A DNA stretch of 59,558 bases from Ectocarpus siliculosus (Eukaryota; Sar; Phaeophyceae; Ectocarpales; Ectocarpaceae). A program made the position numbers and the translations under genes. The stretch lies in contig FN649734.1 in the NCBI GenBank assembly GCA_000310025.1, positions 1,442,466-1,502,023 on the forward strand, read 5' to 3'. Below the pieces are notes generated by a model. It worked only from the letters and a program-made list of their open reading frames with translations. It was not told where the DNA came from and made no database searches. Below, piece after piece: positions 1 through 59,558 of the stretch (within the stretch, counting starts at the first letter, position 1; each line of letters starts with the position of its first letter).

Positions 1-1228
1 TACACATGGCATAGAGTACTTAGCGATACAATGGGATACGTGTCTATCTATTTATTATTTTATGTAGCCGAAGGCTCCGTAACGGATCCGTTTGATAGAA
101 TACTGGGGCCGGAATAGTTGCGTGCCATAGGTTTTCAGCAGCCCTGTCCCGTCGGCGAATCACAATATACGGCCGGCCAGACATCGGAGTTTACCGGTGG
201 CAACATCTTCCACCATGGACATCACCTTCCATGAGTGGTCGGTGTTGCCACTCCGTCGCGAATAGGAACGATCAATAGAGTGTAGTCTATGCGTTGGCTA
301 AATTTGCGCTTATATCCACTCTATTGTAGGTAACCCGATGCATTCTTTACCCATATTCCGATTCCACACGTTTCCTAGGAGAAACCTACACAAACGTAAC
401 ACGGAACACTCTAGATTTTGGAGAAGTTTACAAGAAACTTCAGGGAAAAGCGCGTCCCCTACCGACTGAAAATGCACAAGCCTCCATGTCTGCAAAAGAA
501 CGACTCGGGCGCGCGCGCGGCATAAACGGAGGACAGAGGAGGCGAGGAGGCTCAGCAACGACCTATGTCTACTGTCGGTATTTTCATAACGCCTCTCTAT
601 TTCTTACTGCAACGCGGGGTAGACCGCTTTCCATGAGGGCATACTCAAAACAAACCTCGCGCCCGTGCGAACAGTCTTCTTATAATCTGCCAAATACCGA
701 GAATGAAGGCAATATCGAGCGGCCCGCTACAACAGCAGCACTGCAGCAGCAGCACCATCTGCGATATTTCGTAACATCGTCATCATCAGCAGCAAACTTC
801 ATCAGCGGTTGGCCGGTTTCTTCCCTCACGGCGAAAAGACATACTTCGAAGTACCACTTTCATTTCGTACTAAGTTTATCGCAGTTTTAGTTCGTCGTAT
901 CATGTTGATGTTTTTCTGTGTTGTCAGTTTGTGGTCGTCGTTGACAGGACCGCCTTGACAACAGAGAGCGGAGGAGGCGAGTCTAACGAGCCAGCTCTAT
1001 TTCTTACACACCCACCCACCCACCCACCCCGGCCTTTGCCGGATAGAGAGAAAAGTACCGACCCAACGAAATTATACCAACGGAGGAGCCTTTGTAATTG
1101 GAGGAATTATTTCTTGACGCGTGGACCAGCAACTGTTTTTCTTTCATTTGCGACCCACCAATCGGTCCCCGCTTCCACGCCTTTTGCAGCCTGGGTAATT
1201 TACGACGCCTCCATGTGAGTATTTTACG
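1..1228. other. flanking DNA without a recognised gene
   Basis: No coding region here resembles a known family. Short open frames (for example 486-890 and 931-1218) are rich in Arg, Ser and Pro and show no domain. Short related segments recur: GAGGAGGC-type runs followed by CTCTATTTCTTAC occur near 550-605 and 965-1005, and TTTACGACGCCTC occurs twice near 1199 and 1224. I read this as decayed repeat DNA. Confidence 0.5.
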
Positions 1229-1478
1229 ACGCCTCTTTCAACAGATACCACTGATACTAACAACATAGAACAACGTGCTCACGGGCAGCGCATACACTCT
1301 ATTCACGTCAGTCACTCAATGTGAATCAGATTTCGGTGATTGATCTTTCGTATACTCGACGCAGTGTCAATATGATGGAAAGAATATATGGTATCGAAGG
1401 ATCGATACTAGGGTGTAAGCGCTGCCAGTGAGCGCGTTGTTCTGTCTTAGAATCAGTGGTATCTGTTCATAGAGGTGC
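1229..1478. repeat. foldback (MITE-like) inverted repeat
   Basis: Left arm about 1229-1301 and right arm about 1409-1478 are inverted copies of each other at roughly 80-85 percent by eye, with a spacer of about 108 bases. The outer ends read CCTCTTTCAACAGATACC on the left and GGTATCTGTTCATAGAGG on the right. Part of the right arm (GCTGCCAGTGAGC) is repeated about 55 bases later, so the right side also carries a short tandem duplication. The structure resembles a non-autonomous foldback element; no transposase is nearby. Confidence 0.6.
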
Positions 1479-1879
1479 TGCCAGTGAGCACGCTGTTCTG
1501 TCTTCGTACTCAGGCTGAAACGGGCATGGATGCGCAGACCTGTTGGACTAGAAAAGTGGATTGTTCATGAACGCCAAAGAATAAACCCTCCTTATCATTA
1601 CAAAGTGGTTGAAGAGTTCCGCCGTTGGTATCATTTCGTTCGATTGGTACTTTCCTATCTACCCGACATGCGCCGGGTGGGTCTGTAAGAAATAGGGCGG
1701 GCGCGTTAGAATCGCCTTCGCTCTCCTGTCAAGGACGACACCAAACTCACAACGTCCAAAAACATCAACGAACATGATCTGCAACATACATAAATGTACG
1801 ACTTACAAACTGCTGTCGAAAGGGTATGCGCGAAAACTTTCAAGACGCCTACTAATCGTAAATCGGGGTCCGTGGTGGG

Positions 1880-2010
1880 GTGTACTGGTGTACTCATAGT
1901 TGTGCATGACGTAGTCGTTAGACCATTGACCTCGCACCCCTACAAAGCCGGGACGGGGCACGCCGGGTTCTCACTGGACCAGGCTCTCACATCACCAAGC
2001 GCAAAGCACC
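1880..2010 (-). repeat. dispersed repeat, copy 1
   Basis: Read on the minus strand, this contains an AACCCGGCGTGCCCCGTCCC-like core, then a segment containing GTCAATGGTCTAACGACTAC, then GAGTACACC. The same order of blocks occurs near 33600-33745 (plus strand) and 35695-35800 (minus strand). It is a dispersed repeat family without an obvious coding function. Confidence 0.5.
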
Positions 2011-2535
2011 GTGAGGTATTCGGCGAGTCGCATGAAGGGTGCGCTGCATCGTGCTAAGGGTGTTTGGCATCTTGTGCGTACTTCCTCGCGTACGGATGAC
2101 AGCTGCGTATGACTTACTATATTTTCTGGTGCTTTCACTTCCAGAGACAGTTGTAAGCACAGTGAAGCTGTGCCTCGAGGGTGCTCGACCAATTTAACAC
2201 AACGTGGTGCGATTATCCCCTTTGCGCGCAGTGAGGGTTCTCGACCCCGCACAACATATTCTACTCGACCAGCATTATGGCTACCGCAAAAAAAAAAACA
2301 GAGGTAAAAAAAAAACGATAACCTGGCTGCCGAGTTCACGAAGTGAATTGGCTTGTTGTACAACGTCGTTGCCAAGCGATAAAAACCCAACCACGACGGC
2401 AAACACCGGGGGAGAGGCAAACACCGGGGGGGGGAAAGAGAGGGATCATTATGGAGGCGGGGGGCGGGGACATGTAATACCCATGTATCCCCGGGTTTCA
2501 CGCCGAGGCGTCGGCGCTTTTGGCGTCCGGCTCTC

Positions 2536-2558
2536 TAACCCTAACCCTAACCCTAACC
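2536..2558 (+). repeat. interstitial telomere-like repeat (CCCTAA)
   Basis: Almost four head-to-tail TAACCC units sit inside otherwise complex DNA, so this is an interstitial tract and not a chromosome end. A second tract in the opposite orientation lies at 3161-3176. Confidence 0.75.
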
Positions 2559-3160
2559 AATAGGCTCTCTCTCGCAGAGAACGCAGTAGCGAGACACCGC
2601 ACGAGAACTCGCAAGCAGGGGTCCGCATGAGTAAGCGGGGTAGATTGATCAAGTCAAACGTAACCCTACAAGACCAAGGCTACGAGTAGATTTGCGAGAA
2701 TATGTTCCCTGTTGTACAGTGCTAGAAGCGGCAAGGGCAAGTAGTTTGGCAAGGCAGGTGGTAATGTGGGATGGTGGTTAGCTGTGAGCTGCTTCGCTTA
2801 TTTCGAGCTTTGGTCGATATGTAGGTATGGGGTGCAACCGTACGTGTGCTCCTGTAGCACGGCTGGGTGAGCTTGGGCCGGCTTCTGACGAGCAAATGGG
2901 GAAGGGGTAACGAGAGCGAGGCAAGTTTGCAATGCATCTAACCTCATGGTAACTTGTCGACGATTGGTGGTAATTTTTCGAATTTCTTCCCCCTCCGGGG
3001 GGGGGCTATGTGTCCGGATTTTGTTTTCGCGAAGACCCTAGGTAAAGTGCTAGCACTTTTTCGTACAACTACCAACCATCCAGGGTCATGCAGGAGGGGG
3101 TAAACACCACGGCCCTTTTCTTCTTTTTATTTATTTTCGTGCCACGCCTTCCTCCTGCAA

Positions 3161-3176
3161 GGGTTAGGGTTAGGGT
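3161..3176 (+). repeat. interstitial telomere-like repeat (TTAGGG)
   Basis: This is a short GGGTTAGGGTTAGGGT tract just upstream of the GC-rich exon-like frame. Its orientation is opposite to the tract at 2536-2558. Confidence 0.6.
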
Positions 3177-3181
3177 CTTCC

Positions 3182-3548
3182 GAGCGGTTTCCCAGGGACC
3201 CGGCCCTGAGACCCAGCCTCGGGGACTACGACTTAAGGGCGGCCGAGGCCGCCGCCGGCGGCTCGTCGACGGCCGTCCACCCGGCCCTCGGGCGCAAGCC
3301 CACGGGGGCCCCGTACGACCCGGCGCTCAGTCGTTTCCTCTTCCACGACGACGGCCGCGTCACCCCCAGCGCCCACGCCTACCGCTCGGAGTCCGCCAGG
3401 CATGTTCGCTTTGCAGTCAACATACCCCTGCTCATTTGGATGCTGCAGACGCCGTGTCGCCCCTCCCATGTGTGTACACACTCAGCACCGTTGCTGCGTG
3501 CACACCTTTCACTGTTCGGTATTGCAATTTTCGACACCGTTATCGTGT
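3182..3548 (+). CDS. possible host exon next to the retrotransposon insertion (unrecognised)
   Basis: Frame 2 is open from before 3182 through the start of the 5' LTR. The first part is GC-rich and reads as plausible protein (segments such as RKPTGAPYDPALSRFLFHDD and RVTPSAHAYRSESARHVRF); the part after about 3420 reads as hydrophobic sequence and may be intron read-through. CAG followed by GCATGT near 3399 could be a rare GC-type donor. I recognise no family. The LTR element is inserted at 3548/3549, so if this is an exon the gene may be interrupted. GC-rich DNA can be open by chance, so confidence is low. Confidence 0.25.
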
Positions 3549-3857
3549 TGTTATGGTATTTGGAGGTAGACATGTGATCGTGGTTGATCATGGTTATTTG
3601 GCGCCGTCGGATGCTAAGACGTGACGTCATGCTAGATCAGGGCTTTATGCCGAGACATGTGCCCTTCTGTTCAGTGTGTGCGTACAGGCGATCTATGATC
3701 GCGTGTGCGTGGGATATTGTGAGTTGGCTTGGAAAGCGTTAATCAAGAGAAAGAGAACAACGGAAAGCAACAACAACCTGCTACTGTGGTCGGACAAGAG
3801 AGTTCCACACAGCTCAAAGGTGATTGATTCTGAAGGAAGGGGTCAAATACCATTACA
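3549..3857 (+). repeat. 5' LTR
   Basis: This 309-base direct repeat starts TGTTATGG and ends ACCATTACA. It matches 17578-17887 apart from one missing base. A 60-residue open frame (3676 onward) occurs in both LTRs but looks like a chance frame. The palindrome GTGATCGTGGTTGATCAT lies near the LTR start. Confidence 0.93.
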
Positions 3858-3858
3858 C

Positions 3859-3875
3859 TGGCGTTGTTGGTTTTG
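3859..3875 (+). other. candidate primer-binding site
   Basis: TGGCGTTGTTGG begins one base after the LTR end. TGG is the complement of a tRNA CCA end, as expected for a primer-binding site. The sequence does not match the usual initiator-Met site and I cannot name the tRNA. Confidence 0.4.
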
Positions 3876-3979
3876 GTCGTGTTGCTTGATTCTTGCGTTC
3901 AATTGATTTTGATTTTTTCGCTTTTTTGCAGTCTGCTGCATAGCGGCAGGGTAACACAGCCTTGTGGCCCTGCTTCAGC

Positions 3980-5314
3980 ATGTCGGCTCCTGATGAGCCG
4001 CGAGGTAGCAGCGACTCTGCTGCCTCGACCTCGGTCCCTTTGTCGCCGCACAACACTCCTGATGATGATGATTCGCATGCTTCGCGTAGCTCGCTCCGTG
4101 TTGATAAGGATTCGCCGAATGCCTTCTTGCATGTTCGCGGTCGGACTTTTCAGCAGCAGCAGCAGCAGCCACGATCGCGATCGCAGTTCGAACGCACGTT
4201 AGCAGACGTAGACTCTCAGGAAGATGATGTTGCACGATCGCACACTGAAGGCCTTGGTCGCGCGCCGCGCTCCAGGTCTGTGCCCTCTCGTGATTCAGCT
4301 CGCCGCTGGTCATCAGATGTGGCACACCGCCTTGAGACACCTGCAGAAATGCAGATGCGCTCGGTGGTTCAACGCGCACACTCACACCCCGCATCCAATT
4401 CCGAACACAGCAATGTGCCGAAATTGGATGGTGAAGGCTCTCGCTCTCCGAGTTTGATTGAAGCCTCACGCACGCATACGAATGAAGCTCACAGCTCCAT
4501 TGTGCGCGTGTCGGACGCCCCCAGTGGCGCGGTCGAGTCTAGTACTCCTGCCCCTGGTAGCCCAGCTGTCGCTGTCGGCATGTTTGAACCTCAGAGTTTG
4601 AATTATTCTGACGCCAGCCCGGCTGCATCCCATTCCGAGCGCGGATATGTGCCGAATGTGGATAGTGTTGGCTCTCAATCCTCGAGTTTGATCGATGCCT
4701 CACACGCGCACTCGATTGGAGTTAACAGCTCCGTCGAACGCACGTCAGAACGCACCAGCGGAGCGGTCGCCTCGAGCGATTCTGCCCCTGGTCTCGCTGT
4801 CGCAAGTCCCCGAGAAACTATCAATACGTTCTCTCGGCTGCATGCCGACACCCCTTCTTTATCGCATTCCGAGAACACCACAAATGTTTCGGAGATGGAT
4901 GGAGATGGCTCTCGCTGGCAAAGTTTGAGAGTCACTGCGACCTCACAGCAGTCGGATACACTGAGATCCGCTGACGGTGAGACACCGCAAGCCACCAGCG
5001 GCGCATTTGCTTCCAGCAACCCTGCCCCGCCTGGTGCCGCGCATGATGCAAGCGACGCTGCACTTGTGTACCCGCGTCCACAATCACGTGAATATGTTCC
5101 GACTGGCAACCATGCTTCTGCCCCTGTTAGTACCGATGCAATTGCAGGCAGAGACGTAGAACCTGTATCTAGTGTATCGTTACCCGCCGTAGACGAAGAT
5201 CGTACCCCTACAGCAGCCCCTCCTCTCCCATTTGCGCCCACACCCGTGCAAACTACGAGTATGCCTGTTGTTAGACGGTCACGGCGTCTAGCTGGTAAAC
5301 CACCATCTATCTGA
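3980..5314 (+). CDS. retroelement ORF1: Ser-rich repeat protein (Gag N-terminal extension)
   Basis: The first ATG (3980, MSAPDEPRGSS) gives 445 residues ending in TGA at 5312. The protein is rich in Ser, Ala, Thr and Pro and has no recognised domain. It contains three imperfect repeats of about 80 residues (starting near 4390, 4610 and 4850), each with a SHSE-like start, a GSxxxSL segment and an SGA(V/F)(A/E)SS segment. It ends in a basic stretch (VVRRSRRLAGKPPSI) resembling STRTRRR in the integrase ORF. After the TGA, the next frame stays open to 5434 (continuing with DALDLARSTAAPTRPV), and Gag-like repeats begin at 5442. ORF1 and Gag may therefore once have been one frame. This is either a frameshift lesion or a +1 recoding site. 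Confidence 0.6.
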   Translation: MSAPDEPRGSSDSAASTSVPLSPHNTPDDDDSHASRSSLRVDKDSPNAFLHVRGRTFQQQQQQPRSRSQFERTLADVDSQEDDVARSHTEGLGRAPRSRSVPSRDSARRWSSDVAHRLETPAEMQMRSVVQRAHSHPASNSEHSNVPKLDGEGSRSPSLIEASRTHTNEAHSSIVRVSDAPSGAVESSTPAPGSPAVAVGMFEPQSLNYSDASPAASHSERGYVPNVDSVGSQSSSLIDASHAHSIGVNSSVERTSERTSGAVASSDSAPGLAVASPRETINTFSRLHADTPSLSHSENTTNVSEMDGDGSRWQSLRVTATSQQSDTLRSADGETPQATSGAFASSNPAPPGAAHDASDAALVYPRPQSREYVPTGNHASAPVSTDAIAGRDVEPVSSVSLPAVDEDRTPTAAPPLPFAPTPVQTTSMPVVRRSRRLAGKPPSI

Positions 5315-5441
5315 CGCTCTCGATCTAGCACGGTCAACGGCCGCTCCAACGCGTCCTGTGCCTGCCCATGAAATTACCGAAAAACGACTACACCCAGTTG
5401 TACCCCATGGTAATGCAACCTCGTCTGTTGGACCTTGACCC

Positions 5442-5679
5442 AGCTCACCGGCTCTAATGAGCATGGTTTGCAGCAGGCTCGCCCTTACCCTTCGGGGTAT
5501 GGTTCGCAGAGCCCCTCGCTCACCGATCCTACGGGATTTGGTTCGACGCGAAACCCTCCCAGCTCACCGGCTCTAATGAGCATGGTTTGCAGCAGGCTCG
5601 CACTTACCCTTCGAGGTATGGTTGGCAGAGCCCCTCGCTCACCGATCCTACGGGATTTGGTTCGACGCGAAACCCTCCC
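5442..5679 (+). repeat. 119-base tandem duplication at the Gag N-terminus
   Basis: Two copies begin at 5442 and 5561 with AGCTCACCGGCTCTAATGAG. The unit is 119 bases, which is not a multiple of three, so the same peptide (LTGSNEHGLQQAR) is read in frame 2 in the first copy and frame 1 in the second. The duplication therefore shifts everything upstream out of frame with Gag. Confidence 0.85.
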
Positions 5680-8667
5680 ACCGACTCACAGGGGTTCGGT
5701 GCGGAGCCCTCGCTCACCGATCCTACGGGATTTGGTTCGACGCGAAACCCTCCCACCGACCCTAAGGGGTTCGGTGCGGAGCCCTCGCTCACCGATCCTA
5801 CGGGATTTGGTTCGACGCGAAACTCTCCCACCGACCCACAGGGGTTCGGTGAGGAGCACACGCTCACCCGTACTTCGGGATTTGGTTCGCAGCAAATGGC
5901 GCTCACCGGCTCGAATGAGCTTGGTTCCGAGCCCCAGCACGCCGGCCCTGCGGGGTACGGTATGCCATACCAGCAGCAAGGGCTGTTGCTGAATCCACCA
6001 CTGTCCATCGCGAGAGGTGGTTATGTGGTACCGCCCCCGGCCCAACCGTCATACAGCCAAATGGCGCAAGGACCGCCGGATCTCAGCCTCCGAACGGGGG
6101 ATGAATTGTTCCTTGACATTCCGGTGTCTAACTTCGCGCACGTGCACCAGCAGGCCTTCACGGAAGCATGCAGGATACAAGTCGCCAAGGCGGCTACAGT
6201 GCTGACGACGATGTTAGAAACCTCGGAGAGACCTACGGTCACTCTCCGTGAATTCATGCATCACGTCGCTCATGCCCCTACGGTAGACGCCCCACTAGTC
6301 GAATCGGTCACGCGCCTTCTGCACGGGCTCAGAGGAGGTTACGCTAACCTTACAGGTGGCTACCGTCCGACGGAGGTCAACTGGTACCTTCCCCCTTCGA
6401 TTCTGCCAACGACGTTTGGTGCTTCTGCAGCATTCGCCAAGCAGACGGGCGATTTCCGTGTCGTCACCCACCGAAAGGTGAAGAAAGAGCCCGCTACCGA
6501 CAGCAGCAGCTCCCACAGCCGTGGCAGCCGTGGTCGTGGTAGTGGTCGAGGTTCTTCCAGCAGCCGTGGACGTGGCAACCATAACGGTCACCGTCAACGT
6601 GGTTCTCGAGGGTCGCGCTCTTCCGCAGCTAGCGAAAGTGACGCGTCGGCTTCCGTGGCCGCCAGCAGCTCCAAGAGATCGAATCGAGGCAAACGTGGCA
6701 AGAAGCGCTCTGGGTCCAACGGCCGCCGAGAGGAGGTCGCTGTTGAACGCAAGCCTTCGGCGACTAAAAGCGTCAGCAAGGAGGACACGAGTCGTGGCCG
6801 TCGTCGTAGCCGGAGTCATAGCAGGAGCTGTAGCCCACGCCGCCGCGGACACCGCCGCGGGCACCGCAGCAGCGACGGCTCGGAGGCACCAGCCTATGAG
6901 GATCACTCCCCTGTGGAGATCTTTGACGCAAACCAACCGCACCTGACCACCGATCTTCCACTGGAAGAGCGTCTGGACCAACCCCTGACAGCTCCGCGTG
7001 ATGACAGGCAAGTACCGTTGTTGGGTGATGTCGCAGCCAGCGACCACTCATTGATGTCACGCAACAGTGCATTCGTAGGCCATAACGCCCAACCGTTGTC
7101 GTCAACGACTGCTCGTGCTCGCCAAGTAGAGATAGACAAGGCTGACGCGCTTGCAGAAGCTGCACGAATCAGAGAGATCAGTGCGAAGTACATCAAGACG
7201 AAGTTTAGGGATATTCGTATACAACCATCGATCCCTTGGCCGGCAAACCTGAAACAGGCTGTGCCGCAGTTGTTAGATTCTATCAAGGCTGCAGCCTTAG
7301 ATGTCTTGCAACAGGCTGACCCTTTCATCGATTTTGACAAATCCGATACGTGGGTTCGCGGGTGGGAAAACCCGCTGAAGAAAGCCATCATTAACGCCGT
7401 ATCCCCAAACAAGCAAACCACTGGTGACCTTATCAGCTCTATCAATGGTATGTTTGTGCAGGTGAAGCAGCGTATGGACGACGGTATGAACGGAGGAGAA
7501 GCTTTCAAGCACCTTCTTCGTCTGATCGCGTCTCACTTCAAGCATGAAGACCGTGGAGATGCCTTGACAACGCTGAATGCGTTCGGTGTTCCCAACGGAA
7601 CTACGTTTGGAGAATTTTTGCGACAGTATCGTACTGCCGTGAACAACATCACGCACTATTCCAGTCTTTTTAGCCTAAACGAGACTTGGATTGTCGGGAT
7701 CACAAGGAATAAGATCAACGACCAGTTTTCTGTGATGATGTCTGACTGTTTTCCGGGTGCAAAGCGTACCGCTGCAGAACCCTACAGTAGTCTGGATGAG
7801 ATGTGGCGAGTGCTGAATGAGTTCACGACCTCTAAGGTTAAGGCAGAGAATGGCGAGCAATATGCTGCGCTCTCGCTTAGTGGATTATCGTTGCATTCGC
7901 AAGGCGGTAGTCGTTCTCAAGGACGTTCGACGACGCAATCGCAGCAGCCTTGGAGCTCCCAGGGAGCACGTGGCAAATCGGTCATGCGTGTTAAGGCAGA
8001 GCCAATTCATGATGTGTTTTGTGTTAGCTACGATGCTTGGCCGCTGGCCACCGATGATCATTGGGAGACAGTGCATGCTGTTGTTTCCAGTGGTTTCAAA
8101 CGTCAACTCCCCCCCCTTTGGACACCACTCCTTAGGACTAGAGCTGACCGAGCACAAGCGTTCAGCGCGAATGCTGGCCGTTGTTTAAACTGTCACGGGT
8201 CTGGCCACTCCATCAAACACTGTGAACAGCCTTTCACCAATGCTAGTGGTGTCCTGAACCCAGATTTAGGTGCACTGACTGATGGTGATGACACGTTTCG
8301 CCTGTGGCAAGAGCGCTTGCGGTCCTGGAGGACTAAGCCTGCGACTGCCACAACACACGGCTCACGCAACTCGAATGGCCAACAAAACCGGCGCCGTTCA
8401 CACAGACCAGCTCATAGAGTTCAATACGCTGGTAACGCTCCAAACCCGCAACAATACACTCAGACGTGGCATCAACCGCCACCACAGGGCCTGCTGCAAT
8501 CTAGTGCACCAGCCCAACAGCACACATTGGTAGCATACCAGCCTCATGCAGGTACTGCTCCAGCGTCTGCCACACACGCGCAGCCGGCGTTAAGAATCAA
8601 CAGCCGACTCCCCGTAGACTCCAACCCAAATGCCCGCACTCCTGGAACGTATAATGCTGGTAACTGA
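5461..8667 (+). CDS. gag: retroelement Gag polyprotein
   Basis: The frame is open from 5461; no ATG occurs before about 5899, so the natural start is unclear and may lie in ORF1. In order there are GFG repeats (5638-5860), an SR/RG-rich basic region (about 6500-6870, with SRGRGSGRG and RRRSRSHSRSCSPRRR), a helical capsid-like region (about 7150-7890, with an IDFDKSDTWVRGW segment typical in style of retrotransposon Gag), and a CCHC zinc knuckle at 8182-8223 (CLNCHGSGHSIKHC, C-x2-C-x4-H-x4-C). The knuckle should bind element RNA in the particle. The ORF ends with TGA at 8665; the same frame then stays open for another 957 bases, so read-through would extend Gag. Length (about 1,000 residues) is large for a gypsy Gag because of the added repeat and SR regions. 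Confidence 0.85.
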   Translation, partial: AWFAAGSPLPFGVWFAEPLAHRSYGIWFDAKPSQLTGSNEHGLQQARTYPSRYGWQSPSLTDPTGFGSTRNPPTDSQGFGAEPSLTDPTGFGSTRNPPTDPKGFGAEPSLTDPTGFGSTRNSPTDPQGFGEEHTLTRTSGFGSQQMALTGSNELGSEPQHAGPAGYGMPYQQQGLLLNPPLSIARGGYVVPPPAQPSYSQMAQGPPDLSLRTGDELFLDIPVSNFAHVHQQAFTEACRIQVAKAATVLTTMLETSERPTVTLREFMHHVAHAPTVDAPLVESVTRLLHGLRGGYANLTGGYRPTEVNWYLPPSILPTTFGASAAFAKQTGDFRVVTHRKVKKEPATDSSSSHSRGSRGRGSGRGSSSSRGRGNHNGHRQRGSRGSRSSAASESDASASVAASSSKRSNRGKRGKKRSGSNGRREEVAVERKPSATKSVSKEDTSRGRRRSRSHSRSCSPRRRGHRRGHRSSDGSEAPAYEDHSPVEIFDANQPHLTTDLPLEERLDQPLTAPRDDRQVPLLGDVAASDHSLMSRNSAFVGHNAQPLSSTTARARQVEIDKADALAEAARIREISAKYIKTKFRDIRIQPSIPWPANLKQAVPQLLDSIKAAALDVLQQADPFIDFDKSDTWVRGWENPLKKAIINAVSPNKQTTGDLISSINGMFVQVKQRMDDGMNGGEAFKHLLRLIASHFKHEDRGDALTTLNAFGVPNGTTFGEFLRQYRTAVNNITHYSSLFSLNETWIVGITRNKINDQFSVMMSDCFPGAKRTAAEPYSSLDEMWRVLNEFTTSKVKAENGEQYAALSLSGLSLHSQGGSRSQGRSTTQSQQPWSSQGARGKSVMRVKAEPIHDVFCVSYDAWPLATDDHWETVHAVVSSGFKRQLPPLWTPLLRTRADRAQAFSANAGRCLNCHGSGHSIKHCEQPFTNASGVLNPDLGALTDGDDTFRLWQERLRSWRTKPATATTHGSRNSNGQQNRRRSHRPAHRVQYAGNAPNPQQYTQTWHQPPPQGLLQSSAPAQQHTLVAYQPHAGTAPASATHAQPALRINSRLPVDSNPNARTPGTYNAGN
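5638..5860 (+). repeat. 75-base coding minisatellite in Gag
   Basis: Units start at 5638, 5713 and 5788, with a related start at 5519. Each encodes about 25 residues of the form LTDPTGFGSTRNPPTD followed by GFGAEPS. The GFG spacing resembles FG-type low-complexity repeats. Period 75 keeps the frame. Confidence 0.85.
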
Positions 8668-9627
8668 CAGCCCAACGGCGGCTTGTCGTTACTCCCCGAC
8701 CCGCCGATGGCAAAACAGGGAGCAGCTAGATATGTGTCGCAGGATGCGCGTATAGTAGGTACGATCGAGTGTACCACTCCTGTTCCTACAACCGACACTT
8801 CTGCTACAAGCGGTAGTGCTTCGACCTCATCGGGTGAAGATGGTGTAGCCCACACTCCCGACCACGGCAGCTTCAGCGCTGTCGTCAATGCATATACCCC
8901 AAGGTTAGGAACTCAAGGAGCGACCTGTCTTGAAGGCGGCTCCCCGAGTTTTAACACAGCTCGAGCAGCTTGCACAAGCGGCAGCTTCAGCGCTGTCGTC
9001 AGTAAATATACCCCAAGGTTAGGAACTCAAGGAGCGACCTGTCTTGAAGGCGGCTCCCCGAGTTTTAACACAGCTCGAGCAGCTTGCACAACCCACGATT
9101 ACACCACGTTGCCGCCCGCAAACCAGCCTGAACCATTACGTGTTGGCTACACGAATGCAAGGGTCGGTTTGAGGTGCGGGTACGGAAGGTCGGGATTGTC
9201 GAGCATGCCCAAGAGGTCCGCTCAGACGTCCTCGTGGAAGACCGTTAGGACACCTACGTTGTCGACAATACATGAAGTGTCGCCGGGTTTAGCCACCTCG
9301 AGCGATGCTTTGGACATGTCCACTACGTACGGGTCATCGACAGCCTGCGGCGATACAGCCGATGGAACTCGAGACGGTAATAAAAGTCACTCGCCGCACG
9401 GTGAAGCGAGTATGACCGATTGCGTTGAAAGAAATACGCGTCGATTTCCCGTGGTTTGCGATTCGCGGAGTACCAAAACTGAGCGGTCCCCAACCGCGAC
9501 CACGGAGGTGCTGACAACACCGTATTCGGAGGACGCTCCGATTGCGCCCCTCGCTGAACAAACAGCGAAAAACTCGCGACCCTCGTCAAGAGGAGGTCCG
9601 TCATGTCTCCAACGTGATGGATTCTAG
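8668..9627 (+). CDS. Gag-Pol linker frame downstream of an in-frame TGA
   Basis: This frame follows the Gag stop with no frame change (first residues QPNGGLSLLPDPPMAK; first ATG at 8707) and runs to TAG at 9625. It has no recognised domain and is rich in Ser, Thr, Gly and Pro. It holds a perfect-frame duplication of 114 bases (8866-8979 and 8980-9093; peptide TPRLGTQGATCLEGGSPSFN in both). It overlaps the Pol frame by about 80 bases at 9545-9624, the geometry expected for a +1 frameshift from Gag-linker to Pol. It might be translated only by stop read-through, from an internal start, or not at all. Confidence 0.5.
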   Translation, partial: QPNGGLSLLPDPPMAKQGAARYVSQDARIVGTIECTTPVPTTDTSATSGSASTSSGEDGVAHTPDHGSFSAVVNAYTPRLGTQGATCLEGGSPSFNTARAACTSGSFSAVVSKYTPRLGTQGATCLEGGSPSFNTARAACTTHDYTTLPPANQPEPLRVGYTNARVGLRCGYGRSGLSSMPKRSAQTSSWKTVRTPTLSTIHEVSPGLATSSDALDMSTTYGSSTACGDTADGTRDGNKSHSPHGEASMTDCVERNTRRFPVVCDSRSTKTERSPTATTEVLTTPYSEDAPIAPLAEQTAKNSRPSSRGGPSCLQRDGF

Positions 9628-12600
9628 CGAAAGCACTACAGACTATACACCCCCACCGGGTTGCGCTGTTGGAAGAGTAGAGGACTTGGGGAAACAGACA
9701 TCCCCCTCCTCCGCTATAGCTGGTATTCGTATCTACCCTCCTCCTCCGACCGACGCCAGGTGTTCACCACCAGCGTTTGATCCGAGCAAGGAGTACTGCA
9801 CACCTAACATGGTGTTGTTCTGGCAAGCCCCGTCGGTTTTCTCGCAATGGACGCCCTCCATCTTTACTGTAGATGGTGTGGAATACTCTTGTGGAGAACA
9901 ATTCTTCGCGGCTGCCAAGGCTCGTCTCTTTGGCGACCAAGATACGTTGCGGCGGATTATGCGTGTTTCTGACCCGATTAAACATAAGCGTTACGGACGC
10001 CAAGTTAAAGGGTTTGATGAAGCTGTTTGGGAGCGCGAGCGTGAAAACGTGGTGCGTGTCGCCTCCTACTACAAATTTTCGCAAAATCCCGCTATGCGAC
10101 AACATCTTTTGGGCACCGGCGACAAAATGCTCGTCGAAGCTAGCCCATTCGATGCCATATGGGGCATTGGACATCGCGCGGATGATCCTGCTGCAATCCA
10201 ACCCTCTTTATGGCGGGGCTCCAATCTGCTCGGCAAAAGCCTGCAGGTTGTTCGAGACCTACTCCGAGAGCACGCGCCGACGCCGACACTTCCACCACAA
10301 GTTTCGTCCGACGCTCAGCTCCGGAATACAATACATGAGGTTAACCCTGCAACGCAAGAGCGTATTTCGACGGCTGCCGCCGAGGAGGCCGCCCCGTCGT
10401 CAGGTTACCGCATAAAATCAGCGCATGTTCCAAGGGATCACAGCGCTGAAGTTCTCGCGGTTACGTCCGCTGAGTATCATGAGGAAGATCGTGTACCGTT
10501 GCTCGCTGAGCATGGTCCTTGCCTCGTAGGTGGTGTTGTTACAGTTGACGACGCTTCATTTACGACTCGAGTCAAAATCCACGCTGGGCCAGCCAAATCA
10601 CAATATGGTTGCGCCGCTCTGCTCGATTCAGGATCACCGGCCACGTTCATCAACAGCAACGCTGTCGGTACCCTCAAAGCCATGGGAGCCATCTCAGAGG
10701 CTTGCATATCGCACGGTAACTCACGTTCTTGGGGAGGTTTTGGTAAATCCGAGTCTCTTCAGACGTCTGATACAGTCCGTCTGAGTGTGCAATTTTTCCA
10801 CGGTGATACGCCTTCGGCTTCTCTTGCCGTTTGGGCGCACATCGTCCCTGCAAACACCATGCAGTTTCCCATCCTATTGGGACGCGATAGTTTCATGCGA
10901 TTTAACACTCGCACGTACCGTATGTTGCCTCCGAGGCCACTGGACAATCGCGTTTTTGGTGAATATACGCTTGCCCACCAGGATGATTCTGGTGCGGTCG
11001 CGTATGTGCCCGATTTCACAGCCCCGGCGGACCAATTCCAGCTCCGTTATGCAGGGCCAACGGGTACTTCATTGTCAGACGACCACCAAATGATTGAAGT
11101 CAACTTGGTGCGTTCCAACGGTACACCGGCTCTGACCGGTCAATACCTTGTCGACATGTTGCCTGATGTTTCGTCGAAGGAAGAGATCTTTGTCTCCGAC
11201 GGGCGTCAGTTTGTGCCGCTCGCGGGCGCTGCAGAACTTGAGCCAGGAGACTTGCTCGGTACTGCTGCCGCCCCGCTGATGCGCGTCCCGGTAGAGCATT
11301 TAGAACAACAGTTTAGTGACGAAGCTGACACTTCATGTTCGGTGCCTGGACCTATTTTGGGTTCTACCGAGGATAACGCGGACAGGACCGTCGACCCGCA
11401 GGTGCGTTGCCACGATCCCTTCGTGCACAACCTACGATCCACCGATCCTCCTGTGCCGGACCCAGGGAAATCACCCCCTGCGGCCCCTGCCCCCGCTCAC
11501 ACTTCGCCCTCGCCGCCACCACAGCATGTGATGGAGCGGTTGAGCGCTGATCAGAGAGTTAGCTTTGAGTCATTGTGGAATCGCTTGCCGCCTCACCTGA
11601 AGTTGGTTAAGTTTGATTTACACGGTCCTGGTTGGTCACCAGAGGTCATCACAGAACTTGGTGATCTTTTACATGATTTCCAAGACGTGTTTTCCACATC
11701 CTCGACGGATTTAGGGTCCTGTTCCCTGATGCCGTTTGAGATCAAAGTACCTCCGGATTGTCCCCCTGTGACGTCCAAACCGTATCGTATGAATCCTTTG
11801 GTTGCAAAGCAAGTCGATGCCATTTTGGACCAGTATCTAGCTGCTGGCCTAATTCAGCACTCGACCTCTCCTTATTCCAGCCCCATCGTGGTTATACCAA
11901 AGAAGTCTGGTGGAATACGCATCACGGTTAACTACCGAAAGTTGAACCATATCAGCAGCTTTGGTCAACTTCCCATCCCCCGAGTCGACGAGATTCTAAC
12001 GAAACTCAACAGAGGTTCGATTTTCTCGTTATTCGATTTCACCGGTTCTTTCCACCAGATCACTGTCCACAAGGACACGATCCCCCTTACGGCTTTTGCG
12101 ACCCCCACTCGTTTGTTCGAATGGCTCCGCATGCCGATGGGTGCTAGCCAATCCGCAGGCCACTTTGTAAAAGTGATTAACGAAGTAATCAAAGGACTCG
12201 ATGGAGTCGAGGCATACCTCGATGACGTCGTTGTTTTTGACGAAGGCCCACTGCAGCATGTCCGTAATATGCGCACGCTCTTCGAACGGTTGAGAAAGTA
12301 CGACCTCAAACTTTCTCCCTCGAAAGCCACCATCGGTACCACCAAGGCTGACTTCTTGGGGCACACCATATCTTCGAAAGGTGTCCTCCCCAACGCCCGT
12401 AAAGTAGCCGCCCTGGCAGGTATGCCCATGCCTACGACCGTCAAGCAACTCAGGTCACTCATGGGTGGTCTGAGCTACTACCGACGTTTCCTCAGAGACA
12501 TGGCCAAGCGTGTGAAGTCCATTACGCACTTGCTCAAAAAAGGTGTTCCCTTCGCTTTCACGAGCGACATGGAAACAACTGTTCGCAGCCTACTGGCTGA

Positions 12601-13012
12601 GCTCGCGAAACCGCCCATTTTAGTGTTTCCTGATTGGGACGCTATTGCGGACGGTACACGCCCTTTACGTCTTTGCTGTGACGCCAGCTCCGACGGTCTC
12701 GGCGCCGCGCTGGAGCAAGAGCAGAAAGACGGCTCGGTACGGCCGATCGTTTTCATCAGCAGAGCCACGCTCGACGCTGAACGCAACTGGACCGCTCTCG
12801 ATCTCGAAGCAGGAGCCGTTGTATGGGCGATCAAGCGTCTCCGCGAATACCTTCGTGGCACACACTTCCGCATCTATTCCGACAATAAGGCGCTGGAAAG
12901 TTTGTCAAAAATCAGCGAGCACAACCCACGCGTCCAACGCTGGATTGAGTTCCTTGAAGCATACAGCTACACGTTAGGAGTACCGACGAGGTGCCTCCAA
13001 CGGAAACGCTGA
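9542..13012 (+). CDS. pol: retroelement Pol part 1: NADAR, aspartic protease, RT, RNase H
   Basis: The open frame runs from 9542; the first ATG is 9617 (MDSSESTTDY). Numbering from 9542, residues 90-243 are a NADAR domain and 355-455 an aspartic protease (ALLDSGSPATF with the D-S-G catalytic triad at 362-364, then ILLGRD). A Pro-rich spacer follows. Residues 735-950 are reverse transcriptase with YLDDVVVFD (catalytic YLDD at 892-895), and 1040-1145 RNase H with CCDASSDG, an LDLEAGAVVWA segment and YSDNKAL supplying the acidic residues. The frame breaks at about 12985: the expected RNase H end continues one frame over (ADMLSRLP at 13008 onward), so one extra base or a +1 shift separates the two halves. 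All visible catalytic motifs upstream are intact. Confidence 0.92.
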   Translation: MRPSLNKQRKTRDPRQEEVRHVSNVMDSSESTTDYTPPPGCAVGRVEDLGKQTSPSSAIAGIRIYPPPPTDARCSPPAFDPSKEYCTPNMVLFWQAPSVFSQWTPSIFTVDGVEYSCGEQFFAAAKARLFGDQDTLRRIMRVSDPIKHKRYGRQVKGFDEAVWERERENVVRVASYYKFSQNPAMRQHLLGTGDKMLVEASPFDAIWGIGHRADDPAAIQPSLWRGSNLLGKSLQVVRDLLREHAPTPTLPPQVSSDAQLRNTIHEVNPATQERISTAAAEEAAPSSGYRIKSAHVPRDHSAEVLAVTSAEYHEEDRVPLLAEHGPCLVGGVVTVDDASFTTRVKIHAGPAKSQYGCAALLDSGSPATFINSNAVGTLKAMGAISEACISHGNSRSWGGFGKSESLQTSDTVRLSVQFFHGDTPSASLAVWAHIVPANTMQFPILLGRDSFMRFNTRTYRMLPPRPLDNRVFGEYTLAHQDDSGAVAYVPDFTAPADQFQLRYAGPTGTSLSDDHQMIEVNLVRSNGTPALTGQYLVDMLPDVSSKEEIFVSDGRQFVPLAGAAELEPGDLLGTAAAPLMRVPVEHLEQQFSDEADTSCSVPGPILGSTEDNADRTVDPQVRCHDPFVHNLRSTDPPVPDPGKSPPAAPAPAHTSPSPPPQHVMERLSADQRVSFESLWNRLPPHLKLVKFDLHGPGWSPEVITELGDLLHDFQDVFSTSSTDLGSCSLMPFEIKVPPDCPPVTSKPYRMNPLVAKQVDAILDQYLAAGLIQHSTSPYSSPIVVIPKKSGGIRITVNYRKLNHISSFGQLPIPRVDEILTKLNRGSIFSLFDFTGSFHQITVHKDTIPLTAFATPTRLFEWLRMPMGASQSAGHFVKVINEVIKGLDGVEAYLDDVVVFDEGPLQHVRNMRTLFERLRKYDLKLSPSKATIGTTKADFLGHTISSKGVLPNARKVAALAGMPMPTTVKQLRSLMGGLSYYRRFLRDMAKRVKSITHLLKKGVPFAFTSDMETTVRSLLAELAKPPILVFPDWDAIADGTRPLRLCCDASSDGLGAALEQEQKDGSVRPIVFISRATLDAERNWTALDLEAGAVVWAIKRLREYLRGTHFRIYSDNKALESLSKISEHNPRVQRWIEFLEAYSYTLGVPTRCLQRKR
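9809..10270 (+). other. NADAR (YbiA/DUF1768-like) domain within Pol
   Basis: About 154 residues follow the NADAR pattern in order: FWQAPSVFSQW, then DGVEYSCGEQFFAAAKARLF (the conserved Glu-aromatic/Lys helix, E119), then GRQV and VWERERE, then YYKFSQNPAMRQHLLGTGD, then LVEASPFDAIWGIG (E199, D204, W207), then LWRGSNLLGKSLQVVRDLL. Characterised members are N-glycosidases acting on riboflavin intermediates or removing ADP-ribose from nucleic-acid bases. The acidic and Trp residues expected in the active site are present, so the domain looks competent. It lies between the Gag-Pol frame change and the protease. Its role in the element is unknown. Confidence 0.9.
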
Positions 13013-13013
13013 C

Positions 13014-13424
13014 ATGCTGTCTCGTCTGCCGATTGAGCCTACTGCCGCCGACATCAACGGTAACAGTCGTTTGACGTCCCCAGAAGACGTTGGTGTGTAT
13101 CTGATCCGAGCGACAGGTCACGCACCACCCGGACAAACCACGCCTGGCGTTGGTTTGGGTGGGCTGGCGCCCCCGAGCGAGAACGCCGCTTTGGGTGGGC
13201 TACCCCTCACTTCCGATGATTTTGCGGATTTTCGCAAACACGGGCCTCGAATGAGGATTGACGACCTTGATGCTCCTGCAGGAGAATTCGTCGCTCGTGT
13301 TTTTCCGTACGTCAATGCGCGAGGACCTTTGCGACACCTTGCGGACGATCGTGCATTGTCTTGCACCGACCACTCCGTATTTGCTGTGCCTGAGGTTACT
13401 TCCGCTGCAACCCAGAAAATATAG
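13014..13424 (+). CDS. pol: retroelement Pol part 2: RNase H tail and linker
   Basis: This frame resumes Pol after the break near 12985 with NADMLSRLPIEP, the usual end of a gypsy RNase H connection, and continues 130 residues of unrecognised linker to TAG at 13422. The integrase frame follows in the same frame immediately after the TAG, so the stop is either a lesion or a read-through site. Confidence 0.75.
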   Translation: MLSRLPIEPTAADINGNSRLTSPEDVGVYLIRATGHAPPGQTTPGVGLGGLAPPSENAALGGLPLTSDDFADFRKHGPRMRIDDLDAPAGEFVARVFPYVNARGPLRHLADDRALSCTDHSVFAVPEVTSAATQKI

Positions 13425-16283
13425 GGTGCTGTGCCGGCACTCCGGTCTTCAGCTTCTCCTGTTGTGTCTCCGATGAGACCATTGTATAGGGACACCGCCA
13501 CGGTTTACGGACCGTCTGCGCGACCCCACACGGATACAGCTGCATTTGCGCTCCCTGTCCACGACACACAGACCGCCGGCGATAACTCTCGGTTGCCCCC
13601 TGTCGTGTCTCATGCGACCGCAACTGTCGACGCCGGCTCCCACTCTGATCGTTTGGATGCCGCCGACTCATTGCCGCCGCCTTCGACCTCTCGGTTGCGA
13701 CCGCATCGTATTGATCCGTCGGAACTGATCTCTACTCGTACGCGTCGCCGAACCGCGGCTGCTGCGGGTCAGCCTCAACCCGATGTAAACTACGGTTTCG
13801 GTCCTGATTTGTCGATCCCCCCACACGTTCCGCGTGCAGGCGCTTCTCGTCGTCAAACACGAGTGACACCAGCTGCCACCACGCCTGAGCCTGCTGTCGA
13901 ACCTGTCCCAACGGTGCCCATAGCGCCGCCGGAGACGGTTACCGACGCCCCTACGGGTCCTCTGTTGGGTTTGTCACAACCGGCTGCTGCAGCTGGTAAG
14001 GCAACGCCCGCAGTGGACTCCATGGTCCTCAATCCTGCAGAATTAGAATTCCGTGAGTCCGTCGAACGCTACACGCGTGCCGATTGGGCGCGGGAACAGC
14101 AGAAAGAGCCGGTGTGTGAAGCCACCATCCGCTACATTCTCCTCAAACGCCCTCAGAGTCTACCTGTCGATTTCTTTGCCAGAGTGTCATATCACTCCAG
14201 GCATAGACCCTCGTTGGAGGATATTCGAGAGCTTGCAGATAAAGGACGCCTCGTCACTGACGATGGCCTTTGCCTCTTGGTACGAAAGAATACCAAGCCC
14301 CCGGTCTCTTCTGACCGTCCCGGAGGACGAGCTGCACGTCTGTTGAATGACGAACCCACTCGTATTTACGTGCCCATGTTAATGCGACCTTGGGTCATGC
14401 AAGCTTGTCATGCCAACGCCCTCTGCCACCTTGGTACCGCTCGCACGCTCAGCTTGCTTGAGAGGTTTTACTGGTGGATTGGGATGAGTATCAGTACTCG
14501 TTGGTGGATTCGGCGATGTTTGAAATGTCAGGCCCGCAAAACTGCGCGCCAGACTATTCGCTGGCCGATTCTCACGATCCCTCTGCCTTCGGCACCAGGG
14601 GTCGCGATTAGCGTCGACTATTTTGGTCCGCTTCCCACAACTCCGCGAGGTTTCTCGTATATTTTGCTATTCACTGACCGTTTCAGTCGGAGAGCCAATA
14701 TGTACGCAGTGACTGACGCCGAGTTCACAGCTGAAGGTACAGCTGACGTCCTTGTCAATAAATACATGCCTGTTTGGGGATGCCCCCTCAGCATTCTTTC
14801 TGACAATGGATTGCAGTTTTGCTCCAAACTGTCGGTTGCCATCCTAAAATTGCTACGCGTCCGAAAAATTACGACGAGCGCGTACCACCCTAGCGGCAAC
14901 GGAGGAGTTGAGCGCGTGAACCACACCATGGCCCAGATGCTGGCGATGGTTGTGAACGAACGACAAGATGATTGGGACATTCATCTCCCTCATGTTGAAT
15001 TCGCGTACAACAACTCCGTTAGCGCTGCAACAGGATTGGCGCCCAATGAGGTGCATATGGCGCGCCTTCCCAGGTTTCCACTGACCGTTTTTGACAACAT
15101 TTACGCTCGTGGTCACCAGTCGCTTGCCCGCGATCAGCTCGAGTATTGCAACCTTGCCGCCGATCGGCAACGGCGCTCCTACGAGCTAGTGCGTGAACAA
15201 CACGCACTCACAGTTTCCCGTATGGAAAAACGGAACTCGAAACTGTCTGATGCCTTACATAAACTACCCGTTTACGCTACCGGTGGTTGGGTGTGGGTCT
15301 ACAACCATTTGGCTACCATCCGCCAAGGTGCCAAACTCACTTCCAAGGCCCGCGCAGACGCTGACTCCCAGGTACTCAAAAAGAAGCTGTCCTTGAATTG
15401 GACAGGTCCTTTTAAAATCCTCGCAGTCGGTCCTTGCAACAAGGCTTCCGATGGCAGCCCGGTGGCTGACAAGCTCCTGTATTTGGATCTTCCCTCCGAT
15501 ATGCCCGGAGTGGATGCCAAGCGCCGAGTTTCTGTCGCTCGTTGCAAACCGTGTGCGAACCCACACGATAGTGACGACATGCCTCGGTTCTTGCCTGCAG
15601 GCCTCACGCAGTATGTTCTCAACAACTACACGACGAAGTCTCCGCCGTACCATGTTACCGCGGACGATGTTTCGGCGCCTGTCCGCAGGCTCGAGGTTGA
15701 GAAAATCACGGGACACCAGTCGGTTCGAGGACGTGGCGGCGTTATCGCAGTCATGTACGAGACCCACTGGAAAGGTCTTCTGCGGCCCTCGTGGGAACGA
15801 GAAATGGACCTCCAACACTCCCGAAAACAGATTCTTCTGTATTGGGCTGGTACACCCGACCATCACCGGCAGACTAACCGTCTGTATCGTCGCATGCGCA
15901 TTGGCGCAGCGGAACGTGAACTGTCTCGCATCAAAGGCGAGCGGTCCTCGTCGCCCGGGTACGAATATGTTCCCCGCGATGTTTGGGCCCGCCGTTTTCG
16001 CAACACCGTGCTGCCTGTAGGCGCACACTTCTGGTACAAGGCTCAAGACGCTCTATGGTGGCTAGGGAAAATCTCCGGACATACTCCGACTACAAACGTC
16101 TTCGTCGTTCGCTTCCTGGATGACCCTGGACCTGTCAAGATCACCCTCTCCCCTTCGCGCTACACGACAGCTTTGGGAGCTGTTTGTGGTTCTTGGTGCC
16201 TTCAGCTGCACCGAAGTAGTCCCTTCATGCGAGGTATCTTACGCAATGTAGACGAGTCGCGTGGTACGGCTATAGATGCCTGA
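13425..16283 (+). CDS. pol: retroelement integrase with chromodomain and Tudor-like domain
   Basis: Open in the same frame as the upstream piece after TAG 13422. Numbering from 13431, the N-terminal 200 residues are Pro/Thr-rich with a basic STRTRRR patch. The zinc-binding H-H-C-C module is at 327-366 (H327, H333, C363, C366 in CLKCQARK). The catalytic core has D396 (SVDYFGP), D458 (LSDNG) and E494 (GGVERVNH), with the D-x35-E spacing. A GPF motif lies at 659-668 (TGPFKILAVG). Residues 755-806 resemble a chromodomain (THWKGLLRPSWERE), and 862-911 resemble a Tudor-type barrel (FWYKAQDALWWLGK, then FVVRFLDDPGPVKI). The catalytic set looks complete. The C-terminal readers probably steer insertion toward marked chromatin (inference from chromoviruses). 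Confidence 0.92.
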   Translation, partial: GAVPALRSSASPVVSPMRPLYRDTATVYGPSARPHTDTAAFALPVHDTQTAGDNSRLPPVVSHATATVDAGSHSDRLDAADSLPPPSTSRLRPHRIDPSELISTRTRRRTAAAAGQPQPDVNYGFGPDLSIPPHVPRAGASRRQTRVTPAATTPEPAVEPVPTVPIAPPETVTDAPTGPLLGLSQPAAAAGKATPAVDSMVLNPAELEFRESVERYTRADWAREQQKEPVCEATIRYILLKRPQSLPVDFFARVSYHSRHRPSLEDIRELADKGRLVTDDGLCLLVRKNTKPPVSSDRPGGRAARLLNDEPTRIYVPMLMRPWVMQACHANALCHLGTARTLSLLERFYWWIGMSISTRWWIRRCLKCQARKTARQTIRWPILTIPLPSAPGVAISVDYFGPLPTTPRGFSYILLFTDRFSRRANMYAVTDAEFTAEGTADVLVNKYMPVWGCPLSILSDNGLQFCSKLSVAILKLLRVRKITTSAYHPSGNGGVERVNHTMAQMLAMVVNERQDDWDIHLPHVEFAYNNSVSAATGLAPNEVHMARLPRFPLTVFDNIYARGHQSLARDQLEYCNLAADRQRRSYELVREQHALTVSRMEKRNSKLSDALHKLPVYATGGWVWVYNHLATIRQGAKLTSKARADADSQVLKKKLSLNWTGPFKILAVGPCNKASDGSPVADKLLYLDLPSDMPGVDAKRRVSVARCKPCANPHDSDDMPRFLPAGLTQYVLNNYTTKSPPYHVTADDVSAPVRRLEVEKITGHQSVRGRGGVIAVMYETHWKGLLRPSWEREMDLQHSRKQILLYWAGTPDHHRQTNRLYRRMRIGAAERELSRIKGERSSSPGYEYVPRDVWARRFRNTVLPVGAHFWYKAQDALWWLGKISGHTPTTNVFVVRFLDDPGPVKITLSPSRYTTALGAVCGSWCLQLHRSSPFMRGILRNVDESRGTAIDA
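15693..15848 (+). other. divergent chromodomain after integrase
   Basis: The pattern VEKITGHQSVRGRGG, then ETHWKGLLRPSWERE, then a helix ending YWA matches the chromodomain layout (strand, hydrophobic-W-K-G core, W-E, helix). The N-terminal aromatic cage residue is not obvious, so histone-mark binding is uncertain. Confidence 0.65.
16014..16163 (+). other. Tudor-like domain at the Pol C-terminus
   Basis: VGAHFWYKAQDALWWLGK followed by FVVRFLDDPGPVKITLSPSRY has the strand and aromatic pattern of Tudor/agenet-type barrels (aromatic-W-x-G-K, then V-x-F-x-D-D). The same block is conserved in the second, broken element near 45560-45720. Confidence 0.55.
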
Positions 16284-16380
16284 TAGCACTGTGGCATTGT
16301 TTTCCTTGTTTTATGTGTATGTATATGTATGTGTATATGTTTGTGTGTTACATGTTTGTGTTTATGTATGTTTGTCTGTA

Positions 16381-16695
16381 TGTTTCCAGCTCGCCCTCTC
16401 GATCTATTTTCGAGACTGGCTATTGCTTCTGTATGTTTCTAGCTCGCCCTCTCGATCTATTTTCGAGACTGGCTATTGCTTCTGTATGTTTCTAGCTCGC
16501 CCTCTCGATCTATTTTCGAGACTGGCTATTGCTTCTGTATGTTTCTAGCTCGCCCTCTCGATCGATTTTTGAGACTGGCTATTGCTTCTACATGTTTCTA
16601 GCACGCCCTCTCGAATATTTCGAGACTGGCTATTGCTCCTTTATGCTTTCCGCTCGCCCTCTCAATCTCTTTGAGACTGGCTCTTGCTTTTGTGT
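16381..16695 (+). repeat. 53-base tandem array in the retroelement 3' region
   Basis: About six copies start at 16381, 16434, 16487, 16540, 16593 and near 16643. The core is GCCCTCTCGATCTATTTTCG followed by AGACTGGCTATTGCTTCT. The first three copies are nearly identical and the last two diverge and shorten. Confidence 0.85.
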
Positions 16696-17565
16696 TGCGT
16701 ACTTTCGCGCCCCGTTTGTCACTTCTCGGTCGGTTGTCGAAAGTTTTCGCTCCCCTTTACCTATTTTTCAATGCGACCTAGGTTCGTCATTAGTTGCGGT
16801 GACACCCAAATTTGGTGCATCATTTAACTCCCCACCCTATGGTTTGCTTTGCATATTTTGTGGTCCAACGTTCCGTCAGTGCTTCTATTGCATGCCTCGG
16901 CCAACGTGTTCCATCTTGGTACTTTCTTTAGCATTTTTCTTCATACAATTGGCCTTGACGTACACGTAGGATTGTTTTCCTCGCCCCACCCCGATCGCAA
17001 GCACGTTGTATCGTGACATGCGAACGTTGTTTTTGGCGTTGGTTCCTGTCCTTTTCTTTGGCCGTTGTTTACGTTCCCCGGAAACCCCCTCTTTCCCTGC
17101 TTTTCTCGATTTTGGTCGACCCCTAGCGGTTTTCCATGTCGTTTGATCCTTTGCAGGCTCGGTTTTCGTTTCTTATTCTTTATGTTTACATTTCAGCACT
17201 CGATCGCATCGTAGCCCCCCTTCCCGTAAGGTTCTGGCTTACTTGATTGCGTATTCGATCGGTTCATTCGTGCGAGATCGTTTGTGATTTTCTCTTCACG
17301 ATTTCGTTACTTCGTGTTATGGTCTTTTCGGTTCGGATGTTTTGGTTATTTTTCGCACCCATGTGCCTTTTTCCGATTTTATCCACCGACTTTGCCGCCC
17401 AGGCTTCTGTGTTTTCTTCTTTCTTGGTTCCGCTTCTTTGGTTTGGTTAACGGAGAGGTGCGGGTGAGGGTTTTGAGTTGTCGTATCTTCGATCCATCCC
17501 GCAATCCTCTTGATTGACTAGAGTCCCTCCGAGGTTTGCTTCTGTATCTGCATCTACGTCCACTC

Positions 17566-17573
17566 AAGGTGGG
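17566..17573 (+). other. candidate polypurine tract
   Basis: AAGGTGGG lies four bases before the 3' LTR start (17578). The second element has CAGGGTGGGCTAG at the same place before its TGTTACG LTR start, which supports the assignment. Confidence 0.5.
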
Positions 17574-17577
17574 CTAT

Positions 17578-17887
17578 TGTTATGAGTATTTGGAGGTAGA
17601 CATGTGATCGTGGTTGATCATGGTTATTTGGCGCCGTCGGATGCTAAGACGTGACGTCATGCTAGATCAGGGCTTTATGCCGAGACATGTGCCCTTCTGT
17701 TCAGTGTGTGCGTACAGGCGATCTATGATCGCGTGTGCGTGGGATATTGTGAGTTGGCTTGGAAAGCGTTAATCAAGAGAAAGAGAACAACGGAAAGCAA
17801 CAACAACCTGCTACTGTGGTCGGACAAGAGAGTTCCACACAGCTCAAAGGTGATTGATTCTGAAGGAAGGGGTCAAATACCATTACA
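17578..17887 (+). repeat. 3' LTR
   Basis: 310 bases, TGTTATGA to ACCATTACA, equal to the 5' LTR except for one extra A at 17585. It is followed directly by the GTGT target duplication. Confidence 0.93.
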
Positions 17888-19979
17888 GTGTCTACAATGT
17901 TGACGACACCGCACAAAATGGTTCAAAACCACATCGTCTGTGTCCCTGCAGCTCTCAGCTGTCGCGTAAAGCTCTCGTTCGTCCCATAGTAACCGGTGGT
18001 TGCCGACGTATGGCCCAAAATCATGTCACAGCACCGCCGTCGGCGGAATCGTAAGAAAGCTCTTGTATGACACCGTCAACAACTTTCCGAAAACACCTCC
18101 AATATGCACGAAACAAATTGAGCTGTGTTCCCGCGGCCCCCGGCTGTTTTGGACAAGCCACCTTCTGACCAAAACTAAAAACGTGGTTCCCCTGATACAC
18201 CCAAGAATGAATGTGGTCGTAGCATCACCACGGCGATGTCGTAAACCCGTCTTTACGACACCGCGCGGAACTTTCCTAAAACACCTCCAACCTGCACAAT
18301 CCCAATTTTGCTGTGTTTCCAAGGGCTCCAGCTGTCTCGCAAGTCATCATTCGGCCGAAAGCAACACGTGGTTGCCGCCGTACATGTAGGCCTTCATGTT
18401 GCCTTTCTCAAGACGACCGAAAGAGGGCGCAAGGTAGATCGGCTACTACATAATCCACAGAGAAGACTATCTCCGTCACTGCATACCCACGAATGGGAAG
18501 CCTGGCCAAGTTGGCAAGCATTTTCGTTGGCACTTACGATTTGGCCAGCGCACTGCACCCAGAGGTCCATAGGCATTGCGGAACGGCCCCGCCTACCAAG
18601 ACGTAAGCAAAGGCCTCGGTGGTGGAAGGAGTGGGGGGCGCAAGCGAGTGTACCCCTTGTTTCGTGCATCGGAGGTTTACTCGTCGAGGGAACCAATATG
18701 CATCTGAAACGAAACCCTGCGTTTTCAGTAGCACGACACTTGTCGTCGAAGTGGGAGTGAGAGGTGTGCGAAACATTATGTTACATCCTGAAGGAAAATG
18801 GCATGGGTCGTTGACAAAATAGAGCTCCACGGAAACACGGTCTTCACGATGTTCTTGCCCGTGACATTCACAGGCAGGGCTTTCGGCGTCCCAAGTTCAG
18901 GTGTGAAACCGAGTTCCGACTCGTTCGAAACATCCTGTTTGACTCTCGTAACCCTTCGTTAGAACTTCACTCTTTCATTCTTGACCAGGATATTCATATC
19001 GGTGTCTGTACCGGAAGTCCCGGTGTGAAACCGGGTCCTGACTCCGACACGCATATCTCGCTGGTTTGATCGAATCATAAGAGTACCACCGCAGAACGTC
19101 ATTGCCATATACATGTTTCACTATCAGCTTCGAGGAGGCTTCCTCGTTGAGGGAACCGACATGCACTGAATCAAAACTCCACCTTCTCAGAACTTCAGTA
19201 TCACGACACGGTTGAAGAAATGACTGTGGAAATTCTGCGAAATCAACACGACTATCCAAGGTAAAATGGTACCATGTGGTGAGAACTAGACCTCCATGGA
19301 AACAGGGGCAGATCACTGCGTCGGCATGCTCTGCCCGCCGCCCCGACAGCTCATTAGTGTCTGGAGCGAAAGGAGGGAGTGACCTCTTCACGCTTTTCAA
19401 TCTCAAGATATCCGATACGATAATTCGCGAGTCAGTTATTTGATCCAGATTTTGATCCATCGGGTCTGAACGGAATTTTACTGCTGCGGGTGTTTACCCC
19501 GCTGTTGTGCTCTCAGTGTCGCGTTGAAATCTACCCAGAAAGAACTGTGTGCTCTGCATGGGGCAATCGGCGTACAAATATGAACAAGAACCTCGTTACA
19601 CCTATGCACAAAATATGAACTTCCAGAATGAGAACATGGGCTCGGTTTGAGGCAACCAATAAGCGTCGAGCCTCACGCAATCGAAGCGGCCGTTATGCTG
19701 TTACATTAATCCTTCATCGTTTTCACTGCTCTTGCTGCTATTTCTTCTGTTGTTGCGGGCGGGCCTCCCGGCAGTTGCCGTGCTGAAGAAGAGAAGCCGA
19801 GTCGAAATTGATGCTCTCTGTGGTGCCTGTGTAGGGCACCAACGGCGCTAACCAGCTGACCAAATGAACATGTCAGTCCCAATATTCTTACTCGTTCTGG
19901 TGGTCAGGCCGCACCTTGCAGAGCAAGTTCAGGTTTACACCGTCGGTGACAGAAGGGACCGCGCCCCCTGGAACATTTT

Positions 19980-20110
19980 TCACAGCAAGAGTGGCGATGC
20001 TGAAAATGGCGGCGGCATTGAAATCGGCTCGTTGAGAGCGTTCTGGAAACGTGCTCTAATTGATTCCATCATTCTCGCCGTGGAAAAATCGAGCTTGGAA
20101 ACCGGCTCAG
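19980..20110 (+). repeat. dispersed repeat, also present inverted at 29925-30015
   Basis: The segment encoding GDAENGGGIEIGSLRAFWKR resembles, on the opposite strand, the segment near 29930-30000 encoding GAENGGVEAVSSRAFRKR, at roughly 75 percent by eye. The second copy is in an intron of the CorA-like gene, so this is a mobile or old repeat and not a unique gene. Confidence 0.5.
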
Positions 20111-22119
20111 GAGAGGTGATAGTTTTTGTGACGAACAGTAGAAACGCAACAACAGTCTTAAGAGGAACGCCATACATAATTTGTTGTGTGTGGTCCAGAT
20201 CAGATGGAATGAAAAAAATACACACATCGTCTTTGCATCGCTTAGGAGGACCCAGCACAACTATCCACCGGTGAGTTCTTTATCCCTGACCATGCTCTCC
20301 ATCTGTCCTCGGCCTCAAAAAATTATCAAATAGTTCGCACACTCTCCCCAACTCTCAACAATCTCCCAGATGCAGCATCGTTATTCTCTGGAAACAAAAA
20401 TGAAAGACTTGCCGTATTTCCCGCATTGCAGACCGGATGAGATAGGGAACAGTGCGCGGACGCGGATTTACGCAATGAGCCCGCGATCGGGGGAATTAAG
20501 AGCTACATAGCGGCGGGGCAGCCGCTCTGATAATCGAGCTGGTGTCGTGTCCTCAGTTATCCGTCCCCATACAGCTGTCCTCGTAGGTTAGTGAAGTACG
20601 ACAGAGCGTTCCATTTTTATTTATTTTTCGTTATTTGTTTTGATGTTCCCTGCTTTACTTGTCCAACCTCGAAATTATATTCATTACGTCCGAGCAACTC
20701 GCATCATACCCCATACCCTACACAGACGTCCTCCCAATCAAAAGGGAACAAGGCTTCAGGTGAGCCCGGGGCTACCCCCAGGCTGTTATGAAAAGTACGG
20801 AAGAGCGTTGACTGCGTCCGTTGACGTTATCGCTCAGCCTGGGCGACAACCCTCACTTTACATTCATTGCACATCGGAGGAGGGCCATGGGTATTGAACC
20901 GGGGTGGGGGTCCGTTTCCTAGCCGGTCGTTCAGAGAGAAACTGGTCGTCGGATGTATTCAATCTGCCTGCCCAGAAGAATGTCTTAAGAGGACTCGCAA
21001 CGAGTGTCGCGAAAGCTGACGAATGGGAGTGGGCTACAAGCCAGACAGTCGGGGGAAGGCGGTATTGGGCACGAAATCTTGACTTCGCGAGGGCAGCAGT
21101 CTGGAGAAGACCCCAGTTTGGGCGTTGTTGAATAGTGGAGCACGATTGGGGGACGGACTTGGTCATTCCACACCCCTGGGTGCCGCAAGTAGTAGTCTGA
21201 TTTCTAGTCGAATTTCCCCCGCTGGGTAAAGCTGACTTGTGAGTAGGGATACAAGTTTGAGGGGGAATGTTGGATAGCTTGGTGCGCCCGGCGCAGTTGT
21301 AGAAGGCAATAATAAAAGAACTGCGTGGAGAGTTCACCGGCAACGATAAAATAGGGGAAAATACCCGCGGGCGTAGTAGCCCGCATCTGCGATGTTCTGG
21401 AGCGTGGAAACTCTGATGTGATGGCCCTTGTGGTGTGATGGCTTGGTGATGGCGTGATAGCCTGGAGACGTGGCAGCCTGGCAGCGTGATAGCTGGTGGA
21501 TATGTAGTATGGACACGGGCGTGATAGCCCAGGGCGTGATAACCGGGAAAAAACGAAGATGAATTATCCAAGAGCACGTGGCCAACACCGTTGCAGACAC
21601 GCATACCCAGAAAACAACTATACGTGGCAAAGATGGTACCACCATTCCCCCAATTTATCACAACTGCAGAACCCCAAACTTCCCCATTCCATCTTCTCGG
21701 AACGTTCCTCGGTTGCAATAATCTGCCAATGCTGTGAGTACATCCAACAGGGAATCAAGCGTGAAGCTTTGTGTTCCAATCAATAACGCTGGCTCCTCCT
21801 TCCTTCTCTATCTCAGCATCGTCGATCTACATAGAAGATGGTTACGCAGTTGGAAACACACGACGAAAACTACATATATCGCTTGCGTTCGAGCGCTAGG
21901 AACAGGCAACAAACCTGGTGCCTGATTCCCCCTCACCAATCTGAATCTCTCTCTCTCTCTCTCTCTCTGCTCACAAGTTACCTTACCCAGTTTTCTTCAG
22001 CAGCCTCTTTCGAGGCACAGACACAGGATTGTTGCCATGGGCCGACCCACGAAAGACTGGTGCGACTAGACGGCAAAGAACACCGAAAGAACCCAATGCT
22101 ACTCGCAAATTCTTGCAGC

Positions 22120-23010
22120 AGGAAATGCCCTCTACTGCTGTAAAACATGTACATGTACCCGTTTCGGGGAAGTCGGGAAGTCAACATGCGACGACGGAAG
22201 GAACATGCGTCGGCTGGACCAGAACGCACCCTACAATCATTCGTCATATCTCGTTAACACTCGTCAACACGACATTCGCAGCATCTAAAAGATAACTCCC
22301 GACGCCGCCCGCACCAACAAATTTCCTATTCAACGCTACAACAACCACACATTCGTGTCTTCGGCACGCAAGATGGTGTTTGCACAGAGGTCCCAAAACT
22401 CGTTACCAGCAAAACAATCACCTCGACTACATATCTACATCGCAGCCCAGCCAACGCCGACGTAACGGTCTACACAGCACAACGTCAACTATCATACAAC
22501 AAGGCTCCTACCCTAAAGACATTTCTACCTGTCATGCTTGAAACAAGCCTCTCAAAATTCCATCGCCTTCTTCTGCGCACGTCCCTTTGTGTTTGAGGAC
22601 GGCTTCGTCGAACCTTGGCTACTGCTGTAAGGGCTTCACACAATACCCCCCGTTGAGTCTCGTTTATGGGCTTAACGGAGCCCCCTCTTGAGGCCGGCCT
22701 CAGACAGCTTCGGTCAGTCTCAGACGGCTACTTGTACGTACTCCCCTGCTGTCTACATGTACCCTATTTGGGGCAGTCGACTTGTGACATCGGAAGACAT
22801 TCGCGTCGGTTGGGCCGACACGGACATGTATGAGATGGCACTAAAACCAGCGACCAGTACGGATACGTTACGGCACTAAGGAGAGGACGTTTTAAAAGGT
22901 GTGGAAGACACCAGCGACAACAACAACGACACCTCCCGTTTACGGGCTTCACCACGCCCCTCTTGAAGCCAAGCCTCAGACGGCACCATGACAGCCCCCG
23001 TTCTCAGTAG
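22120..23010 (+). repeat. imperfect direct repeats
   Basis: A block with CTGCTGT, ACATGTACCC, a GGGGCAGTCG-like stretch and GCGTCGGYTGG occurs at about 22131-22215 and again at about 22748-22820. A second block (GTTTATGGGCTTAACGGAGC / GTTTACGGGCTTCACCACGC, then CCTCTTGAxGCC and GCCTCAGAC) occurs near 22663 and 22938. They are diverged and without coding function that I can see. Confidence 0.45.
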
Positions 23011-23107
23011 TCCGTATTACGGCATCCCACTGTGTCCCTCTTGAGACCAGTCTACTGAGGGAAATCCGTTTTGTATTGCATGAATATTTTCCATAACGAA
23101 AAGGTCT

Positions 23108-26100
23108 TCACAACCATTTGTGCCTCTTGTACACGGTGTAGCTGGAGAACGCCAACAAGGCGACGAGCACCCAGAACGAAGCGTAGGAGTACCTGTGCGA
23201 AGAGGATAGCAACGTTTTCCAGACAGGAGGCGTTGCAGTCGACGATACAGCGCGAAAAATTCGCGCGGGGGTCTTACGGGTGTAGGGCTAAAGAAAAACG
23301 ATATGAGATTGTAGGCCAGAGGGATTTGCTTCCAGGATATGCGCACCAATGAATAACTATTGTACATGGCAGTTTTTTGTTGTTCAACACCAGTGCCCCC
23401 AAAAATCGATTTTTCAAGTTTCAACATGACACGATGGTGTATGCATATCACACCCCCATTGTATTGACAACTTTGACCGCCCAAAATCAAAGACATCACC
23501 CTAGTCTTTTTTCTCAGTGCGGTGAGGCACTTCACAGCTACGACAAAAATGTTGTCAAAAAGGTGAGTATTCGACATGAAACAAGAAAACAAAACCAAAG
23601 GAAAATAGAAGCGGCTGTACCTGGTTCTCCGGAGAGGTAAGATATGCGGACCACTCATGGGCTGATGAGCCTTTTCCACGGAAAAGTTCCTCTCTTCCTG
23701 TCTCGATAGTGTGAGTTGAACTTCGATATTTGACACAACTGATCTAACGAACAAAACACAAGGGGACAGAATCGTATGCCCCACCGTAGTGAAAAAACAT
23801 GAATTGGCCCAGTCCTGTACGGTGAAGATAAAACACCCAGCACAACAACGACTCCCCGCAACAACCCTCGCCGTGCATGCAAGACGTACCTCCAGTTCAG
23901 TTCCGGCATAAACTTGAAGTTCATGCTGCAATCCCCGCAGAGCCGGCAAAGACAAGACGTCGGGGTGCGAAGGGCGTGGGGAGAGAGGGTGGTCGAAAAC
24001 ATCTTGCGCACAATCCTTTAGCGGGGTGTCACGACAACGCAAGACGCCCATCCAGCGCAAACACGCTGAAGCAATGAACTGCCGAAAAGATTGAAACCCG
24101 CCCTTAAAACGAACTGCAAGTATTCAACGACCGACAAAGACTGCCTGAGTGTGTTGCGCACCCCACTTAAGGGTTTCGCTGACGAAGAAAATGATGCGAT
24201 GCGGACCCGGTTACACATCCGAATGTGCAACCGGAGTGTGTCACGTCAAACCACACACACAAGGGGAAGGCTAGCAACCAGCTCTTTGAAACGAATTTCG
24301 ACTTTTGCTCTACTATCGTTGCTGTAGTTATTGTGTTCTTCTCACCCAAACACGCCAGTGAGGAACTGCGCAGGCATGAAGGCCGAGGTCACCATCGTCA
24401 GAATGTACACCACTTGCTGAGAAGTTGTTATATCGCCGCGCGGGGGTTGGGGGGGGGGGGGTGGGGGGGTGGAACGGATAGCGGGCGGCTGGCCTACGGC
24501 AGGGGGTGTGGGGAGAAATAAGAATCTGCGAAACCCTTGGGTGAAGGCATGCCAGAAAAGGGAAGGGTGACCACTGCGATGGGCAAACATACCGCAACGA
24601 AAGGAGAACAAAGACAGAGCAACGGCAACGACAGTAACAACCACCACGCTGACCACGGCGACATGCACCAACGGAGCAACACACGACAAGAACGAGAACG
24701 AGAACGAAAATGAGAACAACAATAACCAACAACCACAGGCAATAACGACGACGACAACAGGCGCTGCAATGAAACAACACGAAATTAACACCCTCGCCGT
24801 CCCACGTCCAACTCACGTTCATCCTATGCTGCTGCTCGTTGACCCAGTCCTTGTTAAGACTCCGGCTCCAAGTCGACATCCTCAAAGCCTGCTCCTCTAG
24901 CATCAATAGATGGTCCCTGTTTTTCGCGGGGCGCAACACGCGAAATCAGTTACAAGACTTCGCGCCTGCAACCGTAGACTAGAGGATCGGCCGTATGTCG
25001 CTGGAATCGGTAACGTCATCTCGCGTATCTAGGACGTCGATTCGGATGCCTCCCCTCCCTGTAATGCCTACACAAGGTGTTGAATGCAACTTCTTCTGAC
25101 TGCTGCCTGCGTGTGTGTATGTCCCCAACCCTCATCCTCGCCCCTTCTTGGGCGCTCAATTCCTAGGGTAGGTTTACTCTTCGGTGTCTCTGCCGGCATG
25201 AATCAAACGACTATCAGCAACGCCAGCATAATTATGCATCTTCCCCGCCACTAATAGTGTGACAATTACCTCAAGTCCTCCAGGTGTCTCTTGAGGTCGG
25301 CGTCGTTCCCGGGTAGATCCTAGAAGAAGGAGAAGAAGAAGAAGAAGAAGAAGAAGAAGAAGCATGGTATGGCAGGCGCAATGTTGAGCGGAAAGGAGGA
25401 GACAAAACCAAAACATGAAATGAGCGGTATCAGCCGGGGGATACGCATATACCACCGGACCTCAAAGGCAAAGCATGAGTTGAGCCAGAAAACCACGAAA
25501 AAAAAAAAGCCATGTTGGTAGAGAACGAAATGCACACAGCACATACACTGCTTCGTACAACAAAACCTTACCGTAATGAGTTGGGCGGCCACAACTTTCA
25601 TGGGGCGGAGGTAGAACGTGATCATGTGCATGTCCCTCGAGATCTGCTGGATCGCTCGCACGATGTCTAGGGAAGGACCGGCGTCCTCGGAGTGGAGCTG
25701 CTCCTGCAGTTGTACGAGCTATTGCCCCCCCCCACACACAATCGAAACGATGATGGCAAAGCGGAGAACGTTTTTGGAGCGAACGGCCGGACGAGAGGGG
25801 AAAGGAAAAAAACAAACAGAAAACTGGGTGTGTGGCCCTGGCAAAGAAGCAAATGGTATTTGTCGTGCTTCTGTGGTATTGCCATGTTGTAATCGTCATT
25901 GCCGTACACAGCAAAATTGATTAAGCACAAATATAGGATAAAGTATTGAATCCGTGCTTTGGGGTTAGGGTAAGGGTTATAGGCATAGGGTCTGCGTGCC
26001 CCCTCCCTATTTAATTTCTAGATACTCTTAAAATCCCTCGAAGGCGGTCCTTGTCTTAACACTAAACACCGTTCCCATCTTTTCTCAACACCAGCATCCG

Positions 26101-29100
26101 CACCGGTCCAACGGGCACAAAGCCTTTCGTGGTTGGCCACATGCTGACTACCTCCCAGAAAGGACCCAGTCCTGACGAAATACATCACACGTATGTAGGA
26201 GAAACAAGCGTTCCTTGTCTTTTCGAGGCAAAACAGTTGTGCTTGAAAGGCATGGAGCTTGCAACCTTTGCGTGTGGTCTCACCCAGGCCTGGAACTGCT
26301 GCATGATGGGGAAAACATCGTCCACGATGCTGTCCATGAGGCTGTACACCTGCGGGTGGGCGGTCCGTTCGTTTCAAGTGCGGCGCAATACCGAGTCACA
26401 TGTGTGTGTGTGGCTACTTTTTCTCGTGCTTAGCGTCAAAACACAATAACTGCTTCGTCATGACGATATCGTGGCGATAGAAAATGCCAAGTTCGCCCGG
26501 AACGGTAAGTGAGGCCTCGCCAAGGATGGATAGACGATAATCGGGCATGGTGTTTAGAGAGATACCATACCTTTAAACAAAAAAGGTAGGGCGGTGGCGT
26601 GTGCGACGTAGTAGCGGGGCGTAAAAACTGACGAAAATGCTCGATTTCGACATGTACGGGGGGCACACTGAGGAACGATGACCTTCTTGATGTGAGAAAT
26701 ACGACACCGAGGGACAATAGCTGCGAAGCCAAACCGAACTTCGCTCTTCTCACGCGCCCATTGCAGCGTCACGCGTGTTGGTGAGGTGACGGAGCTTGGA
26801 CCACCACCACAGCAGTGGCGCGAGTTAAGCAATGGCATCGTGAGTACCAGAAACCCGCTAGGCAGACCTCCGGATACGCACGGGCATCTCGTTCTCTCTC
26901 TCCACCCCCCCCCCGCCCCCCCTTTTTCTTTCCGCTTACCAGGTATCTGGCGTTGTTCAGGCGGAGCTTGCTACCCGCGTAGTAGATGCGGTTCGAGATC
27001 TGGTCGCTGACTTTTGAACGGGTAGGCTCGATGAAGAGCACTGTGTGGTCTCCCACGAGGAAGACGGACACCTGGCGACGGCGGAACATGGGACGAAATA
27101 TGGGACGGGAAATAAACGGGATGGTGTGAAGAATGAAACACGGAGGGAAAGACAGAAGAACTGCTGTTGGATGAGGTCCGATGCTGCAAGTTGGACGAGG
27201 TGAAATGTTGAGGGCAATACTGGATAGGGCGGCGGGATGATAAGACGAGAAGATTTGAACAATGAAACACGAAAAAATGCGGACATTGAAATATAAAGAT
27301 GTTGGATGAAGGCGTTATGAAGAATTTTGGACGATTGTGGGGCGGACCACGGAACAGGAAATGGGGATGCCGGACTGTATTCCACAGATTGGAGGCCCCT
27401 GCCGTGTGCAACATGTGCAGCGTGCAACATCACTCCTGCGGCCGAAACTCCATGAACCAATAAAATCGCGCTCTGGTAGGTGACGAAACTGGACAAACAA
27501 AGACGATAACAACTCAAATAAGACGAGCGAAACAAGCCGACTTATCAAGATTGGGCAGGCTGGTGAGGAAGAGGGAGTGGGCTCGCCGCAACAAAAAGGA
27601 ATATCCAGTTGTGTGGCCTCCAAACCACGGGCCATCAACGAGAGGGAACACCTAAGCAGTACGCACCTCTTTAGCGAACAGAAGCGGGTACGCTCCTGGA
27701 AAGAAACATGCGCATCTGCACGAAATACTACTTCCACGGAACCATCCCCGCCCGTTTCATACTTCAACCAATACTATAATACGTGAAAAAAATTCAAATA
27801 TACCATACCCTAACCTGTACGACCAATATCGGTATTGTTTTACCACACCAAATCCAACAAATCAAACCCCGCCCCCCCCCGTTCTCTCGTTTCTTTCCTT
27901 AATCCAGTGCCCCCCGTCTTGCTCAATCGCAAAGATGAGCGACCGCACCTGCTCCCTCTCGAAGTTGGAAGGCCTGCCCAGAGTAGGCTCTCGCAGAGAT
28001 ATTCTTCCAAGGACAACGTGCAGGATCTCTTCTGCAGGAGCGCCGGGATCGTCACCGTCGTCATTGGGGGTCAGGGTGGGTACATCGCCGCCGTCCCCCG
28101 ACCCGGCACCGATTTCGCCGCGCGCCGCGGAACCGGCCCCGGCGACATTCCCGCCGGTATCCGGGTCCGCACCGTGCGAAAGATTCGCAATCTTTACCGG
28201 CGAGACTCGTCCCGCTTCGGGCCTCGCTGGTGGGTGACGCGGCGGAGCTCCTTCCGATTGGTCAGCGGCCCCGGATAACATCGAGGTGGAGCTTGGGAGA
28301 AGTTCGTTTCTCATCGCCGCCGATGCCTCTAGCTCCGCCGCCGCCTCCGCCGCACTGTCTACCGTTTCCGTGGCTGTGGTGGTTGTTGTTGTTGTTGGTG
28401 GTGCTGTTGCCACTGCCGGCGACGTCGAGGCAGGCATCGGAACCTCCGTCGACCCTCCCATAGTCGTTGAAACCGTTGGTTCGTCGTTTGTACTACCTTT
28501 AGTGCCTTTCGCCGGTGCCTGAAACTTGTAGGTAGCGCTTGGAATTCTAGACGGTTTTACCGGGGTAGCTTGGAAGGCGTCGACCTTCAGCCTTTCCCTT
28601 GGGTTGAGGCAGTCCTCCACCTTGGAAACATGAAACAGGACAGGGGTGGCACTAAGAGCGGGGACGCACGGCGCCAGAAGAAAACAAACAGTAGAAATAC
28701 AAACGCGCAGGACAAAACTGAAAAAAATAAAAACAACGACAACATCAACAACAAAATAACCAACCACTACAACAGAGACACCATGACATCCACCACCGCT
28801 ACCACCACCACCACCACCAACAACAACAACAAGATCAACACCCCAGGAAAAAATGAACAACGTTCCACAGCTTACCTGAAGCGGGTGAATGCCGAAGCGG
28901 TTCGCCATGTGTATTACCAACGACGGGTCCGAACCGGTGACGCAAACCCACCGCACATCGCCCTGTTCATTCGCACGCGTGTTGTGCGGCATGAAAAACA
29001 GAAGACGAAAATCGTGAACCTGTTTTTTCATTCTGCGCACGTTCCTCGTCCAACCGTGCGCACATGCACCTACAAGCAAATGTACTGCAGAGCTCCATCT

Positions 29101-32100
29101 CGTGTGACTGCGAAATTTGCTCCTGGCGTAGCATGAGAAAAGCAGAGGTATCAACAAGAGAGCAACGACACAAACAAATTTTGGTCACCACCAGACAACC
29201 GAAACACTACAGCGCAGCCACCGCCAGGCAATTTAGTATGGCCGTAAGTGTAACGACAAGATGAAAATGTTGCGGAAGCTACGTGGCGCATGCCGGAAAG
29301 CAACCACAAGACTTCCAACATAGGTAGTCGGGTACAGGATCAAACAACAACGATAAAAAACGATCAAGAGCTTGTTCGAGCTACCTTTTGGTCGTCTCGC
29401 TCTGCCATAAGCCGCCGGAGGGAGACGCTCGGGGATGGGGGATTCGGATCCCCGGTTTTCACCCTGATGGGAAATAAAAGTCGAGGCCAGCAAGCGACGG
29501 TGACCCCGAACAATCGGTAGCAGCACGAAGCGGGGAATACGAATTGATGCAGGGTAATTCAAGTCAAAGAGGGGGCGGGGGGCGGGGACGCAAGAGACAA
29601 GGCCAAAACAAACGGAGTCTGTACTGTAGTAGACGAAAATAACACCCAATAGTAGCACGCGTACCGTATAATGTGAAAAACACTGGAGATTGGGGGATCG
29701 GCGGCGGTGGCAGCGATTGCGCGTACCTAATCTTACACCTTCACGAGCAACGATAACGGAACCATCGACAGCTTCGCCTCAACAATACTGGCGCCAGCCT
29801 ACACCTTTCGGTAAACACTGTCTACACCTCTCGGTATTCTACACCCTTCGGTACACATTGGGAGCGATTTTCAAAGCTGCAGTAGATTACTCCACACGAA
29901 CCAAGAGGATACACCCATGAAACGATTACACGTTTTCGGAAAGCTCTCGACGAGACGGCTTCAACGCCGCCGTTTTCGGCGCCGCCACTTATCCTGTTAT
30001 GAAGGAATTGAGCTGTGAAAACCGGTTCAGGGTGTGTGGGTTCTTGTGTCATGTAACCTAGTGCCAGGTAGTGTGCGTGAGCATGCAAGCATGCAAGGGA
30101 GAGGGATTTTGGGCTCACCATCGGAAGGCCACTTCTTCCGGGGAGTAGTCGTAGCAGAAGCACGACACCGGGACCTCCTGATTCGCCGCGAACACCCTGT
30201 CATGGCAGAAACCAAAACAGTCGAGCGGTATGCAGATATGAGTAACGGTAAAGGAAAAGGCTCATAAAAGAAGCACGGCACCAGGACCTCCTGACTAGCC
30301 GCGAACACGCTGCCATGGCACGAACCAAAGCAGTCGAGTTGTACGCAGAAAAGATGGAAAAAAAAAGGAAAATATTCGCAGCAGAAGCACGGCGCCGGGG
30401 CCTCCTGATTGGTGATTGGCCACGAACGCCCTGTCATGGCACAAAAAAAAACATACATCGAGTGGTGTATGCAGACAAAATAAAGAAAAAACGGAAGAGG
30501 CTCGCAGAAGAAGAGCGGTAAGCGAACGGAACACAATTATCTTCTGAACATGCGTTGGCACAAGCAAAAACGTCGAATGGCATAAAGTGTCTAGATTGGA
30601 CGGGGATGGAACGATTCAGGTAGGGGGTGGAAGGTAAATTGACTCAACAAGCGGCCGGCGGGGGGTGGTGCATAGACTAGACGGGAGAAAAAAGGGGGGG
30701 TCGACGGAGTGAGGGGTGGCCCTCACTTCTCGGCGTAGTCCTGCACGATGTCCACAAACCCGTCCAGCGAAATCTCCTTCGTCTTGTCCATCTCCGCCTG
30801 GGGGGCACGCAGAAGAAACCGAACTTACCATGTAACAGCAGTTCGTGTAATGGCTACTGTTGTTGCAGTTGTGAATACATGCCATTGGTCGCCGCTTTGA
30901 CGCCTAGGGGGCACAGAAGAAAAATCGAAACGACCAATTGGTGTGTCTGTTCGTGCAAATGGCTACAACTGTTCCTGTTGGAAATGCATACCATTGGCCG
31001 CTGGTTCGTTGCCTAGCTTGCAACATATCGTTTCATGACTGCCGTGCCGGCGCATGAACGAGTGCTAGGGCACCGACCTCGTTCAACGAAAATGCTGGCA
31101 TGGGGGTTACGGGAACCCCTCTGTTGCATCAATGTCACTAGCCTTGACTCTAGCGCGGGTGGTCACTTCGAAACAAAAAAGATGAAAATTGTGACAGCTC
31201 GCGGCCTCATGTTGTAGTGGGTGTACAGCACGCCGTAGCCCGCTCGTCGAACCTCTCCTGAGAAAGGTCTAGGGTCGCTCTCACCCTTTGCATGAGGTAG
31301 TTGACGTCGCTATAGGTGCCGAGGTTGGCCAGCCCCATCCTCATCGCCTCGTACGTGATCGTACCGCTCCCGTTCGTGTCGAGAGCATCGAACTACCAAA
31401 CGCACGTACAACAGAGCGACATGAAAAACAACACGAAAGAAGTGAAACAACTGGTCCAAGAGCTACAAATTACGACAATGTTGAGGTCCTGATCTCTAAC
31501 TGACATCGCGACCTACGATTGACGCACGCGAGAGAAAAATCTCCCAGTAGTTTCATCGAGAGGTGTTGTTGCCCCGACGAGTGCCGCGCACATCGATAGA
31601 AGCTCCATGGAAGCTGCCAAACAGTGGCGTGCGAAGCACCAAGCGGGATTTCACTGCAAGGGATGCTACTGCTATTGCGCTTCCTCGTTGTGTCTAGTGG
31701 TGACAGGTTTGGTTTTCGGCAATTTCTACCATGGCGTTCTTTCCGGGAGTAACACACCGTAAGCACCAGAGTTGGCCCGACAGCCGAGAACGTGGTGGCG
31801 ATAACGAAGACGCTACGGGAAACGCGACTCACACAACCTACAACACCGCCACCACCGCGTGCGACAATAGCAGCAGCACCAACAACAACAACAACAACAA
31901 CAACAACATGAGGTACGCTTGTAGATAGTCCTCACCAGCTTCACGAGGTGCTGCCTGGAAGTGTCATAGTCCGGGTCGAAGAGCGCCACGCGAACCAGTT
32001 CGGGAACCTTTCCAGGCGACGCGCCCCCCCCCCCGCCCGCCCCTCCAACACTCGAGCCGGGGTCGAAGCCTAGTCCGGCGCGACCGTAAGACCCGCTGGA

Positions 32101-33133
32101 TCCTCCAGAATCCTGGCCGATAGGTAGACCGCGTGCGATGAGCGGACGAAGGGACAGCGCGAACGCGAGGTCGCGACGTGGCGAGGGTGGGGTGGTGTCT
32201 CAAACGCCTTCTGTTGTTGTTGTTGTTGTTGATGTTGTTGCTGTTGCATAAAAGTCGTCCATGAAAATTTGAAGAGAATCGTACGAGAAGCGAAACAATG
32301 CTGCCGAAGAAACAGTCATCCCGGATTTAGTTACGTCTGATTCGACCAGAGAAATGGGCGGCTACATAGACAGTTAGCTGATAATCTTTTGTAATTCTCC
32401 CTCGAAGCACAAAATTGCTGTGAAATATCAAACCACTCCCTGCAGGGAGGTCTCTGAGACCAGTTTTTGCCGCACATGCGTACGAGGGCCGAGGCTATGC
32501 TTGCCTACAGCAGCTGTAGGAGCAGGGATGTGGGAGTACCCGCAACAAGAGCCGCGTACCCCCCCCCCCCCTTCCCTAAATAAAAACCACCTCCGGCATG
32601 CTATGGGGTCTGCAAGCATCGCGGAAGTACGAGACCAAGACCCTCTGTCTGTGAGTCTCTGTGTGTCTTGTCACTCTCACATCAGAACTCTGGCGGCCCA
32701 GTGCGCCGTCGAAGGATCCAGTTCCCCGCCTCTTTCTCCAGATGTCCCACAGAGACGGTGGTATCCTCTGCGGGGCCCCCTCGCCTCCTGACGACGACGA
32801 AAGGGTAGAGGTGAGGAATACAGCAGTAGCAAACAGACACGACCGGGGAAGCGAACAGAGACCAACGTTGTTTGAAGGGTTTTCCGTAGGGCACCGTACA
32901 GCAGAAATCGAGACAAAAACAAAGCATATTTTGTCGAAGCGCCAACTGTCCAGCAGCTACCTATCTCTATTCATCATCGTCTCCGCGAGGTAACCACAAG
33001 GGCAATGCTCCTGCCTTTGTTATTATCGTTGCGTGTTGTTGGAAGAATAGCATCATTCACAGGATAGTACTGGTACACAGCAAGTAAGAGTGTTTACAAC
33101 ACCCACCCTCCACTGCAGTAGGCAAAGGCAAAG

Positions 33134-33211
<78 letters not shown>

Positions 33212-34171
33212 CGGGAGAGGCAGACCAGCGAAGTGGTTCGCTCGATGAGCCCGTCATGCACGTCCTCCCTCTTCGTGATTGAATGCGCCGGCAACGACCC
33301 TGCTTGTTCCATCTGCAACCTTCCTCCGACTTCTGCGCAACCAACGCCACAAAGAGAACACTTCGTCTGCGACCTGAGGGGGGAGGTAAAACACGACACA
33401 CATCTACCACCAAGGTGTCGCCACACACACAATATCTCATCTTTGGCACGATGCGCACACCACATATCGATCACCATCACTCCTGATCCTCCCTTCACAT
33501 TCCAACAGAGGCGCTCTGTCGTTGCCGAAAACATAAGCATCGAAAGGAACCCCCCCCGGCGCGCGAAGCGCATCCGATTTGGCACAGCACACGCAAGGAA
33601 GGTGTCCAGCTTTTCGTGGATCCTTGTGAAACGTAGCCTGACCCGGCGAAAACCCGGAAGGCATTTCGCTCCGTCCCGGCATTGAAGGGATGCGACGTCA
33701 ATGGTCTAACGGCTACGGCATGCGTTTTACATGGGTACACCCCCTCTCCCGCCGCGTATCTAGGCATGCAAAGCATGAGGCCCCAGGCACGAGCACCGTC
33801 CCCCCCCTGTCCGCGCGCGCGCGCACACGACCCCCCCTTTGCCTCCATGTACCTGGAATAGACGAAGAGGCCGATGCGACGTTGGAGTCAAGGTGGGGGT
33901 GGCGCGCGGAGTTGCTCCTGCTGTTGTCCTCGCTGAGGAAACGACCTCTCCGGTACCATCGCCCAGGGGACCTCCGCGGCTGTTGTTGCTGCTTGGGAGC
34001 ACCGTTGTTGAACCCTCTGCTTCCGCCTCTGAAAAAGCTGCTGATAGCGCCGCCGCCGCTGCCGCCGCTGCCGCCGCCGCCCGAGCCGCCGCTGCCGCTA
34101 AACCTCCTGCCGCTGATGTTGGGGCCACTCCCATCGAAGGCTATGAGGCCCAGGGGAGGAAAAAGCGACAT
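23108..34171 (-). CDS. CorA-type Mg2+ transporter with N-terminal EF-hand pair (17 exons)
   Basis: Manual exon model, minus strand, in order: 34171-33853, 33299-33226, 32112-31936, 31392-31285, 30797-30727, 30196-30119, 29463-29385, 28962-28876, 28620-27949, 27071-26940, 26349-26284, 25718-25572, 25319-25270, 24916-24817, 24416-24346, 23925-23890, 23192-23108. All introns are GT-AG, every phase fits, and the total is 2,352 bases (783 residues plus stop). The CorA part is clear: RFGIHPLQ joined to VEDCLNPRERLKVD, FEREQ joined to VSVFLVGDHTVLF, YSLMDSIVDDVFPIM, then TM1 FLTGVFG-MNF with the G-M-N signature split by an intron, then MPELNWR and TM2 (SFWVLVALLAFSSYTVY) ending KRHKWL. It should be a pentameric Mg2+ channel with a large N-terminal domain. 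Exons 4-5 encode an EF-hand-like pair. Exons 1-3 are low-complexity and least certain. Confidence 0.82.
23890..24416 (-). other. CorA signature G-M-N and pore region split by an intron
   Basis: Exon 24416-24346 encodes QVVYILTMVTSAFMPAQF then LTGVFG and stops two bases into the Gly codon. Exon 23925-23890 supplies the last base and MNFKFMPELNW. The joined G-M-N at the end of TM1 is the selectivity-filter signature of CorA proteins. The intron between them (23926-24345) is 420 bases long. Confidence 0.9.
25325..25362 (+). repeat. AAG microsatellite
   Basis: About eleven GAA/AAG units lie in an intron of the CorA-like gene, a few bases upstream (minus strand) of the acceptor at 25320. Confidence 0.9.
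27949..28620 (-). other. large exon of the CorA-like gene with a low-complexity insert
   Basis: 224 residues in frame. The start (VEDCLNPRERLKVDAF) and end (LHVVLGRISL to FEREQ) match the CorA N-terminal domain. Between them lie about 150 residues rich in Thr, Ala, Gly, Ser and Asp, including a seven-Thr run, absent from ordinary CorA proteins. The insert begins after KPSRIPSATYKFQAPAKG and likely forms a disordered loop. Confidence 0.7.
30119..30520 (-). repeat. three tandem copies of a splice acceptor and exon start
   Basis: On the minus strand three related blocks of about 105-115 bases each contain a pyrimidine-rich stretch, GCCATGxCAG, GTTCGxGGC, TCAGGAGGxCC and CCGTGCTTCT or TCGTGCTTCT. 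The copy at 30119-30250 holds exon 6 of the CorA-like gene; the two upstream copies (about 30260-30370 and 30375-30500) lack a matching donor. They look like decayed tandem duplicates of the exon start. Confidence 0.65.
30727..31392 (-). other. EF-hand pair encoded by two exons
   Basis: Exon 31392-31285 follows HLVKL with FDALDTNGSGTITYEAM, an EF-hand helix-loop. Loop position 12, normally Glu, is Ala. Exon 30797-30727 encodes AEMDKTKEISLDGFVDIVQD, in the place of the second EF-hand but lacking the central Gly and the last Glu. Reading past 30727 gives AAG then TGA, but AA|GTGAGG is a strong donor and splicing to 30196 restores the frame. Confidence 0.65.
33136..33208 (+). repeat. GA dinucleotide microsatellite
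   Basis: About 36 GA units. On the gene's coding strand this is a CT tract that begins about 17 bases after the donor of exon 2 (33226-33299). Confidence 0.95.
33600..33745 (+). repeat. dispersed repeat, copy 2
   Basis: Contains CCCGGCGAAAACCCGGAAGG, CTCCGTCCCGGCATTGAAGG, GTCAATGGTCTAACGGCTAC, then GTTTTACATGGGTACACCCC. It matches the minus strand of 35695-35800 and of 1880-2010 block by block. It lies in intron 1 of the CorA-like gene model. Confidence 0.55.
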
Positions 34172-34648
34172 GGAAGGCAACAAAGCAATGGTCGAAGAGG
34201 ATAAAAAAACAAACACGTGTTACGAAGTACCGTACTTCGTATGAACACGAGGCAAGAGAAATGGGGCCGACAGGCTGGGATAGATGTACACGAAAGGCAG
34301 GCCAAAGGGCGATGTCAATTGAGAGGCGTATTGAGACAGGGCACGTTGCGTGTCGGAAAGGACAACATGAAAAGGAGGGAGACGAAATGGGGTACAAGAG
34401 GCAGGGCAAGACAAAAGCCACGGACCCAAAACAAGTGAAGACACACAAAAAAAAAGTGAACCTAGATCACAGACACACGGACAGGAAAGGCAGGTGGGGA
34501 CCCAAAGGCGTTCACACCGTTTTGAGAAAGATGAAGATATCAGCACCCGAGAGACGCAAGACACACAGAGAGAGAGAGAGAGAAGGACAAAAAACGACAA
34601 GGGGACAGAGAGAGGGAGAGGGAGAGGGAGAGAGAGAGAGAGAGGGAG

Positions 34649-34701
<53 letters not shown>

Positions 34702-36100
34702 AAAAAGCGGACTTTGGCGGAGGGGGTGCGCGGGCGGAGAAGGGCACAAGGATGCATCATTCTGCGAAACGACGTGCACAAAAAGCTAAGGCTTGGGAGG
34801 AGGGGCACCCTTTGCTTGGTTCCGGAAAAAACTGCACATCGCGGACTACTGGAGAGTGTGTTCGTGGTTCTGTCCCGCAAAAGACTGGCGAACGCCCACT
34901 GGTCAGTGGACAGCGACACAGTTGATGCTACCCCCTGCACAAAAACGATCTACAGGCCATTCGCAAATGATTTTTGTCGTCTTCACGACACAAAAGCGTT
35001 CCGATCGCAAATCCTAAACCTCCGCCGTACACATACCATCAAGTTTAAGAGCAAGAAAGACAACGCCCGTCGTCACAGCATGCAGCCAGGTAACAACAAA
35101 CAAACGTCCCATGCTATCCCCCGTTCGTCCACAACAGCGTCATCATCACCCGGGACGACATTTTCAGCGGAATACGCCGGCACGCCTTCACCCTCCTCCC
35201 CCTGCTGCGCCCCACAGGTGGTGGTGTTGATGCTCACGCGTCCGTGCTTGGTGCGTGGCTGTTGCGGCCGCTGTAGTTGTTGTTGCTGATGATGGTGGTG
35301 GTGATGAAATTGCTGCCCTCTCCGCCGGTTGCTGTCCGCCACGTCGCTGGGGAGGCCAACCGGGCTCAAAAGTCGGGCTGCAATGGGGACACAAACAGCC
35401 GTAAGGAGGGATGCACTCACGCTTTGCACGCCGTAACGGTTAGGCCAGCGACCAGGCGTCCTCGAGATTAGGGAACACTTTTCCCACAGGACCGAACACG
35501 ATAGCCAATCGTTCCTTCCTACTGTGCCAACGGTGGCTCAAAAAATATTTTCCCTTCCAATCTATCCGATCGGGGGGGGAGGGGGGTCAAGGGTGTGCCA
35601 CGTCCCAAAGGAGGCGCCTGGTGCAAGGGGCTAAAATCGGCGCTACCATCGGGATACAAACAAAATAAACGAAGAGGAGGAAGGGAGGGGGGTGTACTCA
35701 TGTAAACACGTGCCTTAGACGTTAGGTAATTGGCCTCGCAACCCTACAATTCCGGGGCGGAGCGGTATCCCGGATTTCGCCGGCCCAGGATATGTTTCTT
35801 AAGGATGAGTTATCCATGATACTTGCGTTTGGGGAGAGGGGGGGGTAACGTGGTGCGCCACGTCCCGAAGGGGGCGCCTGGTCAAATAGGAAATCAGCCG
35901 CTCCCGAACCCGCCCGCCTTGGGAAACAACGCCCAACACCACCGCAACACTTTTGAGAAAAAGCTGCCATAGTTGCACACAAAGAGCATGGGCATTCTTT
36001 TAGTGCAGAGGAAAACACAACAAGACACACGCACAAGGCGCTGCAACAGCAGTAGCGCATGTACACGAAGAGTGCGGAGGCCAGCAACAGCAGTACAGTC
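34172..36100. other. low-complexity and repeat DNA without a recognised gene
   Basis: Contains a long GA-rich tract (34569-34698), GTT/GAT-rich DNA near 35270-35310 and two diverged direct repeats. The repeats are GTGCCACGTCCCAAAGGAGG...GCGCCTGGT near 35596 and GCGCCACGTCCCGAAGGGGG...GCGCCTGGT near 35856. The 342-residue plus frame 34261-35289 is produced by the GA repeat (Arg-Glu runs) and I do not call it a gene. Confidence 0.55.
35405..35800 (-). repeat. dispersed repeat, copies 3 and 4
   Basis: Copy 3 (about 35695-35800) reads on the minus strand CCGGCGAAATCCGGGATACC, CTCCGCCCCGGAATTGTAGG, then a block like that at 33600-33745, ending near TTTACATGAGTACACCCC. Copy 4 (about 35405-35470) is more diverged. 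With the duplicated CGTCCC(A/G)AAGG segments they form two tandem units of about 260-290 bases. Confidence 0.45.
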
Positions 36101-37444
36101 GAACCTTATTCGGGATGCACATTTGTAATGGGGCAATTGTGTATGATCATTGTAAGAGAGCATACATGGATATGTTGACTTCTCGGTGGATATGGCATAT
36201 CGGTCGATCCCGACTCTACGGCAAATTCCGATGCTGTGGCACTGGCGCTGCGGGATGGCGAAGAGTCCCACGTGGACTACGACGCAATGGACGAGGAGGA
36301 TAAACAACCTCGCTCTGGTAGTATGTGCTCTCGGCGTCGAGGGGAGCAGATGACGGTAGCGCACCAATCGCGTCCCCTTCCGCTGAGGGCGATCTCTGTA
36401 GGCACGTCGGAGACGCAATCGGCGGCGTCGCCCGGGGCTGGCTCCGGCGATGTGTGCCCCTCAGGAGTCCCTGGTTTGTTTCACAGGAAGCCACTGCTTC
36501 GGCTGAACCGCAGCCTGATATGTCGACGCTCGAGGTCCTTGCGGCTCGCCGCAAGCCCGCACGGCAGGTGGCAAGCCAGCGCCAAAACGGTTTCCGCGAG
36601 ACCCTCGCACAGGCCGAAGCAGCCGCGCGTGAGCGCGATGGAAGAGAGATAAACGGATGCGCGAAGAGGCTGGGCGTCAGACGTCCCGGCCCCTCCAAGA
36701 AATGATAGAGGCAGCCATGATTGAGGATAGCGCTCATCATCAAGTTACGACTTCTTCTGCCGCGGAGGAACATCGCACTATACAGAGTATTGAGAGTGTG
36801 CAAGCCGCCGGAGCCCCCACATATTTTTCTGAGGTTGGCTTCCGCAGCCAACCTCAGATTGAGGCCACGTTCTCATCGGCGGCAGCAGCGAAAATTGCTG
36901 ATGAGCGCGCTCCGCACGCATGTCTGCCTAGGGCGTTTCTTGAAGGTGACGAGTCGCTTGACACTCATGCCCCGTCGCGCGACCCTCGCACAGGAAGTAG
37001 CAGCCGTGCGTGGGCGCGATTTGCGAAAGAAACGCCCGGTACCTGAGCTGGAGCAAGAGGACGACGACGAGAAGGATGAGGAGAGCGACGAGTTCGACGA
37101 GCTGGTGCTTGGCGACCGGGAATGGCGGTTGTAATAACTAGGCCGCTTCGAGCGGCCGCCCGTTCCACGCCCCGCACCGCTGTTGTGGGACGACAAACTC
37201 CTGCGATGCTTCATCGCGCTTCCCTCGCCGACAGACACCTGGCATCGTCTGCAGCAGCATCAGCAGCAGCCGGTGCAGCAGCCTTCTTAACCATAGCAAC
37301 CGGAGCGGTGGTCTTAACCATAGCAACCGGAGCGGTGGTCTTAACCATAGCAACCGGAGCGGTGGTCTCCGCATCATTACCAGACGGAGCAGCGGCCTTC
37401 GCAGTCCCAGCAGCTGCCAGAGCAGCAGCGTCGGCAGTCCCAGC

Positions 37445-37478
<34 letters not shown>

Positions 37479-37560
37479 GCAGCAGTCGCAACATCTGCAG
37501 TTGCGCCGCCAACCTCAGAAATTCCGTGGAAATTCCTGTGGCTTGCACACTCTTAATCTT
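36101..37560 (+). other. unrecognised low-complexity frames with internal repeats
   Basis: Open frames on both strands (plus 36236-36652, 36721-37134, 37122-37556) are Ala-, Arg-, Glu- and Ser-rich with no domain I recognise. Internal repeats: ACCCTCGCACAGG followed by AGCAGCCG occurs near 36600 and 36983; a 12-base perfect palindrome arm CTGAGGTTGGCT/AGCCAACCTCAG lies at 36829-36857; an inverted copy of 36785-36840 lies at about 37507-37560. The whole may be a small non-autonomous element or two joined fragments. Confidence 0.4.
37288..37368 (+). repeat. 27-base tandem repeat, three copies
   Basis: Three essentially identical units of AACCATAGCAACCGGAGCGG plus TGGTCTT. In the plus frame each encodes LTIATGAVV. 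A CAG/GCA-rich tract follows at 37435-37490. Confidence 0.9.
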
Positions 37561-37699
37561 CCCTTGAGACCACTTCCTCCGTGCGGTGATCGTGCCACCG
37601 CTTTTCTGCGCGGTGTGGACGTATGTGGTCCCCGCCGGCGCCATGGGCCGTGCCCTGCTTCTTGGACGTGATATTTTGTTGTTTTGTTTTGTTGTCTTG

Positions 37700-38003
37700 T
37701 TTTTGTCTTCGCTTCAAAAATCACCGTTCACAGCACTAGTGCCGTTTTCTCCAACCCGTGGTCACACAGAAGGGCCTCTCTCTACCCTCCCCTCCTGCAG
37801 TACGTTGCCTTCGATTATTAATGCGAGAAGAGTTCAGCACTCTTTTCCCTCTGTGTACACACGAACTAGCGCTATCCCCTGGGAGCGGAAGCGAGAGAAA
37901 AACTCACTTTGCAAGAAAACCTCGATTACGCCGGGATTCGAACCCCTGACCTGACCTCTAGAAGGTTTCGAGGATATCAACTAGACCACCGGGGCGACCG
38001 GTC
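37700..38003 (-). repeat. tRNA-derived SINE, copy 1
   Basis: The minus strand starts near 38003 with a tRNA-like head: GTCGCCCCGGTGGTCTAGTT (box A region) and GGGTTCGAATCCC (box B, 37928-37943 region). A body of about 220 bases shared with copies 2 and 3 follows, ending in an A-rich tail (T-rich on the plus strand before 37705). The polymerase III promoter boxes look intact. Confidence 0.85.
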
Positions 38004-38164
38004 CTTAGTTGGATGCGCTTAAAACTCTCGATTGTCGACTACTTTGCCCACGCGGTCTGCGAGTGGACACATTCTGGAGAAATTTCCATTGTCATTGGGC
38101 TTGGCGGCGGGGGCTTCCGCGTATGTCGCTCGGCCATCGGCTCCATCTTATTTGCTGTGGTACG

Positions 38165-38870
38165 CCTGCAGTTGAGCCCAATATCGACAGAGGTGAACTT
38201 AGTTCGCAATTCTGGCACTCCCGCTCTCGGCAGCTAATTATCTTGTCATGTTTTTGCCGGGGCTCTTTCGGCGTCGAACGCGTTCGTTCCGGATTATCTT
38301 AACGCATCCCCGTGAGCGGATGTTCCGAGTTAGAGCCTGGTGACGTGCTTGGAGTGGCGACTGCTCCTCTTGTGAGGATTCCGCTTGCGTCGGTCGACCC
38401 TACGCCGCGGGTTGACGCGGATGTCGGGTCGGACGATCCTGCTTCGCCAGCCCATTCCGAGGTTGGGCCGCAGCCCCTAGTGAAATGTGTGCATGCCAAC
38501 ATCCCGGTTGCGGATCCGGCGAGCTCGGGACTCTCCTGCGGCCCCGATTTGCCGCCAAAACCGCCGCCGCCGGAATTGCTGGAACGCCTCTCGAAAGAAC
38601 AGCGAGCTAAGTCCCCCTGGTCTGCAGACACGCTTGCCTGCGCATTTGCGCGATGTTACTCTTGATTTACATGACTCGCGTAGGACCCCGGAAGCCATTG
38701 GCGGGTGTGCTGTGTGACGTGCCATAAGTGTGTTTCGCGGTCACCGTCTGATCTTGGGATGTTGGTCCGTGAAAATTGTTTCGTTTGGACGTGCCCCGCG
38801 GCTCGGATCAACCCTTTGGTGGAAAAAAAGGTCGATGCCATGCTCGACCAGTCCCTTGCCTTACCTCGCA
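38165..38870 (+). pseudogene. gypsy pol fragment (protease-RT spacer to start of RT)
   Basis: Disconnected frames match the first element in order: TEVNLVRNSGTPALGS (near 38190) corresponds to IEVNLVRSNGTPAL, ELEPGDVLGVATAPLVRIPL (38330) to ELEPGDLLGTAAAPLMRVPV, and LLERLSKEQRAK (38577) to VMERLSADQR. LPAHLRDVTLDLHDS (about 38638) and INPLVEKKVDAMLDQSLA (38809) correspond to the start of RT. Frameshifts separate the pieces. The fragment ends abruptly and runs into the foldback at 38950. Confidence 0.8.
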
Positions 38871-38949
38871 ATCGCCGTGCGCGAGCCGCCTGGGACGAGC
38901 TTACCATCGCCGAACAACAGCATGCCGCAGACAGCGCGCCGCCGCTGCC

Positions 38950-39585
38950 AACACCAAGAGGGACGAACAGGCCGCCGCCGCGCAGCATGCGCGGGAAATG
39001 GTGCAACAGGAACGGTAGCAGAGAGCTGCCAAGGCCACCGAGGAGGCCACGAAGCTGCGGGACCAGCGCGCCTTCGCAGCCGACCGCCTCCGGCAGCTAC
39101 AGAAAGGGACGGCCGCCCTCGAGTGCCAGCAGAGCGGCCGTCAAGCAGAGATCGAACAAGCGTAGAGAGAGGGACAGGCGGCCATTGCCGAGAGAGACAA
39201 CCCCGTCGACGACTTCGACACTAAGCCATACTCCCTCAAGCAACGTAGCATCCGTGGTGGCGCCAACACCCACCACGGATACTACGTTGATTGGGGTCAT
39301 CTGGCTTGGTGTCGAAATCGTCGACCGGGCTGTCTCGCTTGGCGATGGCCGCCTGTTCTTCCCTCTCCGCTTGTTCGATCTCTGCTTGACGGTCGCTCTG
39401 CTGGCTCTCGAGGCCGGCCGTCTCTTGTTGGAGCTGCAGTAGGCGATCGGCTGCGGAGGCGTGCCGGTTCCGTAGCTTGGTGGCCTCCTCTGTGTCCTTC
39501 ACTGCTTCTTTCACTGCCGCTCTTGGTGGATCATTTCCCGTGCATGCCGCGCGGCGGCTGCCTCTTGGTCCCCCACGGTGCATTC
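38950..39585. repeat. 640-base foldback with coiled-coil-like coding arms
   Basis: Left arm 38950-39262 and right arm about 39265-39585 are inverted copies at roughly 80 percent by eye, meeting at GTAGCATCCGTGGTGGCGCC. Read outward to centre, each arm encodes a Gln/Glu/Ala-rich helical segment (EEATKLR, AADRL, LQ, QAEIEQA, then NPVDDFDTK or SPVDDFDTK). The left arm has two stops; the right arm (minus strand) is open for 125 residues. The segment after the right arm (CCCACGGTGCATTCTGCCCC) matches the 3' region of the element at 43150-47261, so the foldback arose inside a related retroelement. Confidence 0.75.
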
Positions 39586-42500
39586 TGCCCCTGGCTGGAT
39601 ACGACCCTGTCACCGGATTGTACCCTTATTTGTCTTTTCTTGCTTTGTGCTAAGTTCTCGGCATTTGACTCGTATTGCTTTTCTGTGTTACATATTTTCT
39701 CTGCATTTGACTTGCGCGTTGCTTTTTCTTGAACACTGTTCCCACGTTGTATGGCGGCTGACAGAGCCGACAGGGCCATAGGACCCACGGAGGCCTAGGT
39801 AGCGAGAGTCGCCAGTACGTGCACGCGACAGAAAAAAATTGGCTCTTCTTGTTATATTTTATTCCCGTGGCACAGCTTTGTTTCAATATGACCCCGCCCC
39901 ACACACCCAAGCAAAAGCAAAAACAAACGCATCCGCCACGAGCTGTGTCCATGTGTGGTGATTGATACAGACCAGGAGGATGTAGGACGCTCAGAAATTG
40001 CGGGCCTGAGAGTCTGGGACAGCCTGAAGAAAACACGGGGCGTCTGCCGGGATCAGTTTGTTTTTCCTCAGGCCAACTTTGGTTTTCATGTAGCGATGAT
40101 CCCTCTGCACACAACGAAACAACACCAGTAGCAATGGCATTCGCTACTAGCTCTGCAGCTCTGTGAATGGCGCCCTTCCCCCGCCAATGCTGTCTTGCCG
40201 CTTCCGGCGGTGTTGCGTGTTCGCTGAATGCTTTCTAAGTTTCGCCTGGTGTGAACCAGCCTCGTGTGTGCGTGGGAGATCTCCGTTTTTTTGTGCCTCC
40301 ATTACCTGGGCAACTCCCGGGGATGGGGTGAGTATCTTCTACAATGGTTTTTGGGTACAAATGCCGGCGAAGCACGGCCATCTGCTGTCGGAGCACGACC
40401 AAAACCGGTGTGGTGAAGAGTGCCCCATTTTCCTTCTTCCTCACAAGCCAGCAGATCGTCAATCGGTGCTCTATAGACCTCGTTCTGGTCGAAAAGGAGA
40501 GTTATTTACGCTTCCCGGAATCAAACTTTGGGCCCCTGTACCACGCGGCGGAACAACAGGCCGATGTTTCAATGTAGAGCCTGTTTTTTCCGTCCAGGGA
40601 CGGAGGGAAGAGAACGGTCGCGCTTCGCGCTCCGCGGCTCATCATAAATACAAACACGGAAAGTTGGCGGGCAAACGTTGCCTAACCACAGCAGTCGTTC
40701 GTGGCCCAAAACCAAGGTCCCCGCACCACCGGTGGTTCCTCGTACATGCGGTCTACTGTAACTGCTGTAGGCTAGACTTGCGGAAGCATGATCGTAGCAA
40801 TTTCATATTTTAGTTTCCAAAAAAAAACGCTTCTCCTCAAGATATGAGCCCAAACGGGATAACAGTCGTCCCCGCTTTAAAGACACTCAGACACTCGGCT
40901 TGAGGAAACTTCCCGGGTGTTTGACACGATTTTTGTCAGAAACGTGGTGCCCCGTGGATGGACAACATGGTAGGGGGTATCATTTATACTCCGCGGGCCC
41001 CCCGAAAAAAAAAGGAAAAGGCGCCGGAAGGCGGCGGCAACTAATTAGTGTCTGCCTGTGCAGCTGTGTGTGTGGGTTTGCCGAGATTCCTTTCGAGCGA
41101 AGAGGAAAGCAAAGAAAGGTGGTAGGTCTGAGTGGTGCATATCATCGAGTGGTGCATTATCATCGCCAATCACAGAGGCTGGGTTCCACTCTGTTCTCTC
41201 TTCTTGAGCAGCTTCGGCCGTCATATTTGTACAAGGGGAGGGAAGGAAAGGGATGGAAAATACACGAAAACTCGTGGGACGGAACCTGCACTCTTCAACC
41301 AATATTATTTGTTACACAAAGGGGTACTCGGCCGTTTTCTTGGGCCAAACTCAGAGGTTGAACCGTACCCGACCTTGGCACTTAGTACGGTCCATGCACA
41401 ACAATTTGTCCATTCACGTTTTGTGCGGTATCTTTTTAAAGAAAAAAAATTGAAACGCGAAACAACGATATTCGTGACCGCCTCGTCGAGCTACGTCGAT
41501 AGCTGCAGAGTGTTTTTCATTTTGGGAAAATGCGACATTTTTGACCAAAATGATCCACGGAACCCCCTAAATCAGCATAGTACCCCCTGTTTTCCTCCGC
41601 GGAGCCCCCATATATTACCACGGTGCCCCCCATTTATCACTGCGGAGCCCCCTCTATCACCACGTTGGCCCCCATTTTTGCGCCAAGGCACCCCCATTTT
41701 ATGCCACGGTGCCCCCTCTGTGAAATTTCCCCGCGTCCATACCCTTCTTATTCACAACTGATCGCGCATACTGTAATAATATACACGCAATGCAGGACGA
41801 AAACACATGCACAGTCTATTCGCATGCACAACACTTCACTCTATCACTAGATATAATTAATATATACAAAACTTTCGGAGGCAGTCAACCGCAAGGGAGT
41901 GCTGGAAAAAACAACAAGGCCCAACACAAAAGAAAGGGAACACGCAGCAGGCGCACAACAAACCCGGCAAAGCTGTTGAACAAACATTTGTACAGCGCTG
42001 GCATGCGCACGCAAAACACACATCACGACCATGAAATCTGCCCCGTGGTCATGGGAGAGCGCATCACCAGCACCGGGTGGAAGCTCGTGTTGCTGCGCCG
42101 GCTTCGGCTTCTTAGGAGCCGCCCGGCCATCGGCTCCGCGATAGCCGATCTTCTTCTTCTTAGGCCGCCCCTAGGATTCCCCATGGTGCTTGCGTGGGTA
42201 TTTTGTGTTCTTCGGGCTGCAACGTGTGCGAGAGTTGTTTGTGCGTGTTGTGTCGCCCACCAAAGCACACCCACCCATGGTGCGGCACAACATGTTGAAT
42301 ATCTCGAAAACTAGATTTTTCCCAGCAAAACCCCAAAACCCCCAACTGTAGATCGACGATAGGGATCGTTTGCCACTGTTTATTTTGAAATCGGTCGGGT
42401 GGTTGTCGCGCTGTAAACGAATCAAGTTGATCCTCTACATTCAGTTATTCTCTGATATCTCCTGTAATTTCGAGAATTACAAAAAAAAAAAAAATCCCCA

Positions 42501-43080
42501 ACCGCAGAATTCCGACATGTGTCCAAATCCGTTGAGTTTTTTGGCATCGGCAATAAACACCACCCTGTGTAAACGAATCAAGTTTTAAAGGTGTTTCGGG
42601 GATAAAAAGTCAAGGAAAAAAACAAACAAAAAAAACTCTCCGTCACGCCATGCGCCTGGAAACAGGGCGTTTGCCGGTACTTTCAGATTTCGGAACAACC
42701 ACCTGTGTGCAGAGAAAAGTTGTCATTTGTGCTGGGGGAATTTATGGATTCATTGTTGTGCACGGACTATATCTGCCGGCCAGTTCTGTACCACCTTCTT
42801 CCGAGAGCTGGCAGTGAATTCGTTCACTTATGAATCTCAAGTGAAGCGTAGAGGGAGGGGATATGCAAGCCACGGTTCGCGATTTATTGGAGCAAGTTTC
42901 CGTGTTCTTGTCGTTCACTTCTGGGATACCTCTCAGAGAACCATTGCTGGGTTCATAGCGTACTCGTCGACCAGGCTGTTGATATTTCATTCTATGTAGC
43001 AACATGAAGAAGTTTTGGAACACTTCCATTACTTTGCCCGCCGTTTTTCATTGCTGTACTCGTCAGCAAGACAAATCTAT
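39586..43080. other. intergenic DNA without a recognised gene
   Basis: The frame 40163-40813 (216 residues, plus) is the longest but shows no domain. A degenerate array of CCxCGGxGCCCCC units lies at 41550-41730. The stretch 42020-42300 has frames on both strands with no recognised product. AT-rich sequence near 42480 includes a 13-base A run. I see no exon-intron structure like that of the two host genes. Confidence 0.45.
41550..41730 (+). repeat. degenerate short tandem array (CCACGGTGCCCCC-like)
   Basis: Units such as CCGCGGAGCCCCCAT, CCACGGTGCCCCCCAT, CTGCGGAGCCCCCT and CCACGGTGCCCCCT recur about every 20-25 bases, separated by ATTTAT-like spacers. Confidence 0.6.
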
Positions 43081-43170
43081 TGACGTATAGCACGCCGCCA
43101 TTAACCCCGGGGACATCCCGGCACACTACAGTCTGCCGCTCAATCTCCGGCACAACCTTCCAGTTCGACA

Positions 43171-45873
43171 ATGCCCCCTGCCACTGCAGCTCGCTCCAGG
43201 TCAGATATCCTGGAAGCACCTGCACTTCAGCGGCCTCTCTCTCCTTCTCGGTTGCGCCCGCGTTCTTTGGATCCATCAGATTTGATATCCACCCGCACTC
43301 GACGCCGCGCAGCTGCAACATCGGGGAATCCTCTGCCTCAAGCAACTTACCGCTTCAGCCCAGACATTTCCGCCACTGCGGCACCAGCACCTGCTGCACC
43401 TCCACGCAGGCCGCACACAACACCTCCCACGCCACCTGCACAGACAACCTGAACTTGCTTGTACCCACGTTACCAACCGCAGATAACACTGCTCCTTCAG
43501 AACCTCCCGCAGAACCTCTGTCGGAATCTGCAGACACATCATCCGCAGGGACCCCCTCAACTTCAGCTTCTTCGTCACTTCCAGCACCACTGCCTTCTCT
43601 GGCAGAGATATCCTTCATGGACTCTGTAGCGCGCTTCACACACGCCGACTGGCATGAGGAACAACAAAAGGACGTCACTTGCAACGCCGCCATTCGCTAC
43701 ATGCAACTTGGGCAACCTTCAGCATTGCCCACAGGCTTCTTCGGCGACACCCCAGAACACTTACGTCCTTCCCTTACCGACATCAAGGACTTGGCCACCA
43801 AAGGTCGCATCATCACCGATGACGACGGCAATCCGCTCTTGGTTCGACAATTTACCAAACCGCCAAACTCCGACAACGATCGTCCTAGCGGTAGAGCTGC
43901 TCGCCTTCTCGACAATGAACCCACACGCATCTATGTGCCAATGCACACGCGTCCTTGGGTAATGCTTCAATGCCACTCCAACACTCTCTGCCACCTTGGC
44001 ATCGCCAAAACCATCAGCCTCTTGGAACAACTCTACTGGTGGGTGAACATGAGCGCTTGCGCCCGCCTCTGGACCCGACAAAGCTTACGACAAAATATAC
44101 GATGGCCCATCCTCACCATTCCCCTGCCATCAGGGCCAGGTGTGGCCGTCAGTGTGGACTACTTTGGACCGCTCCCTACTACTCCACGCGGCAACGCCTA
44201 CATCTTACTCTTCACCGATCGCTTTAGCCGGCGCGTCGACATGTACGCAGTCTCACCTGCGAACTACACGGCCGAAGGGACAGCCAATATCTTCGTCAAT
44301 CGATGCAGTTCACTCTGGGGATGTCCGGTGAGCCTTCTTTCCGACAATGGTCTTCACTTCACCTCGCAACTTTCTGACGCCATCTTCAAACTTCTCCGCG
44401 TACGCAAAATAACCACCAGCGCCTACCACCCTTGCGGCAACGGCGGCGTCGAACGCGTCAACCACACAATGGCTCAAATGCTAGCTGTATCCGTCAATGA
44501 GAGGCAAGATGACCGGGATCTACACCTCCCGCACGTGGAATTTGCCTATAATACAACACACCGTGAGCGCCGCCACAGGGCTAGCACCCAACCAAGTGCA
44601 CATCGGTCGACTTGCTCGCTTCCTGATGACCGTTTTCGACAATATCTACGCTCGCGGACACCAAACACTGGCTAAGGATCAACTTCAATACCACAACCTC
44701 GCTTTGGACAGGCAACGTCGCTTGGGCGACCTCGTTCCAGAGCAACACGCGCTCAACGTCGACAAAATCGAGCCCAGGAACTCGTCACTATCGGATGCCC
44801 TTCACCGACGACCCGTCTACAAGACAGGACATTGGGTCTGGGTCTACAATCAGGCATCGACAATTCGCCAAGGCGCTTCCACCACCGCCTCTGCCTCCGC
44901 CTCGGACTCGCAGGTTTTCAAAGCCAAGCTCTCCTTGAACTGGACTGGGCCCTTCAAAATTCTTGCCGTAGGCCCCAGTGACAAAGCACCAGAGGGGCGC
45001 CCGATCCCCGACAAACTCCTCTACTTGGACCTGCCCGACGACTTGCCCGGCGCCGACGCCAAAAACCGCCTTCTCCGTAGTACACTGCAAGCAGTGCCAC
45101 CACGCCCACGACACTGACATACCCCGCTTCCTGCCTGCTGGCCTCACAAGACACGTCCTCAACAATCACACCAACAAATCCCCTCCGTACCACGCTACCG
45201 AGGATGACGTCCCGACGCCCCTTCAACGCCTTCAAGTAGAGAAAATCACTGGCCACCAAACTGTCCGCGGACGCGGCGGCGTACTCGCCGCTCTCTACCA
45301 AACGCACTGGAAAGGCCTGCTTCGATCCTCCTGGGAAGGCGAAATCGACCTTCAACACTCGCGTCACCACATCCTTCGCTACTGGTGTGGCACACCGGAT
45401 CAGCACAGCCAACAGAACCGTCTTTACCGCAACATGCGCATAGGAGCCGCTGCTCGCGAACTCTCCCGCGCCAAAGGAGAACGTGCGTCTTCACCCGGCT
45501 ACACCTACGTCCCCCGCCACACTTACACCCGCCGCTTCAGCGCCACCGCCATACCCGTCGGAGCCTACTTCTGGTACAAAGCCAAAGACGCGCTCTGGTG
45601 GTTGGGCAAAAATCGCGGCACACCACCACTGCCGACCTCTACATCGTCCGCTTCCTCGACGACCTCTGGCCGATCAAGATCTCCCTCGCCCCCAGCCACT
45701 ACGGCCCCGAACATCACGCCGTCTGCGGTTCCTGGTGTCTGCAAGTACATCGCAACAGCTCCTTCATGCGTGGCATCAGGAGGAACGTCGACGAATCCAG
45801 AGGAGCCACAACTTCGGCCACAACAGCGCCCGCTTCAGCAACAACAGCGCCCTCTTCAGCCACTGCCCGGTGA
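43171..45873 (+). pseudogene. degraded integrase-chromodomain-Tudor-like Pol
   Basis: Homologous to 13630-16283 of the first element but broken by at least four frame changes (about 43440, 44560, 45110 and 45610). The DDE residues remain (SVDYFGP near 44152, LSDNG near 44339, GGVERVNH near 44443). The zinc module is damaged: the segment that contains RRCLKCQARK in the first element is shortened to RQSLRQN, removing both Cys. Chromodomain-like (QTHWKGLLRSSWEGE) and Tudor-like blocks (FWYKAKDALWWLGK, then VRFLDDLWPIKISL) are still recognisable. It cannot make a functional integrase as it stands. Confidence 0.88.
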
Positions 45874-46939
45874 AAACACCCTGTTTGAACACCGGATGCC
45901 GCCTGTTCTTGTTTTGTTTTTGATGCATTCCCTCGCCATGTCAGCAGCTCTTTCCCCCACGGTGCAATCTGCCCCTGTCTGGTTACGACCCTGGCATTGG
46001 CTTGTAACTTCTATTTATTGTGTTACTTCTTGCGCATCTGACGTTATAGCTTTGTTTTGTTTTGGACACCGTTGCCACCCAGGCACCTCGCTCTTACAGC
46101 CGTCTGCTGGCGTGATAAGTTTTAGTCTACGCTCTTGTGTTTTGCGCTCGACCATGCTGCCGACTTTACATCTGTAGCCCGTATCGTGTTTTTGTTCCGC
46201 TACCTTTCGGGCTCGTGCGAGCACGACTTATTGTTGCTCCCCCGCCGCTTGTCTCTTCCGCTGTTGACCCCCGTAGCTTGCGACATCTACTGTCGACGCC
46301 CCCGTTTTGAGCTTTCGAGAGTGCTATTGATCTTTGGCCTTGTCCACCCACCTATATGTATCCATTTTTTATATTTCAGCGTCCACTCCGACAACCGCCG
46401 CCCGTTTGTCGCCCCCCCCGTTTTATTGGACCGCGCGCGGAGCACCGTACTTACTGGCTCTTGCTTTTTAGCCCGCTCCCGCTGCGCCGCTGTCTCTGAG
46501 CATTTTTTCTTTTGCAATTTTGTATTAGATTGAGCATTTTATTGTGCTTATGTTGCGTATTCGGGACTATCCTGACGTCATATCGCCGTTCTTCGTGACC
46601 CTCTTGCAGTCGATAGACCCCCCGACTTTTTCTTCTCTCTTTACTAGCTTGCTTATGTACTGCACCTGATTTTATCTTTGGACGTTTTCCGAACTGCTTT
46701 GCTCAGCTTTCATAGCCACTGTCAGCCACACGCTGCTTGTCCCAGTTTCCCCTTGTTTCAATTCTGCCCTTTTGCTAGCCGAGAGCGTAGCTCTCTTGAA
46801 ATCCACGCAGAGGTGTGGGAGAGGTTTGTGAGGCTCCGTACCCTCGAGTCTAGAGTAGATGCCTCAGATGGATTGTTATTTTCCCCTTATCCCTTTCAGG
46901 TTCTAGCCTCTGCGTATATGTCCCCTCAGGGTGGGCTAG

Positions 46940-47261
46940 TGTTACGCCTTGGACTAAGATACCATCTGGGCGGGTATATCTTCAGGAATATCCCGACCAC
47001 CTGCCCAGATTCCTACATAGTATTTTTTTTTAGGCAGGTAGCGGTACAATGGTTACTGGCAGTAGCAAGCGATGAGCAAGCGTTCCACCTTGCTCAGTGT
47101 TGCCTGGTGTTCCCTGGTGTTGCCTGGGAGTCAGCGATAGCGAGCGACTGAGAGAGAAAGGAAGGATAAGGAAGGAAACAGACAAAAAGAAACGAAGCGG
47201 CTCCAGTGGCCGGACCAGCTCTACACTGAACCCGCGTCAGAGATCGTCACATCTCGTCACA
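46940..47261 (+). repeat. probable 3' LTR of the second element
   Basis: The start is inferred by alignment: CTCAGGGTGGGCTAG then TGTTACG corresponds to CTCAAGGTGGGCTAT then TGTTATG in the first element. An inverted repeat (CTGGGCGGG.TATAT / ATATCCCG...GCCCAG) occupies 46966-47010. The right end is a guess at a CA (TCGTCACA); no second LTR is available to fix it. Confidence 0.4.
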
Positions 47262-48998
47262 GTGCGATACATACTGCTGTCCCCGGAAACCTAAAGAAAC
47301 TCCCCCCTAAAAAAAAACGAAAACGAGGTGTGCCGTCGACTGTAGGTTGGAGTCGTGCTAGACCACCCCACTGCTGGGTGTAGAAAATAGAAAGAACCAC
47401 AGCAGTCGTCGTAGACTTTTACACGACTCACCGGTATTTTCAATGCTTGTGCATACATTTAGCAGGTCGGTGGCCATCTTGAAGAATTTGTTACGATGCT
47501 GAGGAGGGTAAAATTACAATTGTACTTCTACACGTCCACGGAAACCGTGTTGGTAGACTTCGTTGTTACCGCTGCGGTAGAGACGAGTTGCATGACGTTA
47601 CCGGTACCTTATTTTGTCGCCATACCTCTCTCTCCGTGTCGCGCGGACTGTGGTGGTTGCCACCCGCCGCTGTTCTCAGGATCGAGGCGTTCGTCATCGA
47701 TCGAGTCATACCCGCAGTGCTCCCAGCCGACGTTCATTGCACCCGCGGGACGCAACGCCGCCCCTCAAGCCGCAATGAGTAGTGAGTAGACGAATGTTCG
47801 GTTTAGTCTCCTGTTGTGGCCGGTGCACGATGTTCCTGCTGGTCGGTGTGTGCTGGCTCTCCGTTGTTTCGACCACACCGCTTGCTTGCTCGAAGCTCCA
47901 CCAAAGGCCAAGCTCGCACGACACAAGCCAGTTTATGCTGCCTCTTGTCTGACCCCGTGAAAAACCCGGAGAGAGGCCGGACGAAGAGAGACGTGGGGAC
48001 AGCAAGGGGCAAGTGGGTTTGTTGCGGCGGTGGTTCCCAGATTCCGAGAGAGAGAGAGATTGGCGGAGAGGGAAGAGTTGCACACGAAGGTGGCGTTTGT
48101 TGAGCGGTCTCGGTAATCGGGGGTACTTCATCAAGACCCGGAGTTGCCCGGAGAGCGCGAGGGAAGTCGGCGAGAGCACCTGCTGCATGAAAGGAGGCTG
48201 GGCCAAGTCCTATGGAGGTGAGAGGTCCCGGAAGGGGTGGGAAAATTGGCGACGCCCCGAGCTTGCAGGGGTACATAGCAAGAACCGCTGTCCGCTGTCG
48301 TTTCTCTTCCCGGAAAACCCGCCGCATATTTCTAACTTGCTTTCCAATGTGGTTGAGGCGGACCTAAACCGAGTACAAGCAGCAGCACGGGACCAACACT
48401 GCTTCGTTGTTCTGGCTACGGCGTGCTGGGTATCGGGGTCAAGGTTGAAGTATGGTTTTCCTTTTTTGGAGACTACGGCTGTAGTTGATTTCTTTCCACC
48501 GCAGAGAGAGGCAAACAGCGAGACAGCAGTAGCGGTGTGGTACATACATACGTACCGGAGAACATGTCGGAGTCTTTCACGCTTGAGATGACACGACCCG
48601 TCAACCTGAGGGACGCCCCGTCGTAAGCTTCCCTTGCGTTGTCAAGGACTATGCTGTGGTCCGATGCTGTTGGAGGTGAAGACGAGGCGGCACGTCTCCT
48701 CCTTCTCGAAAGCTCGCATTTTTCGACAGCATATTGTGTGCATCACGGCAGTTGTCCCGCTTTTGGTATCCAATCTCACAATCAATCCCGGTGTGTGCAC
48801 GGAACATGGTAGAGCGGCCAAGGAGATGCCCACTATTAGGCCCCCTGCCAAGCGAATGTCCAATGCTTGAGCTGCCTGACGGCAGTATCGCAGAAGAAGG
48901 GTATTGCGTTTGTATTTATGCATATGATGCGCACACAAAGTGCTGCCTGATCCTCCACACCGCCACGCTTGCTGCACATACTGGTGTTGCAGAGGGGC
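47262..48998. other. upstream region of the RING-CH gene, no recognised gene
   Basis: Open frames on both strands (for example minus 47706-48206 and plus 48013-48591) show no domain. The promoter of the ligase gene should lie in the right part, but I cannot point to a specific element. Confidence 0.4.
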
Positions 48999-49595
48999 AT
49001 GCCAGGGCGGGACGATGGGGCTCCAGATCAAACGCCACTGTCGGCGGCAACGATATCAAGTCCGGTTGTCAGCGAGGAAACTGAAAGCGGCGGCAGCGGC
49101 GGAGGAGGAGACTTGTTCCCGGGGGCCGAAGCTCTGTCTCCGCTCCGAGCACGTCCGCTAAAGAAGCCCCGGGTCGGAGAGCAGCGGGAGGGTAGCGACG
49201 CGGGCGGCAACCGCTCGAAAGGGGAGCATCTATCGCTGCGTTTCTGCCGGGAGAGCGATGCTGCTGTTGATGGCCTGATCCCGCGGAAAGAGCAGTTGCC
49301 GGGTCTGGCAAACGGTGCCGCGGAGGAGTCCCTATCCGCGGGGACCCCTGGCCACCACCAGAACGGCAGCGGCCTTGCCGACGCCAACGGGACCATTCCT
49401 GCCGCGCTAACAAACGTGGAAAATAACGGGATTCTTCTGGCGGAGTCACGGGTCGCAGGGGCGGCGGCGGGGGCGGCGGCAACGATGCCGATTGTACCGT
49501 TGCGCTCTCTCGGCGCCGCGAGCGGCGGGAGCTTGGGCGGAGGCAGCGTACCAGCTCCTCCCGCGTATGCTCAGGCGAACCCTGGCGGTAGCGGT

Positions 49596-49630
<35 letters not shown>

Positions 49631-52600
49631 TAGCAACAGTAGCACCGGCGGAGGAAGCAGTAGCACCGGCGAGGCACGAGGTCAAGGTGATGACTCGCCG
49701 GACGCGCCGCCAAGCGGTGTCTCGGCCGCTGCCCCGGCGTCTGGCGGCTTCGGACACGGCGGAGGCGACGGCGGCGGCGGCGGCGGCCGTGGGGAGGCGG
49801 CCGCACGTACTCGTAGCGATAATAACAGCAGTGGCATCAGCAGCGGTGCTTCGCCGGTCGCTCCCGATGCTGGACAGCAGTGCGTTAGCAGCGGGCAGGA
49901 TCAAGCCGGCGGCAAAGGCACCGGTGTTGGCAGCGGCAGCATTAATGTAGACAGCAGCAGCGATGACGGCAAAGACTGCTGCAGCGACAACGAAGGCAGC
50001 GCAGGAGCGGAAGGTTCAGGGGGAAGGGGCGGGGATGGCGATGGGGGAGAGGAAGAAGGCGCGGAGGGGAGAGGGGGGGACGGTGCGGTGCGGGGGGATG
50101 CGGGCAGTGACTCCGAGGAGGAGCCGGAGTGCCGTGTTTGTAGAGGGGACGACGAGGGGGGGGCGCGTCCTTTGGTTCACCCTTGCCGCTGCCGTGGGAG
50201 CATCAAGTACGTCCATCAGGTGAGCCAACACAGCTACGCTTAACAACAAGGCGTCTGTCCCGCTACACACGATAGGGAGGTGGTACATAGAAACACTGCA
50301 CATTTTCCGAAGGTTTATTTGGCACCCTGCTTGACACGATAGGGAGGTGAAAGACACACGCACTTCTCGACATCACCCCCGCTCATTTGTCTTGCGGTTG
50401 AATGGAAGATTACGAGTGTATACTCCAATTGTCGCTCTCGTCGGCGGGTTCGATGGGGCAAGACACCGAGCACGGAAACAAAATGGTTCTTCGGCCTAAG
50501 CTGTCACAGAATCACATGATCGTTGCGGAACACGTTTGAACTGATATGCGTACGAGGTGCAGTTCAAACCGAGCACACATAACGGTAGAGTCGTGATCAA
50601 TAGTCATCTGAGCCCTTGCCTTGGAAGAACACTTGACGTTGGAGACATAGAAAACGCTCCCACAGGGGCTTTATTGCTGGTTCTCCGCTGAACATCTGTG
50701 TGGCCTTCCTCCTGTATGACCCCGGCTGGTTGGTTCAGAAGTTCTTGGATGCCAAGAAAACAAGAATAAAATGACTACTTGGCTGGTTGCCCTCCTCGGT
50801 AGGAAGGCACCCATGCCGGAATCCGCTCCGAAAATGCAACGGCACATGTGCCGCTGGCCCCTCAAAACGGAGGTCTTCCTGTCAAGCTACCTTAGGCTAC
50901 CGCACGCTTTGTTGGGACAACACCCAATCTCGAATCGAATTAGGACACCTCAATTTTCCTCCACGACCAAAAAGAGGACGCCAAGATCGACACGATGGTG
51001 GGTTTATGGGCAAGCTCTCGAGCAAGGGGGTTGCAACGCTGCCACTTTCGACACCGTCTTTGCTGCACAGCGATCGAGCTTAGTTTGAGAATCGTTCCTG
51101 CAGGGGGGTGTGGTATCTTACGTATGAAACCCACGGTAGCGTGTCTCCGCTTTTTGCAGCGCTGAGACTGATGCATTTTCATTGGTCAGCCGGTTAGCGC
51201 GGCCATCGCGACCAACTGCACCGCTACAAGTCGCGCTTGATCGCCGAATGGTTCACACTGAGAGGAATCATCAGCACAGTTGACCGTGTAGAAGGAGGAT
51301 AGTGGTAGAGGCGATACGCAAGCATGTTGTACGTCGTTAAGAGCAACAAACGCCTTTGAGCTCTGACCACCCGCCCAACGTACTCGGATGACATAGGCAG
51401 AGGATGCATCATCCCCAGCACTTGCCATCCTCAAGAAGTCGTCCACTCTCTATGCACTTACCGGTACTTGGTCTTGCGGTTCTTCGCCTCTTTTCCCCGC
51501 GACTTTCGGTAGAGAGACTTACTGTTATCCTATCACTCCCTCCAACAACGGTTGCGGGAAAAGGAGGCGAGGAAACGTAAGGCGAAAGAGCGCCAGTGCG
51601 GAAGAGGAGGGGTGCTGTGGATGATACGTCCTCCGCCTTTGCCGAGCTCGTTGGGATACTGTTCAGAGCCTTGAGGCTTGCTCACTCTTTTGCTCCTTGC
51701 GTTTTTAAGTACATCCTTGTTCATTTCCTCCTTGTCACGGTCTTGCAAGAGTTGTGATTGCTCTCAGAAGGAACCATTCGATGATCAAGTACGACCTGCA
51801 AAACCCTCACACGCCATAAGCCAGTTGAGTTAGCACAGTCGATGCCCTTGAGATAGTCACGCGTGGGGTACACTCTCCATGCTGCCACCAGGCCGCGCGG
51901 ACTAATTTTTCTTGTTGTCGTTGTGTCCCCCTCAACAATGGCTGACTAGTCAGCCAGCCGGCTAGCGCAGTCGATCCGAATACCATACACGTACATGATT
52001 TTCATTGGCCAGCCGGTTCGCGCAGACGATGCTAACATGAGTACAGACGCACAACTTTGAGTCTTGTCCTCGTTTGTCAGCGGCAGGACACTGCTGTCGT
52101 CCATCTCCTGTCGGTGCAGAACTCTTCGATTGGGAAGCTTTTTGGCGTTTATTGTTCCCCGCTGTAGGACCGACGTCTTTTCACTGGTCAGCCGGTTACC
52201 GCGGCCGTTGCAAATAATTAAAGAACACACCCACACAATTTTTTTTTGAGCCGCACGAGAGCGAACTGGTTTTTCAGCGGTCAACCGGTTACGTAGCGCA
52301 ATCAATGCTAAACACAGACATACACACACATACATCTTTGAAAGCACTCCAAAACGAAATCGAGTGCAAGGTAGCTAGCTGCCTTCGTAGACGTGTGCAG
52401 TTTTCTTCTGTTCTACCGTTTCTGTCTTTGACCCCTCACGGGGTCCCGGTTGATGGCATTTAGAAGTGTTCTTGGTTGTCACCCGCACTGAGACTGACGT
52501 ATTTTCATTGGTCAGCCGGTTGGCGCGGTCGATGCTAACAATAAAAACACTCGACATCGCTGGTCCCCGAATGCAGGACTGCCTGGTCGAGTGGCTCCGA

Positions 52601-55600
52601 TCACGCGGGGGGGGCGGCGGGGCCGCTCGGGGTGGCGGCGGAGCAGAAGGCGGGGCGGGCGGGGTGCCTGACGACGCAAGCGCGCTGCAGGCCCAGCGGT
52701 GTGAGCTGTGCCGAGAGAAGCTGGTGTTCAAGGCGAGGTACCGCCCGGGCGCGCCGGCCAAGCTGGGCATTTATCAGGTTGGTGTCGGTGTACCGGAGAA
52801 GAATCGGAGAGTAACGCTCTTGAAACGACTACTATATATTTTTTGTGTAAAATTGATGTGTATTATTTATTGTCGTTTAAGATTTTGCGCATGCTGCCGT
52901 CTGGGGTCAGGTTGGTGTTTGTATCAGCAATCAGAAAATAATCAGACTTTTTGTAGCAGGTCGGACGGTTCTACTCTCTTCAAAATGTACCACTCTTTTC
53001 GTGTGGGTATTTTTTGTGCGCAGTTTTTTTTTTTTTTTGTTCTTCACTTCAAATCAGCGCTCACAACACTAGTGCCGGTTATTCCATCCCGTGGTCACAC
53101 AGAAGAGCCTCTCTCTACCCTCCCCTCCTGCGGTACTTTGCCTTCGATTTTTAATGCTAGAAGAGTTCAGCACTCTCTTCCCTCTGTGTACACACGAAAT
53201 AGCGCTATCCACTTGGCCAGGAGCGGAAGCGAGAGAAAAACTCACTTTGCAAGAAAAGCTCGCCTACGCCGGGATTCGAACCCCTGACCTGACCTCTAGA
53301 AGGTTACGAGGCTACCAACTAGACCACCGGGGCGACCGGGTATGATAGTCGTTGAAGAGTTTGCGCATTCTGCGGTCTGGGGGTCAGGTTGTGAGTAACT
53401 GCTAAATGCTGTGCGTGCCCCTGCGGGTGTTTAGTCGGGAGATGTTTCCTTAAGGCGCGGAAATTGTTACCAGGTGCTTGGCGTCCCCTTTGCTGTTGGT
53501 GAGACGTGCCGGTTTCGTCTTATCTCCCTCCGGGACACTGAATGACTAACCTGCTGCTGTGCGATTGGCTTGTTGTGCAGCCGGCCTGTTGCGGTCCGCT
53601 CGCTGCCCTATGTTTGTCGTTCCTTTCCCTGCTCTTTCTTTCATGTTCGCGAATCTTCTCACTGCCGTTTTTCTTTGTTTTGTCATCCAAGCAAACAGAC
53701 ACAAGGGCGGTGAGCCCCGAAGGCTTTTGAAACAACGTGCCTACTCTCGAAATACTGCTGTATGATAAAAAAAAAAATCTGCTGCAGGTCACCTTGTGTC
53801 CTGTCTCGTCTTGCGGATTGCTTGAAAGTGTCGCAACACCCTTGGCCTGTGTGTGCTTGTAAACCGGTTGCGGTTTGTCGCAGTCGGCTATTGCTGTTGT
53901 TGTTGATCTATTCTCTTTGGTTATGTTGATGTTGTTGTCGTTTTTCCCTCTGCCGTTTCCCCCTCTCCCCTTCTCCAGTTCGTTCGCGGTGCCGTGCGAA
54001 GAGCGACCCCGCGTCTCCTTGACGCTTTCAGGTAAGTTCAAGCTTGGACACAAAATCGGAATGCATCGCGCCGGGCGCGCGACGTTAGTGTAAAGGGGCC
54101 TTTGATTGTCATTCACATACAAAGTAGACATGTTGAGGGCTGAAGCGCCTCTGGCATGGCATCCTCCGGATGTGCCCATGCATGCTTGATAGTGGGGCTT
54201 CTTTTTTTCGGACACGGCGGCGACCGGCTATGTACCGAGGCCGAATATTGTTTGGGGGGCTCGTTTAGGCGTGGGCGCACAGCAGCAGACTGCCGTACCG
54301 CCGACACCCAGGCAGTGCGTGTGTTGTCTCTCTCGCGCGCAAACACCATCGATTCGGTTTGCTGACGTCCCACCGCTCTTGTTTTCCTCTCTTAGCTTGC
54401 CTTTTTTCGCGACCCGGGTTATCCAATGTTGCCGAAAGCTGAAACCCTCCCCTCTCCTTCCCACCACTAAGTCGATTCACTGCCCCCCCTCCACACTATC
54501 ACGTGATGCCGCTACAGGGGAGCGCTGAACATGCAGATGTGGGGCCTGGCCATCCCGGTCCTCTACTGCCTCTTGTTCCGCCTCGGGATCGGCCTGAGCC
54601 TCCTCCTAGCCCAGGAATTTTCCGCGATTTTTCTGGGGGCGGGCGGCGGTGGGCCACCTTCGGCGGTCGCGGGGGGGGGGCGGGGGGTGAGCCTCCCCGG
54701 GCTAGAGAGGGTTGGGTGGGGCAGCTGGATGGACATTCTGGGGGACTGGTGCGGGGGCGTCGGCCTCATGATCGGTGGGTTTGTCGTTGTTGTTGTCGTT
54801 GCTGTTGTGGTTGGTGGTGGTCTGTCTGTCTGGTGGTTGGTGTTGGTGATGGCTTTGGTCCATGGGTGATGATGATGGCGGCGGACTCATGATCGTGGAG
54901 ATGCTGCTGTTGTTGGTGGTGTTGGTGTTGGTGGTGGTGGTGGTGGCGGGGGTGTCGTTGATGGCGGTGTTGGGGGCCCCTATGGGTAAGCCGCCTGCAA
55001 CACGCAAGCCTATCGTTCTACTGGCCTGCGACGTTTCTCTTTTGCCGCACTCACGGGATCCGACCGGCAAACCGCTTTTCTCCTGACGAAACCTGTATAG
55101 GGAGCAGGGAGACCCACAGGACACCCGGAAGTCATCCTTCCAATCAAATCTCGGAATTTCTACAACCTTAAATGTATCCTTACATTTGTTTGCCGTCGTT
55201 TTTAACTGTTTACTTGACGCGATTTGTGGTCAGGCGTGATGTGCTTGGGGCCGCCCTGCGTGGAGCTTGCTCTGGAGTTCGTTAACCTTGTCAAGGCGCT
55301 GCCTGTCGTGCTGGAGCGGTGGTGGTTGGGGGACGAGGACGAACTGCGAGGTGAACTGACTGAAACCCGTGTTGTTGGTGTCGTCGATCGTTGTTGGCGG
55401 TGATGCTGTGTTTGTCTTCGTTGTTGTCGTCGTTGTTGTGGCCATGGGTGGCGCCGCTGACATTGTCGTGTTTGCCTGTGATGGTATGTTGTGTCTTTGT
55501 CGTTATCGTCATCGTTGTCGTCACGGTTGGTGTCGCCGCCGTCATCATCGTCCTTTGGCGGTGATGATGTATTTTTTTTCGTCGGTGACGTACAATTTTT

Positions 55601-55604
55601 CGGG

Positions 55605-55641
<37 letters not shown>

Positions 55642-56800
55642 GGTCATGGTTGGTGTCGTCGTTGTCGTTGTCGCGTCGTTATCGTTATCGCGCCGATGTC
55701 GTCGTCGTTTTGGTGGTATTGCGGTCTTGACATCGACGACGTTTCGTTTGCAATCGTTCTCGCCGCCATGCCCGCATACGCATCTCCGCCTCAACACATA
55801 TCGATTACTTCGTTCAATGTGGATGGAATCACCCGGTGTGGGCTCGATGGTCAAGCCCTTGTACACACCAAACCACATCGTGGCAAGCTACTTGCCGTCA
55901 TTTTGTGGGCTGTAACATACCCCGCACCAACCCTTTGCTTGGGCGCACGATAGTCTCTGTGGTGGATACTTTTCCCCATGCTCCGAAATACGGGACGGGG
56001 CAGCAGAACCATCGCTGGGTTTTGCACTCTTCAATGGTGTCCGTTTGGTGCTCCATTTTTGTGAGTTTTCTGGGGACAACCTTTGGCAATCACGTGCCTT
56101 GTGAATGAACCTCCTCACAGGAACACCTAATCGCTCGGAGATGTGCGCGTTCTTCCTTGGAGCATTTATAACGACATACGTATACAAGCGTGGACGTTGT
56201 ATCATTTCGTGGACCATCATCCTCTCGCGCTGTCCCCCGACCTTTATCCCTCAGGACAAGCACCGCTGCCCCGGCTGAACAACGACAACGACAACGTCAA
56301 CGATAACGGCAACGACAACGATAACAACGTGCCTCCTCCGCTTCCTCCCGGGAGAAACGACGCCCCAGTGGCGGGGGGGCCGCGGAACGAACAAGACCCC
56401 CCCGACGATATCCTCGTGGAGGTTATGCTGGACCGTGTCCGCGACAGAGCCCTCCACGCCGCTGCCGCCGCCCACGATGCAGCGGCTGCCGCCCACGGTG
56501 CAGCGGCCGCCGCCCGCGATGCAGCAGCGGCTGCCACGCTGCCGCTTCCAGCTGGCAGGGCAGCGGCCGTCCCGCCAATCGGCGAGGAAGGAGGGGAAGC
56601 GGCCGCACCTGCTGCGGCTGGCGGTGAGGTCGAAGCGTCGGGGGTACCCAGCGTTGGCGGCGGCGGCGGCGATGTTGGTGATTATGACGGTAGGGCGGTG
56701 GCCGCGGCGGCGGAGGTTCCAATTCCTCCAGAGCGAGGCGTTATGGACGGAGAGCCGCCGGTTGTTGGCAGGGGCACAGGGGGGCCCGTAGACGGCAACA

Positions 56801-56831
<31 letters not shown>

Positions 56832-59094
56832 GGGCGGCGGCGCGGAATTGCCTAGAGATGGAGGAGGAGCGGCGGCCGGGGGTGGGGAGGAGGATAACGC
56901 TGTCCCCGCTGGCGTGGGCGGCAACGGGGCACCGCAGGCGGGAGAGCATGGAGTCGGTGTTGCTGTTCCCCCGGTAGGGGACGGTGGCGAAGGTCGCGTC
57001 CTTGCCGTTGGTGGCGGGGGGGTCGCCGCTGGGATTCAGGGCGCCGGTGGGGGGGAGGGGGAGGGGGGGGTGCACGTGGTGCTCGGGTTGCTGGGCAGGG
57101 TGGAGTGGTTCTTGGCAGGGGTGTTGGAACAGCTGGCGGCGCCGCCGAGGGACGAGGACGTTGACGGCGAGGTATGTGTGCATGTGCAGGGTTGGGTTGC
57201 CGGTTGGGTTGCAAGCCGGGATATTTTTCCGCTCGGTGTACCTGTGTAAGAGATGCAATTTTCTGAAGCACCGTGTAAGCGTCAGTTCGTTTTTTGTGTG
57301 CTTGAGCTTGCCCCTTTATAAAGAGCAGTTCCGACCTGCTTGCCGCCCAGTCCAACCCTGTCCCAACACATTTCAGCGTCAATACTTGTCTTTCAGGGTG
57401 CTCTAAGCCTCCCCTGTTTCTAGGCCATGAGAACCGCCTTACACGAACATGAAGTTTCGAAGAATAGAAATATTAAGGTTTACGGAACGCTAGCCTGCAG
57501 TACATCTTGAGCAGCGATGACGCCAGGTGACTTCAGAAGCGAGGTACTCAGAGTGATTTCTCGAGTTGAACCGCTGCTGGTTTTCACGATCTATGGTTGG
57601 TCCTATTCGAGTTGAGGATGTGGGCCTCACGGTCAATGTTTTTTTTTTTGTTTCGCCGCAGTTTTTCTATGTTCTCGTCTCCATCCGCGAACGTAGGTTG
57701 AACGATGAGCAAGCAAGTGTTCGTGATGGAAGGTATTTAGATGCTCATCTCTTTTTTTCTCGTAGGGGTTGCCAACGAGAGACTGTAAAGTCATGTCCTA
57801 CTTTGCTTCGATGTAGAAGTGTGCCGCTTAACTACTCAATACGCAGGAAAAAAGAAAAAAAAAATGTGCACTTCCCCGGTGCAAAGGCTTTCCCTCGGAA
57901 CATCGAAAGCGGAAAGTCGCAGCACGGTATCCACCTCCCTCCCTCCCTCCCTCCGTCCGTCCGTCCGTCTTTCTTTTTTGTTGTTTCTTTCTCGGTTGGG
58001 GTTGGGCAGGCGTTGTTCTTGTGGGGTTGGCCTGCCGTGGGTGCCGCGGGAAGCTTTCTGGCGTTCATGGCGCTTCTCCTTCTGTTCGCGCAGACAGTAC
58101 CATACGCGGTGAGACCTTGTTGCTGTTGTTGTTCGTTGTTGTTCGTTGTTTTGCTTGCATGCTCACGGCCGACCTTTGAAATAGGTATGGGAGATACTGC
58201 CCCCCACCCCCCACCCCCCCCATTTTCTTGTTCTTCTGTCTTCACTTCAAATCAGCGCTTGCAGCATTTGGACTGTTTTATTCCAACCCGTAGTCGCACA
58301 GAAGAGCCCCTCTATCCACCCCTCCTGCCGTGCTTTGCCTTCGATTTTTTCTGTGAGAAAAGTGCAGCACTTTCTTCCAACGAACTAAATAGCGCTTTCC
58401 ACCCAGGTCAGGAACGGAAGCGAGAGAAAAACTCGCTTTGCAACAACGGCCCGCTCGCGCCAGGAATCAAACCCCTGACCCTGGCCACTAGACGGCGAGG
58501 AACCAACTACTATAGGCTACCGGGGAGACCGGCCTATGCCCCCCTTCACTGCCCACAATCTGTGTTCCACTTGTGTACACCTACCAGACATTATATACTG
58601 GTATATTTTTATGACACACGTTGACCCCCCCCTCCCCCCGGGCATAGCCCCTTCATGCAGCACATTCTGGGTTGCTTCTTCTGCACATGCCACCCGCTTC
58701 AAGTGTGTTACGCACTTTGATTTTCTTGTTACACGTACCAGACACTTGAAGTACGCTTAGCATACGCCCCCCCTTCCCACAATCGTTTCGCTTGAATGTG
58801 GCAGACGTTTCACGTGGCCAGTGGAGCAGTCAACCGGAGCCGCCCGCTTCCCCTGAGGCAGCAGCGAGACACCTCCTGGTCGCCTTACTCCTTCTTCTTC
58901 CGAGATTCCTCATCGCCGCCACCACCACCGCCGCCATCGTCATCGTCATCATCATCATCATCATCATCTCCGGAGGGTCCGTTCTCCCCCGCACCCCTCA
59001 GGTCGACGCCTGACTGGAGCTCCGTTTTCCGGCCGTCTCCCGCCGCAGACGCCGCCCTGTTCGTCTTGGCGCGGCCTCCTCACGTGGAAACCCA

Positions 59095-59125
<31 letters not shown>

Positions 59126-59558
59126 GGTGGCTGGGGTGAGCGGGGTGGTTTGTTGCTGTTGCCGACGGCTTCTTCGAGGGCGTGGTGGTCGATCTCGCCA
59201 TCTGGTCGCCTCGCGAGGGTCTCTTCTTCTGCTTGGGAGACCGCTGCTGCCGGCGTGTCTGCCGGTGCCGGACCTAGTGCTGTGGCCCCGGCAGCTGCGA
59301 CAGCCAGCAGGTATGTACCAGAAGACCTGATACCCCCCCCCCCCCCCTTCCCGGGCCAAAAAAATTGCTTCCTTTCAGTTCGCTCTACGTAGGAAAAGAT
59401 GCGGATTTTTAAAAGAGCTCTTTGAAGCGCGGTTGGATCATCCGTTTGTGGTTGACGTTTGTTTAGGGCCAGAGATTCCTCTAGCTGCGGCTCGATGTGA
59501 CGAGCACGTACTTGCCGAAACGTTCATTTGGTGAGGAGAGAGTGCAGCAGTCTAGGGA
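48999..59558 (+). CDS. Doa10/MARCH6-like RING-CH E3 ubiquitin ligase (multi-exon, runs off the right edge)
   Basis: Manual exon model: 48999-50219, 52577-52777, 53979-54031, 54518-54774, 55234-55350, 56255-57171, 58010-58108 (2,865 bases, 955 residues, all phases consistent, GT-AG introns); later exons lie at or beyond the edge. The RING-CH zinc ligands are C378, C381, C396, C398, H406 (exon 1), then C409, C449 and C452 (exon 2), with HPCRCRGSIKYVHQ and DCLVEWL as in Doa10/MARCH6. The text after the RING (FKARYRPGAPAKL) also fits that subfamily. Exon 4 (WGLAIPVLYCLLFRLGIGLS) and exon 7 (GSFLAFMALLLLFAQTVPYA) encode membrane helices. By family, it ubiquitinates misfolded ER proteins and sterol enzymes. 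Oddities are a 377-residue Gly/Ser/Ala-rich N-terminal extension and a Gly-rich insert inside the RING. The start (first ATG in a long open frame) is tentative; exons 3 and 5-7 rest mainly on splice sites and phase. Confidence 0.75.
50109..52762 (+). other. RING-CH zinc finger split by a 2.36-kb intron
   Basis: The first five zinc ligands are at the end of exon 1 (ECRVCRGDDEGG, then HPCRCRGSIKYVHQ) and the last three in exon 2 (DCLVEWLRSR ... CELC). Intron 50220-52576 starts GTGAGC and ends TGCAG. Between the sixth and seventh ligands there are 39 residues, of which about 20 are a Gly-rich insert; RING-CH domains usually have 11-25 here. Confidence 0.85.
51161..52540 (+). repeat. six dispersed copies of a 40-base repeat in intron 1
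   Basis: Copies lie near 51161-51215, 51945-51985, 51996-52035, 52170-52215, 52269-52312 and 52486-52540. The core is TTTTCATTGGTCAGCCGGTT followed by AGCGCGGTCGATGCTAAC. The first and last copies also share the preceding CTGAGACTGA. Spacing is irregular, so this is not a simple tandem array. The core looks somewhat like a tRNA D-arm (TCAGCCGGTTAGCGC), but no tRNA is formed. Confidence 0.75.
53030..53340 (-). repeat. tRNA-derived SINE, copy 2
   Basis: Full-length copy in intron 2 of the RING-CH gene, inserted antisense. The minus strand begins CGGTCGCCCCGGTGGTCTAG, has box B GGGTTCGAATCCC (53271-53284 region), shares its body with copy 1 and ends in a 14-base A tail (T run at 53026-53039). 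Confidence 0.88.
55601..55640 (+). repeat. GTT microsatellite
   Basis: About thirteen GTT units in the intron between exons 5 and 6 of the RING-CH gene; the surrounding 300 bases are GTT/GTC-rich, which creates long Asp/Thr-rich frames on the minus strand. Confidence 0.9.
58109..59558 (+). other. right-edge intron sequence; possible further exon
   Basis: After exon 7 there is SINE copy 3, then GC-rich DNA with a TCA microsatellite (58945-58975) and a GGC run (59097-59125). AGCAG|GTATGT at 59310/59311 is a good donor, and an acceptor such as CCGCAG near 59046 could define an exon, but I cannot choose the frame with confidence. Confidence 0.3.
58225..58535 (-). repeat. tRNA-derived SINE, copy 3
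   Basis: Diverged copy antisense in the intron after exon 7 of the RING-CH gene. Box B is altered (GGGTTTGATTCC) and the head contains extra substitutions, but the body (GAGTTTTTCTCTCGCTTCCG, minus strand) matches copies 1 and 2. Confidence 0.82.

Follow-up and report, generated by a model that had tools for sequence, protein, structure and literature searches.

Positions 3549-17887 of the window (the whole stretch of DNA analysed, 59,558 nucleotides of the Ectocarpus siliculosus genome) are occupied by a long LTR retrotransposon with Ty3/gypsy features, namely LTRs and the order protease, reverse transcriptase (RT), RNase H, integrase. A core of 301 nucleotides is identical between the two LTRs, which differ slightly in length at the 5' edge, and the GTGT found outside both LTR ends is likely a 4-bp target duplication. 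The features of the element are:

3545-3548 (5' side) and 17888-17891 (3' side), no strand: likely target duplication GTGT, read from the sequence
3549-3857, plus strand: 5' LTR, from sequence repeats and edges, the outer edge being our own reading
5461-8667, plus strand: Gag open frame, with a CCHC knuckle at 8182-8223 (by eye) and TGA at its end
9515-13012, plus strand: Pol open frame from stop to stop (1165 amino acids), comprising a leader, NADAR, protease, RT and RNase H
9818-10267, plus strand: NADAR domain (PF08719) of YbiA type within Pol, by profile match
9896-9898, plus strand: Glu matching, in the alignment, the catalytic Glu88 of the C7 NADAR from E. coli, equivalent to Glu43 (numbered by spacing) in the Phytophthora NADAR
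9917-9919, plus strand: Lys in the alignment column of Lys50 in the Phytophthora NADAR, equivalent to Lys95 of E. coli C7 NADAR
10136-10138, plus strand: Glu taken from the alignment as the last-strand YbiA-family marker (position 125, inferred), followed by Asp130 and Trp133
10625-10633, plus strand: aspartic protease motif DSG, read from the sequence
11894-12370, plus strand: reverse transcriptase (RVT_1) by profile match, with YLDD at 12215 read from the sequence
12656-12964, plus strand: RNase H (PF17917), by profile match
13425-16283, plus strand: integrase open frame, with profile matches to H2C2 (14370-14543) and the rve core (14592-14891)
15693-15845, plus strand: putative chromodomain (Chromo, E 0.0016, 18.8 bits, under the curated cut-off of 25.1)
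17578-17887, plus strand: 3' LTR, from sequence repeats and edges, the outer edge being our own reading

The element also contains repeats of 75 nucleotides in the Gag frame (5557-5931), a 113-nucleotide duplication in the Pol leader (8865-9091) and a 53-nucleotide repeat 3' of Pol (16322-16639). Past the chromodomain, the C-terminus of Pol (15966-16280) looks Tudor-like by eye, without Pfam or PDB support and with an unreliable model. Elsewhere in the window lie the 3' part of another gypsy element (43008-46177), which has an integrase and a weak chromodomain match and is related to the NADAR element, and an open frame (48951-50243) with a RING-CH-like stretch at its end (by eye), probably belonging to a host gene as one of its exons.

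The preliminary description of this DNA had placed a NADAR domain at 9809-10270, built into the gypsy Pol in one uninterrupted frame with protease, RT and RNase H, and its coordinates and architecture are borne out by profile searches. Residues 93-242 of the protein encoded by 9542-13012 match PF08719 (E 2.6e-46, 158.3 bits, cut-off 35.1) over profile positions 2-163 of 163; RVT_1, RT_RNaseH and RT_RNaseH_2 match in the same frame; and the DSG and YLDD motifs both fall within 9515-13012. No protease family was matched by Pfam profiles on the Pol frame, the protease being assigned by its DSG motif. The Pol domain has the NADAR/YbiA fold, and among 48 copies from the genome the catalytic Glu (its column placed by spacing) and the catalytic Lys are each kept in 46. 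The corresponding Lys95 is reported to be essential in E. coli C7 NADAR. The last-strand residue is Glu, rather than Asp or His, in all 48 copies, in a column equated by spacing with the published YbiA marker, and by this residue the Pol domain would belong to the YbiA family. Judged by homology, that is, by fold, active site and constraint, the Pol NADAR is very likely an active N-glycosidase. Alternatively, the domain might serve to bind ADP-ribosylated chromatin or proteins, steering the particle or the site of integration, with any catalysis incidental; the putative chromodomain at the end of the same Pol would suit such a role, but the catalytic residues and not just the binding residues are kept, and we regard this alternative as quite improbable.

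A frame change between Gag and Pol, ahead of NADAR, formed part of the preliminary description, and comparison with siblings of the window copy (subfamily 5) does not uphold it. The NADAR frame is open across the approximately 600 nucleotides retrieved upstream in eight of the 13 subfamily-5 copies, and is closed within the same interval in the window copy, L013, L014, L024 and L056. Because the eight open copies differ from the window copy in this stretch by a single one-base gap (the other four siblings by two or more gaps), the frame change is most likely a lesion of the window copy and a few others, not a programmed shift. Gag ends with TGA followed by CAG (8665-8673), with the same frame open over the stretch read beyond it, in all four copies inspected (the window copy and L228-L230), and two copies have a 2537-amino-acid open frame around RT, about the length from the Gag TGA to the end of Pol; these observations suggest that the usual layout is probably Gag, in-frame UGA, Pol. 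The TGA CAG context at the end of Gag is a possible site of stop-codon read-through. The preliminary description also took the domain to be preserved in a young copy. The window copy is young but not intact: a stop at 13010-13012 closes its Pol frame at the end of RNase H, a TAG stands at 13422-13424, upstream of integrase, and its integrase frame is split from the RT frame. A protein in ENA that is identical over NADAR (P0001) is continuous across both breaks, and copies open at these positions therefore exist.

The domain is not peculiar to the window copy. In a profile search of the genome (189 Mb, 492 contigs), all 150 NADAR places scored, out of 230 first-look candidates, were above the cut-off, and of the 150 RT places obtained from 440 candidates at least 122 are preceded on their own strand by NADAR at 1-4 kb, the median distance being 2008 nucleotides; carriage by other copies, proposed in the preliminary description as a check against one-off capture, is thus plain. 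Five of the other 28 RT places were read: two have a NADAR outside the 150 listed, one of the five is apparently cut at its 5' end, and in the last two the 3 kb examined contain no NADAR and no protease. Reading of 54 of the 150 NADAR places, a sample that leans to high scorers, found one uninterrupted frame joining NADAR to RT in 31 copies and to protease in 48. Six of the 54 have no open frame covering 90% of NADAR, and two more (L060 and L061) are frameshifted in the middle of the domain. At one NADAR place (G000:C14:2595036-2595485) the open frame is only 163 amino acids long, with no RT downstream among the RT places listed, and may be a stand-alone or truncated copy.

The copies form six subfamilies when L060 and L061, which by eye belong with subfamilies 2 and 7 and were excluded from counts, are set aside. 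Selection of the 48 copies compared required an open domain, and most of them are high scorers, which somewhat favours constraint. Polymorphism was counted in 41 copies of four subfamilies, with a binomial test that treats changes as independent and a choice of open domains that omits the worst decay. On this basis NADAR is under purifying selection across the four subfamilies, both in changes confined to single copies (74 nonsynonymous to 57 synonymous, pN/pS 0.39, p 1.7e-7) and in changes common to several copies (16 to 29, pN/pS 0.16, p 3.6e-9). The corresponding pN/pS values for single-copy and shared changes are 0.38 and 0.06 in protease and 0.49 and 0.06 in RT, and among shared changes NADAR is less constrained than either. 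Codon-model (GY) omega for NADAR is 0.737 in subfamily 5, the window's own, and 0.422, 0.195 and 0.358 in the other three, compared, in the same order, with 0.508, 0.695, 0.080 and 0.164 for protease and 0.451, 0.243, 0.235 and 0.425 for RT. With three nonsynonymous and two synonymous shared changes, subfamily 5 by itself gives no firm evidence of constraint on NADAR, and the dN/dS check put forward in the preliminary description is satisfied by the four subfamilies together but not by the window's own subfamily alone. Pairwise ratios of mean dN to mean dS for NADAR, protease and RT are 1.11, 0.60 and 0.53 among the closest pairs (46 pairs with dS below 0.02) and 0.23, 0.24 and 0.28 at dS of 0.02-0.1; at dS of 0.1-0.4 the NADAR ratio is 0.70 in 34 pairs, of which 19 involve the frameshifted L060 or L061. 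Between subfamilies dS is mostly saturated. Mean identity among five of them is 60% for NADAR, 25% for the leader before it, 30% for the linker after it, 55% for protease and 69% for RT-RNase H, making NADAR an island of conservation about as alike between subfamilies as protease.

These figures bear on whether NADAR is a neutral passenger or a one-off capture. Such an origin would account for the omega and the shared changes of subfamily 5, for the ratio of about 1.1 in the closest pairs, and for the copies with a broken or frameshifted domain, but it is contradicted for the lineage by the presence of the domain in six subfamilies, its conservation between poorly conserved flanks, the pN/pS of shared changes and the frequency of NADAR upstream of RT, and is scarcely credible. 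For the whole set, none of the results named beforehand as adverse (no profile match, no other copies, dN/dS near one) arose, and we are very confident that this is a NADAR domain kept by selection across the lineage.

Phylogenetic analysis of NADAR (51 rows) places 17 sequences on one side of a branch with support of 99/97. They comprise the genome's six subfamilies, four Pol proteins from Ectocarpus sp. CCAP 1310/34, a pair of Pol-type proteins and five short proteins. Outside the branch are 17 loci from bacterial genomes, eight loci from viruses and a further nine stand-alone proteins, of which one comes from an MMETSP transcript. P0001, P0007, P0129-P0131 and short pieces were not in the tree, which drew on a minority of the 120 listed matches and of the 80 viral and 80 bacterial loci; the same split recurs (96/94) in a smaller, 26-row tree. 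An RT tree (15 rows) matches the NADAR tree in grouping subfamily 6 with 7, 1 with 2, and the Ectocarpus partners, and differs in the placement of subfamily 4, which is beside subfamily 5 for RT (98/96) and nearer subfamilies 1 and 2 for NADAR (90/66, weak). As the Pol NADARs in the tree make up a single clade apart from the bacterial and viral ones, one old capture followed by mostly vertical descent probably fits best. All named Pol relatives found are from Ectocarpus sp. CCAP 1310/34 (five of eight proteins in one search and four of five in another), and proteins of this alga fall in the same NADAR and RT clades. In a scan of bacterial and archaeal genomes, the best among the matches listed (54-57% identity) come from Nannocystis, Polyangia and a Myxococcales bin; these myxobacterial NADARs, in contrast to the Pol domain, are stand-alone genes outside the Pol clade. 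No ADP-ribosyltransferase neighbour was recognised by eye at two of the myxobacterial loci (L143 and L144). Nannocystis has two adjacent NADAR-type genes (L143, 2164-2730 and 2773-3486), by eye one resembling E. coli YbiA and the other close to the Pol type. Horizontal transfer has been proposed for the NADAR of Ectocarpus gypsy elements in PMC12477816, after mostly bacterial matches.

What such a domain does within Pol may be considered in the light of its characterized relatives. In the portions of the literature consulted, ADP-ribose is removed from guanine in vitro by Phytophthora NADAR, by four E. coli or phage types and by a myxobacterial YbiA; riboflavin intermediates are further substrates of YbiA-type enzymes; and the guanine ADP-ribosylation described there belongs to a toxin-antitoxin system of bacteria. 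In sequence and fold the Pol domain resembles the Phytophthora nicotianae enzyme (PDB 8bau, 32-35% identity) more closely than E. coli YbiA (PDB 2b3w), and it has WGIG where E. coli YbiA has WGDG. Because of this proximity, the kept active site and the place in Pol, the likeliest job for the domain would be to remove ADP-ribose from guanine in the element's own RNA or DNA, though we give this somewhat less than even weight; the substrate suggested in the preliminary description, ADP-ribose marks on the cDNA or RNA, would be a reasonable one. In full, the explanation that we prefer is that a Ty3/gypsy lineage captured a bacterial-type NADAR of the YbiA class, probably once, and kept it in Pol between Gag and protease; Gag-Pol would carry NADAR into the particle, with release by the protease optional; and there the enzyme would strip ADP-ribose from guanine of the element's RNA or single-stranded cDNA, thereby undoing a host modification that blocks reverse transcription or integration. 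We infer every step beyond an active N-glycosidase, and the explanation as a whole (a captured, kept and active NADAR acting on the element's nucleic acid) seems to us evenly poised between right and wrong.

Two other roles would also employ an active enzyme. The domain might clean up small molecules, hydrolysing ADP-ribose derivatives, reactive riboflavin-type intermediates or damaged nucleotides in or near the particle, much as the dUTPase situated between Gag and protease in some retroviruses has a comparable house-cleaning role. The Pol domain matches TIGR02464 (NCBIfam, riboflavin biosynthesis intermediates N-glycosidase; E 4.6e-43, 147.1 bits, cut-off 73.7), it lacks an insertion that 8bau has, and riboflavin intermediates are substrates of its relatives; against this, the guanine-ADP-ribose hydrolase 8bau is the closer relative, although a shared fold shows no substrate, and we know of no tie of a retroelement to riboflavin synthesis. 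We hold this role possible but rather unlikely. By analogy with RNA viruses, some of which reportedly have NADAR in polyproteins with a polymerase, the domain could help to process the RNA intermediate of the element, as PMC12477816 suggests; Pfam profiles matched no ligase or KptA, the partners expected for RNA processing, in the frames of the element, and we think this role unlikely.

If the preferred guanine-directed reading is right, the host would supply the modification. A search of the genome for DarT-family guanine ADP-ribosyltransferases, which detected one control and did not handle introns, had no match; four exon-size places are over the cut-off for PARP; and a search for the ART family had no match, its controls likewise having none. 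That the alga marks foreign nucleic acid by guanine ADP-ribosylation, and that the gypsy lineage is sustained in an arms race by its captured bacterial de-ADP-ribosylase, is a tentative proposal that we think more likely wrong than right; if true, it would set a eukaryote against its transposons over ADP-ribosylation of DNA or RNA. Should the substrate be ADP-ribosylated guanine, a eukaryote would be using ADP-ribosylation of nucleic acid as one layer in the control of its transposons. In any event, a published curiosity becomes a testable case, with a known active site and probably a single capture, kept in the Pol of many copies.

The fusion, which the preliminary description thought possibly undescribed, has already been published: PMC12477816 (Genome Biology, September 2025) records NADAR in families of one of the four gypsy lineages of Ectocarpus sp. 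7, for example Gypsy-12_Ec32. New here are the tests of active site, selection and single capture, which, with analysis at the level of copies, are absent from what that paper's available text says of the Gypsy-12_Ec32 lineage. Gypsy-12_Ec32 is likened to the window element by description, not by sequence; its lineage is described as having a C-terminal chromodomain, whereas the corresponding match in the window element is under the cut-off. Beyond PMC12477816, no second description of NADAR in a retrotransposon was found in a literature with few subscription journals. The Phytophthora nicotianae enzyme is not presented as a Pol fusion in the available account of 8bau. PMC12477816 also describes NADAR in another kind of retrotransposon: Tx1 elements of the oyster Crassostrea gigas carry it, but they are LINEs rather than LTR elements, and their NADAR, which is called divergent, is in ORF1.
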